Both the position numbers and the translations under genes were made by a program. Of a DNA stretch of 64,000 nucleotides, positions 1 to 64,000 are shown in pieces; the first letter of the stretch is position 1; every line of letters begins with the position of its first letter. The notes beneath the pieces were generated by a model. It was not told the origin of the DNA, made no database searches, and was given only the letters and a program-made list of their open reading frames with translations. This DNA comes from Dictyophora rubrovolvata. Taxonomy: Eukaryota; Basidiomycota; Agaricomycetes; Phallales; Phallaceae. Location of the stretch: positions 2,179,102 through 2,243,101 of the forward strand of contig CP114124.1 of NCBI GenBank assembly GCA_029959195.1, given 5' to 3'.

Positions 1-3000
1 ACTTGCAGGACGTGAAGCCCATTGTCGTCAGGATGGAATGAAGCTTGAAATACCACAGACGACCGGCTTGTTTAAGTCCGTAGAGTGCCTTTCGCAGTTC
101 CCATGCCCACTCTTCCTTTCTGCTAACCACAAAGCCTTCAGGTTGCTTTATGAACACGGTCTGGTCTTTCGGGAGTTCGCTGTTCAGGAACGCAGAGTTG
201 ACATCGATAACATGGATCTCGAAGTCGAGGGATGCAGCCATTGCACAGAGTAGGCGAATGGACTCAATCTTGGCAACAGGGGCGAAGGTGTCGCTGAAGT
301 CAACACCGGGCTTCTGACGGTATCTAAGTGCAACGATGCGGGCCTTATATTTGAGTAAACGCCCTTCATTGTCGTTCTTGATGTTGAAGACCCATTTCGA
401 TCCAATAACCTCACGACCTTCAGGAGGTGGTACCAACTTGTAAGTACCAAGAGATTGGACTGAACTGATTTCGTCTTCCATTGCACTGAGCCATTCTGAC
501 TGATTTGCAGACTTCATTGCTTCAGAATACGTTCGTGGGATGACTTGCAGTGCAAGGTTCGCATGGTCGAGACCAGGGCCATTGGGTTCGTCTCCGTTGG
601 GCTCTTCTACGTCATTAGCAAGATCTGGGACATCTTGCTCGTCGGCAGCAGGAGGATCTATAGGAGGATTGGGAGGAGCCTCGGGCATGGCCTCATATTG
701 TTTTGCAGAGGTTCTACCCAAGTTCCGGGTGGCCGTGCGAATAACATCCTTGGCATGTTGCTTCGCGCGACACTGTGATCCTTCTGGTAAGATATTCCCT
801 CTATCTACATCGGCATGACATTGACATTGTGCTCTATGCAGATTCGGAATATCCTGAGGTACAGGATTGGGTACAGGGACGTCAATGTCAGGAACATCAT
901 GGACGTCAAGATCAGCGGGAATGTTGTGGACATTGGGAATGACACGAGCATCAGGGGTAGGAGTTGATCTATGAGGTAGATCATCGTCGGTCAGGTCTTC
1001 CTGTTCAAGTGGTTCGCTGCTGGTGTCGTCTTGTAAGTCGATTTTTAAATCTTCATACCTATACTCCCCCTCAGCAGCCAACCGTTCTTTCCAACAGGTG
1101 TTGTCATCAAAGATAACATTTGTCGACGTTATGATCTTGCGAGTTTCAGGATCATAGATTCTCCAAGCCTTCTGCATTGTCGAATATCCAACAAATATTC
1201 CGGCCTTTCCTTTTGGCTGGAGCTTGGTTTGATGAGGGTTTTCATCTAACACATATGCTACACAACCAAATCGATGCAAACGTGAAATTTCGGGTTTCAG
1301 ACCAGAGACCATCTCGACCAGGGTCTTGAATTGGCTTAAGGATCGAGTGTAGTTTCGGTTCTTCGTGTAAGCAATGTAGGCGGCTGCTTCTGCCCAAAGT
1401 GAAAGCGGCAACTTAGCATCATACAGAACTGTTCTGACCCTTTCAATTATGGTTCAGTTCAGTCGTTCTGCAGTGCTGTTTTGCTCAGGTGTATATGGGG
1501 CTGAAGATTTGAATGCAATGCCATGCTTCGAAAAGTAGTCAGTCCACATTTTGCTTATGAATTCGGTCCTGTTATCTGAATGAAAAATTTTTAGGGTCTT
1601 CCCGGACAGATTCTCAGCCTTCTGCTTCCAGTTGATAAAAGCCTTGAAGACCTCGTTCTTACGTCTCAGGAAGTAGACCCACACATAACGTGTATGGTCA
1701 TCGGTGAAGGTAACCATGTATCGGCTTCCCTTTGAGGTTTGAACAGGGGCTGGCCCCCACAAGTCCGAGAAAACACGACCAAGATACTCGTCGGCACGTT
1801 TCGTCAATCAAGGGTGTGTTGCGCGCGTGATCTTGCCAACTGCACAGCAGGGACAAACGGGTGGCATGCTCATTAAATCGTTCTTGCTGAGCTTGATACC
1901 GGTAAGCATCTCCTTGTTAGCGATCTTCTTGACATGGTTGTAGTTCAAGTGACCAAGTCTCCGATGCAGTTGCTCAAGTTTTGATATTTCAGCAACGTTC
2001 ACAATTTCAGAGTCTACAGCTTCATCAATGTGATATAATCTATCGGATCTTTTGCTCGCAGTGAACTGAACATCTTCCTTCTTCAGGATATTCTGCATAA
2101 GCTTCCTGCCATCGTTTGCTTTGAATGATACAGCCTTATCTTGCCCAAACAAGGTGTAGCAACCAGCTTCATCCATTCGCGATACAGATACTAATCCTAA
2201 CGACATGCTGGGGACATAGCAGGTGTTCTTCAGTTTAAGCTTTGCAGGTTTGCCATTTGGCAGTTTGATTCGTTGATTTGATTTTCCTCGGCCAACAATT
2301 TTGACGCCATTTCCTCTAATGCCATTGATGCGGCTTGAGGAGGAGGGAGATATCTTATCAAAATTACGACAGTCATTGTCGATATGGGTGGTTGATCCCG
2401 AATCGATGATTGTGCGAGTTTGAAGGGTATTAAACACTTTCTCGAATTGATTCTTCGGCAGTTCACACGTGCAATGCGAAGCAGTAACAGGGAATTTATT
2501 GACAGAAGTTGTGGATACAAAGCAAGACTCTTGGATCAGGTTCGTATTCTCATCACTATCGCTGCCGGACTCTTCTGCAGCTTTTGCATCTTCCTTCTTC
2601 TTTTTCTTGCGCTTTCGCTTTGGACCCTGACCTTCCTTAGCACCGCCTTTCGCCCAGCAGCTCAAAGTGTCGTGGCCTTCCTTGTTGCAGTTTCGGCAGA
2701 ACTTCTTGCTGCTGCTTTTGGCTAGACATTCTCGAGCAGCCATGGCATTCTCATTCGCCTCGGATGGGTCCTTCGCTTTGCAGATTCGAGCTTCTTCGAG
2801 GATTGCTGCTATTACTGTAGACAGCTTTGTGGATTCATCCACTCACATGGTGGACATAAATCCCATCCAGGACTCAGGGCCGGCACCACTATCTGGGAGA
2901 GTTGATAAAAGGATCGTGGCTTGGATGTGCTTGGGATATTTGACACCAGCATTGACAAGGTATCTCAATGTTGTTTTGAACTCTTCTACATGCTTGGTAA

Positions 3001-3439
3001 TATCTGTAGACGCGTCTGCGATTCGATTGAGCTTTCGAAACCACATCATGATGGAACCCGTTCCGACTTGCTGGTACTGCCTTCGTAGGTGGGTCCACAT
3101 CTCGTGTGTAGTCATGTCTTCAAGCATTAGGATGAGCTTCTCGTCAACATTGTGGGTGATGGCTATTCTTGCATAGCCGTCTTTGAGTTCCCAATTTTCG
3201 TAGTCTGGTAAGTGCATTGATGGTGCTGTTTCTTCGCCAAGGACAACTTTCCAGACATGAGCACGTGTGAGCAGCTGTTTCATCAGCATGCTCCATGTCA
3301 GCCAATTTTCGTCTCCTTGTAGAGGCACCTTGGGCTGATATTTATTGATCCAGTTCGGAGGCTCAAATGTCTTTGCACTTTTTGGGTCAGATGGCTGAGT
3401 CGAGGATGACTGAGAGGGTGGGGGATCAGATGGCATCAC
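1..3439 (-). pseudogene. copia gag-pol polyprotein, three in-frame stops
   Basis: One reading frame runs from ATG at 3439 to base 1 without a frameshift. Gag (UBN2-like) covers 3439-2846; a CCHC knuckle (C-x2-C-x4-H-x4-C, starting CRNCNKEGH) is near 2700; the protease motif DSGST is near 2400; the pre-integrase zinc motif (H..H..CPCC) ends near 1830. The integrase core has D in SDLWGP, D in HSDN and E in PEQNSTAER. RT_2 starts near 440 (GSKWVFNIKNDNEG, then VDVNSAFLN). TGA stops at 2843-2845, 1808-1810 and 1454-1456 interrupt it; each falls where Arg is expected (for example AERLN-stop-T). The integrase motif reads DNRTEF where DNGTEF is usual. The last 484 codons to the edge are open. The copy is dead for autonomous translation but still looks young. 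Confidence 0.9.
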
Positions 3440-3469
3440 TCTTCACACAGTTTGGTCAGGTTCGGTCTA

Positions 3470-3762
3470 GTATGAGCTTTTTCTTCGTTTTTTAACTAGC
3501 GGGCTACACAGTTAAAATAACTGGAACACAGGGCCCATAACCTAAAGAATATTGCTCACTACGTGTACTCAACACAAGTGATAGAATATTAGTGTACCTA
3601 AAGAATATTGCTAGGTACAGTAATTAATAATAGAAAGAAAAGCTAAACTATAAAAGGAACGTACCTCACTACGTGTACTCAACACGAGTGAGGAAATAGG
3701 CGCGGTGCGCGTATGTAACTATATACACTGTGACGCAGTCACAGTGTGACTGTAACTCAACA
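3470..3762 (-). repeat. 5' LTR of the copia element (left limit approximate)
   Basis: On the minus strand the LTR starts TGTTGAGTTACAG at 3762. It contains a perfect hairpin at 3725-3747 (10-bp arms, 3-bp loop), a TATATAG box at 3719-3725 and internal direct repeats: CCTAAAGAATATTGCT at 3541 and 3597, and a block around CTCACTACGTGTACTC near 3555 and 3665. The inner edge is uncertain because the 3' LTR is not in the window; about 3470 leaves a 30-nt leader before gag. No primer-binding site was assigned. Confidence 0.65.
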
Positions 3763-4318
3763 AGACATGGTTGCCTATTTTGACGTGTCCATCGGGTAAA
3801 AGCACGCCCATTGCTTCCCATCTTTTTCTGTAGGCCGTGTGACTAGATACAAAATCGTTCAGACGTCAGTTGCAGAATCAGAATGACCGCATATGTACTG
3901 TATTTCTGTCATCCTGATAATGACAGCTTTGGCCAGCCGCGGATGGTTATACGTCATATGACTGTTCATCAATATGGCACCGGCATTAGCTGCTTTCATC
4001 ATTTCCATTAAACTTCGTAGATCGTATGAGTTATGTCTGCCATCGAGTAAAAAACACTTACTCTTCAGGTGTATTTTTTTGCCGACACTCCTTAACTTTG
4101 GTCTCCAGGTTTTGAATAAATTTTTCAAGCTCACTAGGCTTGGGCGTTTCAATCTGATTGCGGTCACCTTGTATAATCTTCTTATGGAGGTCATACACTT
4201 TCTCTTTGGGCACCGCTGTCAATTTGTCATCAGCTTCTGTCATTGCTAGAATAAAGGCGGCATGGCGCTGCGCGAAAAACTCGACTTGTTGTTTCTCTTC
4301 TTTCGAAAGTCGCGGCAT
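3763..4318 (-). pseudogene. orphan three-exon gene, copy A, disrupted by copia
   Basis: Exon 1 is 4318-4062 (MPRLSKEEKQQ...), exon 2 is 4012-3899, and exon 3 starts at 3842 and is cut at 3763 by the LTR after 80 nt. Introns are 49 and 56 nt with GT..AG ends. Splice phases and flanking residues match intact copies B and C (4665-5564, 10995-11898), so gene and insertion point are well supported. The lost part is the last ~115 residues. Exon 1 has diverged far from B and C (it carries QIETPKPSELEKF where B has MTSPGLANLEKF), so A is an older paralog. Family unknown. Confidence 0.75.
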
Positions 4319-4664
4319 GAGATTTGAATTGCAAGATGCGGTAAGAGAAAACTTTTGTTTCGTCTACCTTTTTCGGAGATTAAATAATGGAACAAAGGAA
4401 TTACATAATTTTGCCTTTTTTTCAAACGAAAAACATTAAAAAAATTATCAAACTTTCGACTATGTACATATTGCAGCATATCGCCTTAACAAGCTGTCCA
4501 TCATTGTCATGATTCTGACGTCCAGACATTTTCAGGGAAAAGACATTTATATCGATACGGCAGCTGTTATCAAAGTGGTACAAATAGCATGTAAAATAGC
4601 CTGTAAAATTGCGCTAGAAACTATAAAGCATTGTGTGACATTTTTGTTGGCGTTGATTGTGGCA

Positions 4665-5564
4665 TTATTCTCGTTGAGGCTTCGGTGAAGCCCACAAACC
4701 CGGCTCAGCTCGTTCTTTTAGCGCACTCAGCTTCATTTCCATAGCGTGAGATGTTCCCTCCCAGAGCACATCATAAACAATCCCATCTGCAGTACGTTTA
4801 AGGCTTACTACTTCGAAAGCAGTAACGCTTTGGCCATCGAGAGGGTCTGCAACAAAAAAAGTCGTATTGAATAGATGTCCATCATCCGCCTTTTTAAACT
4901 GGTCAAATGTAATTTTCGTCCACGTCGCGGGGTCTCGACTGGCATCTGAAGGATCAAGAAGATTGGGATCTTGGTTAAGAGGCCGGAAATTGCCAATGGG
5001 ATTGAGAGAGACTTGGTCGCCTATTTTGACGTGTCCATCAGGCAAAAGCACGCCCTTTGCTTCCCATCTCTTTCTGTAGGCTCTGTGACTAGATGTAAAA
5101 TTATTCAGACATCGCAGATACAGAATGGCGGTGCGCATACTGTATTTCTGTCATTCTGACGTCGACAGCTGTGGCCAATCGTGGGTAGTTGTACCTCACA
5201 TGACTATTCATCATTATAGCACCAGCATTAGCTGCTTTCATCATCCTCATTGCACTTTATTGTGTGGGTCATGTCTGTCGTTCACAAAACAGAAAACAAC
5301 ATACTGTTCATATGTATTTCCTCGCCGGAACTCATCAACTTTCTTTTTCATACTCACAGTAAACTTTTCAAGGTTGGCTAATCCGGGGCTTGTCATTTGG
5401 CCGTCCGAGTCATCGGCCATGACCTTGTTATAGAGTTCGGAAAATGCTTCTCGAGGCATCCCCCTCAATCTGTCATTGCCTTCAGTCATGGCAAAGATGA
5501 GGTCAGCATGACGCTGCGCAAGTTCCTCGACTAGTTTCTTCTCGTCTTTCGAAAGTCGCGGCAT
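4665..5564 (-). CDS. orphan three-exon protein, copy B (265 aa)
   Basis: join(5564-5305, 5254-5141, 5088-4665) on the minus strand gives 265 aa in one frame; introns are 50 and 52 nt. The start MPRLSKDEKKLVEE is shared with copy C. Residues 1-86 are charged and predicted helical (RHADLIFAMTEGNDRLRG; KKKVDEF). Exon 2 adds a short segment with MKAANAGAIMMNS and RYNYPRL. Exon 3 carries LLPDGHVKIGDQVSLNPIG, a DPSDASRDP stretch and a WEGTSHAME block near the C-terminus. No signal peptide, membrane segment or catalytic motif is evident. The 3' flank (about 130 bp) is also shared with copy C, so the duplication unit includes it. No known family was recognised. Conservation of splice sites and frame across copies is the main evidence that it is a gene. 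Confidence 0.75.
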
Positions 5565-6996
5565 GAACGCAAGAGGCAGGGGGAAAACGCGTTTGTTTTG
5601 CCATCTCTTTCGGAGATTAAATATTATGGAACAAAAGAATTACATAATTTCAATATTCTCTATTATTTTCAAATGAAAAACATCATACCACGGCTACATC
5701 GGCGGGAGCCGCGGGACTAAGCGCGAATCCTAGGCCTGAACCTGCCTGAACAGGCTGAAAACCATGACATACATATCTCTGTAAAACTCTATGTAAAAAG
5801 GTCTCACGGCAGCTTGACAGCAACGCCCCCTCGTCGTTAAACGTTAAACGTTAATCGCTCATGTAAGTATTACGTACAGACACAGTACAGCTACAAATTA
5901 TTCAATGCAACGGCGAGCAACGCGCGCGCTGTAAAAAACACTTTATGCGAGGAACACAAAGTCCTCGCATTTCGTCCCAAAGGATAGTCCTAATTCTCCG
6001 ATAGCATAAGTCGAAATTTTTCCACAGACATTCGTCTGATTCAATGGCTGTATTTACTATTTAGCGTACTCTTAAGTATCAGCATAATTCGACCTCTTAA
6101 GCATGTTGGAAATTGAGGAGGGTGCAAAACACATTAAATAGCGAGTTCTGAGCACTCACATTACTTAACATCACTGTTGTCTAAAACAAATTTGGACAAG
6201 TATGTATGTATACGTCCAGATGGGCATTTTATGCCAAAGGAGCTCTGATCCGGAAAAGGGTAATATGGGTCACCGGTCACCGCGGACATCCCAATGCCCC
6301 GGTGTCCAACAAAATTCCCCTCACCCCGATGTAAAAGGAGTTGAAAAGTTGAAACGTTCGGCCCAGTCAGTGATCTCAAACAAAGCTACCAGAAGGTGGA
6401 CGATCTTAGTAACCTACAGCCTGGAGAGACTACCTGCCGCTACAGGCACTATATATACCTCATGTAAAGCCTGATACATTCAACTCTTAATATATTGGGT
6501 CTGATAGTTTTGTCCGAAAGAACTGCGCAAGAGTATTTGGCCTGAACCATGTAAGAACAATATTACGTAAATGGTCAATCAGCACTGTTTTGGTCCATAC
6601 ATGATCGTTGATAGGTGATGTCAGATTTCGCTGTTCGTTTTGATTTCAGCATTCTTGTTATAAGCCTGACCCTGCAAATGAATGAGGGAACAAACTCAGT
6701 TTCTGAGTCATGAATTGAAGGGAGCTCCGAACACAGCGGCGTTGGAACGGTCGTTCGTGCAGAATAAGTCTATATCCTAGTACTAGACTGTAGCATGTCA
6801 CCCAAGATCACCTATTCCACAACATCTTAGTCCTTTACTGACAAACTGGTAATTCACATGGTTATCAGGCCTGGTATAAACGCGCAGGAGGTAGTAGCTT
6901 ATAAGTTATTAGTAACGCACAGGAAACTGAGTTGTCTGTAATACACGAAAGGCGTCTGGGAATAATGACCACCAAGGTTAAACATGCTAAAACTAA
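5565..6996. other. intergenic, no supported gene
   Basis: The first ~70 bp upstream of copy B is shared with the region upstream of copy C (same GAGATTAAA/GAGATTGAA context), consistent with the duplicated 5' flank. Beyond that only short unsupported ORFs are present; no repeat or RNA gene was recognised. Confidence 0.4.
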
Positions 6997-7620
6997 TTAC
7001 GTTATCCAATTGAAACGATTCAATGACTGGGCAGTAGGCTTCGTTCCCACAGGAGGAAGCACATGTTGTGGCGGATTGGTAAGAGGCATATTCTGCGGGA
7101 TTAATAGAAGATGGGCAACCGGGGCAACAAGGCCTGCAGGCATGGGACCACGGACACGTCGCGAATATACCCCGCCTAGTTTCACTTCTTCCGATACATC
7201 TTGTAGATTTAGTTCCACTATACTGTGCATTCTTAATCTCCTAACCGTTGTTTCCATCCGACCGGGGGGTTCAGCTGACATTATGTGAAACATTGTGACC
7301 CAACTGAACCATGCCCCACAGGGATACTCCGATCTGTAATCTGAATATTGCGATGGGATAAAATTACGCGCTCTGAGCATGGAACGTAATTTTGTGTATA
7401 TGTAAGCTGTATGCCACCAAATCAGTATACCTCACGAGTATATGGGCACATAATAAGGACAAGTCATACAAGAGTTACTCCCCCATCCGCCTGGTAGGGG
7501 ATCAATGCTGCGTCGATAATAAATGTCGAAAGAAATACCCCAAATTTGAGGTTCGGCGTCTTGCAACGTGAGTTGTTGTGGAAAAGGTGGTATTGGATAT
7601 TCAGGGTCGCGCTCAGCCAT
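6997..7620 (-). CDS. hypothetical protein, two exons (183 aa)
   Basis: join(7620-7479, 7406-6997) gives 184 codons in frame. Exon 1 starts MAERDPEYPIPPFPQQ; a 72-nt intron (GTAACT..ATACAG) leads to an exon with GAWFSWVTMFHIM and a basic, Pro-rich C-terminal half ending TAQSLNRFNWIT. The join fuses two ORFs that are separately open and turns GGW into GGWGTYIYTKLRS, which looks natural. No family was recognised, no paralog occurs in the window, and no signal peptide is clear. It could be a chance join, so confidence is moderate. Confidence 0.45.
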
Positions 7621-8640
7621 GGATAGGGCTTAAGTCAGAAGATATGACTGGATTGTTCAATCGAAAGTACTGCAATATATATAGTTCTTTAAATTACAGG
7701 CTGAGAATTTTTCCTCTCCCTCACAGCCATTCTCGGCGACGTCAGTTAAGAGGCTTGGAGCACGGATACTATTGTGTGAGTAATTTTGAGACCACTGATT
7801 CGATGGAGCGACTCGGATGCTCGGAACGTTGCTTCGTGTTCATGTCCAGCTTTGTCCAACGGTTGCCTTCAGGGCAGGGTTATTAATGATTGTCAGGCGA
7901 TCTTCTCGATCAGACATTGGGAGAAACAAGTTCCCTACAATAGGTATGGAAAGTAAGGTTCAAAACTTTATCGATCAACGGCCATTACGTATGGACCAAA
8001 AGTGCCAAGAATGCTCTCTGATTTCAAGGTTATATCTACGAATGTGTTACAATAAAGCAATATGTTTTACATGAGTCATGAGTCATGAAGCTCTCAGGGA
8101 AAGACGACCCTTCTTTGGACATGAACCGTTTAAGTTTGTTCCATCGCCAATCCCAAAACTCGACTCGAGTTTAAGTCCCCTCAGGGAAAGATGACCCTTC
8201 TTTGGACATGAACCATTTAAGATTTTTCCATTGCCGATCCTAAGACTCAACATACAGCATATTTTGTCCAATGATTTCAAAGTTATCGCGGACAGTCGCT
8301 AAATAACTGGCCATACCGTCCTTTTGTTCCAGTTATCAACCCTGTGTCCGCTGGACAAAGGAAACGCAAATGGTGCCGGTGATAATTATGACCACACGGA
8401 GTCGGAGTCTGCCACTGGCCAATCGATAATCCCGCGTTTAAATTCTTTTATAACCCATATGCGTGTATTACACACTACTTGACAAGGGTGACAGTACTGT
8501 GTGAGATTGATCAGTTCCCACCTAACGATTCCCTTGGACCACGTATGATTCAAGTCGAGGTGAGTCGAAATGGATATGTTAAAATTAGAAGCTATATAAA
8601 TAGGATTCTTTGACAAGTCCTTAGTGTCTTAAAATGCCTT
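7621..8640. other. intergenic with a tandem repeat
   Basis: No gene is supported. Short ORFs here overlap a tandem duplication at 8093-8255 and show no coding signature. Confidence 0.35.
8093..8255. repeat. tandem duplication, period 87 bp
   Basis: The unit beginning CTCAGGGAAAGACGACCC at 8093 recurs at 8180 with a few substitutions, mostly C/T or A/G (GACGACCC vs GATGACCC; CCATCGCC vs CCATTGCC). A related short piece (TTGGACACAAAC, then ATTTAAGTCCC) occurs near 12040. Confidence 0.7.
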
Positions 8641-9360
8641 TGTTGCCATCGAGAGGATATTTCTTAACCGACTGTGCTATGCTGGAGACATCCACATTCC
8701 ACCCTCAGAAATATCTCCCAATTTTCTAAATGTACGTCCACAGCGTGAAATGTTTTTCCCAACACACTTCATATTAGTATCTCAAAAGCAGGAAGTTTTG
8801 CGCACCATATTTTCTGATAAAGAAAATGCCGTGAATTACGAATGTGTCGAAAATGATCGGTTGACACGAGGATCCAACAGTCTGTGAGGGTTCCAAAAGA
8901 TCGAAAATTTCAACACGTCTATTTGGGAAATTTCTGCCAGTGAAGTCTGCCGGACTACATGATATGGACGTTCAGGAAACGATCATGAAATAGGAAAACC
9001 ACATGTGGACTGAATATCTGGCATCTTGATTCTGACCGCCTGAGCCACTTCTGAGTTGCGGATATTAGTTGTAATTCATGTGGTTGCTCATCGTTATGAT
9101 ATCAGCCTTGGCCGTGATTCATACCTGTCATCAAGTAGAAAAGGTTCGAGTGTGTTTTTTTGCCAACGTTGCTTGACTCGTTCTTCCACCTCACTAATTG
9201 CCGCTTCAGTATCTTCTAATTCGGGTATAGCAATCTAATTATGACCACTTTGGATGATATCTCTGTAAAAAGCCCGGAGTTGGTCTTGTAGTAACTTTTC
9301 CAGTTGACATTTAGCTTCTATGGTGGAGTTGATAAGAGTGGTATAACTCTGTGCGGACAT
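8640..9360 (-). pseudogene. orphan three-exon gene, copy D, decayed
   Basis: Exon 1 begins MSAQSYTTLINSTIEAK at 9360 and aligns with copy A: IIQSGHN-stop-IAIPELEDTE against IIQGDRNQIETPKPSELEK. The TAG (about 9235-9237) stands where copy A has Q, so CAG to TAG explains it. The frame continues past the stop to VEERVKQRWQKNTLE, matching the end of exon 1. An exon-2 trace (MSNHMNYN) lies near 9080, and an exon-3 trace with the GTTGACACGAGGATC block lies near 8855. This is a diverged relic of the A-C family. Confidence 0.6.
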
Positions 9361-10522
9361 TTCGTCTTGGTCTGTGTCATTATTTGTAAAAAAATTGGTA
9401 TGAACGCTGAACCATGTCGGGATGGAGATAAATACCATCAGGACTGGCGCCTGGGGAGTGCCTAAATGTCGGTGGCTTACGCCGGGCGCCGGAGTCAGCA
9501 CCCATATGCATAGGTCATTCCGAGGGGTCTATACGAGATACGTGGTACTCGTAAGTCCGAGCTCCTCGTAGATAGCTATTATATAATCGAGTATCACGCA
9601 GCGTGCATATAGCTATTTTTTTCACCGTAGGCGCGTGCAGATGCCCGTGTGCGCCCAAATTAAGCGGGAGGCGGGAACCGACAGGGCGGGTTGACTATGG
9701 TACAAGAGGCGCAACCGAGGAAAGTTCCATCACGTGACCAAGTTCGACAGGCGCCGAACGGCCCAAACCTTTTCTCGACCATCACTACCTCCTTTCCCAA
9801 CTGCGCCCATCTCCCCGCGTTTGCATCTTTTAGTAGATGCGAAAATGTGCAGCATTCGGATAGATATGTATGGATGAGGGCCGGCAATGGATCAATAGTA
9901 AGCATCTGCCTAGTGAAAAAAATTTTCACCTTTTTAACATTTTTTTTGTTCATGTACCTCGGTTTTAGCTAGAGTGGACGCTGCAACCTCTCCTCTCCCC
10001 TCTCCCCTCTCCCCCTCATACATGGCTCATTTTTAGGTTTCAGCTCCTCTTTGGCGGGTTTGCTGGGTGGTGGGGGCTGGATGTGACAGTAGGTTTGTAA
10101 ACCCTAATGCTGGCATATTCCATCAAACATTAGATAGATTTTGGTGTAAATAAGTAAATTAGTAAATTTGAAATATCTAAGCTATGGCAGTTGTGCATGG
10201 TGCAGATTAAATCGTCGGCGGCGGGAGGACTGTTCAGATTGAATGTTACCTGCCTGCCCACTCGTTTTGTCGTCTACGCATCTGGTCTCGAAGCTAGCAG
10301 CGGGTGGAGACGTTGGAGGGTTTGGTGTGGGGAGCTACCACCCCGCCTCTACTTAAGGCATTTTCAGCTCATCCCGCCCATATCTCTTAGGTTTGGGGCG
10401 GGCGGAATGATAGGTGGGTCGCCGGTTAACTAGCTTTCTAAAAATAAAATCACTTGACGCCTTTGAAGGGTTTTCATCGTCTACGGGCATGGAAGTCCGA
10501 ACTCCTTTGCCGAGTGCCACTC
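9361..10522. other. intergenic; GC-rich blocks and pyrimidine tract
   Basis: No gene is supported. It holds a CTCTCC-type pyrimidine tract at about 9984-10017 and GC-rich patches (GCGGGAGGCGGG near 9664, GGGGCGGGCGG near 10395). It separates copy D from the exon-3 fragment E and may contain an unrecognised insertion. Confidence 0.35.
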
Positions 10523-10870
10523 TCACGAAGTTCGTATTCCCTCCATTCCGAGCTCAACAACATGGCCTGCTATAATTGCATAAGTCTTGCCTAGCGAGGC
10601 TTCCAAGTCTTCCGGTTCCATACTAGTATCCATTGCGCGAGACGTTCCTTCCCAGCGCATTTCATGGATTGACCCTTTTCGTGCACCTCTAGGACCCGTT
10701 AGCAGTAAGGTTCTGGGCATTATCAAGATTATTAATAAAGAACAAATAGCACGCAGCGTCCGAATTCGTCGAAAGTAACTGGTTGACACGAGGATCGAGC
10801 GGCCTCAGAGGGTTGAAAGTGATCGGGATTTTCGCCATGAGCCCTGCAGTCAGGAATGGCGTTGGCTGCA
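10523..10870 (-). pseudogene. exon-3 fragment of the orphan family (E)
   Basis: The minus strand carries EMRWEGTSRAMDTSMEPEDL (near 10665-10605), matching EVRWEGTSHAMETTLSELK of copy C. Upstream, in another frame, lies SCQPVTFDEFG, matching TKWTKITFDEF. The frame change and the absence of exons 1-2 mark it as a fragment. It directly precedes the 3' flank of copy C. Confidence 0.6.
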
Positions 10871-10994
10871 TTTGCAGGGAAAGGCGTATTTATATGATAC
10901 GGCAGCAGTAAAAAATTGTTGTCAGAATGAAACAAATAGCATGTAAATTGCGCTAAAAAATATAAAGCATTGGTGTTGATTGCAGTATAGTATA

Positions 10995-11898
10995 TTATGC
11001 TCGCCAGGGCTTCGGTGAAGACCACAAGCCCAGCTCCGCTAATTCTTTTAGTTCACTCAGCGTCGTTTCCATCGCATGAGATGTTCCCTCCCAGCGTACT
11101 TCATAAACAATCCCATCTGCAGTCCGTTTAAGGCTTACTAATTCAAACGGAGTAAAGCTCTGGCCATTAGGAGCGTCTGCAACAAAAAAAATGTTGTTGA
11201 ATAGATGTCCATCATTCCCCTTTTTGAACTCATCGAATGTAATTTTTGTCCACTTCGTAGGGTCTCGACTGGCATCTGAAGGATCGAAAAAATTGGGATC
11301 TTGGTTAAGAGGCCGGAAGTTGCCAATGGGATTGAGAGAGACTTGGTCGCCTATTTTGACGCGTCCATCAGGCAAAAGCATGCCCATTGCTTCCCATCTT
11401 TTTCTGTAGGCTGTGTGACTAGATATAAAATTATTCAGACATTAGTCGCAGATACAGAATGGCGATGCACATACTGTATTTCTGTCATTCTAATATTCAC
11501 AGCGCTGGACAACCGTGGATAGTTGTACCTCACATGACTATTCATCATTATAGCACCAGAATTAGCGGCCTTCATCATCCTCATCGCACTTTATTGATTG
11601 TGTGATTCAATGTCTGTCGTTTATAAAAAAAATAAACTTACTGTTCAAGTGTATTCCCTTGCCGGAACTCATCAACCTTGTTTTTCATACGCACAGTAAA
11701 CTCTTCAAGGCCAGCTAATCCGGGGCTTGTCATTTGCCCGTCATCATCGGCCATGACCTTCTCATAGAGTTCGAGAAATGCATCTTGAGGCATTCCCCTC
11801 AACCTGTCATTGCCTTCAGTCATAGCAAAGATGAGGTCAGCATGACGCTGTGCCAGTTCCTCAACTAGTACCTTCTCGTCTTTCGAAAGTCGTGGCAT
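10995..11898 (-). CDS. orphan three-exon protein, copy C (264 aa)
   Basis: join(11898-11642, 11588-11475, 11418-10995) gives 264 aa in frame; introns are 53 and 56 nt. It starts MPRLSKDEKVLVEELAQRH and is very close to copy B along its length (shared DASRDP, ITFDEFKK, NIFFVAD, WEGTSHAME), ending LGLWSSPKPWRA. The conserved exon structure, intact frame and mainly conservative changes relative to B suggest it is functional or very recently duplicated. Function unknown. Confidence 0.75.
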
Positions 11899-12254
11899 GA
11901 ACGCAAGATGCAGGGAGAAAACGTGTTTGTTTTGCCACCTTTTTCGGAGATTGAAGATTTACGGCTACATCGGCAGGGCGAGGCCTGTCAAATTTCAATG
12001 GCAAAGCGCGAACCCTGGGCCTGAAGTACAACCTCGTCTTGGACACAAACTAATTCCAATTCGAAAACTGACTTGGATTTAAGTCCCTGGACCGGACGCT
12101 AATTCAACTTATTTGAGGTTTGTGCGGCTCATCCTTCTATTGTCCATAGTACACAGGAATTCCTCATAGCTAATAACATTTTTCAGGGTCGGAATATGTT
12201 ATTCAGTTATAATAAAAATGAGAACAGGGACATAAAAATAATAACGACACTTGA

Positions 12255-12330
12255 ACTTTACTATGCTGGTGAAATCCACAATCCATGCTCAGCGAGCTTC
12301 TTCAGTTCTTCGAACTTAAGAACCACCGGC
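12255..12330 (-). pseudogene. 3' end fragment of the orphan family (F)
   Basis: The minus-strand translation FEELKKLAEHGLWISPA followed by a stop matches the C-terminus of copy C (LSELKELAELGLWSSPKP). Nothing else of the gene is recognisable upstream. Confidence 0.5.
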
Positions 12331-12665
12331 GACCATTATCAGGATCTCTCATAACGCGATATTAAATACTGATTGTCCCACTAGTATATGACAGCAGGGG
12401 CGAATATGTGCAAGCTTCAACAGAAAATATGTCTCCTTTCGTCGCGTTTGAGACATCGTGCATCAATAGTTCGACGTTCAACGTTAGTGCTTTGCCTTAA
12501 AAGACTTTAAATCGACTAACTGGGTAATCAATTTGAACGTGTAAAAAGTTTAGTAAAATAGAGGCATCTTATTGTTGACTGGTACGTATTAGTGAACTTC
12601 CTAGTTCAATGGAAGGTATACAGGAATTTATAAACATGAGCTTTGAGCGACTGTTGACAAGTAAA

Positions 12666-13073
12666 TCAAATAAAGACTGTTTCGAATTTGTAGTTCCTGA
12701 CACCTATGAAGCTCAATGAGTAAATCCATCAAATAATCAACGGTCACAGCATACCTTGACTGTCAAGAAATTGTCTAACCATTTCATCCTGCCCGCACTT
12801 TTTGAACTGCCTCATTTCCGACGGAGGTATCCCGTCATATCCATAGAATTGCCCGCTCTGCGTGACAAACATGAACTTAGAGTTCTCCCTTTCACCAACT
12901 TTCTTAAAGTCGATGCGAAGATGCCTTAAAATGGGTCGCAGAATCATGTAGGTAGTGGGACTCTCCATGATTGGGTGCAGTTTCAAGCCTTCCACATGAT
13001 ACGCCCATTCGGCCGCAGCCTCCAAACTGATAGTGTACCCACCCAGGCGATGGTACGGGTTGATGGTAGGCAT
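12666..13073 (-). CDS. orphan two-exon small protein, paralog 1 (118 aa)
   Basis: join(13073-12755, 12703-12666) with a 51-nt intron gives 118 aa. Paralogs at 34864-35282 and 57127-57551 share the core YHRLGGYTIS, the SPTTYMIL stretch, KFMFVTQS and FKKC. The second exon encodes GVRNYKFETV plus two residues and the stop in paralogs 1 and 2, GITNYKFETVLM in paralog 3; it was found only by comparing the three copies. No signal peptide, no membrane segment, no known family. The promoter is conserved with the other two copies. Confidence 0.72.
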
Positions 13074-13123
13074 GTTGATAAGAAGTTTAGAGATTGGTGT
13101 AGTTAGGCTGGAAATGCACTGAC

Positions 13124-13214
13124 ACGTTGTTCGACGGTCGGTGGTGATGAGGGGTTTGAGTTGTTGGAAAAACAGAGCAGGGGCCCCGTTTATATATCGT
13201 CGCGTTATGTGGAC
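13124..13214 (-). promoter_or_regulatory. conserved promoter of small paralog 1
   Basis: On the minus strand TATATAAA (13190-13198) lies about 120 bp upstream of the ATG, next to CGCGACGA and GGGGCC blocks and the motif GTTGTTCGACGGTCG. The same arrangement occurs upstream of the other two paralogs (35331-35425, 57597-57690). Confidence 0.65.
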
Positions 13215-14321
13215 TTAGTGCAATTTATGGACTTGACAATCAGTCCTAGTCGAAGTGATGTGTGGTTTATTGGACCAATCTGACCAAAGTGGTCTGAAGT
13301 CGCGGTTGGAAAAGAGGGCCCAAATGACGTCGAGTCCCAGTAAGACGATGATCCACGGCAAGAACTTGTTATACTGACATCATTCGGGATGTGGTCGTAA
13401 TACATACTATATATCATCCTAGCGACAAGACCTAAAGGATAGCATAGATTGACATACATCAAAATTCTCCATACATCGCAAAAGTTCTCGAAGATTAAAA
13501 TGAGCTGGGGACAAACTTTGACTCGATCCCCCCCGTCCACTTCGTTCGTCGATCCTGAGTTTAGGTAATCGTCGTAAACGGGCAGATGTGATATTATTAA
13601 TGGAACGGAGTCGGGATAGAATATCAAATTGAAGTGAAAAACGGGAAGATAGCGATCAGAGTTTAGGTAGCATATGGGACGCAGGATGAGCTTGAAACGG
13701 CTGAAACTCGATGTTAATGATAATAGCGAATATATTTTTAAGAGAACTTCTCCAGCAATGGTCAGTTGGCATGTTCCATCCTATAGATAGATTCTGGAAT
13801 GGCATAGCAAAATTCGCGAACCATCGAAGAAAAAAACCGAGTATAATATGCATGATCGACAGACATGACAACTGCCAGCACGATGGCGTTGGTTCCATAT
13901 GAACACTGTGTAATTATTGTTTAAAAAGCCATCGTTTAAAGCACCACAGTGGTCTCGGTCATTTTGGACTGCAGATCGAGGTTTCGTAGAGACCCACGGA
14001 TTCTTAACTGATACCCGAGACTCTCTTTTGTCGTTCGCATTTTTCGCCACCACTTGTTTCCACGCCAGACTACTCGATTCCGACTCCAACTTCTGAGTGC
14101 GTGGTCTCCCTTTCAGACATTCAATTATCAAGATAGAGATAAGCCAGTAAAGCCAGGCAATTCAAAAGCAAGGAGCTCATGTGATGGTACAGTTGGTACT
14201 ACGCCAGGCGACTATGATTTCACTGAAACATGACTAGATTCAGAGTGCAACCAGCCATATTTACTTATGACAATGCACAATGATTTCGATCTGGATCACG
14301 TTACTACCAGGCTCACCTCCC
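13215..14321. other. duplicated upstream flank, no gene
   Basis: The block 13215-13580 is homologous to 57730-58265 and in part to 35460-35850 (shared CCCAAATGACGT, TCTCCAGACAT/CCATACAT, GGGGACAAACTTTGACT). The remainder to 14321 has no supported gene. Confidence 0.5.
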
Positions 14322-14405
14322 TACACGCCCAGCGAGAAATGTTGCCATTAATGGGACCTATGGATTGGGCTCTGAATTGCCACCAATTTGGTACCATTTC
14401 AGTAC
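14322..14405 (+). repeat. left terminal inverted repeat
   Basis: Starts TACACGCCCAGCGAGAAATG and ends CATTTCAGTAC; it is the reverse complement of 25674-25757 with three transitions. Two of these are TG here against CG on the right, as expected from deamination of methylated CpG. Confidence 0.88.
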
Positions 14406-14613
14406 TGACTTCATTTCGTTTTGGCCAGCCGAGACTAACCGAGACTAACCGATGCGATGACATAAGACATTGGTACACGCCCAAGGGGTGTGTGACCTAA
14501 TAACCAGCTGACGCAGTGGAACCTGCTTGGCACCCTGCTTGACCAGGTCACAGTAGTATAATCGTGCCGAACCACTAATCAGATGTTATTGAGTAACCTC
14601 ACCGAGATGTTTG

Positions 14614-14662
14614 CTCTTGCTTACTCTTGCTTACTCTTGCTTACCTCGCTTACTTTGCTTAC
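14614..14662. repeat. 10-bp minisatellite (CTTGCTTACT)n
   Basis: About four to five imperfect copies of CTTGCTTACT just inside the left end of the transposon. Confidence 0.75.
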
Positions 14663-14940
14663 AGAGAGACCCTATTGTGAGGTCTCACAGAGCATCACGT
14701 GCATGTCGGGGTTCAAATTACTGGCATAGCTCATTTATTCAAATTTCATGCTTTAAAATGTTCATACGAAACTGATTATTACATTGAATTTCTAAGCTAT
14801 GAAGTCCAAGTATATAGCGGAGGGTATTATGAAAATCCTGTAGAGTAGCGACACTATGGGAATACTGAGAAATGCTGTGTTCAGGAGAAAACTTGCTCGA
14901 AATGTAGTTTAGATGAGAGTTTGCTTTAACCACAGCCATT

Positions 14941-15480
14941 AACTATCAAAAAGCGTCAACATCAGAGCCATCATTGTCAGCCATTTCTTGGGGTTGGTAT
15001 TTGAACTGCTGGATGGCACTCTTCACATCGGTTTCCCAGCAGGTAGCTTTTCAAGCTGCGGGAGCCTTTTCTCCTGGCTGAGGTGGATATGCTTGGAGGT
15101 CTGTTTGTAACATACTTTCCAAAGTTCTAAACAATTGGAATTAATAGTAAAGAGAAAGAGACATTAAGAGGGATATAATGGTCACTTACCCAGCCAGCAG
15201 GACTTTTAGATCCAAGCCAGATCCGCCAAGCCCGAGATGCAGCTGGTGCAAACCCTTGTCAACCTCACTCCAGAAAGTGCCTTTTGATGTACCCTGATTA
15301 CCTTCCGAAGATGAAGACTGAGACTGATACCTCAAATACATGTGTCTCTACTTGACTGTCATTAAAATGTGTAAGAAAATATATGTAAAACTCACCAGGA
15401 AAGCTGCTCACTGGAAATGCCAGTTGGTTAGACTGATATGGGTTCCGGCAATCTTTTGAGCGATGTAACGATCCGAAGAT
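14941..15480 (-). CDS. possible small gene near transposon left end
   Basis: Splice-like signals join open segments: an exon with QSQSSSSEGNQG and KGTFWSEVDKGLHQLHLGLG, a donor GTAAGTGACC near 15190, a 62-nt intron ending TTTAG, and a last exon reading LESMLQTDLQAYPPQPGEKA then a stop. The 5' end is not resolved. No family recognised; it may be the 3' end of an element gene. Confidence 0.3.
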
Positions 15481-16288
15481 AATAGCTAAATGTCGTAGCT
15501 ATATGTACAATCGGAAAAACTACGAAGATATTTTGTTTGAGGTCATCTAGTCTCCGTGGAGTGGGTCCTAATGCTGATTTCGTAAGGAGGAGGGTGGGGG
15601 AATAATATGATATTTAGCGAGTGTGTGTGCGTTGATATAAAACCAACAACAACAAAAAAAATGATGATCCTAAGATCGTGTGTGTGTGAGGGGGACAATA
15701 AATGTGAGTTGCGATAAAATGGTGAGTCAATACGCCGTCGATAATACAGCGATGATAATCTGTTTTAAAGTTAGTAAGGCTTCAACGACAATACGAATCG
15801 TTGAGTTTATACTCCGAGGCCTCACTCAGAGTAATCCAAAGAAATAGACGTGAGCGTAGAAATAGACTAGAGATGAAACTTGACTTGAACTTGACTTAAA
15901 CTGAACTAAACTTGAGACAACCGTTCTGGTAGATTGCTGCTGTTACAATTATTTACATGCAGTATATATACCATTTGGAAATATAAAGGAAAGCAGAATG
16001 ATCACTCATCATTCGCCATGATAACAAAAGGAAACAAAAAGAGAACAAAGAAACAAAAGAAAACGGAGAAAACGATGGAGGATACAATTACAGAAAAAGG
16101 GGAATCGCATATGTGGTTAGGGGGAATAGGAGAAATATGTTGAAACAAAAGAGAAACAAAAGAGAAACAAAAAGAGATCAAAAGAAAACAATGAAACCGG
16201 ATTCCCAGCATAGCTTTACCAAAATCACCATCTGGCACTTCTCGCGCTACCTCTTACCCAAAACTATAATCTTACCATCCCAAACTTC
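15481..16288. other. transposon interior, no supported gene
   Basis: A-rich purine tracts (AACAAAAGAGAAACAAAAG) around 16015-16195 and a GT-rich stretch near 15680; short ORFs only. Confidence 0.35.
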
Positions 16289-16588
16289 TTACTGATCTGG
16301 TTCTTGTTGACGAGATCTTCTTCTTCGTGGCTGTGGCACAATAATAATGGCTATGGCAACGCTTAACAATACCAGATCTTGAACGAGATTGGATTGGAGA
16401 TCGGAATAGGAAGGGAGGGTTTGATTTCCAACAGAGTAGTTGGGAGGGGATGGGATGGCAGATAGGGGTGCGTCTATGAATAAGAATTGAGTATAACTTT
16501 GAAATTGATGACGAAAGACCAGTCTCCAGATTGATTCTTCTTGACGATTTGTTGAAAGGAACTCGACAAACTCATACGATTCGTCCAT
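16289..16588 (-). CDS. hypothetical 99-aa ORF inside the transposon
   Basis: MDESYEFVEFLSTNRQEES..., with a hydrophobic stretch near residues 70-82 (LVLLSVAIAIIIV) followed by a basic tail PRRRRSR. This could be a single tail-anchored membrane segment. Unsupported by homology. Confidence 0.3.
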   Translation of the reverse strand: MDESYEFVEFLSTNRQEESIWRLVFRHQFQSYTQFLFIDAPLSAIPSPPNYSVGNQTLPSYSDLQSNLVQDLVLLSVAIAIIIVPQPRRRRSRQQEPDQ

Positions 16589-16624
16589 GACATTGACGTT
16601 GGTTCATTCGTACAGGGTTAAAGC

Positions 16625-16867
16625 TCATGGATATCCTATCTCCAGATCATCATAAGGAATAGTAATCTCCATTAGTGGCTGTGGAGTAATCGGAAGCATT
16701 GTGGAGGGGTCGACATCAATTTCAGAAACAAGAGTATTGTAAACGTGAAGTCGTGAGAGGAAATTAGGGTTGGGTCCAAATCTGAGAGAAGAACGATATT
16801 CAAAAGGGAAGAAAGGGAGTTGAAAAAGGGGAATAGGGGAAGTAGGAGTATCGTTATTGTCCGACAT
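16625..16867 (-). CDS. hypothetical 80-aa ORF inside the transposon
   Basis: MSDNNDTPTSPIPLFQLPF...; composition looks coding and it lies head-to-tail with the 99-aa ORF 36 bp downstream. It may be an exon of one gene with it, though no convincing splice pair was found. Confidence 0.3.
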   Translation of the reverse strand: MSDNNDTPTSPIPLFQLPFFPFEYRSSLRFGPNPNFLSRLHVYNTLVSEIDVDPSTMLPITPQPLMEITIPYDDLEIGYP

Positions 16868-17023
16868 GATGATATGAGTTAACCAAAATTTTTAAGCGCT
16901 AATGAAATGTCCAAAAAGAAAGAAGGAGATGAAATACAAATCTAATTGCTTATCCTAATCAAGCCTTTTGTCCTAATTTTGTCCAAGAAGGTTTGAGCAA
17001 ACACGTCGGATCTTTCGGAAGGA

Positions 17024-18732
17024 TCATTTGGATGGAGAAGAGGGGAGAGATATTGGTTCTGGCGAATGGGGTGAAAAACGAGACATTTGAGGATCTACAG
17101 GAACAAGATTGGCTGGTCTATATGGGCTATGTTTTTGCGTTTTTATGTTTTTCATGACAACCCAACGACTTGGCACATCTAGAACCAGGAATGTAAATTC
17201 GAACCCTTCTTGTGTCACTAACCAAATCCGATATGAGTCTTTAACGGCTGATTCGGGTGTAGAATAAACATTGATAATTGTAAACCAGTCTAATCGTTCC
17301 TCGATATAAACCTTTTCTCCAAACATGAGACCGGGGTGAACCAAATCCGAACTTCTGCATTGACGAATAATAAGAGGTGGAGGGAACTTCAGGAGGTACG
17401 TTTCTTCGTCGATGTCAAGACTCGCATATTGGGAACTATAGATATAAAGAGTCGTATGCAGATCCAAATCGTATGTCCTTGGACTGGAAGGCGAAAAATG
17501 AAAAGGTGATATAGATTCATCGTCAGAGGGGGGTAATGACTTGGTGGGAGATGCTGGAATGGGCAAAGAGATTGATGATGTAAGTGAAATGAAAATGCGG
17601 CCATTTTTTTTTTTTGTAAGGGTTTTGATTTCGAGAGGCTGTGGTGTATCGGTTAAGTTTTTGGTAGTTTGACACTCCGCTTTGAACCAAAAATCAGAAC
17701 GTTTCCTTATTAGGAAGATTTTGGTGCGCGACAGTGAGCACGTAGACTGAGTCATGCGGAATGGTAATCGATTCTCGAATCTAATTGATGATGTAAACTG
17801 TGAAGGAGATGATGTGTGGATAAACTTTACTTTTGTTTTTGCTTTACTCCTCCAATCAGTTAAAGTATTTGAGATAGCAGAACTAAGTGCAGCAAAATGA
17901 TCGCGAACAATGTTCAAAGGAACACTCCAGGCTTGAGGGTGTTCAATGATATCCACCTTATAAACATCAGTCATGTGGTCTAAGATGTGAAAATGCAATA
18001 TACTTACAGTAATGAATGTAGTTAAGCCTGTGACATATGCTTGAAGGTTAGGGCTCATCATAAATGCCCTCAATCTTGGGATGACCTTTTTCTTGACAAA
18101 TATCAGTATATGAGATTAAAAAAAGAAGTATTAAGAACCTTAAACCACTCTTCCTTCGAATAATCCACCTTATCTTCTTTCCTCTGTTCTTGATAATATA
18201 AGTGCTGAGCCTCTGAGGCAAGCAGAAGGGACTTGAGATCCAGCTTTAAATCATATAAAAACAGACTGCTGAGAAATGAGCATAGTACGTACTTTTGATA
18301 GCTGTGTCATATGATCACGACTTCCTTGATTCAAATCCCAATATTGACATAGATAATTAACCGATTCTTGATAGCACATGGCTTCCTGAAGGGCATTGGG
18401 AGGATCCAGACCAGTGGCAAAACGAAGGGCATGTGAGGAGACGACAGGGCCAGAAAGCATGTTAGAAGCAGGAGAAATGAGGGGTGCAGGAGAAACAGAA
18501 GGTGCAGGAGAAGTGATGGATGGTGCAGGAGAAATGGGGGCTGCAGGAGAAATGGGGGGTGTAGGAGAAACAGAGCGAGAGTTTGCAGTATCTGGTACAG
18601 TGTAACTCCCGAGAGATAAATTTGAGAAATCGAGTCCAACTGAAGAGTGCATGAATGGATTTGAGGGCGTACTGGATCTGATGGATGAAGTACGTCGAAG
18701 ACTAGGTGTGACCCGTGATGGAGGATAGGGAC
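17024..18732 (-). CDS. transposon cargo protein, Ser/Pro-rich N-terminus, unknown
   Basis: Spliced model: an exon ending QLSK near 18288, a 49-nt intron, an exon LDLKSLLLASEAQHLYYQEQ..EEWFK, a 52-nt intron, then VIPRLRAFMMSPNLQ. A third, 51-nt in-frame intron with a TGACTGATG branch site gives TTFIT-VDIIEHPQAW. The N-terminal part has tandem PISPAP-type repeats; the C-terminal part has hydrophobic beta-rich segments (KVYIEERLDWFTIINV, YRIWLVTQEGFEFTFLVLDV) and a Ser/Pro tail. The first coding exon is not resolved: the open frame begins at an AG acceptor near 18732. Residue patterns match nothing I can name; no zinc cluster or DDE motif is visible. Confidence 0.5.
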
Positions 18733-18819
18733 TTTCGGGATTGCGCTGATGTCATTAGGATGGATGACATGGAGAAAGTTGGCTGAGAAAGCCACCATGC
18801 ATGACAGGATCGCTGCCAC

Positions 18820-19679
18820 CCGTCACAGAACCCACCGAAATATCTCGAGCAACTTGTTATTGAATTTTGTCTAAGTCTGGAAACATGATAATGAACGAAG
18901 AATTAAAAACTTTGGATAAAGATTGGAGTGGATTATTCAATGAAGGGAGGTTTGAATCAGAAACAAACTGGAGCAAAAAAAAGAGCGAGTGAGAGAGTGA
19001 GAGTGATTACTTAAGAATTACATAACCTCAGAATGCATATTGTTGGACACGCATCAATGTTTTCAATTTTTATTGTTGTAATTTTTCTGTAGTCCAACAT
19101 TCTTCAATCATTTAATACTTGTCATTTAAGCAACTAGATATAAATGCTTATTGTTGTACTTTAAGCAGCGAGATATTGATATTAGTCTACTTGAAATAAT
19201 AAGGGTAAGAAGACTAGGCGCAAAAGGATAATATGAATGATAAATGGGTAAATGGATATTACGGGTGACATATAATGCAGGTGTGGTATGTGTCAGACAT
19301 GAGTGATCATGTGTTTATGGCATAACTGTAAGGGAGGCTGAGATGTCGAAAATGATGTCGAGAAAAATGCAGAGACAATGACATCAACACAGAAATATCA
19401 AGGGACCTACGAGTTGAGACTGTCAATGTCATCTATGAGAATTGTAACCATTAATATTATTTATGAAAACTATCTTCTTGAAACTGTCAATGTTATCCAC
19501 AAGAATTGTGTCAGGAACGCACAACATGTACAAAGCGTGTTATATACAGTAGATGGCACCAATGGCATTCACAATAGTCTGAGCCTTTCTTCCTTTTATC
19601 TGGGAGCAGACCCTGGTTAAAATAAATGCAATCAGAATAATGATATCACCAGAAACATATCAAAAGAATATCTGCACAT
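18820..19679. other. transposon interior, no supported gene
   Basis: AT-rich; it may include the unresolved 5' exon of the upstream minus-strand gene and the 3' region of the large gene. Short ORFs only. Confidence 0.3.
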
Positions 19680-22600
19680 TTATACATGTTTCTGGCGCTT
19701 TGAGCTTGTAGAGGAATATTGTTTTGACATTGATTTTATTTGTTTACCATAATTAGGTTCATTAGTGATAGTGTCTTGAGATAGATCAAAGGTAAAAGTG
19801 CAATCACTGAGCTTGAAGGGCGTAGTAAGTGGATCATGAACATAATTTGGAATTTGCATCATGTATTCATAGCATTCCATTAAAAACTCGGTAATTGGCA
19901 TTTCTTCCAGCTGGTTATAGAGTTGCTTGGTTTGAGAGTATTGTTGGACGGGGTTATCTGGTTGCATACACCCATGTGAAGGAAGGGGGATAAACTCAGA
20001 TATCCCTGCATTCATGTTGGGGGTGTCGGTGAGTGGTAAAGTGTCAATAGGCTAAAAAAAATTAGAATTAGGAAATGTGAAGTATCTGAATTATTATGGA
20101 TGTCAGAACCTCTGCTGGTGACTTGAATATTTGTGGCATTGCCATTGTTAACTCAGGTTCTCTAATCTCTGTGCCATGGGCAATATCCTCAATATCTTCG
20201 ATTTCCTCCAATGACTCGTTATCCTTGGAGCCCGTGGCCATATCATTCTCCAGCTTTAAGGCTTTCCTCAATTCTTTGAGCTCTTTCATTTGTTGTGCCT
20301 GCCATTTTTTGTTCCAGACTTTAGTCGCACCTTGCAAACAGGGAATGGTATGGTCTTCATAATAAACCCGGGGTTTTGGAAATTCTTTGGGAAGGAAGTC
20401 TCGGATGAGTTCGTAATTGTGCAAAGATGAAGTATTGAGAACAAAATACTGCTCATCCTTGTGTTTGATGATCCGTATTTGTTTGTTTGTTTCTTTTCAT
20501 TCCTGCCGAGCAACCTTTGCACCATCTGCTGTGCAACAGGATTTTGTGCAGTCATATTGGATATTCACAACACATAATAAATGCTATAGAAACATTCAAT
20601 GAATTGTAGTTCCAAATGACTATTTACCTCTGGTTGCACAGCCACTAAATCTGCAGTCAATTCCAGCTGTGGCATGTCAAGTATGGGATGACACTCAGGT
20701 TTCAAATCGAAAAGATTTGCAATGACCAATACAGACGAGACTTCATGACCTTCATGCACTTCCTTAATAACATTAATTTCCTTGATAATCCCAAGTATTT
20801 GAGAGCATTCCTAAATAATGCAGTGTGAAGCGCCTTGCACTAATGCTGCAAAAATACTTACTTTTTAAATGAGTATACAACTTCCAATTGATACTTTGTC
20901 TGAATTTTTGGTTATAATAGATTCACAAATATACACCTGTTCCTTATCATCAATTGCTGGGGAAACATCATGCGATTTCGCAAGTAGTGTCTCATTAAAT
21001 ACAATAGTAGCTACCGGTTTTCGCCCATATTTTTTTCTGCGTGGTAATAACCTGTGAACATAACTACCTGTAGATACATATCTTTGAATTATAATAGAAA
21101 TTAAATTCAAAGAAATACTCACCAGGAATCCTCTCTTTTTTGTTCGGAAGATCCAGGAGATGGGCATACTCAGAAGAATTGAGAACCATCTGCAAAATCT
21201 TCTTGGACGAATGCATGTATGATTTGCGTTTTTCATTATACCACCACCCACCAGATGTGATGTGTTTTATCCATTCCAAATTAGCAAATGTGATAGCACT
21301 GTCACGACTGGGAGCTTGTCGATTACTGTGAATACACCCTAGCCTAAACATGGTATTAAAGGACTCATATCGTTCAGTCGCAAAAAAAAGCGCAGGGCCA
21401 AAGTGACGAATGAAGTAAGGCAAATGCACAAGAAAGTGAAACTTAGGTTTGGTGGTGATGATGGATGGTGCGCAGATAGCTGTTTTCGATAGGAATTGGT
21501 CAATGACTTCTTGAAGCTCATTCTACAATATTTGTTATCTATTAGTAATGAGGATAAAAGCTGAACAATACCAAGTAATCTTCGATATCACTAATTTTGG
21601 TATGCCAGCAAAGCACTATCAGCCGTCCCAAGAGTAGCCATGCATCAAGTACATCTTTAGATACAAGGTCAAAGATAATATGGGGCAACACTTGAATGAG
21701 GGTCTTGAAGTGTTTTCCGATGAGTGAGCTTCTATGTTGGCAGATGTAGTCTACTGCTATTGGTGGTATATTTAATCCACCCGATGATACCGAATGTAAC
21801 CGAGCCTTGAAAAGTTCCAACTTTTTCGCACCAACAATGACAAACATAGTTTGATACTAAAAGTATTTGATGATGCTAAGTAATACAGTGTGAAGGAGCT
21901 CTGTTGGCATATCTTTGTGGATGTCAAGGCCTGACGCAAGGCAGTGAGCCAGTGTATATGTGTGTATGCGTCATTTGAACAAACTCACCTGAAACATCCA
22001 TCAACGGATTTTTTATTGGGCCAGCTTGGCGCAGTTTACTCAGTTCCATACTAAGCCGTTCTTTATATAGTTCTCTGGTCAAACTAGATGTTCGGTTTGC
22101 CCAGAGTGTATCCCCCATTTGTCTAAGGTGGTCTATCAAAGGTTGTGCAAACGCGTCTTTAACTCCAGATTCATGTGTCATTTTACTAATGGCAGTGTGC
22201 AATTGAGGAAGCAAAACATATTCAAATTGTGTGTCAATCACATCCATGGTTTCTCTCAAGACTCGCATTCGATTTGGCTGTAAACTAAGTCAGTGCCACT
22301 AAGACGTTGCATCTACATGGCTCACCTGAAACAACGAACAATATCCTTCATCACCTTTTTTATGAGCTTGTGTTCCTCCAGCGTGACATGTTCAACAAAA
22401 TTTGTTTGCAACCAATCCACATTGACAAGAGATTTCAGCATGCACCAGGTTATCCCCAGCAATGAAATATAGGAACACATCTATTATGCATTCGCAGTGA
22501 TTAAGGCAATCATATGCCACACACCCTTCTGAGTTTCTTTTTCAAAAATTAGTGTGAGATATGCATATATCGGGAACCACAAACCTGAGTAACTCTTGAA

Positions 22601-24170
22601 TGCCATTCATGAGCTCAAGCGGTGTGACATCTGGCGAAGCACCAACAAAATGAAGATTGTATTCCTCATCCACATGCTGACGGGGAAGGCTTGCATTTGA
22701 CATATATATAACATAGTTTTTGTTCCATTGTTTAGATATATTCGCTGAGACATCATCCATAAAGAGGACTATTGGAATACTATAGACAGGGCGACCTTGG
22801 GCCTTGACTCTTTTTTGATTTGGCATTTTCCTTCCAAATTCTTCTAAAGATTCTAGTAAAAAAAATATCAACTAAGACTGTGATATAGTTAACTGAGTTG
22901 TGTACCTGCAAACTGGATAGACCATCCATTTTTGATTAGTTCAGGGTATGTCAGATGTAAGTCAGCTAGCCTTCAATGACAACGACTTTCAGTTTCAACT
23001 GTGAATTTATCCTTTAAACTCAATATTAAATTAGCTTTCAAGCGAAAAAAAAAGAAGCATTACATCAATATAAAGAACTTCAAAACCTTCTGCTGTCAAT
23101 CCCTCAGTGTCTTCGACCCACCACATGGGAATGAACCAGGAACCATCGACACATTGACAAAGTTCATCGACATAAAAATGCATCCCTCCTTTGATTGCCA
23201 TCGGAGTCAATAAATCATCTGGCACATCCTTACACCATTTTGATCCATTCCACGTTTCGAACATCTTCTGGCCCGCATTTACAGGGTAAAGTTGTAAATA
23301 TGGCCATACAAGAGGGTTCGCCATATCTTTCGGGTTTCACATGTCAGTACTAATTAAATTGACGAATAAAAGTGTACTTACCCTGGCAAGCACAGTATGA
23401 ATTTCATTCAGGTAATACGGCTCTTTTTCTCTTGACATTTTTTCAACAGTCAGCTGGTGCAGCTGTTTGCTTAACTCCTTTTGCACTGCTTCTATCACAG
23501 AAAGGCTTGGGACATCAGGCGCTCCAAGGTCGGTTGCCCATTTCAAAATCGCTTTTTTTTGGGCAACAGAAAAGCGGAGGTGAGGCGAATTAAAAAGAAG
23601 GTCGGTTAAAAACATCTGGAGACAGTTATGGTCTATTTATATACTGATAAAAAAGATTCAACTCACTGCGTGCAAAGGGTATGAAGCCCATTCTCCATCC
23701 AAATCGAGTTTCTCAGAAGTCATCGCTATTATATTAGATGATGTACGGGCTTCGTTAAGAGCTGATGAATAAACGTGCATCAGATTGGAGATAATATCAA
23801 GCTGTAAAGCTTACCTTGATGCATAGATTCATCAAAATCTATCTGTTCAGGTGCATCTATTTGATCAGATAGGTCAGTTTCATAATCGCTGAGATCATTT
23901 TCGAATTCAAAATCAGTATCATGAGATGTTTCCAGGGTGGCCACCATAGGAATCATGGAAACAAGTTGTTGTTGAATGTCTGAAATCGACACCAGGTATG
24001 TATGGGTTGAAGCCACTTCATGTAAAATGTTTGACTGATTTATATCAACGATAAAGCAAACAATTACCTTCGACCGAAGTCTGTTCAAACAACCAGTTAT
24101 CATCAAACGGAGAGTTGTCAACCGTGGCGGCGGTGATGCAGGAATTCGAGGGACCGGCTGAGGATTCTGC
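19680..24170 (-). CDS. large multi-exon protein, probable transposase-derived mushroom family
   Basis: A chain of about a dozen exons on the minus strand with short GT..AG introns. Successive blocks: an acidic N-terminus (DFEFENDLSDYETDLSDQID, ~23890); LRFSVAQKKAILKWATDLGA (~23560); ANPLVWPYLQLYP and GMHFYVDELCQC (23320-23160); IPIVLFMDDVSANISKQWNK (22775-22716); RHFGPALFFATERYESFN and HSNRQAPSRD (21405-21297); a C-terminal LHNYELIRDFLPKEFPKP (~20420). From memory these blocks in this order mark a very large family of basidiomycete hypothetical proteins with thousands of copies. The FMDD..WNK and FGPALLFATE..HSNRQAPSRD positions resemble the layout of CACTA Tnp2/DUF4218 transposases. Location between TIRs supports a role in mobility. 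Exon borders and start are not fully resolved. Confidence 0.7.
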
Positions 24171-24505
24171 AGGCAATTCTTATTGCACTATTTTATTTTG
24201 CATCAATCTCGCACTTAATTTATGTTTATTCATCCCAGAATGAATGATAGCATTTGCTCATTTTATTTCTTGCACGCCTGGACATACAAGACATTTTGCA
24301 TAACCCGGTCTAGTGTGCTGAAACTCTAACAATTGGGGTAAGCTTCTAAATATTTGGATGGAGTATTATAAATACCTTCTTTTGGCAGCCCTACCATTTG
24401 AAGGATGTAAATGATTGCACCCACGCATGCCTGGCATGTTGTCACGCATCAGCACATGTTTGACACACTTGCAACTGTCACGTGAGCCCACTTTTTTGAT
24501 TTGTC

Positions 24506-25283
24506 ATGTCAACAACAGCTGACACTGTCGCAGTCGCCATGAACCCCCCCCCTTCCCCGACCGTCAGTTCATCTTCCACATCCCGGAATGACTTTTTTGA
24601 ACCCTACCCTCGGATGGTAATACATATAGAGGGTATTCCCTATCAATCCGATTACAAAGAATTATACGGCTGGGTACTTTTTTCTCTTGACTCCTCTCTG
24701 CAAAAAACTCAAACAATGAATCAGAAAATGTTTGAATATACTATCCCCCTTCCGGAAGTCCTTTTTAATGTAACTCTTCCCATATTCATTCAATCCCCAC
24801 ATCCGGTGAATACCCATCTGCATCCTCTGTGTTCCCATCTCACTTTTACAGTTCCAACGCACCTGCACGGACATCCCCACCATTGATATTGAAGAACCCC
24901 CAGAATCAACGGAAGATTGGAGAACCATTGCATGCTCCTTGCATGAATGGCTCTGCGTAAATCAAGATCAAAAATATCTCGACGAGTGGCATTGGGTTGT
25001 CAATCTATTCTGGATCATGTACATGGCTTGTAACCCTGCCTTCCCGAAATGTCCCTATGATGAAGTCATCGGATGGAATTCAGAGATAGTCCTGCTATCT
25101 TGTGAACATATTTCACAAAAACAGCAAGGACTAGATCTGGGCCTATCACTTCCAGCAGAGGATATTGCTTGGTTACTTTGGCAGGATTGGTTAAAGTTGA
25201 GGCGGCGCTGGTTGTTCCGCGGTGTTTTTCCCGTGGAATATACTTCACGCATTGGCCAGCACATCGGTGCTTCTTATGTCTAA
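24506..25283 (+). CDS. transposon cargo protein, two exons, unknown
   Basis: join(24506-24808, 24855-25283), a 46-nt intron (GTGAATACC..TTACAG), about 243 aa. It starts MSTTADTVAVAMNPPPSP and has an N-terminal region with RMVIHIEGIPYQSDY and a C-terminal helical, Trp-rich region (DEWHWVVNLFWIMYMACN; EDIAWLLWQDWLKLRRRW). It is transcribed divergently from the large minus-strand gene and is the last gene before the right TIR. No family recognised. The join removes a stop and keeps frame through EEPPESTEDW, supporting the model. Confidence 0.55.
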
Positions 25284-25673
25284 TACACATTATACGTTAC
25301 ATAGTTAATTCTACCCTGTCTTTACTTTATTTCCTGAGCTGCAGATTGCTCTATACTTCAAAAGCAGCCAATGTCCGCCAATCAGATGTTGACACAAAAT
25401 AAAATTAATAACTGGAAGTCGATCTTAAGCGGGAGGTGATATAATCCAGCTTTCGTATGCGAGAGTCTTTCAAGGTTATTATGACCCCTCGGCGATCAAA
25501 TTCTCACCTCATGCTGCCAAGGTGTGATTCATATGCTGCTTAGAGGTACTATATTTGCATGATTAGCGGAACATTATTTTCTGGTTGTTCTCAGGTGCAA
25601 ATGACCTGAAAGCTAGCCGTTATTCTATGTTGGCTAGATTATGTGACAGGGACCCGACCACCCAGTTGGGCGT

Positions 25674-25757
25674 GTACTGAAATGGTACCAAATTGGTGGC
25701 GATTCAGAGTCCAATCCATAGGTCCCATTAATGGCGACATTTCTCGCTGGGCGTGTA
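25674..25757 (-). repeat. right terminal inverted repeat
   Basis: On the minus strand it starts TACACGCCCAGCGAGAAATG, mirroring the left end. Immediately inside, the adjoining TACACGCCCAACTGGG matches the subterminal motif at the left end. Confidence 0.88.
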
Positions 25758-26200
25758 GTGCCTCCTTTTGAAGTTTTCGTGCTCGAGTTCGTCGTCGTCA
25801 GATACGTGGAAGTCGGGCGCTAAATCAATAGGCGCATCACTGGCGTGGTTCCTAGATATATATTGGATATATATCCTCGGCAATCATTTTCTCTTCGCTA
25901 ACTAAGTGAAACCTGGTGAAACAAGGGATTGTATTGCAGCGGAATTCGAAGCTCTCGTGATCCTGTTATGACCAACGGTCACTGTGAGGGCTTTCCAAGT
26001 TGAATACCAAAAGATATTAAAAACAGAAGCACTACCACATTGCAAACAACAAAAGCCGGGTTAGCCGTAGCTCTTCCATATAGCTATCGTCCAATGGCAG
26101 TCCGTCGCTGCCGCTTACCGTTGGACAGGGGCGAAGGCAACAGCGTGCCAAACACGGCACTGATATATACAATGGCTGCTCCTTTTCCTATCTCACTACA
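25758..26200. other. flank between transposon and MFS gene
   Basis: No gene seen; it should contain the promoter of the plus-strand MFS gene. No TATA box was assigned. Confidence 0.35.
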
Positions 26201-28233
26201 ATGTCTCCAGAAAACGACCCACTCATAGTTGAGACGACATGGAGGAGTACCGGTACCGAGGCCAACGAAGTTGAAGCTATAGACGTATACGATCGATTTT
26301 CAGAGTCGAAGAAACGACTAATATTCGCTCTTATATTGTGGACGTCTGTGCTTTCTCGTGTGTATTTTGTTCGTGTATCGCTGAACTTAGACATTGCTGA
26401 TTCGACTTGGACGATAAAAAAAAAGCTTTCGTATCGGGAGCTTTTGCGTCCGGATTTCTGAACATTGCTAGAGACATGAAGCTTAACGTCACCACTCTCA
26501 AGTAAGAAAATGACACTATTGTTAATCTCTACAAATAGGTATTCTCAAAATGATACCCTAAAAAGCTACGTTCTCGGTTCTTTTATCTTGGTCAAAGCAG
26601 TAGGAAGTCTATTCTGGGGAATTTATGCAACATTCTGCAAGTGGCTATTCGAACAACCACTCAATTTTAGTGTCCACTAATCCCAATTAACGATTTTGAT
26701 AGACGGTCGTCGATTCGTTTATATCATTTCTCTACCTTTCCTTTGCTTGGGTTGTCTAGGGGTCGCATGTTCACGGACAATGCCAGAATTGTTCTTCTCT
26801 CGCGTTTTACAAGCTATAGGGGTTTCAAGCATATCGAGTACTAGTATAGCTATCATTTCCGATATTTATAGATCAGAGCACAGAGGAACAGCCGTTGGAA
26901 TTCTGGGTGGAGTATGTACTTCGTTACCTTTCTAATTCACTTATCCTTCATATTAATGATTAGAACCCCATCCCGGTGCTCGCACCTTTCCTCAGTGGAA
27001 TCGTAACTTCATATTTCTCATGGCGGATAATGCATGTCATTTTGCTGTTCATGTCTTGTTTGAGTTTACTCCTCTCGATAACCATTCTTCCCGAAACAAG
27101 TCATCCGGGTACAAGAGGAGTCGAGAACATGCCAGGAAAACTTTCGTCCGATAATCGTATCAACTTCTCCAAACCGGTTTGGTTAAACCCATTCAAGTCT
27201 TTGAGCTTATTGCGCATTCCTGTTGTTGGTATCTGGGTAAGATTCTAATCGACGATTTCCAATTGGCCCCTAAAGTCGGGATTCAGGCATTATCTACTAC
27301 TTTTGTGTATATTACGGGAATAGGTGCGTAATATTCTGGTAACAACGTTTTTGAGCTGAACCGCGAGCCTATTAAAGCGATGTGGGACTCTTTGGCTGTT
27401 ACCTTCGTGCGTATGCGTATGAAAAATTGCAGCGCGTTAGCAGTGTCTGACCGTTGTTGGTCAGAACGATAGATATGACATAGAATCTCCCATAGCCGTC
27501 GGTCTCTGTTTCTTACCTGGTGATCTCGGTCTCCTTTGTAGGTCCTATCCCCTTATCCCTGTCAAAAAGATGCAAGTTTACGTACCCAACAATTTCAAAG
27601 TTGGTTCGATTATTGCTGGATATCTGTCCGATAAAGCACTCATAAAGTCAGCTCGACGTCGCGGTGGCGCATGGATACCTGAGGATCGGCTTCACGAAGC
27701 TTTCCTCGGTTCGCTTTTACTGGTATCCCCATCCATCCTGTTTTCAGGATTGGTTTTGGAGTACGTTAAAGGAACTCCGGGGTTCGTGTTAAACCTCGTT
27801 TGTCTCTTTATTAACGGTTTTGGAGTAAGTTACATATGCCTGCGTAACAATCGTAACTCACTTTAAGTCCCTCTACAGATAGCCGTGGTGCAATCACCCG
27901 CGTCTGCCTATATGCTAGATATACAGAGAGAACGAAGTGCCGAGACTAAGGCGATTAACTAGTAAACTCACTTTAAAAAAATCCAGAAAAGTAACAACCT
28001 AACTTTATTCTGATAGTGCATTTGAAAATGTGTTCGCAAGCATTGTGTCTGCAACTGTCTTGCCATCTATTGATATCTTTGGCGTGGGATGGGCGTTCTC
28101 TGGAGTAGCGGTTATTGGCTGGATTGGATCAGCGTGAGTACCCTCCCAGTCACTACGATCGAGCCTCTTATAATGCATTCTTAGTTTACTTCAAGTTATT
28201 ATTCGCTATGGAAGTCAATTGAAGGATGAATAG
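26201..28233 (+). CDS. MFS transporter, DHA1 drug/polyamine:H+ type
   Basis: Predicted 12-TM plasma-membrane antiporter of the QDR-like DHA1 group. Exons: 26201-26357, 26426-26501, 26539-26636, 26703-26911, 26964-27236, 27287-27323, a poorly resolved stretch to about 27590, then to 27824, 27881-27961, 28017-28133 and 28185-28233. Motifs: GSLFWGIYATFYGRR (loop 2-3), LQAIGVSSIS, PVLAPFLSGIVTSYFSWR (motif C region), LPETSHPGTRG, RRRGGAWIPEDRL and a C-terminal IIRYGSQLKDE. The intron at 26637 begins GCAAGT, a GC-AG site required to make YGRR; the 37-nt intron at 26502 is very short. The exons around TM7-8 (27324-27590) could not be joined cleanly, so a lesion there is possible. Convergent with the next MFS gene. 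Confidence 0.75.
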
Positions 28234-28327
28234 TATTAGTCCGGTGAAATGTATATGCCCAACAATAATAATAATCACATGAAATAAATATTCTATTGTA
28301 TCATAAAAACAAAAATGTATGAATATA

Positions 28328-30306
28328 TTATTGCTGCGTAGAATCTCTAATGTTCACATAGTCTTTTGTCATTTCAATTGGTATCGAAGGAATAAACCTT
28401 GCGGTGAAAAACCCAAGCAAGGCTATCGCAGACAAAACATAGTATACAAGGTTACCACCTACCAACAGCGTTAAATTTCGTTGTCCATTAATAGCAGCAG
28501 ATATAACACACTGACCTAGATATTGCTTCTCAAAAGAAAGAGATAATAGGGATCCTCCAATCACAGGACCCAGTGCTCGAGTTACAGATGCCGTTGTCTG
28601 GGAAAGCCCGTTTACAGCGCCGAGGGCATCAGCGCGAGTTCCATTCGTCAGAAGAAGTGTTAAGCAATCTGTGGGTTATGTTAACTTCAAACACGCGCAT
28701 GTTGATAAACTATCCACTTACTAGGGATCATCAACGCCAGAGTGTAAAACATGCACAACAAAAATAATGACATCCATAGAACAACACCACTTCCGGTACG
28801 GTTCAAAAATCGGGCGCACGCAAAGACGGAGAATGATCCTATAAGACCACAAAACCCTAAACGTAACAAATTTTTATTCCCTAATCGAGAGTGCAGAAAG
28901 GGGAAAGCGAAGATTATGACAGCGCCTGACAGGGTTCCTGCCAATGCAATAGCTATCCCAATCTGAGAAGATGACAGTCCGAATCCGCCAGTTTCAACGG
29001 GTGCCGCGAGAATGACGGGTAGAATAGTTCCGAATGAAGCATCAAGAAAAGTGTTGATCATGTTTGTCGAAAGGAGTAGAATCAATCGTTGATCAAGGAG
29101 TGATAAAATGGATGGAGACGGTCCCCGGTGCTCTAAGATGAATTTTGGCGAATCAGGCTCACTTTCTTGTAAAACATACGCTTCCAAAGAAGGATCGTAT
29201 GAAGGATCGTATTTTTGTAAGGTTGGAAGAGTCTGTAAAAAAAGAAAATTTCATCGTGCGATGGGATTATTTAATTTCCTAGTACTTACTTCTTCGAAAT
29301 ATTTATAAATTACAACGAATATAATGACTGTGATTCCAACGACAACAAGGTTGGGTAGAAGAAAAGGGTGCGTGATCCATATTTCGAATTTGCCGAACGT
29401 GTTTGGAAACGTTTTATGAGGATGTGAAAGTGATCCTCCGATTAACGGACTGTTCCATGTATGTGTATGTAAGCGAAGACAGAACGTTTGAAAGTATAAG
29501 ACACAGTACTCGCCCACTTATTGCAGAAATACACCATACGCCGGGAAGCCAAGCAACCGCACGGGCGAAATCATCCTCTGCCAAAACATCACCCATCGAG
29601 CTTCGAAGAACAGTCTCTGTTACATTCAAAACACCCAAAATAATCCGACTTAGAACTATCATTTGAAATGATGTCGATAGTCCGAAGCAGATTGCCGAAA
29701 GAACAACACCGACTAGGCCCAAAAGAAATACAGGTTTTCTTCCGATTTTGTCGCTGAGTCGTGCCCATTGAAGTATGAATAGACCTCCACTTATGGAATA
29801 CGCAGTCTCCTTCATTCACCCATAATCAGCAAATTTTCTAAACAGTCAGAAGAATGAAAGGAGCTGACAGTTAGGCCTGCTAGATATCCGACTTTTGCTG
29901 GGTCTCCACCGGTTGCCCCTGTTTCCTCAATGAACTAAATTCCACGATTCAGTATGACCTGCAAGAGCTTAGAAAACAATGAACACGAACTTCTGGTAAG
30001 TATGGAAAAGCCTGGAACATATAAATACGTTCGGCCATCGAGATGAGCACCCAGCAAAACATCCTCCGTCGAAAACTTGCATTTTTTGGCGACAATTTAA
30101 ATCCTGAAAACACAGAAGATGAATTTCTGTCATCTTCAGTTAATAGCTGGTCCGCTTCAGGCTCTAGAGCACTTCAATCTTCCTTTAGTTCTCGTTTCTA
30201 ACGTGACAACGAAGCCGTAAAAAGCTTACTTGTTGATGTGATTTAGAGACGCCTTTTTGAAAATGTGTCTCGACTTGAAAACATGCCTCGAGAAGATTCT
30301 GTCCAT
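28328..30306 (-). CDS. MFS transporter, ZIFL/YCR023C-like (543 aa)
   Basis: join(30306-30230, 30171-29991, 29934-29869, 29809-29514, 29449-29290, 29232-28722, 28668-28328) is 1,632 nt in frame, 543 aa. Features in order: a cytoplasmic N-terminus; TM1 FCWVLISMAERIYMFQAFPY; a loop EFIEETGATGGDPAKVGYLA; motif A LSDKIGRKP; GPLIGGSLSHPHKTFPN; a central loop; and a C-terminal half with LLLTNGTRADALGAVNGLSQ and ALGPVIGGSL, typical of this MFS branch. Its substrate is unknown; relatives export drugs, organic acids or metal chelates. The intron at 29513 starts GCGAGT (GC-AG), which alone restores SGPLIGG. The length matches the family and the gene looks intact. Confidence 0.85.
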
Positions 30307-31217
30307 TATAAAACGTGGTAGTGACAACGGGAGTCTCAAAAGAGCATAGAGCGTGGTATCTCAGGCCAGACACGGCCAGACACAGCTTGGTATTCAAATA
30401 GCGGTTCATGTCGTGAAGGAAGAATAGACTTCTCTGACCGCGGCGTTCATCCAGGGTCCCCGATATTGGTCATTCTAAGCCGTTCTTTCGAAAAATAATT
30501 GCTGCTGGTAAATGACACAGGACAGCTCGAAGATTGTAAATGATAGTAATTAGTAAAACTTGTGCTGAGATGAGTACCTAATTCACTGCTGAAAGATGAG
30601 ACTGAGCGCTGTTGAGTTGAAAGCAAAATGGGCTATAGCCGAAGAACAATTTGGGCGGCTCGGCACCGCCACTGCGGCGGTGATGCGAAACTCAATTTTG
30701 ATTTTTCGGCTGGCAGCGCTGAATCTTTGAAGTTTGTAGAGTACTTTTAATTGAACGGCTTTTTCTCTCTTAATTTCCACATCATACCATGCGACTTTAA
30801 CATTATAGTATCTAGAGCGCGATTGTTCCGATCTACATCAATTTCGTCCCAGCTGTAATACCTTGAGCAGGTCCGTTCAAGCCCATTTTCAAAATCAATT
30901 ACGACTCTGTCTAGATAATCACAACACATGCCAGTCTATCTCCAGAAGTTTTGGAGTAATCCCTTATTTAGGCTTACGTCCCGCAGTATTACTTCATTAT
31001 TGTGTTGCTGTTGATAACACAATGATTAGTAAGACTAGTTTCTCAATCGTTAAATAACTCAGATTTTAGATCGAACTACGATATCAATACATCCATGTTT
31101 CAACAAAACTACCTGTGCTATGGAAACAACTCAGGATGGACTGCTCTGTCCACCCACTCGATCATCGACAGCGCAGAAAGATCCACCATTCATGATTCTT
31201 TAGAAAATACCCCAACA
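30307..31217. other. intergenic, no supported gene
   Basis: Short unsupported ORFs and a GC-rich inverted patch (CACCGCCACTGCGGCGGTG, near 30664). It contains the promoter of the minus-strand MFS gene. Confidence 0.35.
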
Positions 31218-32398
31218 TCACGCGTCCTCATTTATCGTGCGTCTCGGAATCGCCACGGCTTCTTCAGGCAAGAGCTTCCCTTCAAGTATGGCCTTTTCCT
31301 CCTCCAGTGCGTGCATCGCAATATGAGACTGGAGCAAACCTTTACCCGTGATAGCATCAGGACAAATGCCTATTTCGGTTCGGAACAGGCATTCCCATTC
31401 GTCTTCTGTGACTTGTTGATAAAGCCCCGGGACGTGTTCTAGATCTTTATATTTTTCGGTGTTTGGGCCGCTTGACTCAAGTTGAGCCTCCTTGGATGAT
31501 GGACATTGGGACTCTTTGGACTCGGAAGTCCTTTCCAATGAATCGCCAACAGAGATGGATTGTTCAGAAGTAACATTTGTGGCAGTGTTCAACGCGGAAT
31601 CGGTGCCGACAGGGTCTAAACCATCACGCGAGCTTGGATTCAAGTTAGCGTCCGTCCTAGAAGGTACCGTGACTGGTTGGGAGGTGTTGGCTGGGTGGGA
31701 ATCTAAGCCATAAAATCACGGATAAGACTCCGGAATTCCGAGATAGGAAAGCTTACTATTATTTGCAAGCAGAACCACGTTGATTGGCGGGTTCTGATTA
31801 TTGTACAGATGATACAAGTCCGGGTACTGTTCCACGGTGACCGTATTATGAACATTATCCGGACGTATTCTCATGGTATGTCTATTCTCCTCCAAATTGT
31901 ATTCTGACATATGCCACCGGGCCTGAAAGTAGTGTTTGTATTACATTTACTTATCAAACAGAATAAGAAATCAGGACGGACCAACATGACCAGAAACGGT
32001 ATCGAATTGCGTTGGACGGTATAAGCCGAGGATCGCATATGAATTATTATGAATGGTGAGCTATTTGGTGGAGGAGTGTTAGTGTCGGCGACCATGGGTG
32101 AGTCCGGAAAAGTTGGTCGGTTGTTGTTGGCAATGGTATTCGTGGTTGAAGACGGGATGGAGCTGGAGTTTAGGTTGTCGGCAATGATATTTGCTCTCTC
32201 CGGACCAGGAGTGGTTGGAGCTGGGCTGGAGAAGGAGCCTGGGTTGACGAATGCGTGGTTAGTGGCTGGGACTACGGGGACAATAACGGCATTCTGAGAA
32301 ATATCCCAGCCTTGATCATACGGCACGCTATAATTGTACCTAGTAGTGCGATTGTCGATAGATTCATTAGTCAGATCACGGAGGTTATAGTTGGGCAT
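31218..32398 (-). CDS. hypothetical low-complexity protein, three exons (~352 aa)
   Basis: join(32398-31991, 31922-31757, 31702-31218) is in frame; a second donor 9 nt further on would also fit. It starts MPNYNLRDLTNESIDNRTTR and is rich in Asn, Pro, Ser and Thr (NTPPPNSSPF). The last exon has an acidic region (VGDSLERTSESKESQCPSS) and a conserved-looking end with GLYQQVTEDEWECLFRTEIG. No membrane segment and no known domain. Probably a disordered nuclear or cytosolic protein; function unknown. Confidence 0.55.
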
Positions 32399-33087
32399 TG
32401 TAGTCGCAAGTCACTGCGTGGTCGAAAATGAAATGGCTAATGTGTGAATTCCCAACGTTTAGTTTATAACAAGAAGCGGAGGTTTTTTCTGGACAGCGGA
32501 CAAAGGTTGGACGGTTAGACAATTGAATACTGAGTACTGAGTAATACTGAGTGGCTAGGTCTTTGTTCTCGATGTGAACGAGATTCGGCAGACTGCGCCC
32601 GTTCATTATCCATTTTCCTGGATATTAGCCACGTTATTTGGGTGAAACGCCGACTTTGCAGATGTGTTTATATCTGATGCGACGCGTGACAACGCGTTAC
32701 GACACGTGTCGGAGCTCGACAGGTCAGAGACCAGACTCCAGACTACAACGGATTTCTCAGTGGGAAATAGGGCACTGGAGTGCTCAGAACACGGTCATTT
32801 TTTCGTATTTGCGAAAATAACTACACAATCTGATGAGTTTTTGTGGTCTGCCCGGTGCCGGTGTTTGACGTACCATGTATTCTTGTTTCAGGATTTGTTC
32901 GAAGCAGCTGCTTGGCTGGTCGTCAGTAAAATATCCTTTTCCAAATCACGGTAGTAAGGTGTCCCACATTTCAACATTTAGCAGAGCGCGTATGGCGACG
33001 TGTCAAAGTGACACCCATCCGGCACGCCCCGAACCCGATGTCGGAGTTCAAAAAACTTTTTTTTAACCCAAAGCCGCCAATTTCCAA
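32399..33087. other. divergent intergenic region
   Basis: Lies between the minus-strand low-complexity gene and the plus-strand F-box gene; it must hold both promoters. No further element recognised. Confidence 0.4.
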
Positions 33088-34628
33088 ATGCCCTCTCTTT
33101 CAAGTTTACCTTTAGAGACATTAGAGCATGTCTTTCTCTTTCTCGAAACTTCACAAGACTTATTACATACCGCTCTATCATGCAAAGCATTCTATGAGAT
33201 GATCATTCCAACGTATCATCTGCACTTCGCCAACATTAGCTGTAGTCTATTGTGCACCCCTGCTGCGTTTTGGGAAAAGTTGTCAAATTCTCCTCGTTTA
33301 TGTTCAATGATTCGACAGCTGGAACTTTGCGGTAATGGACTTTACCATAGTGATTCTTGTATGAAACAACCAGGGTTAAGGATCGATGAAGGATTTGTGA
33401 CAAGTTGGACGAACAGAAAGCTAAGCGAGCCTTTACCGTCCGAGACTCAAAATCTGCGGGCAAATCTCCGGAATTTCATGCGATGTCTGGAATGTCTTGA
33501 TAGATGCAAGTCAATTATCCTTATAGAAGAACCTGGTCCGGAAGAAGAATTCAACGATCTCCTTGCTTCCATCTCAGTCAACCTCTCAGCCAATCTCCAA
33601 ACCCTTATCATTAGCCGTTTCTGCTGTGGACGCTCTCAGGATTACGTACCACAATATACTCCATCGGTATGTTATTGTGCTACTGATACCGCAATTAACA
33701 CTTACAGACTGGATAGAACTTCTCTTTCAACGGTTTAACAACATTCGATGTCCAGCTCAGCTTAACTGATAATTATCTCCACACGCAAATAAAACTAATG
33801 CTGGACTCGGTGGTCTTCACTTGCTCTGCTGTCGTCAATTTCACTCTCTATTTAGATCACCAGGAGGACGACATGCGTTTGATCTATTTTCCTTTGATGG
33901 AACGTGCTCATTGGCCATCACTAAAGGCGCTCGAATTGGGAGGAAGTGTACAGCTTTTCCATTCACAGGGGAACAGTGCCGATACTTATGTCTCCTTTTT
34001 GGCTAGACATTCACAAATAGATTATCTACGTTTCGAGGGCATTGATGAAAATGACGTCAAGACACTACAAACCTATATTCCATCCCATATATTGCCTCAC
34101 CTCCGAGCGTTGCATTCGGATTTCCCTCTTCACCTTGATTTCTTCACTCGTTCCCAACACATATCAAATTTGCAAATATACTCGCCCGGTGCCTTTTCGT
34201 TGGCTCGATCACTGCGCAGTTGCACTATTCATATTGATGAGACTAGGTGGACCATAATTGAAGAGATCGCTGAAGCTATTCCTCAACTCGAGCGTCTTTG
34301 TGTATGGCTCTCTGGATGCTTGTCCTTGATGGATTGCTGGGAGTGCGAATGCAGGTGTATTTTTAGATACAACCCATATCGAATAACGGGGCTGCGTAAC
34401 CTCACACACCTGGGACTTTTGGCGATTCTCCCACCAGAAGAGGATATGATTCCGTTATGGAAACATATGATCAACGGTCTTCCCCGACTTTCTTATGTTT
34501 ATAAATATCACGATCTAAATACGCCGATACTGTATTATGTCGTTAGGAGTCCTGATGACAACAGTTCTTATGAGCTGGTGCCTCTGAAAGGATCCAAGGA
34601 TCTGAATTCTTGGGAATTCCTACGATGA
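33088..34628 (+). CDS. F-box protein (496 aa)
   Basis: join(33088-33666, 33717-34628) with a 50-nt intron ending GATAG. The N-terminal LSSLPLETLEHVFLFLETSQ followed by ALSCKAFYEMIIP is an F-box-like helix set, the Skp1-binding part of SCF ubiquitin ligases. The remaining 430 residues form degenerate leucine-rich stretches with repeated Leu spacing (LQTLIISRF, HISNLQIYSPG, LRNLTHLGLLAI), typical of the expanded mushroom F-box/LRR-like families. It would act as an adaptor choosing a target protein; the target is unknown. The single intron restores an otherwise interrupted frame. Confidence 0.8.
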
Positions 34629-34863
34629 GTTACCTTTTTTGTATCCTTCGTTGGTATACCGGTAGTCTTGGAGGTATGGAGTATTTAATACAAGGACTTG
34701 ACATCGACTGATCATGACTGAGAAATCAATATTAATGTAAAAAGTTGAAATTATTGTTGATTGGTAGGTACTAGTGAGCTTCAGTCGTTCAATGACGGAA
34801 GGTATACAGAAATTTATAAATGACAGGAGCTTTGAGCGACTATTGACAACCCATATAGCTGAA

Positions 34864-35282
34864 TCAAATCAGGACTGTTTCGAACTTGTAGTTCCTCACA
34901 CCTAATAAGCTTAATGAGTAAATACATCACGTAACCAATGGTAGACCATACCTTGACTGTCAAGAAGCTGTCTGACCATTTCATCCTCATAGCACTTTTT
35001 GAATTGCCTTATGTCGGACGCCGGCATCCCGACATATCCATTGAATGGCTCGCTTTGCGTGACAAACATGAATTTGGTGTTTTCTTTTTCGCCAACCTTC
35101 TTAAAGTTGATGGAATGGTGCTTGAGGATGGGGGAGAGAATCATGTAGGTAGTTGGACTCTCCATGACTGGGTGCAGCATCAAGCCTTCTACGCGATACG
35201 CCCATTGGGCTGCAGTCTCCAAGCTGATAGTGTACCCACCCAGACGATGGTAACGTGGAAAAGCAATTTTAGGGGTAGACAT
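34864..35282 (-). CDS. orphan two-exon small protein, paralog 2 (122 aa)
   Basis: join(35282-34952, 34901-34864), a 50-nt intron. It is closest to paralog 1: shared YHRLGGYTISLE, HPVMESPTTYMIL vs HPIMESPTTYMIL, KFMFVTQS, DEMVRQLLDSQG. Exon 2 gives GVRNYKFETVLI. The N-terminus MSTPKIAFPR differs from the other copies. No domain recognised. It forms a unit with the lipase gene upstream (36199-37911), duplicated at 57.1-59 kb. Confidence 0.72.
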
Positions 35283-35330
35283 GTTAATTGGAAGTTTGGA
35301 GATTCGTGTAATTAGGCCGGTGATGCACTG

Positions 35331-35425
35331 ACGCGTTGTTCGACGGTCGTTGGTGATGAGGGGTTTGGGTTGTTGTTGTTGAAAAGATAGCAGGGGGCCC
35401 GTTTATATATCGTCGCGTTATGTGG
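35331..35425 (-). promoter_or_regulatory. conserved promoter of small paralog 2
   Basis: TATATAAA on the minus strand (about 35402-35410) with flanking CGCGACGA and the GTTGTTCGACGGTCG block, as upstream of paralogs 1 and 3. Confidence 0.65.
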
Positions 35426-36198
35426 ACGTAGTGCCATCTCCGGACTGGACAATCGCAACCATGGTCAAAGTGATGTGTGGTCTATTGGATGAATCTGCCC
35501 AAAGTGGCGTTATGTCCCGGGGCACGTGATTATGTAAATAAATGGCTCAAAGAGCACTTCTGTATGAGTGTCAGATTGATAACAATGACGAAATGACGCA
35601 CCGACGTAGCACATGGTGGGGGTGCGGTCTACAGGGTTGCACGGAAGGATTGGACATTGTAAGTCGGTCCATCAGGCCGGCTGAGCCTGAGATGTAAGCG
35701 AGGAGATCGCCTATTGGTTCTTCTAGAGACAGGACTCCAAGGATGACAATAAATTGGAATACATCGAAATTCTCCAGACATTGCAAAATGTCTTGAGAAT
35801 TGGAATGGTAAGGGGATAAAACCTGACTTGACTTCCCACGCGCGTTTACGGTTTAAGCACTTTACTCCCAGAGTTACCTTTGATCGAACTCCGAGAATCA
35901 ACCCAATGGTCTGCAATGAGATGATTCAGGTAGACCACCTACATCTGTCCATAGTTCTTATATCATGATCGCAATTCAACCTCAATTGAAGAGTTTGGTC
36001 ATGTTCTATCTTCATTATAAGTGTGGTTCGAGCTCCTCATAACCTATTGCCACTAGACAAAAGCATAACAATCTGTGCAATGTTGGCAACGAGGAACGCG
36101 TAGGCAGTCATGCAACTCCCGAGTATCCCAATAGCATTCTAATTAAGTACGATACAAAGCATAACTTAGACAACTGACCCTTAGCCAAAAAAAATAAA
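35426..36198. other. duplicated flank, no gene
   Basis: 35460-35850 is related to 57730-58250 and 13260-13580. No coding sequence is supported before the lipase stop at 36199. Confidence 0.45.
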
Positions 36199-37911
36199 TC
36201 AAATATGAAATCCATCCGCCCAATGCCTCAACACGCCTTCTCCACGCACGTGAAAATCAAACCGTTTGATATCTCTCGAAATTATTGTAGCATGTGAATT
36301 TGCTAATTTGTCAATGAATGCGTAATGCTTCTGAAGTTGAGGTAGTTGATTTAATGAGTCTATGATTTTGTGCTGTAGTGGTGTTAGTTTAGGTTGGTAG
36401 AGTAATTCGGATGGAACAGATCGGAGAGAAGTGTAGGTCGTTGATGAATACGTAGTAGGTATAGAGTCGGTATGCGAAGGGCTTGAACGAGAAACCGGGG
36501 GGGAGTCGGACGAATCGGAGGGGGAAGTAGGAGAACCGGGATCATCAATGATATCAGCGACGACATCATCCAGCTCCTTCTCAATCGACCGGAGTGCTCT
36601 AACAAATGCACCAGCCTTGCTGGGATCACCTTCTTCTAAAAGTCTAATGCGAGCTCTCGAAGCTTTCATGTCCACTGACAGTCGGAATACGGCGAGAGAA
36701 ACAAATAAGGGTATCAATATAGGTATTAATAACGTTACAATCTCATAAATAATCAGAAGAATGAAGCGCCAGAAATGAGGTTAAGACATACCACGTTTCC
36801 CGGAAAACGAAATTGGAGGACCGGTGGAAGGGGTATTTTAGGTATAATTTTCTTGCCGAGGTTACTCATGTATTCTTTCGATCCGAATGGTACGGATGTT
36901 TTTATAGGTACTGTAGATGGGAGGTGAAATGATTTGAGAACAGGTTTATATTTCCCATCGAATTCTCTGTTGCATTATCTCGGTGAGATATTAAGAAGAT
37001 TTAGTACACTGAGGTTCTTACAATTGGATTCCATTTGTCTCATGTAACATGAACGGATCCGAGGTTTCCAACGCGGCCGTGAGGAACGGGACAGTACGAT
37101 CCAGAACCGCGTTGGCATAGAAATGAACGTGAGGGAATAATAATAAAGCCTGATAAAAAATATGATCTATCAACCCGGTTAGCTAGGAACGTATCTCTGT
37201 AGAAACTTTGACGCACTTTTATCGGCCATAACATCTAATAACGGTTTTCCTGTATTGAGCCAATTATCCTTGCCATAAAAATGCTCTCCTGTCCTTGATA
37301 AAAGCTTTGGTCCGAAGTAGGCGAACAGCTTCTCACGCAGGCTTACTGCTCCTGCCGGTAAACCGAGATGCGGTGTAGCGAATGTTGCAAAGTTGACGGG
37401 TTTTACCTTTTGAAAGAATTTCTGGGAGTGCAGAACCCTAAAAAGAAAAAAAAACTCATTGTAAAGGCGTGTCGTCGGTTCGGCTGTTTGGAATTTCAAG
37501 GACATACCCTATCAAGTATCGAGCTAACAATCCGCCAAGGCTGTATCCAACAACAGAAAATCGCACAACTTGTCTACGTCCGCTTTCTTCAATTTTTTCG
37601 ACCATGGTTCGCACCTGCACCATCGCATCAATAATGGTGAATATACTACAGGATGGAGAGGATAGCACCCCTCCCAAACTACTACACCGACGCACCTCCT
37701 GGGCAATCCGCTCACCTCCCCAATCCACGCCATCATAAGTAGATTTCTCCTTATTAGTCTGAGCCACCAAAATCTCGAGAGAAACGCCATTGTGAACATG
37801 ATCCGAAGCGTATTTCTCTCTTATGATACGGAGCATTTCGGCGAGATTTGCAGGGGAACCCCACATCCCATGCACGAGGACTAGGAGGTGGACTTCGTGA
37901 GACAATGACAT
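36199..37911 (-). CDS. putative serine esterase/lipase, DUF676 (ROG1-like)
   Basis: Alpha/beta hydrolase, predicted lipid-droplet or membrane-associated lipase. ATG at 37911: MSLSHEVHLLVLVHGMWGSP (oxyanion region), then an 81-nt in-frame intron, then VVGYSLGGLLARY with the GxSxG nucleophile. Next come FATFATPHLGLP, SRTGEHFYGKDNW and an exon with FYANAVLDRTVPFLTAA carrying the likely acid Asp. The C-terminal part has a membrane segment (IVTLLIPILIPLFVSLAVF), a Ser/Pro linker and the family tail NSHATIISRDIKRF..GEGVLRHWADG. Introns have GT..AG ends; one has a T9CT5AG acceptor. Family members hydrolyse acyl-glycerols or phospholipids. A truncated duplicate is at 58.3-59.0 kb. Confidence 0.85.
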
Positions 37912-38246
37912 CCCGACCCAGAAGAAGAAGACAAAGGAGAAAAAAGAGAACGAATACGACGATAGTTGTGGAACAGAAGAGAAAAAGATGATGGTGATGA
38001 AATTTCATGTGAAAGTTTTCGTTCTCGGCACACAGGCACAAAGTCCGCGTCATCAGGCCGCAGCTCTCGGCCGGCAAATCGGAATGCACAGATTTCCGGA
38101 GCCAATATTTGTCATCCTCTCAGTCATATCTCGGCTTCGCGATTTGTCAAAGTACCGACGTAGAAATTTGAGTAAGAATATACAACATGAGTCAGATCAT
38201 TTATGTGCAGAAGACCATACAGCGAAAAAAGAGAGAGAATTCAGAG

Positions 38247-41200
38247 TTATATAGAACTAGTAATCATCGGAATATCCAAATACACCTCCTCAAATTTGTC
38301 AACCAAGACGGCAGGTGCACTTCCTACGAGCTGATCTGCCCATTTGAAAACTTTGGCCCACTCGATTGCCACCTTTTTGGCAGTTTCAGCAGGCAAAGAC
38401 CAGGCATTCTTGGCACCCTTCCAATCCGTCGCTGTTGGCAGCCATGCTTTCGTTTCAGAGGAAGGGTTTTCGGTCGGAAGCTTTTCATTTTCGATGACTT
38501 CGACAAACATAGCGTCGTGGGCGCTGAAGGGTGGGATATGGTCATCTGGATATTCAGGTCCGGGGGGCATGACACGCATACCCGTCAGCATATTTTTGAT
38601 GGTCGAATTGTTGCCATCGAGCAGGTCGTCTGGTGTGGTTCCCCGGGCTGGGTCATTGACAGGGTCATCTGTAAGACACGATTACTTTAAGTATCAGTGG
38701 CAATTAAGAGTTTGACATCACTTACACTGGCCCCATAGTGCTGAAGGTACGTTCTTTGTCAATGGCAGGAACGCGAACCCTCCAATGGCCTGTTTTGTCT
38801 CTCTGTCAGAAATCGTGAGTTTGAGGACCGACTGGACCGATTCGGTGGCATGCATGGGCTTCAAATAGACGGGAACCTGGCTGGTGTACACATCCTTCCA
38901 AATTGACTCATCATTGTACTTGACGCTGCTGAGAGCGAAGCGGCACTGGATATTAAATCTGAATTGACCGCCAGCGACGATCCAAGGCTGACCAGATTCA
39001 GGACTGACTTGCGCGCCTTTTCCCTGAGCACTCCTAGGCCCCATGACGAGGGTAATACCGGCATCGTGTCCAGTGTTGGGCTGATTAGACGATCGGGATA
39101 ATAGATCCCAAAACTCATCAAGGGACAAAGGAAGCGGAGGACCAGGATGATTGCCAAAGTAGATATCGAATCCGAATAGCCAAAAGTCGACATGAACATT
39201 GCCGCCGAATGGAGGTCCCTCAAGATGGAGCAAGGCAGAGATGTCGGTTTCAATATTGTATGTCCAGAACAAAAACTTGCCATGGAATCCGACACCGACG
39301 GTTACAGCGATATCTCCCGCGAAATGAAATGGGTTCCACATCATGATGAACCAGGCGTGGGCATCCAAGTGGGCTCGGAGTGCACCAGTATGAAACAAAA
39401 CGGAAAGTGATCCTCCACCCATGCAAATTTTCGGCGTGATCGCGAAGAAGGACTGTCCCGTAATACTAATACTGCTGTCGAGCTGCCATGTAATAGTCAA
39501 ACGTTCAGGTCGTGGATAATGAGGTGGAGGCCTGTAAGCAGGATGGTAGCCGCCAACCTTTGGAAAACGAAACGGTGAGGAATGGTTGGAAACACATTTG
39601 GGATGAAACGAACGTACCGTATAAACGAAGTCCCCTGCGTGAGAAGACGGGTCGAACCAATAATAAAGGGCAAATCCTCCAAGTAGATGACAGGAAGGAT
39701 GCAAAACGAACGAGTTGGGAGATAGCTTGCCTTCAACGCTGAAAGTACCATATCGCAAATCCACGGAACACGTTATTCCGAGTTCTACATAAACAAGGCA
39801 TCTTTCACGTGGAGATTTCGGTGGAAGTGAGCAAACTGCATCCGCGAAAAGGCCAAGACTGACGTATGGATCAAGCTCAATGGTGGCGACAGCTCGGACG
39901 TCAAGAGTTTCAAGAGCGAGAACTTCAAATCCGATTGCGAACCAAAGAGACCCGTTCTGGGGCGTGACCCACTTTGTGAAAACGTCATCCGACAGAATTG
40001 TGAGCACATTTGATGAGGAAGAAGCGGCACTGGCAGAGGTACTACTGATTCCTTTGACCAGCGGGAATGTCAGAATCTCGTCTACAGTGGGATATTTCAA
40101 GTGAGAGTTATATCTGCAACGAAGCCTCTATTAGTGACGACTTCGCAAAAAAAATAAAATAGGATAATCATACCCAAATCCGAGTGAAACACCATTAATG
40201 GTCCCAAACTCTAGCTCGACAAGGGGGCCGTGAAGTTGTGCGAAAAGGAAGAACGTTTTGAACTTCTCAGATGGAGTCGTCACCACCCCGTATGAACCAA
40301 GTGCCAAGAAGTTGTACTCGTTCATGCCTACTGCAATACCTCCAGCGAAGAGCTCCATTGTGGGAGTTGACAAGTCCTCGAAGAGACCAGCAAGAAGGAT
40401 AGGCGGTTGATCCAACGCAGCCGCCATACCACGAAGTTGAACAGAGAAATCCGATAAATCAATATTTGAGGATAAAATGGACGCGATATTCACACCTAAA
40501 CCAAATCCTAGTAGATTCAGTCCTATGGGTCCAAGCGCAATCGTAGCATCGAGAACGACAATAATCTTCGAATCCTTGTATTGTAAACCGATGTTCGACA
40601 AAGACAACGGTCCAATAACTTTATGAATGGCAGCCTTGGACATTCCTCCTGCATTACCATCGGAATCCGCCTGAGGTTCGGATTGGGACGTGTTGGCGCT
40701 CTTTGATTCTTTGTTTTTATCGGCGGATTCCTTTTTGGGACCGCCAAAGTTGTAATCAAGAGCGGCCTGCGATGCTAGAAATGAGATAATTTTGAATATA
40801 CAAAATAAAACTTGAACCTACCGTTATCTTGCCGGAATCCTTGACCAGTAACATGAAATGACATCCCTTAGTAAGGACGATATCGTTCTTAGCTGCGGCA
40901 CTAGAGGCCTTAGTCTCCTTGAAGAGAATTCCAGTTTGTTGTACAAAGACGATACTGTTGATTTCTTCAACTTCAACTCTTGTTAACCCGGCGGCCTTGC
41001 TTTTGTCATGTACCCAGACGAATTCAAGACCATCAATAGGACTATCAAGTTGACCAATCACGGGTATGGTGAAAGAAGGAAGAAAATCAGCCAAAGAGAA
41101 TATAAGGAGACGCTTTGTCGTCCGTTTGGGGGAAACATCGGCAGGATTGGCAGAATACTGGCTGTTGATCTGTACGAAGCTGAGCTGGATCTTGCCGAGT

Positions 41201-44200
41201 TTAAGTCGAAAAAGGAATACGAGTGGAGAGTCCTTGGAAGAACTTTTGGAACAATTCAAGTATACTGGAGAGTCTTGTGGTACTTCGGGCGATGCGGGGT
41301 CGTGTTGTACATTGAGCTTGACGTCCCCAATAAAGTCTGGAATGTCGAAGTCTGCTGAGTCACCACCACAAATTGATCGGATCACGTCAGCTACTGTACA
41401 GTCTCCCGCAGCGCTTAAGCCTGCTTCGATACTCCAGCCGTTGCTGTCGCGATTGTAGGCAAAGTCAAGTGCCAGTGTTGCAATCTCAACACACCCGTCA
41501 AAATGGAATTTGGTTGGCTCGCCTTTGCCTCCATACTCGCAGTTTACGACAAGCGAGCTTATGGTCACATTTCCCAGGACATCGGCCACTGGGCTCTGCT
41601 CGTCTGCGGTGAAGAATATGAGCAAGTTTCCGAAGTTGATATTTACCAAGGTTCCGGTCAGCGTCCACTTCTCATCCATATATTCCACCGAGGCATAGAG
41701 AAAACCAGGATGGTCCATTGACTCGGGATCCTCGGATGTACTCCCAACAGCCGGAGGGTGGAGGCTAATAACGGCAGCAATCCACAGAGAGGGTGTTTTC
41801 GTATCCCAGTTGTATGATAGGTTTATACGCAAACTGTCAAACGAGATCGAAGGGATTGCACCACCTCGAGGTGGAGGGATTGCGTCCATTGCACCTTCAA
41901 GGGAGAAGGAATACCTATCAACTTCAATTACAGCGCTCGATATAAGAACAGGAACTCCATGGGGTGGTGTGCTGATAGTGACGCCAGGAATGAGATCCAA
42001 AAGAGAGAGGTTCGACGCAATCTTCGACGAGTCGACTGTGGGCTTGACCTCAAGTAGTGGCTCGTAAGATGGCATCAACTTCTTCCAGCTGTCATCCGAA
42101 GTACCCGGTACGTACAGACTCCCTTTGAAAATGATGTCGGGCCACAAAAAGCTGAGCATCACCACAACATCTTTTGTTTCAGATGAAGCTTTGCCGATCT
42201 TGAATTTCAACTGTGCGTCGATGTTGATCTTGCTTAGGCTGAGCGTCGAGCCCCCGTTACTGCGATCGATCTCAACAAGGACTCGTAATATGTCGAAAGT
42301 GCTGCTGATCTTGTCAAGCACCTCTCTAAACACGTCACCGGCAGTGCCGGACCCACTAATGTTGTAGAGGATTTTAATAGCAGCATCGAGGGCGCCATCA
42401 TCCCAGCATATCGCCAGCATGTATGCATTCTTTCCGCATACAACTATCGTTGAAAACGGGAGGTGATCGGGGGCATAGGATAGAATAAACTCTTGCTCAT
42501 GGATATCGTTCCTGGGAGATTTCAGGAACACTGTCTTCGTTGTCTTTTTTGCGACGACCGTGACTTCCGCTCGACCTATTTCGTCATCCCACAAGCCTAG
42601 ATCACCAAGGCAGTCCAGGAAAAGAAATATATCTGGCGCGTTATGCCGATCGAGTATTGCCTTAGCTTGGAGACGGAGCGCGGAAGTATAATTCCCTAAT
42701 AAGGGGGAGAACCACGCAGCACTACTCTTGTCAAGTTGAACATCGATATCGGACTCGAATGGGATGTCATCAATGCCGAAGTCGAAAAGCTTGCAAATGT
42801 CGCTGAGGGAAGAATTTAGCGAGGAGTCGGCTATATCAAATCGTAGAAAATCGGTGCTTGGTTCGAATTTGGGATCGTTCGAGGGGCCGACCTTGCGCGC
42901 CGGGCTGAACGTCAGATCCGATATTGAGGCGGTGATACTGAAGCAATCGATGGTAAGCACCTCCTCCGTCACAGATCCTGTCGCAGAAATCTGGACTTGT
43001 GAACCCTCCGATGCAGATGAGAGAGCTGAGGCAAGCCACACTTGCCATTCATCACCCGAGTGTAAATCAATTGTCTTGGTCGTTGTCCCGAGCTCATCCA
43101 CGAGCGTTATAAAACCATAAGACAGAGTTGATACGAAAAGGTCCCATGCATCTGGGACGTAAACCCCGCGGTTGGAGCTTGGAGGATCGACGATGGATGA
43201 CATGAGGAAGAATTTTTTATCAGTGTCATCATTTACGGTAAACTCGGAGGGATTCACAATAGTGGGGGCAAGAGGGCTCGGGGTAGGGGGGCTCGGGGTA
43301 GGGGGCCTAATAATCGGGTCAGGTTTGCTCTTTTTGGCGGGTGTAGGACCAGTAAGAGGATCGGGCGTCGTAGAAGTTCGGGGAAATGAAACGGGGACGG
43401 CCTCTTTGACGCCTATGGAATTCACATCCACGGTATCCGTGTCGTCGTCCGACTTGATTTGGATGGACGATACACTTGGATTGATTACACTTTCATCCTT
43501 GGATGTCGAAGGGAGAGACGCGTATTTGCTACGATTGATGTAACAGGTCTTCGCGAGTATAATCTCCTCAACATGCTTTCGAATCCAGTTTTCCCTGGCC
43601 GCTGTGTCCTTTGATGGCATATCGTCCTTGTCAAACTTGTCAACAAGGTTCAAGTCGACAGTAGATGTGTCAAAAAAATTATTGATTGTGTCTCGGTATG
43701 CCCTCGCCCGTTCAGTCGTTTTAGTGAGTGGGTCTTGCTCATTGAAAAGCCTTTCATGGGTATCCTTTATCCAGTATGGAAAGGAGGTCGTGTAGATGTT
43801 ATATAGACCACCATCCTTAGGTTCAGTCCAATTTCCTTTCGGTGATATATAATAGGAGTAGACATAAAGCAAAACCTCCCAAGCTGAAAGCATTTAGCAG
43901 GCGTGTCAATCAACCAAGACAGGTTCAGCTTACTTGGATGGCGATGCTTAGTCCCGGAGGATAATATGAAGAACTTTGGCTTGTACGTTTGACAAAGTGT
44001 GATGGGAGTGGATGTGGCGGAACCATGGTGGCTCGCCTTCACAATAGCGACTCTGTCCGTAGTCGTAGCCGGGTCAAGACCCGTCCAATCGATGACTTTA
44101 AACTCGAGATCCTGATGCGCATCTCCAGCAAAATAATGAGACGCTTTGCCATCTTTCCGGATGATCATACAGATGATAGAACTTCGATTGGTGACTGTAC

Positions 44201-45016
44201 CATCGCCTTTAAGATCGTCGCTAGTCTTCGAACCCTTCAGGAATCGATTGTTGGCGGCGACACAATATAATCCGGGCATTTTCGCGTTATGAGCATCGAC
44301 GAGCGCTTTTGGATTACTCGCCAATACCACCTCGGAGAGGGGAGGTTGGTGACTGGTGAAGAGATCTCGACCAATGAGTTCAGATGTATCACTTGCGTTT
44401 AATTCCTTTGGGCTTTCCTTCAATATGGTATCAACTCTTTTAGGCATATCCGCAATATACCTGCAGATGCGTAGTCGTCTTTTTTTGTCGGTAAATCCGT
44501 ACTCCTCGGTTCCCTTAATGGGCTCCCATGCACTGTGAGACTCCGGATACGGAATGTAGAGAATTGATTGCGGGTCTCCTGTCCCACTGTATTTCAAGAA
44601 AGACACTTGAAGTGGCGAGGTCGGTTTACTAGTAGGGTCCTTCTCCCGCTCTTCTTTCTCCCGCTCTTCCAAATCATCCTTGAGGAGCTTAATTACACCA
44701 TAGTAATGATCATGGTCCCAATGGGAGATCACCATCGCGTCAAGCTTGAATTGACCTTTACCCAGGAAATAATCCTCTTCTATCCTCTTTATGACTCGCC
44801 GAATATTATTTATACGAACACCACCGCCATTGCCACCATCGATCAAAACGGAATACTTGATCGTGGGGTACTTCCTGTCTTCTTCCTCGACGAGAAGAAT
44901 GAATGCGCAATCCCCGATATTGATGTTCACCTAGGTAGTAGGTAATTTCAGATTTCTGTGCATTTATGCAGGCTAACCCTCACCTGTCTGTAGTCGATAA
45001 TGTACTTGGGGGCCAT
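38247..45016 (-). CDS. giant metallo-beta-lactamase/DUF6603-like fusion (~2,144 aa)
   Basis: Exons 45016-44984, 44930-43934, 43883-40822, 40766-40174, 40113-39618, 39557-38726, 38668-38247; the 60-nt intron at 39617 is in frame and its removal gives GDFVYTVGGYHPAY. N-terminus: MBL fold of ComEC type, with SHWDHDH at residues ~80-86, AGD ~280 and KASHHGS ~309-315. A Pro-rich linker (PPTPSPPTPSP) leads to ~1,000 residues of beta-rich sequence. From ~1400 to ~1900 the pattern is DUF6603-like: GPLSLSNIGLQY, GTINGVSLGFGYN, LLGGFALYYWF, HAGDFVYT, GGYHPAYRPPPHYP. No signal peptide. The MBL part may be a metal-dependent hydrolase. The function of DUF6603 is unknown to me. Divergent from the 1,109-aa gene. 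Confidence 0.8.
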
Positions 45017-45773
45017 CCTGAAATTTGGAGCCCAAGATCAGCTCTGTAGATGGGGGTTAATGTTGGAAAGTTTCCGAACCTTTTCCTTTTCCTGGATCAC
45101 GCGTCTATGACGAAGGGGAAACAATTTTCATTAGGGTGATCTGACATGATCAGTCTTCTTTCCAACAGTTCCATTCCAGAGTGGCGAATGTACTCGAAGG
45201 AATTGGAGTGAGAATGCTCCGGTACATCTAGTGAACCATGACTCGGAGAACTACTTGTGCCTTGGCAAAGCTTCGAGAAGATTGGCAACTTGTGCCTTGG
45301 CAAAGATTCGAGAAGACTGGCAACTTGTGCCTTGGCAAAACTTCGGGAAGGTAGGCGGCTGCGTAAAAGTAGCTTGGACTGACAGACCGTGTGTTCAATC
45401 GCACCATAAACGATAGCCAGATTACGGCCTGTACATTGAAACTTTCGCACGAGCATCCCTGATTCACGTCCTATGATATTGCCTCTGAAGTCTATTACTC
45501 ACGCAAGCTTCGTGAACTGTCTCGGGGAACTAACTCCACATTTGCTACGGAAAATAGAAATTTGCCAACAAACTGATTAATATCTAGTGATCTATCGCCC
45601 CAAGCTACGTACATCCATACTGGACCTCAGCTCAGACTTGTCTTTGGTATAGCTCGTCGACGGCTTTCAGAGTATATCCATACACGGTTATATCATAGTA
45701 CGTTCATTTCAACACTCAAAAATTCTTTTCTTAGGATACTTCTAGTTCATTTCACAACGTTCAGCCTAACGGG
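45017..45773. promoter_or_regulatory. divergent promoter of cassette pair 1
   Basis: 757 bp between the start codons of the MBL-DUF6603 gene (minus) and the 1,109-aa gene (plus). It contains a three-copy 35-bp tandem array centred on a palindrome. Both genes presumably share control. Confidence 0.7.
45258..45337. repeat. three palindromic sites TGCCTTGGCA at 35-bp period
   Basis: TGCCTTGGCA occurs at 45258, 45293 and 45328, exactly 35 bp apart, each followed by AAA and TTCG. The third copy extends to GTGCCTTGGCAAAACTTCG, identical over 19 nt to a site in the other divergent promoter (52037-52055). The inverted repeat TGCC..GGCA suggests a dimeric regulator. Confidence 0.85.
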
Positions 45774-48700
45774 ATGGATTCTACCTCCATAGATTCGCTC
45801 CTCAACTCGGTGCGACACCGTGTTCTTCGCAATGCATTGGCAAATTTGCAAGCCAAGACCGCTCCCACCTCAGATTTATCACCTTTAAAACCGGGGGAAA
45901 TGCAGTTGTACTCGTATTTCACGCCTGGAATTTCAACGGGCCATTACGACATTGTTGCGGAGCAAACAATTTTGACTTCCGATAGCCAGTCCAAAACTAT
46001 CACGGCTCCCGCTCAGTCATTTATTGTCGATGCACCCAAATTCTCTATTGATCCTGCCCTAATTCATTCGACCTTCCCACTTCAAGGTGTGGCCACCCAA
46101 GCGAACGTCCTGCCTCATGTCGTACTCAACGATCCTCATTTGCCGTGGCAGACCAAGATCGGGAAGACGTCCGAACAGGATACATTACGGATCCCCTGGC
46201 TGGCGGTAGTTGTCTTCGAGCAATCGGAATTAAAGCTGCAGCCCGACGACCCTCTCTTCCCTTCTAGTTTACAAGGCGATACGAACCCGCCGCAGTCATT
46301 TACCATGACCACTCGCTTAACTATCGATCAACTCATTCGCAATGGTTTCCAGTGTGCACTTCCCGATTATGGAGATGAAATACTGTCAGATATCTCCAAA
46401 TCCGTTGATGTTATTTTTCCTAACATGGACCTCTTTCTCGCTTTATTTGGGAGCAAAGCGGATGATACACCGGTCGTTAATTTGGATCGCTTCAAATACT
46501 TGGCTCACGCGCGTAACGTCAATACTACACACATGACAGACTCTGCAGTTCTCGATGGAGGGCAGTTCAGTATTGTCTTCTCTCATCGTACGGGCCCTCC
46601 ATTTGAAAAGAGCGCTTCACCTCAACCCAAGCGCTGTGTTGCACACCTTGTTTCCCTCGACTGGGTCCATCATATTCCAGCGTCAGATCTCAAATCGACA
46701 CGTGCTGCGTTGCTCTCGCTGTTCAGTTGGACATACGACTGCATCCCGCCAGAGACGATTAACTTTGAAGGTGTTATGAAGGCGGTCGGACAGAACAGCG
46801 GGATGTATCGAACTCCGGACGAGATTCGCAACAATATTAGCATGAATCTGCCTCCAGATATTCGCAATCGGGTCAAGGATCGACTGAATGACGGATACAC
46901 ACTTTTGCGCTATCGAGTTCAGACAGGCGAAGAAACTGTCGCGCTTATGCGTGGCCCTCTCACACCTTATCAAGTTCCTGAAGCGTCCTGGATGGATATT
47001 CACTCAAATACCGGAGAGGATCTCCAGATAATCGATACGGAACTGGGGTTGATGGATATCTCGTATTGTGCTGCTTGGCAGCTGGGAAAATCACTTGCTA
47101 TTGCCGATCAAGCTTTTTGCGCTGCCCTCATCAGGATCAGGGCCAATGTATACGACGCCGCAAGCGAAAAGACAAAGGAGGATGTTTTGGCCAAGAAATT
47201 TGAGGCCGCCACCTCGGGGAGAGTCATCAGCTCGCTACCCCAGCACTTTCTCAATATGAAGCAACTGTCCAAAGAATCCCCAGACGCCCTGAGATGGAAT
47301 CGCCCATCCCTCATTCAAAGTCGTTACAAGCTTCTAGCCGAAGAGAAGAACTCTGATGCTTATAATAAATCTGAAGAACATCACTTGCGCCGTCAAGTTG
47401 AACTCATTGCGTCAGCTACTGATGGAACTCACCATACCGAAGTCAAAGATCCCCAGTCCAACGATTGGGATCTTGTTCTCAACTGGATTTTAGACAAAAT
47501 CTATCTGGAGAAGGTTCCTCCTTGGTATCTCATTCCTGATCCCACGTGGCTCCCTGCAGAATCCATTCGCTTCTTTCACGTCGACCATAAGTGGTTGAGC
47601 GCTCTGGTCGACGGGGCTCTCAGTGTTGCCAACCACCTCGATGCTCAGGATAAAGTCCGACAAGTCATTAAAGATCAACTACTGAAATATTTGAACGAAG
47701 ACCTCCACCATGACCTGAAACATCCGCCTCAAGTTCCGTCCTATGGGTTCTATCTGCGCTCCGTGGTAGTCGATGCTTTCCCCGACCTGGTTGTTCGAGC
47801 CCGTTGGCCCACTTCCAGCAGTGGTCAACCAGATTTAAGAGCAGAAATCCTCAGGCAGGAGAATTTCCGGAAGGATATCATGTTCTGTCTCCTTGACAGG
47901 ACTCCTAAGGATCTTCAGGAACTAATTCTTAGTCAGCCGCCACATCAGCAATGCTTTATGTTTGGTCACGACTCGACCTTCACTACCGATGGATTTGATT
48001 TGGAGCTGAGAAAGGTTTACTCGGTCCGTACTACCGAGCACATGGACGAGTTACCTAAGAAGTCGTTCTTGAAGGACTCGAACGGGCTTTGTGACATTTA
48101 CGACTGGAATACGCGTACTATACGAGTTGACGGGTTTATCAATTTCGTATCTAATACCCTTAACAAAGAGCACTTAAAGGATTCAAAGGTATACAATGGA
48201 GAAGTCAACGCCTCTCTCGTAGGGATTGAGCTTAACGATCCCATTTATCGTCTCACGTTCACCTCAACTCAAACTTCCTCTTCCACTATAGACCGGGCTT
48301 CAGATAGACACTCAGTCATATTTGGATTCCCCACTGACCCTGCGGCTGCGGATGCGCCGCCATTGCCTGTGAAAAACTATGCTCGCCCATTCAAGGGTGT
48401 CCCTCGCGTTCGTAATAAGATCCCCTTGTACGGCCAACCTCGGAGATCGAGACTCCCATTACCCTCACTCTCAACCTCTCGCACAGCAGATCCGTCCACA
48501 GTCACTGTCTCACAACTTTCAACGGCATCTGAAATTCCCTCCATTCTCTCAGAGTTTGACTATGAGGGCCTAGAGAAGTGTTCTTCTCGCTTTTCACCCA
48601 CCTGTTTCACTCTCGGTTATCCTTTTCTAGCAGCCCTGGCCGAAGATGCTGAGATGACATACCTCTTCTCATCGCCAAACGGGTCCGACATTATTGTTAG

Positions 48701-49103
48701 GCTTGCTCGAAATGAGGCTGATCCCAGTTCAACCGACTACATCCACATTTTCGAGATACGTGTACCGCTTGGACATGATCGAGACTCTCTGTTCACCAAA
48801 CCGCTGGATATGGATGCCGTGCAGATGCTCAACACGATGCGGTTCATGACGAGTGTTGGGATATGCGGGAATGATGATGAGAAGGAAGTTATAATTCATC
48901 TCACACCCAAAGCCGTGTTAGAAGACTCAGAACGGTCGCCTCTCTCACATAACCCAGATATGTCATTCATCATCAAAGGGGCCGAGATCAATCCGAGGGC
49001 TTTTGATTCGACGATATCAATTGTGGAGTTATATAAGAGCGAGGGGGGAAATACAAAGGTAGCCCTCAACTATATCCATCACATTCAAACAAACGAAGTG
49101 TAG
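45774..49103 (+). CDS. intronless giant cassette protein (1,109 aa), bacterial-like
   Basis: One uninterrupted ORF of 3.3 kb in a region where other genes have many introns. It starts MDSTSIDSLLNSVRHRVLRN. Blocks: VLPHVVLNDPHLPWQ then IPWLAVVVFEQSEL near 120-165, LAHARNVNT near 240, HLVSLDWVHHIP near 290, GYTLLRYRVQTGEETVALMR near 375, MDISYCAAWQLGKSLAIADQ near 425. I associate this block order (PH-VLN-LPW, W-A-VF, Y-RTGE-T-RGPL, -YAAAWQLGR-) with large uncharacterised proteins in bacterial gene clusters. No signal peptide, membrane segment or known catalytic motif is seen. It shares a promoter with the MBL-DUF6603 gene. Confidence 0.85.
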   Translation: MDSTSIDSLLNSVRHRVLRNALANLQAKTAPTSDLSPLKPGEMQLYSYFTPGISTGHYDIVAEQTILTSDSQSKTITAPAQSFIVDAPKFSIDPALIHSTFPLQGVATQANVLPHVVLNDPHLPWQTKIGKTSEQDTLRIPWLAVVVFEQSELKLQPDDPLFPSSLQGDTNPPQSFTMTTRLTIDQLIRNGFQCALPDYGDEILSDISKSVDVIFPNMDLFLALFGSKADDTPVVNLDRFKYLAHARNVNTTHMTDSAVLDGGQFSIVFSHRTGPPFEKSASPQPKRCVAHLVSLDWVHHIPASDLKSTRAALLSLFSWTYDCIPPETINFEGVMKAVGQNSGMYRTPDEIRNNISMNLPPDIRNRVKDRLNDGYTLLRYRVQTGEETVALMRGPLTPYQVPEASWMDIHSNTGEDLQIIDTELGLMDISYCAAWQLGKSLAIADQAFCAALIRIRANVYDAASEKTKEDVLAKKFEAATSGRVISSLPQHFLNMKQLSKESPDALRWNRPSLIQSRYKLLAEEKNSDAYNKSEEHHLRRQVELIASATDGTHHTEVKDPQSNDWDLVLNWILDKIYLEKVPPWYLIPDPTWLPAESIRFFHVDHKWLSALVDGALSVANHLDAQDKVRQVIKDQLLKYLNEDLHHDLKHPPQVPSYGFYLRSVVVDAFPDLVVRARWPTSSSGQPDLRAEILRQENFRKDIMFCLLDRTPKDLQELILSQPPHQQCFMFGHDSTFTTDGFDLELRKVYSVRTTEHMDELPKKSFLKDSNGLCDIYDWNTRTIRVDGFINFVSNTLNKEHLKDSKVYNGEVNASLVGIELNDPIYRLTFTSTQTSSSTIDRASDRHSVIFGFPTDPAAADAPPLPVKNYARPFKGVPRVRNKIPLYGQPRRSRLPLPSLSTSRTADPSTVTVSQLSTASEIPSILSEFDYEGLEKCSSRFSPTCFTLGYPFLAALAEDAEMTYLFSSPNGSDIIVRLARNEADPSSTDYIHIFEIRVPLGHDRDSLFTKPLDMDAVQMLNTMRFMTSVGICGNDDEKEVIIHLTPKAVLEDSERSPLSHNPDMSFIIKGAEINPRAFDSTISIVELYKSEGGNTKVALNYIHHIQTNEV

Positions 49104-50131
49104 CATGAGGATTCAGTTTTCTCAATGTAATAGTAGTAGTAAAATCAGATATCATGTGTTGGCAGCCTCCCCCGAAGTCAGACGGTGTACGATGCGTATC
49201 AGAGTAAACAAAAAACACATGAATAACAATGATCATCTTTCCAAATATTTGGGGTATGGCGAGTCCTTCGGAGAGGCGCTACAGCCATGAGGTGGAAGTA
49301 GGAAGGTGCATAATTGTCCAGCCGGATAATATAGCTTGTGAAATTTGTTGAGTGTTAGATCTTCGTAAATTCGAAGTTGAGAGAAACAGAGTAGCATACA
49401 AGACAAGACGTGTTTTTATATGTTTTAATGTTTGATATGGGGAGGGGGATTTGACGAGTCATAATGAGTCATATGTAACTGAGACGGGAAAAAGAGTCAG
49501 TAAAAGAAATATGATCTGGGAAAGGTGATTCGGTCAGTTGTGTGTCGCAGATGAGTCGTTTGCGAGGTATGTTTCGGGTAAGTCGACCCTTACTGTGGAG
49601 CTTTTGTTTTGAAGCTAGAAAGGTTCAGAGGGGAGACTGAGCAATTCACGTAGGTTGAATAGGTAGGAGCGACGAGTGTATAACCGTTTCGTTCCTCTGA
49701 GCGTACTTAAATCTAGAGCAGACAGGAGTTTTGGACCGTTGAATACGGCGCTGCGGCGGGGGATTCTCAGGCTCAAATGTGTTTTTGTCAAATTCTTCTT
49801 ATTTTTTCTCAAGCCAAGTTCAACCGCTATGTTGAAGTGTTACATACTATATTGTACAAATTGTTTCATCGCTAACAATTTAAGATGTAGGGACAAGTTT
49901 CCACATCTGCAAGGCTTCACCTTGCGTCATATTGTCGATAGCAAACTAGGAAAAATAAAGTGTTTCTGAGTGAAATTATGGAGTGCGACGATTACTATAA
50001 GGCTTACAACAGTGTTCTTGTCATCATCAACTTTGGTACGATTACTGACCACCTTGTGTGGGCGTCCAAGTTCAGGACGGCAGATGCTACATTAGTCATT
50101 AGTCATCAGTTCGTAGTTCAACAGTCTCGAC
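49104..50131. other. intergenic, no supported gene
   Basis: Convergent spacer between the 1,109-aa gene and the lectin-like gene; it should hold both 3' ends. Short ORFs only. Confidence 0.4.
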
Positions 50132-51799
50132 TTACAAGTACCCGGGGTCGTCTGTGTTCTTTTCCAGCAGCACAAACTCAGTTCCAGTGCTATTCATTCC
50201 GAGATACCCTCCACGATCAGCAACGAGTGCTGTAGTAGTAGTACTAACACCAGAAACAGTAGTAGTGGTTGTAAAAGTGAGTTTGAAGTGGGGGGAATCT
50301 TTGTCGATATATTTCAATTCAAACTGATACAATCAAATTAAACTTCGAAAAAAAAATGAATAAACCAGCTAAGCGCATACCTTAGAAGCATCAGAAGAAA
50401 CCTTAGTAGCATCGGTGATAGTTTTTGGGGTAATACGCAAAGGAGAGGTGTAAGCCTTCATGTAGACTAATTGATCATGGACACATTGTAAGTGATACTT
50501 TCCCTCAGTAACTTCGCGTTTGGCATGGATTTTTTCTTTCCCCAAAGCAATGTATTTCTCAATGAACCAGATCTGGCTTGATGTAGCCTTGAAGAGGTTT
50601 CAGCCCCTTTTTGTAGGAATTTGGACGACAGACTTACATCACTAGACACAAGACTAACCTATTTACGGTATATCAGGAAAGAATGGTAACATTCTATTTG
50701 GAAAAAAACCCACTTCATCGTTGTCCTCGATATCATAGTCGGCAACACCGATTGACAGCTCGGTCGATGGAACACGCAGACTAAAAATTTGTAGTGGTGT
50801 GAAAAAAACCGGAATTTGAAGTTTACCCAACCACGTTGTACTTACGACCAGGCGAAGCCTCCAACACTTTGAAGATCCCATTTGAAGGCAGTTGACAATC
50901 CAGCTAAACCATCACCTGCAACGGCACTGGTAGTGCCACAGCCAAGATATGTGTTGGTACTAGCGTTTTGAATCGTGTAATTGCCGGAAGACTGCGAGGT
51001 TACGGTCCACTAAACAAACCAGTCATGAGTTCGATACGATTAGCTTCAGCAAAAAAAGCGTACACGCTGGTAAGCGACTTGATCGGCTTCTTCAAACTGG
51101 GATCCAACATATACGCCAGTGTCCCCAACAGATTTTTGGCTAGGCATCGTGAGGAGGTTTTTGCCGTTGAGATTCCGAATACGGTAGGCTCCTGATTTCA
51201 CTTCATGGTTGTTGACCGGTTGTACGGTCACAGGTATTAACTGCCACTTCGCTGAGTTTGGGTTCTGTTTGAGAGAATTTTAATCAGCGATAATTCGAGT
51301 TACTCAGAAGTAGACATACATCGGTCGGCAGTGACGATGGGAGAGAGACTGATGAGTCCACGTTGGCAGTGGGATAGTACGAATAATAGATAAGGAGTCT
51401 ATGTGTGTTTAACAATGTCATTAAATAATGACTCTTGAGACTTTGCGTACCGATATACATTGTCAGACTGATGCGAGAGAGACACGTATGCGTAAGAATT
51501 GACAGTTTTACTACCAGCAGTTAGACCGCTTGAAGAGTAATATAAGCATCGGTCCGTGCTTTCGACGTTTTTAACGTAGTAGTAAGTACTACCGGTTGAT
51601 ATTTGTTCGAATTGCCACTAGTTTCGAGTCAAAGAGGTTTACAACAACATGCGATATTACAAACGTATTGGCTATTAATCTCTTTCAACGGTCGCAACTT
51701 GACAATCGTCGCCGAAGATGAAGGATTCACAAGTTCAAGGCACGTCAAAAGATCCACGCTTTGAATACGATACTTGACACCAGCAATAGGAGTAGTCAT
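50132..51799 (-). CDS. beta-trefoil (ricin-B type) lectin-like protein, multi-exon
   Basis: ATG at 51799 (MTTPIAGVKYRIQSVDLLTC). Exon 1 ends 51665; a 47-nt intron; exon 2 is 51617-51451 with WQFEQISTG and YYYVKNVES. Later exons give AKWQLIPVTVQPVNNHEVKS, YRIRNLNGKNLLTMP, NYTIQNASTNTYLGCG, and a C-terminal domain (KYHLQCVHDQLVYMKA, GYLGMNSTGTEFVLLEKN). Repeated YRI(Q/R)..L and W-Q/T cores separated by ~45 residues fit ricin-B/trefoil repeats. Such fungal proteins usually bind glycans and lack a signal peptide, as here. Divergent from the 1,343-aa gene with shared palindromic sites. The exact exon set in 50335-51340 was only partly resolved. Confidence 0.68.
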
Positions 51800-52037
51800 T
51801 TGGATGTCTAGTGAGGGTACTGGGGGTACTCTGAAGGTGAAGTCGACAACAGCACAGTGGGCGGAACTTTGAAAACGTAGACGTGGATTAAATATGCTGT
51901 AATCGCAGGCCGATTTTAGTTCTAGTCAGACCTGTTGACGAGGAATGTCTCGTTCCTAGTTCCTAGCCAAGTTAAGACCAGGCATTGTTGGAGAGTGGGA
52001 GTCATTTCCTTTGAAAGGGCGAGAACTTGAGAAGGTG

Positions 52038-52079
52038 TGCCTTGGCAAAACTTCGAAAGGGTCGCTTTGTGCCATGGCA
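52038..52079. promoter_or_regulatory. two palindromic sites of the cassette motif
   Basis: TGCCTTGGCA at 52038-52047 and the perfect palindrome TGCCATGGCA at 52070-52079, 32 bp apart, in the divergent region between the lectin-like gene and the 1,343-aa gene. The first lies 239 bp from the minus-strand ATG, against 242 bp in pair 1. Confidence 0.8.
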
Positions 52080-52650
52080 ATTCAATTCTTCATTCTTTAC
52101 ACACGATCCATCATACACTGATCATAAACAGGTTGTGCAGTGCTCCTGCGGGAATTTCCTTTGGGATCGTTGTGGCCCGGCACTCCATAACAGGAAATAC
52201 GCTGAGAGAAGTATGATAGTGTTGCCCGTAAGGAAATACCGGCGAGCACTGGTGTTGACAGCTGTCAACTGATAGTCTGACTTCGTGTGAGAATGAAAAC
52301 CAAGTGTAACGCGTGACGCGTTCGCGCAGACTGTCCAAGTGTCATTCCTTTACGTCGTTCCATCAAAAAAAAAAAGTTTTTTTTTCGCTGCTTCCAGATT
52401 GTGGTTGGCATGAGGTGTGCTGCGTGGATGATGTATCAGCCAAACTTAGCCAAGTCTAGAGTAGAAACAGTGGAGTTGATAAGGTAGCTCAGCTGATGTG
52501 GATGACCTTCGTCGCAGCTCACACCACGTCCATCCAACAAACCTTGTGGTCTACGCCGTCAAGCTCTCTGCAATCATAACGCACCGACGTACGTCTTATC
52601 ATGTATTCGTTGTTTTATTTCTGACATTTGTTGCTGTTTTTTCAAGCACA

Positions 52651-55600
52651 ATGGGGGAGTTTCAACCAAACGTTTGCATTCCAATGAAGGTAGAAGCTTT
52701 TCGGTTGAATGCAGCTTCAGCCGATGGACCTTCTCGATTAGCTCCCATATCCCAGCCAGATTTCACTCGACTTCGCCTCAACAAAAGACTTAGACACGAT
52801 GTACTGGGGGATGTCGACCTACAGAACACAGCCCGTGGACCAGAGTTTAGCAATAGGGTCACGAACCTTGCCACTGGCGAGTTAAGAAGGGAACGGTTTG
52901 GGATGTATCTGCATTGGATTTTACCCCGTTTCTATCGGACTGGGATCGCAGCGACCGAGTCTTCAGCTGACGAGCTTAAAGATTTGAGGAGCAAGCACGG
53001 TCATCCAGAACCGGACCTGAGTGAAGGAGAGCTCGACCCTCACTCCCCCATTTACCGTCCACTGCCACCCCGCTGGATTATCTTGCGCCATCTTACATCC
53101 AAAACTCCATCCAATGCTGATATCCCTACGTTCCAGGCATTTGTACTCGAATCTGATCGTCTTTCAAAGATAGGTGATCTTGATTCTCACGTTGACATCG
53201 AGGTCGATGTATCCCCGTCTGTCTACATGAAAGGCGAGTACGGATCTCTCGCCAAACAAGCAGAGATATACATTGGTCACAAACAACATTTGGACGACTG
53301 GCAGGAGGCAGGCGCCGACTCATCTATTGTTCGAGTTCCCCTCTCCATTCTCGGCAATATCAACCCAGTGTTTTCCGATTATCAACCCCATAATACAAAC
53401 GTCTTCTCCATTCTCGACAATTTCTCTTACGAAGATAACGGAACCAAATATCTGGAGAAAGCGACTGCTAACTATTACGTTATCGGTTGGCATCCCTATC
53501 ACAAAGAAGATCCCTTTTTCCCTCCTCAGCAAAGCCCTTATCCAACGCACGCAGAGAGGCTGAAGGGTTGCTATATGCAGCTGGTGGAGACCCAGTCAGG
53601 CGAAGTGGCTGACTGGCTCAAGGCCCCGCTCACCGTCGATGATCCGACGAAAGTATTGATTCATGGCGCTCTTTACCAAGTCGAATGGGATGTGCAGGAA
53701 AAACCACTCATTGTTCCTGCGGATGACATTGCCAAGGATTATAACGACTTTTCACCTGTGTCAGTGGGCGTCAATCCCGTTGACGCACTCCTTGCGGTCA
53801 CTCATGCCCATGCTCTCACCTATGATGCGAACCACAATAATTCAAAGCCGTCCCCACTCGCACAAGATATCCTATCCTTACAAACCCTCGTCATCGAACA
53901 GGAGGAGGACCCTGATACTCAGTTGCAGGCCGCCGATATCTTGTTTACGTCATACTTTGTTCCTGCAGATGGTGGACGGCATTGGCAGGTTGCTGGTGCG
54001 GCCACGAGCGATGGTCTAATAAACACCGTACCAGACCGTCAGGAGCGAGATGATCTGAGCAAAGTCAACAGGCAACAGAGGGCAGTCGATCTATGTCTAC
54101 GTGAAATGCAATGGATGAAGTGGCAAATTTGGGCCGAGTGGTGGAAATGGGTTCGGACGAACGAGGCGCACACGACAGAAGAAGGGCTTGCCGTGCAAGC
54201 CAAAGTCGATGAAATGGTCCGTCGTCACGACCGGCTAATTACGAATGTCGTCAGCCTGAGTGATATGGTCAATAACACAGTCAGGAAATATAACTGGGAG
54301 ACGTCTACCCTGCCCAGGTTTTATACCTGCAGGGACCCAACGGTCTTACTTTGCGGGATCAAGAGTGGCTGGCCCACCGATTGGAGCAACCTTTTGAAAG
54401 TTCGATTGGACAACCATATTATAAAAATGAACGACATTTTCCGCACACCACCGGAGGGATGGGCCGATTTCCAAAACTTTGCTGCGTCTGTGTCTGCGAA
54501 GCTGCCAGTAGGGTTGCAAAAAACGTCTCGGCTCTTGCTGGAGGAGTTTTTCGTTTTGCAGCCATTTGCCTCAGACAACCCCCTTCTTCGCCAACCTCCG
54601 CCCACTGATCTATTTTTCCCACTGTACCATGATCTAGACAGTAGCGAGAACGGAGAGGTGTGGAGGGACAGATGGAATAACAAGCAGCCTTGGTTTCCTT
54701 TGTTCGTTGAATGGGAAATCGAATACTATCATATCGATCACGACTCATGGGTTCTCGCATCTCGCGGTCCATATGGTCCGCCCAAGCTGTGTCTTGAAAT
54801 CAAAGATGACGCAGACATTAGCCAAATCACCAATTCTCGCCCCATCAACGGACGATCCTTGGTATTGCCGCAAAGTAATACGATGCTCAAGAACACGGTC
54901 GAAAAGCTCCTCAAGAACAAGAATAGCTCGCAGGATGTTGATACTTTGAAGGTTGACATTGACAAGCTTGGCTTGTTGACGCTAACGTTGTCAAGTATTT
55001 CAGGACAATTGGCTACAAAACACCAAAGTAGGTAATTCCCACTATCCCAATGTTCTCCTAGTAACTTTGACCTAGACACGCATGTGAAGCCTACAACGCA
55101 CGTCCCAGGTTATGGCTCCCACCCCCTTCAAGAGGCGGTTGATGCTAGTCGGGGTGCAATTGATGAGGATGCAATTCGGCTCATGTACGATACGACTATG
55201 ACGCCATATGGAGATTCCCCCAACTTCCAAAACAAAAAATACTCTCCTTTCAAACCCGTCGTCCATGGACAGTTTAGATTCACAAAATTGAACGTGATTG
55301 ACAAGTTTGGCCAGGCGGTTTCTGCACTCAACCCTGATCGAGGGTCCGAGCCAAGTCTGCACCCATACGTCAGTGAATTTTATTCTTGTACCAAGGACAG
55401 TTCGTCTGGATCGCCAGTACCTCGTACCGTTATCACTGACTCGGCTCAGTGCGCTCAGCTGGAGCCACGAATCAATCAGGAGAGCCGATTAAACGGGCAT
55501 TATGTCCTTTGGAGCGATGATGATAAGTGTTGGCGACCTGTGACTGAATATGAAAACCCGGTGTGGGGGTGGCTCGTCGTCAACTACGCCGACAACGGCC

Positions 55601-56730
55601 TCCAAGTTTTCTTGCCTGACGGTTCATTTTATCGAGAGATCAGGCTCGGAGGATCAAGTGGCACTTCTGACACCGCATGGTTACCTTTCAAGCCTCCATC
55701 GGGAAGTGACGAGGTAGTTCCTAAACAGCTCCGTGCGCTAGTGCAAAAACTTCGGAAGCGGGAGTATCTTCAAGAGTTTTTTGATGTCATGGTAGGAGCC
55801 TTGGATGCAACGATGTTTACACCCAACCAGTACGCTGGTTACCTGCCCGCAATCACTGGGAAGCCGTTCGCTTTAGTCAACTCCGGCTGGTCTCTCCAGC
55901 TCTCACATCCACCAGATGTTAACCATTCGACTAGTATCTCCCCATCCGCTATCTCAGAATCATCCATCTACTCGTATGATTTTCAAATCAAATTCGGCGA
56001 TAAGGATCGAACCTTTGACGGTCTTCTTGGTTACTTCAGAGAGAACATAGTGGAACCCGACCGAGAGGACTCGCCAATAAATTTCGATCTGAATAACTTT
56101 TATACTTATTTTCCCAGCATTGGAAACGATGACAGTATGACAATCATCATTGAAGAAGACAACTATCCCATGTTCCAAGCGTTTTATAATGACCCCCTGA
56201 AAGTCATCAACGGAGAAGTCACCTTCAAGTCCCCAGAGGAAATCGATCTGGATTACAATCAAGGGCTTACAACGTTTGGGATGCTTGTAGATCCCTTCAC
56301 GCCCATTCATGCTTACGCAGGTTTCCTGCCTGTTACAACGCTTCATCTTCCAGGTTGGGCAATAGAGCAAGGGTTAAAGAATATTACGGCCTTCTTCCAC
56401 TTGGGGCCCATGATCATGCCAAACGACGTCCCGTCTTATGATACCAACCGCGTTCTTACTTCGGGCTCCAACCTCAAAGACTCGGACAAATTCAAATATC
56501 CTCCAGGAACACCTAAGTTTTCCATTCCCGCTATTGGAGTCGCTGACTGGGTATGGCTGCAGCCATATGCTGTTTCCCCCGTTTCCACCGATGGCATCAG
56601 TTTCAATCCTTTCCAGCTAACGGCCGTGCCTAATGAACCTAAATACGAGCGTACACCGTATACAGCCGTGGAGGGTTACCTCTATCTCAAAGAACCAATC
56701 ACTAATCCGAGTACGACTGTTAGTAAATAG
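52651..56730 (+). CDS. giant cassette protein (1,343 aa), bacterial-like
   Basis: join(52651-55027, 55076-56730) with one 48-nt intron (GTAGGT..CCTAG); exactly 1,344 codons. ATG at 52651 (MGEFQPNVCIP) is chosen because it is the first ATG after a likely 5'-UTR intron (GTACGT..TTCAAG, 52589-52646). Blocks: LHWILPRFY near 90, PLPPRWIILRHL near 130, NYYVIGWHPYHKEDPF near 280, VLIHGALYQVEWD near 345, a Trp-rich helix (MQWMKWQIWAEWWKW) near 500, ITGKPFALVNSGWSLQL near 1055, GDKDRTFDGLLGYF near 1110, and DPFTPIHAYAGFLPV near 1190. These resemble large uncharacterised bacterial proteins of the type PPVPNRW.VVR, VVGWYADP, LVHGTV..V.WD. No signal peptide. Function unknown; partner of the lectin-like gene. 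Confidence 0.82.
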
Positions 56731-57126
56731 CTGCGACTGTGTTATGACTTCACTTTTTATTGATGATAAATGACCGAGGACCTGGGCTGCCGGGAGTCTG
56801 GATCCAGAAAGAAATGACTGAGGTAATGGTTGAGGTACTAGCGTAAAACAAATATTCCCAAAGGTGTACTTTTATATTGAATTTGGATATAAGGAAGAAA
56901 AAGAACACGGCGATAGGTATGTCATATATAAGTTGATTTCCAGGTCAACGTTTTCCTAGTAGATTTGATCGGAAAGACAATGATGAACACACAATCACTG
57001 ATCTTCCCCGACTCTCTGACGTCTATAAATACAATGACTATTATTGGCTCCAGTGGGTCGATGGTGGATATACGGAAATTTGTAAATAGGAGGTGCTTTG
57101 TTATTATGACAATTTACACGGGTAAA
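56731..57126. other. convergent spacer, no gene
   Basis: Holds the 3' ends of the 1,343-aa gene and small paralog 3. No other feature seen. Confidence 0.4.
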
Positions 57127-57551
57127 TCACATGAGAACTGTTTCGAACTTGTAGTTCGTGATACCTAAAGCTCAATGAGTGAATACATCAAGTAATCAAC
57201 AGTCGGCAGCATACCGTTTTCGTCCAAAATGAATTTGACAATATTGTCCTTAAAACACTTTTGAAATTGCTGCATACGCGCATCCAAATCTGGATTATAC
57301 GGTGCACATTGCGTGACAAACATGAGTCTGGAGTTTTCCCCTGGACCTGGAACCTCCTTCATGTCGATGGAATTACACTTCAAAACGGTGTATGGACTGA
57401 TGTACTTTTCTGTGTAGGCGAGTGGATGTAGTCTTAAGTCGGCTATGAAACTTTCTACGCGATCCGCCCATTCGCCTGCAGCCTGCATGCTGATAGTATA
57501 CCCAGCCATACACTGGTATTGTGGGGGTTCGGCCCAGTCCGCGAGAGACAT
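57127..57551 (-). CDS. orphan two-exon small protein, paralog 3 (124 aa)
   Basis: join(57551-57215, 57164-57127), a 50-nt intron. The most diverged copy: MSLADWAEPPQYQCMAGYTI, RLMFVTQCAPYN, FQKCFKDNIVKFILDENG; exon 2 gives GITNYKFETVLM. It shares GYTIS, the MFVTQ core, F-KC and the second exon with paralogs 1 and 2. No domain recognised. It belongs to the decayed duplicate of the 34.9-38.1 kb block. Confidence 0.7.
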
Positions 57552-57596
57552 GTTGATAGGAAGTCGGGAGGTTCTTGTAATTAGGCTGGTGAATGC

Positions 57597-57690
57597 ACTG
57601 ACGCGTTGTTCGACGGTCGTCGGTGATGAAGGGTTTTGAGTTGTTGCAAACAGGGCAGGGGGACCCGTTTATATATCATCGCGTTATGTG
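57597..57690 (-). promoter_or_regulatory. conserved promoter of small paralog 3
   Basis: TATATAAA on the minus strand (about 57668-57676) with the GTTGTTCGACGGTCG block near 57605, as for paralogs 1 and 2, although the coding parts have diverged much more. Confidence 0.65.
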
Positions 57691-58299
57691 AATTTGGCGC
57701 TATCTCTGGACTTGACAGTCGCAATCTGGTCAAAGTTTATTGGACGAATATGACCAAAGTGGTGTTAGGTCGCAGTTGGACACAGGGCCCAAATGACGTT
57801 GAGTCCCAGTTGGACAATGATTAAGAAGGCATCACACTGTCGTTCGTGAAGTGATCGTAATATATAGTCCTTTCTGCAATCCAATTTAAATTCAACTTGA
57901 TGGACGTATGTATTTAGTTGTCGTGCAATAAAGGTCAATATGAATCTTGGTTGAATTTAAGTCGCTAACAGACTTCTATTGGACGTATGAGTGCTAGACT
58001 GATATCAACGAAGGAATAACGCACCGGTATAATTGACAAACTGATGATAAACGTAGCGGGACCGTTTGATAAATTGGTCGAGATGTAGGCGAGGAGGTCA
58101 CTCAATCCTTCTCTTGAAAAGACTTCAAAAGTGGCAATAAATTGGCACCGAAATTTCCCAGACATCGCAAAAGGTCTTGAAAATTGGAATGGGCAGGGGA
58201 CGAACTTTGACTTGACTTTCCCGTCCATGTTCTTCATCGATCCTGAGTCCAAGTAATCGTTGCAAACAAGAGCCTGGGAAACAATAAATATATCATCGC
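57691..58299. repeat. duplicated flank shared with 13.2 and 35.4 kb
   Basis: Blocks such as GACCAAAGTGG, GGGCCCAAATGACGT, TCGCAAAAGGTCTTGA and the GGGGACGAACTTTGACTTGA region align with 13260-13580 and 35460-35850. Confidence 0.6.
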
Positions 58300-58960
58300 A
58301 AATTTAATTGTCGAATCAGCAGTGTTAGCTAGGAAAATATTTTCGTAGATATTTTGATGTATATTCAATAACGGACTCTGTGTCAAGCCAGTAATAATGT
58401 TCTCCCGTCCTTGATAGAAGCCTTGATCCGAAGTAGGCGAACAACTAGCTGCTCATGCAGGCCTACTGTTCCTCCCTGTCAGCCGAGATGCGCTGTAGCG
58501 AATGTTGCAACGGGTTTTGAAGAACTTCTGGAAGTGCAGAACGCTAAGTAGACGTATTGCGAAGGTGTGCCGGGTCGTCTGTTTTGAATAGGACAATAAA
58601 GGATCGAGCTAACAATCCACAAAGGGTGTATCCAAAACCTCAGTTTTTCTGCGTCCACTTTCTTCAATTTCTTCGACCATGGCTCGCACCTGCACCACCG
58701 AATCAATTATGCATGGCGAACATATTATACAGGATATAGAGGAAAGCGCCCCTCCCGCATACTCCATAAATTGTCACACCTCCGCAATCCACGTGCACCA
58801 TAAGTAGATTTATCCCGACTGGTTTGAGCTACCACAATTTCAAGCGCAATGTCATCCCAAACATGATCCGGAGCATTTCAGCGAGATTTGCTGGGGAACT
58901 GGGAACTCCGACAAATACTACAAGGACTTGACCTTCATAAGACATGTGGCTTCAGAAGAA
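58300..58960 (-). pseudogene. truncated duplicate of the DUF676 lipase
   Basis: The minus strand carries decayed versions of the central and N-terminal exons: AGCTAGGAAAATATTTTCGT aligned to 37.19 kb, the CTCCCGTCCTTGATA block of the SRTGEHFY exon, FATAHLG instead of FATPHLG, MVEKIEE-type sequence (SMVEEIEES region) and ...VGVPSSPANLAEMLRIMFG near 58880. Frames are broken repeatedly, and the C-terminal ~1 kb of the parental gene (36.2-37.17 kb) is absent. Upstream of its start, homology to 38.0-38.1 kb continues to about 59090. Confidence 0.7.
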
Positions 58961-59199
58961 GACAAAAGAGAGAGAAAAAGAATGAATACGATGATAATTG
59001 CCCCACAGAGAAAAAGATGATTGTAATAGAGCCATGTCCGGTGAAAGTTTTTCTGATCCGCAACTCTCGGCAAATCGGAATGCGTCCGCGGGCGCAAGTG
59101 ATTCTAGGAACCAATCGGATCCACCTCCGTCATTATCTCGGTCATCTCGGTATAGCGCTTTGTCCACGAACACCTTGCGAACACCTTCCCAAATTTACC

Positions 59200-60354
59200 C
59201 TAGTGATCAATCAGTAATGTTCAGGAAGGCGGCCTTTACTTGGTGATTCAGGTTATCCTGCAGCCATACCCGTATATTGAGAGACGGCATCATTTATCTT
59301 TGGATCTGGCCTTGGTTTGACCTAGCTTTACGCTCACTTTAGCTTTTCAGAATTTCAAGCCCATTTGGAGTCTTAGACAAGCTTTCGACTAGGCTCAGGC
59401 TTCAGTAACCTCGTCCAAAAGCTTGCCATTTTCCGGTGTCCGATGCTCAATGGAGACATTCTTCAGAGATTTATGACAACACCAATATTCGTCTCAAAAA
59501 AGTCAGACGACTCTAACCATGCGATTATCTGCCTCATGATAATTATCACAGTGCGACCACCTACTCTGCCAAGATATGTGTTTCCCGTGGGAAATATTTA
59601 ATTAAGGTGGGCTAGGCACGTCTATGTCCTCTCATGTCATTGTGGTGTATACGAAAATTGTATTAGGATTCGCAAGTAATTCAGTGTTAAGAGGTGGAAA
59701 TGGCATTGACAGCTTTTAAGTTCAGGCGTGCGTATAGGCTCGGTTCAAGAGTTCCGACCCCAGAAACGAAAACGGACATAATACATCAATGCATCAAGCT
59801 TCAAGAATCACGGTTTTACAATAGCGGCGCCGTAATTTACCGACCTTCTCGAAGCGGCTTATGTTTTTTGTATATGTATTCAAGTGATGTTCCACAAGCA
59901 GAATGCCGGTGGGCGCTGTCGCCAGAGGCGTCGCCGCGGAGAGGACTCGGCTGAGCCCTCAAAGCCTCAAGCTCAAGTTCCTCTCACAGGGTCTCCTATC
60001 CCACCGGCGGGAGGTTAGAATTGTTTTGTAATGTAGTTTTTGAGAAGATATACTCTGTTTACATTGGCTCGATTATGCGCAAGTAACGTGTAATATTTCG
60101 AATTCAAACTCAATTGGAAGTTTGGTTACATTCTCCGAAGATATTGATTAAATGACGAAACTAAATGACTGGGAAAAGAGTTCATAGCCACCGACTTCCC
60201 AATCAATTATATTTCTTCGTGAATTAACCAATGGCATCGGTTAAGCCCACATTTCAAATACAAGCACCGACTTTCCCGTCTCCTAAAAACCTTTTACGCC
60301 TTTTAACCAGCCAACTGCTTCCCCAATACTCATTACGACCTTACCTTCTGCACA
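59200..60354. other. intergenic, no supported gene
   Basis: Only short ORFs; it includes the promoter of the oxygenase gene. A pyrimidine-rich stretch lies just before the ATG. Confidence 0.4.
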
Positions 60355-63300
60355 ATGTCATTACTTGGTTTACTCCCGGGTTCTAAAACCTTTCTACGAA
60401 TCTCGGTCTGTAGCATTCTCGTGGCTTAGCAGAAGTTGTGGTTATCTGATCTTTCATTTGATTGACTCAACAGGGCAAAGAGCTCGATAAGATAGAGCGA
60501 AAAGCTGATAACCTACATAATAGTTTTATGCCAGTCAGTGTTCGCGATGAAGAGGTGGACTACGACACTCCCCAATCGCGTGTCGCCAAGTTGATAGAGC
60601 AGTTCAAGGATCAAGTATGTCCTTAAGCGTCGTTTGCTCGGAGGACCAATTGCTGACGTGGGTTAACCCTTTAAGGTGAAGAGAGGGCAACCAATTTCTC
60701 TCACAAACAAAACTTTGGTGAGCGCAACTTTTATCCGGTTTATTGGAGCTTCGATTTTCTGACAGGCGCATATGATCTGAAGTCATCCCTGATAGATCTT
60801 CTCAAGCATCCCAATGCGCTAGATGACCGTAAACACTTTGTGATTCTCTCTTTTTTCAGAGTCGGGTAAAATAACAACTCACCATTGCTTTAGCTCGAGC
60901 ATGCACTAGTCCTGCTATCTCGTCTTCCCGAAGGAGACCTAGCCACCAAATTAACTAATCAAGTAACAGAACTTCGTGAGTTTTTCCCAGGGCAGCATTA
61001 TACATATCTAGATCACTGACAAATGCCGTGTACTTGCCATTGCACGCTCCAGTGTACTATGATTTGCCACATCCTCCCGCAACATATATGGGAGATAAAT
61101 ACCGCTTCAGAACTGCTGACGGGTCTTACAATAACGTAGATATACCCGATCTGGGAAAGGCTAATGCGCCGTACTGCCGAAGCGTGCAAGCACAGCATCC
61201 CCTTTCTAACGCTGAGCTCCCGGATCCGCAACTGGTTTACGATACTCTCATGAAAAGAGATAAAGTACGTTTTTTGACGTCTGTCACGGAAATTGTTCCA
61301 TTGGTTGATATTCCGGGTTCGATCTGTATAGGTTACCCCGCATCCAGCTGGTTTAAGCAACTTGTTTTTCGGTTTTGCGACATTTGTAATCCACAGGTAT
61401 GTGGTTAAATTCGTCCAAATCGAAGAATAGACAGCGCTTGCTCAACTCATCCACAAAGCGTCTTCCGCACGAAATTCCAAAATTGGGATATAAACGAAAC
61501 TTCTTCCTACGTCGATTTAGCACCGTTGTACGGTAATGACCAGAAGAAGCAAGACGCAGTTCGGACTTCGCCGAAAGATGGGCGTGGGACCCTGAAGCCG
61601 GACACTTTTGCCGAAGACCGTCTCTTGTTCCTCCCACCCGCTACTTGTGCTTTGTTGGTTTTGTTTTCTAGGAATCGTAAGGATTTTTTCCTCTTCTTAA
61701 AATTAAACGCGAGATAAGTTGCTTATGGATGTTATTTTACAGATAACGTGGGTTCATTTTGAAGAGGCTTGCTACTGATAGCCCAACTGACACTATCAAC
61801 AGTACATCGCCAACAAGCTTCTTGAAATTAACGAACAAGGAGGATGGGTCGATCCAGAAACACTTGAAGGAGACGATGAAGCCACTGTCGCGAAACGTAA
61901 CCGACAAGACGACGAAATCTTCAATACCGCACGATGCATTAATGCATTCTGGTTCGCTCAGGTTGTGTTTTCCGACTACTTCTCGTGCATTCTTGGGTTA
62001 TTCAGGGATGGAAGCAGTTGGAATCTGGCTCCTTTCAATGTAATAAAACTTGTCTCTTTTCCTTGTTTCTAGAGACACTGACACTGATCAGGAAATCCGC
62101 AAAGACGACCACTCTACCGTTGAGCGAGGCCGCGGAAACAGCTGCAGTGTCGAAGTAAGTCAAGACACATACTCTCTCCTAATCTCACTAACATCTATAA
62201 CAGTTCAACATTCTCTACCGCTGGCACCCAACAATGTCACCACATGACGAAGAATATATTGTACAAGAGTTTGGACAATTGTTTGACAAACCATATAACC
62301 AAATTACACCACAAGATTTTGGTAGAGCCATGGGAAAAATTCAATCAACCTTGCCTGCTAATCCTGGTGAATGGACTTTTGGAGGGTGAGAACTAAGGTT
62401 CTAAGACAAGATGCAATAATCATTGATGGGAAATTTGTAGCTTAACACGAACTGAGAATGGGTCGTTTAACGATGAAGCTCTAGCTGGGATTTTGAAGGA
62501 TGCGTAAGTGTTTAAACATCTAACATGTTACGCTGGAAAACTTATTAATGTGGTACTGTTCTTTTAAGTACATCTCGACCGGGGGGTGCCTTCGGAGCTC
62601 GTGGAAGTCCCGAAGTGATGCGTGTAATTGAACTGATGGGCATCGAACAAGCTCGTACTTGGGGTGTTTGCAGTCTCAACGACTTCAGAAGAGTATGTTT
62701 CCTGCTTGAATGTGCTTGATTCTATTGTATTCACTATGGCTTCCGTTTACAGTTCTTGCAGTTGAAACGTAAGTCCTGCACTATACATCTGCTGGATAGC
62801 TTGGTGAAACTGAACTTTTTGAAGCATACGCATCATTCGAAGAATGGAATGTTCGTACATAAATATTGGTTCAGCCGACTTATCCTAATCGACTCTTTCT
62901 ACAGCCGGACCCAGAAATTGCCAACGCCGCAAGACGGTTGTATGGCAACATTGAGTATCTCGAGCTTTATGTGAGTTCGATCTACTGTATTCTTTTGACC
63001 ACATTAATAATTGGCTTAACCCTAAGCCCGGCTTGCAAGCTGAACAGACGATTCCCGTATGTCATGCTGGCTATATACTCGTTCGATGTCATCATTAATC
63101 TGTTGTTGCCCTCTACAGCTTATGCCGGGTGCTGGTCTTTGTCCTCCTTTCACGGTCGCTCGCGCCATCCTCGCAGGTGAGATAAAACAAGAAGAGTACC
63201 TTTTTCATTCGTTTAATAACACAAATGGTAGATGCCATTGCTTTAACTCGCGGAGACCGATACTTCACAACCGACGCCACGCCATACAATTTGACAGCGT

Positions 63301-64000
63301 GGGGCTTCCAAGACATCCAGCGTGATACCACGAACGCAGGGTTTGGCAGTACGTTGGGAAGATGTACGTTACCTCTTCTTTCTTCATGTGCGGTTTTTAA
63401 GTACGGCTTTGGCAGTATTCCTTCGCACTCTCCCGAACGATTACACGAGCGACAGCACATACACATGGTTCTCGTTAGTAACACCTGAAGCAATGCAGAC
63501 CAACCTTGCCAAACTCGGCATTGAAAAGAAGTACAATTTCACTAGGCCACCACATGCTGAAGGCGTCCAGCCCGTTTCTTCCTACACGGCTGTTCGTGAT
63601 ATCCTGAACGACAAAACGAACTTCGTCAATCCAATAGTCGAGCGGGCCAAGGCAGTTCTTTCTAATAATACTGCTGTCAGTAGCACCAACGAAAGGTATG
63701 ACAGTTTCTAATGCTGGTGTGCGCTATCTTGACAACGGTGCTTACTCCGACTTTTGTTATTAACTCCATCTTAGCTTCTTGACTACGTTGAACGATGTCG
63801 CGGTGCACCAGAACAACACCAAATTTATACAATCTTCACTAACTCATAACGATTTTACGAACAAATCTGGTAGTTTCTTTTACGAGAAGACCGGCGCCTT
63901 GATTAAGGCGAAGAGTTTCACGCTCCCGGGCGGGACTAGTGTGATGGTTGATATTGTCGTAAGTTCAATCATGATGAGGACTTTAATAATGTTCTGTATT
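60355..64000 (+). CDS. ppo: psi-producing oxygenase (fatty-acid heme dioxygenase), 3' cut by edge
   Basis: Multi-exon linoleate diol synthase/Ppo type, animal-heme-peroxidase fold. Exon translations in order: DDRKHFLEHALVLLSRLPEG, LLYYDLPHPPATYMGDKYRF (~61060), PDPQLVYDTLMKRDK, PHPAGLNNLFFGFATFVIH with the distal His (~61330-61395), VFRTKFQNWDINETSSYVDL, LYGND, DTFAEDRLLFLPPATCALLV, DDEIFNTARCINAFWFAQVV, then YRWHPT (62214-62231) with the catalytic Tyr and proximal heme His. Next are GVCSLNDFRRF, IEYLELYVG, GAGLCPPFTVARAIL, RGDRYFTTDATPYNLTAWGF and FGSTLGRLFLRTLPNDY. It oxygenates linoleate/oleate to hydroperoxy-, then dihydroxy-oxylipins controlling sporulation and metabolism. The P450-like isomerase half lies beyond the edge. 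Exons 2-4 (60.6-60.8 kb) were not joined cleanly. Confidence 0.9.

Follow-up and report, generated by a model that had tools for sequence, protein, structure and literature searches.

A four-gene cluster of Dictyophora rubrovolvata related to a bacterial DUF6603-A-B-D operon and carrying a ricin-type lectin with a common promoter element

Four genes lie together in a chromosome of the fungus Dictyophora rubrovolvata at positions 38247-56730 of the window (the whole stretch of 64 kb that was analysed), and they are arranged as two divergent pairs. The first pair consists of a fusion gene on the minus strand (38247..45016), in which a metallo-beta-lactamase-fold (MBL) domain is joined to DUF6603, and of the gene for protein A on the plus strand (45774..49103; 1,109 aa, intron-free). 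The second pair consists of a ricin-type beta-trefoil lectin gene on the minus strand (start at 51799, end at approximately 50132) and of the gene for protein B on the plus strand (52651..56730; 1,343 aa), whose exons 52651-55027 and 55076-56730 are separated by a single intron of 48 nt. The spliced model of MBL-DUF6603 runs from the ATG at 45016 to the stop at 38247 through exons 45016-44984, 44930-43934, 43883-40822, 40766-40174, 40113-38726 and 38668-38247, with 5 introns of 50-60 nt each and GT-AG borders throughout. The lectin model has 7 introns within about 1.7 kb and gives a product of 403 aa, or of 398 aa with an alternative acceptor. The coordinates and the divergent layout given in an earlier note on this DNA agree with the rebuilt gene models, as do its intron counts (none in the 3.3 kb of A, one in B); the MBL-DUF6603 gene is present as claimed there, and its product is 2,164 aa long in the spliced model instead of 2,144 aa.

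The reading frames of A, B and MBL-DUF6603 are apparently intact. Bacterial homology spans the B intron in frame, with profile matches running across the exon joint, and it likewise spans introns 2 to 5 of MBL-DUF6603, intron 1 near the start codon being without such support. The long open frames of the cluster are exceptional in the window, because six of the nine open reading frames of at least 250 aa lie inside it, each of at least 387 aa, and the other three reach at most 349 aa. The 28.24-Mb genome of the fungus holds a single place for each of A, B (searched with its first exon) and DUF6603 (searched with PF20248).

The MBL domain occupies aa 1 to about 400 of the fusion protein (43714..45016, minus strand) and is similar to the profiles of LmuA, Avs1a and ComEC. 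Among the PADLOC profiles it matched LmuA (E=1.9e-22), the RT-associated MBL (1.2e-16) and Avs1a (1.3e-13); the NCBIfam model of Avs1a, whose cut-off is 420 bits, gave E=1.9e-19 and 69.7 bits. Its alignment shows HxDHDH, GDA and HHGS, which we take to be the metal-site motifs. The DUF6603 domain (38952..40628, minus strand) was found by PF20248 with E=1.6e-97 on one exon ORF and by a bacterial profile with E=1.6e-150. Three exon matches to PF20248 exceed its curated cut-off of 27 bits, with one exon ORF scoring 327.6 bits and another 115.2, and the protein is a clear member of this Pfam family, whose name carries no function. Homology of aa 400-1363 to the extended N-terminal regions of DUF6603 proteins from bacteria was rejected, since blastp gave no match and profiles gave a single short weak one at aa 1111-1201, with i-E 5.7e-5 when three sequences were searched.

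The resemblance of the three giant proteins to members of bacterial gene clusters, proposed earlier from the letters of the DNA, was borne out by profiles built from bacteria only. These detect fungal A with E=4.9e-101 (aa 43-764; 45900-48065, plus strand), B with E=8.3e-101 (aa 136-1329) and DUF6603 at the value given above, all with E<=1e-100. The three fungal members of the bacterial set lie within 18.5 kb of the window. In tblastn, fungal A matched 8 bacterial plasmids (best E=7e-42), and a proteobacterial B used as query returned exactly the same 8 plasmid records. Pfam searches of 35 A and 30 B family members gave nothing consistent, only weak matches in single members, the best being Phage_lysis (0.0034) in one B. 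Fungal A and B have no NCBIfam match; A and B have no sequence match in PDB, and their predicted folds have no PDB match at E<=0.001, hence no function is readable from the folds. As modelled, the folds of A and B are without a solved counterpart.

The bacterial arrangement was counted in 57 loci found through A. DUF6603 is present in 54 of them, B in 52 and D, a further family, in 43; DUF6603 and B occur together in 51, and 48 have the three genes on the same strand in the order DUF6603-A-B, mostly with D genes next. The question whether bacterial genomes hold all three giants side by side is thereby answered in the affirmative. Median profile-to-profile gaps in DUF6603-A-B are 128 and 65.5 bp. 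The set was found in Actinomycetota, Bacillota, Pseudomonadota, Cyanobacteriota and Acidobacteriota, and the order DUF6603-A-B in four of these five phyla. Copies are sparse: in four phyla, 1.2-2.3% of the genomes sampled carry them. Some are plasmid-borne, and Streptomyces clavuligerus ATCC 27064 has its locus on pSCL4. Of 76 distinct loci, 8 have a separate MBL gene immediately upstream of DUF6603, and in most none was detected; the 8 carry separately what the fungus has fused, and the best matches of the fungal MBL domain among the fetched loci are those very genes. Judged by sequence, the bacterial set is a previously undescribed operon, [MBL]-DUF6603-A-B-D(1-3), and DUF6603 is the only named part of its core. 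No paper mentioning DUF6603 or PF20248 was found in a literature search outside subscription papers and preprints, and broader searches returned nothing on the DUF6603-A-B-D system. The set defines a bacterial operon of five phyla, with families that lack a consistent Pfam model and with two predicted folds without a PDB match.

The D proteins have a conserved N-terminal domain, which has no consistent Pfam match, joined to variable C-termini. Domains found in D C-termini or in genes at the D position are F5/8C, PLAT, phage collar with Gp10_C, LamG, the S74 chaperone and a sortilin-like domain; in the Pfam scan of 60 members each family occurs in 1 or 2 only, and most C-termini match nothing. 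By eye, the C-terminus of fungal A resembles the D pattern at about aa 965-1090. A D domain inside fungal A was not established by hmmsearch (not significant), hhalign (no match) or comparison with shuffled sequences and is kept as a lead only: the mean alignment score exceeds all 60 shuffles, yet one of the three negative controls comes close to it and true D proteins score far higher.

In the fungus the lectin gene adjoins B, at the place of the bacterial D. The protein, earlier called lectin-like, matches RicinB_lectin_2 in three stretches (E=2.6e-15, 57.3 bits). It has no 19-residue stretch above 1.8 on the Kyte-Doolittle scale, which is a crude hydropathy test and not a signal-peptide predictor; the same holds for 33 of 35 proteins checked, both exceptions being DUF6603 proteins. 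A 17-base element, TGTGCCTTGGCAAANNTTCG, is present in 2.8 tandem copies (35 bp) between MBL-DUF6603 and A (45253..45350, plus strand) and again between the lectin and B (52036..52081, plus strand), there as an exact copy at 52036 and a variant at 52068, 32 bp apart. Its choice was made by eye in the cluster promoters, ahead of the genome count, in which 4 exact copies were found, all in the two divergent promoters of the cluster, and none for the reversed-pattern control. By the gene models, the first copies lie 240 nt upstream of the MBL-DUF6603 ATG and 237 nt upstream of the lectin ATG. The lectin is tied to the giants because this common element is unique to the two divergent promoters of the cluster, and it seems to be wired to the same genetic switch. 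The joint function suggested in the earlier note gains separate support from this confinement, and we regard it as likely that the four fungal genes work together.

The fungal set is very probably of bacterial origin, the direction of transfer being what we infer. In the unrooted tree the fungal branch lies between bacterial clades, with SH-aLRT values of 96 and 99 on the two sides of its attachment. The expected nesting inside bacterial trees is seen in part only: joint trees give the branch a very great length, 2.0-2.5 changes per column, and do not settle its nearest relative. The grouping of the fungus with Paenibacillus (52% SH-aLRT) was flagged as long branches meeting, and the donor stayed unsettled when Paenibacillus was omitted, when trees were built from single genes and when a mixture model was used. 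Coding GC is 0.48-0.49 in the cluster, close to the 0.45 of the lectin, and composition therefore adds no evidence of transfer. Old eukaryotic inheritance, or transfer from fungus to bacteria, instead of operon uptake by the fungus, would agree with the length of the fungal branch and with an unrooted tree that is compatible with a root on that branch. Such a history is improbable in view of the five bacterial phyla with the set and the four with its order, the well-supported bacterial clades flanking the attachment, the lack of DUF6603 profile matches in all 14 control genomes and the absence of introns from the 3.3 kb of A. To our knowledge, it is unusual for a bacterial multi-gene system to move into a eukaryote and to stay together there, intact and re-regulated.

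For the function, the chances appear about even that the fungus has captured, in this cluster, a bacterial operon for a soluble complex with binding tips, used in offence or defence. The products of the bacterial operon are apparently cytosolic. The body of the complex would consist of DUF6603, A and B, as suggested by their constant co-linearity, and the D proteins may be its exchangeable tips or fibres, a role proposed from the domains in a minority of them. In the fungus the operon would have been split into two divergent pairs, with MBL fused to DUF6603 and introns gained, and the ricin-type lectin beside B would take the place where bacteria have D. A stored complex may then meet its glycan target once the cell is injured or eaten, as with fungal cytoplasmic lectins. 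A binding-tip complex as such is an even call; offence or defence is its most likely use, and an anti-predator or anti-competitor role, argued by analogy, is a tentative suggestion. The fuller reading, that a bacterial machine with A and B folds lacking a solved counterpart moved as a set and had its tip replaced by a fungal lectin under the same promoter switch, falls slightly short of even chances; if true, a whole modular bacterial weapon or receptor complex now operates in a eukaryote. The set offers an idea that can be tested directly: a soluble complex would exchange its binding tips, and in the fungus a lectin would have taken their place.

Other functions were weighed against this binding-tip complex. 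The set might build or decorate a structure of its producer, such as a spore, fruiting body, sheath or cell surface, with D and the lectin as adhesins that bind the producer itself or its partners. Spores, colonies or fruiting bodies are formed by many of the carriers (Streptomyces, Paenibacillus, cyanobacteria, fungi), and some D proteins have adhesion-type domains; the sparse occurrence per phylum is more in keeping with an accessory trait for conflict than with a developmental trait, and nearly all the proteins checked lack a signal-like or membrane stretch by hydropathy, which makes this use unlikely. Intracellular immunity of the Lamassu/AVAST kind, with MBL as effector and the giants as sensors of invading elements, is suggested by the profile matches of the MBL domain and by the sparse, partly plasmid-borne bacterial copies. 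LmuA (Lamassu), Avs1a (AVAST type 1) and ComEC/Rec2 have profile similarity and motifs in common with the fungal MBL, which differs in scoring far below the NCBIfam equivalog cut-offs and in being fused to DUF6603. The defining partner of Lamassu and AVAST type 1 is an SMC-like or STAND NTPase; PADLOC found none among A, B and DUF6603, and its anti-phage scan of fungal A, B and MBL-DUF6603 and of A, B and DUF6603 of one bacterial locus (L010) returned MBL matches only. Together with the rarity of an upstream MBL gene, and with adhesin or tail-fibre domains in some D proteins and the fungal lectin, which fit outward recognition better, this leaves an immune system with a low probability.

That the set is what remains of a phage tail or of a contractile injection device is the least probable of these readings. 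It is brought to mind by one D protein with Collar and Gp10_C domains, by another with the S74 endosialidase chaperone, features of phage tail-fibre and spike proteins, and by genes annotated as baseplate-like about 9-14 kb away on one Paenibacillus plasmid. Relatives of A and B are absent from the phage sequences searched: none was found for locus L010 in 50,697 phage records or in IMG/VR pattern scans, and the predicted model of B, searched at E<=0.001, matched nothing in BFVD or in PDB; a phage or viral origin was rejected on these grounds.

Fungal lectins are described as cytoplasmic proteins that have no signal sequence and serve against predators (PMC6272156; PMC3355094). The cluster lectin is, like CCL2 of that group (PMC3355094), a ricin-type beta-trefoil without a signal-like hydrophobic stretch, and by analogy it may be toxic to predators through glycan binding. 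It differs from CCTX2, which is described as one chimeric protein (PMC13324453), in being a separate gene beside three giants, and from the mushroom cytoplasmic defence lectins (PMC6272156) in being tied by promoter element and position to three giants of bacterial kinship.

The conserved bacterial gene set is present in the Dictyophora rubrovolvata genome, intact and spliced. In the gene model, MBL-DUF6603 (metallo-beta-lactamase-fold domain fused to DUF6603) runs on the minus strand from an ATG at 45016 to a stop at 38247 and encodes 2,164 aa with five introns of 50-60 nt, while the gene of protein A (45774-49103, plus strand; 1,109 aa) is intronless and the gene of protein B (52651-56730, plus strand; 1,343 aa) has one intron of 48 nt. 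Gene B is paired with a lectin gene (about 51799-50132, minus strand; seven introns) which encodes a ricin-type beta-trefoil protein. The cluster holds six of the nine window ORFs of at least 250 aa, and in the 28.24-Mb genome (11 contigs, window included) A, DUF6603 and B (searched with its exon 1) were each found at a single place. GC content is 0.48-0.49 in the three giants against 0.45 in the lectin, a composition which gives no help on the question of a bacterial source.

The bacterial counterparts were tracked by searches with A and B. Fungal A retrieved eight plasmid records (Streptomyces, Embleya and Paenibacillus), exon 1 of fungal B retrieved two of these with matches adjoining A, and an independent search with the B protein of a proteobacterium retrieved the identical set of eight. 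By annotation, DUF6603, A and B follow one another directly in Streptomyces sp. NBC_01276 and in Paenibacillus polymyxa; P. sonchi carries an A-B pair. Three actinobacterial A proteins, searched by two peptide patterns in genome contigs of 84,980 species, gave 51 loci from 260 pattern matches, with Actinomycetota over-represented and two loci apiece from two genomes; with six plasmid loci (six of the eight records were fetched) these make 57 A-loci. The earlier note had supposed a captured bacterial multi-gene system, and adjoining homologs of all three giants do exist in bacteria, the complete set being found in 51 of the 57 A-loci (DUF6603 in 54, B in 52, and D, the genes mostly following B, in 43). 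The one-strand order DUF6603-A-B is seen in 48, and B lies upstream in three (L047, L052, L059). Six A-loci are short of a member within the DNA examined (L003, L014, L015, L043, L049, L053); B is present in the genomes of L049, about 12 kb upstream of A, and L053, and none of the scored B candidates passed in the genomes of L014, L015 and L043. On the Streptomyces plasmid of L007 an annotated CHAT-domain protein and a CATRA conflict-system protein (6936-11992) lie about 5-10 kb upstream of the operon.

Profile A matched 4/291 genomes of Cyanobacteriota, 9/398 of Pseudomonadota, 3/247 of Acidobacteriota and 7/396 of Actinomycetota (three of these seven weak, E 6e-7 to 2e-4), each count including the centre genome and labelled by the phylum of its locus; these are lower bounds because scoring was limited to the few top candidates of each genome. 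Of 20 regions taken from these genomes, one of which (L118) is the same place as L049, all 20 have DUF6603, 19 have A, 15 have B, 5 have D and 4 have MBL. A second subtype (L056, L060, L126, L128-L131, L134; several frames truncated at the edge of the sequence) has A divided between two genes and a DUF6603 of at least about 2,700 aa. A distant actinobacterial variant (L135-L137) has DUF6603 with A at the edge of detection; L136 and L137 additionally encode, downstream, a giant protein (2,101 and 1,620 aa, respectively) that matches no Pfam family.

Among 76 distinct loci, 8 (L006, L008, L036, L058, L049/L118, L123, L124, L133) were found to have an MBL gene immediately upstream of DUF6603, a minimum since the MBL profile was built from six sequences. 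Against all ORFs of the collected loci, the top matches of the fungal MBL domain are such upstream genes (L118/L049, 7e-7; L123, 5e-6), a ranking within these loci because these neighbourhoods alone were searched. In one Microcystis genome there are two distinct sets: L118 has MBL upstream of its DUF6603, and no MBL was detected in L119.

The three proteins were placed in an unrooted tree of 71 rows, in which the fungus joins between two bacterial sides with an end branch of 2.04 changes per column. Pseudomonadota and Cyanobacteriota are on one side, together with two Acidobacteriota (L060, L131) and a single actinobacterium (L134); on the other are the rest of the Actinomycetota, with one Acidobacteriota (L039) and the two Paenibacillus. 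A mixture-model tree of 41 rows gives SH-aLRT values of 96 and 99% on the flanking branches and 52% for the fungus-Paenibacillus join. The idea that fungal copies nest inside bacterial trees is borne out only in part: bacteria stand on both sides, but the fungal branch is very long and the Paenibacillus join has a low value. A bacterial source fits this placement, although an unrooted tree cannot prove it when a branch is of such length.

The D proteins have about 250 N-terminal residues in common and diverge beyond them. A Pfam scan of 60 of the 62 D matches (two short pieces excluded) left the C-terminus of most without assignment and gave F5/8C in two, bactofilin in two, and PLAT, Collar, Gp10_C and others in one each. 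An S74 chaperone occurs in a D protein of the second Microcystis cluster; elsewhere in Microcystis the gene after B carries LamG and is not matched by the D profile. A sortilin-like gene follows B in one Acidobacteriota locus, and large genes after B in three other second-subtype loci had no Pfam match. No D was detectable in the fungus, and we infer that the lectin may stand there as a replacement of D.

The lectin has an otherwise unique promoter element in common with the bacterial-type gene set. The element was spotted visually in the divergent promoters of both gene pairs (MBL-DUF6603/A and lectin/B) and counted afterwards, so that its presence in both is by construction and the counts test its absence elsewhere. 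The 20-mer common to both promoters is TGTGCCTTGGCAAAACTTCG, and GTGCCTTGGCAAANNTTCG has four copies in the 28.24-Mb genome, every one in the two promoters, against none for the reversed control. With up to two mismatches, 11 further sites (one with a single mismatch) occur elsewhere in the genome and the control has 6, a result close to background. At the same stringency the window has 5 matches, whereas shuffles average 0.65 and 0 of 100 reach 5. The first copies lie 240 nt (MBL-DUF6603) and 237 nt (lectin) upstream of the modelled start codons, and copies are spaced by 35 and 32 bp. The element may also be a small promoter piece copied from one place to the other, with regulatory meaning absent; a shared 20-mer or longer was found in 9 of 3,003 pairs of 800-bp windows, namely the promoter pair and eight pairs within duplicated window stretches.

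For the products of the gene set we propose a soluble complex which would bear exchangeable binding tips. Its preferred role would be defence or offence once it is released or ingested, because fungal lectins without signal sequence are stored in the cytoplasm, as described in PMC6272156, PMC3355094 and PMC13324453; this role is the least certain step of the mechanism. Foldseek found no PDB match (E<=0.001) for the predicted models of the representative L010 (A: pLDDT 85.8, pTM 0.78; B: pLDDT 84.6, pTM 0.84), and none in BFVD for the B model. Profiles of A, B and DUF6603 matched no PDB sequence at E<=1, and that of D matched one fn3 domain (E=0.79). The predicted folds of A and B are new in the sense of new against the PDB by Foldseek only.

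On both sides of the cluster (34751-37675 and 57122-58756) lie diverged copies of one segment, at about 75-84% DNA identity, which holds a small gene (about 125 aa) together with part of a DUF676 esterase gene. The small gene has a third copy near 12.7-13.1 kb (12569-13579 region of the window), and the cassette may lie within an old array of duplicates. Towards the left of the window, at 3763-11959, there are also diverged duplicated stretches (81-85% identity), and the ORF at 1808-2842 resembles a piece of a Copia-type retroelement.
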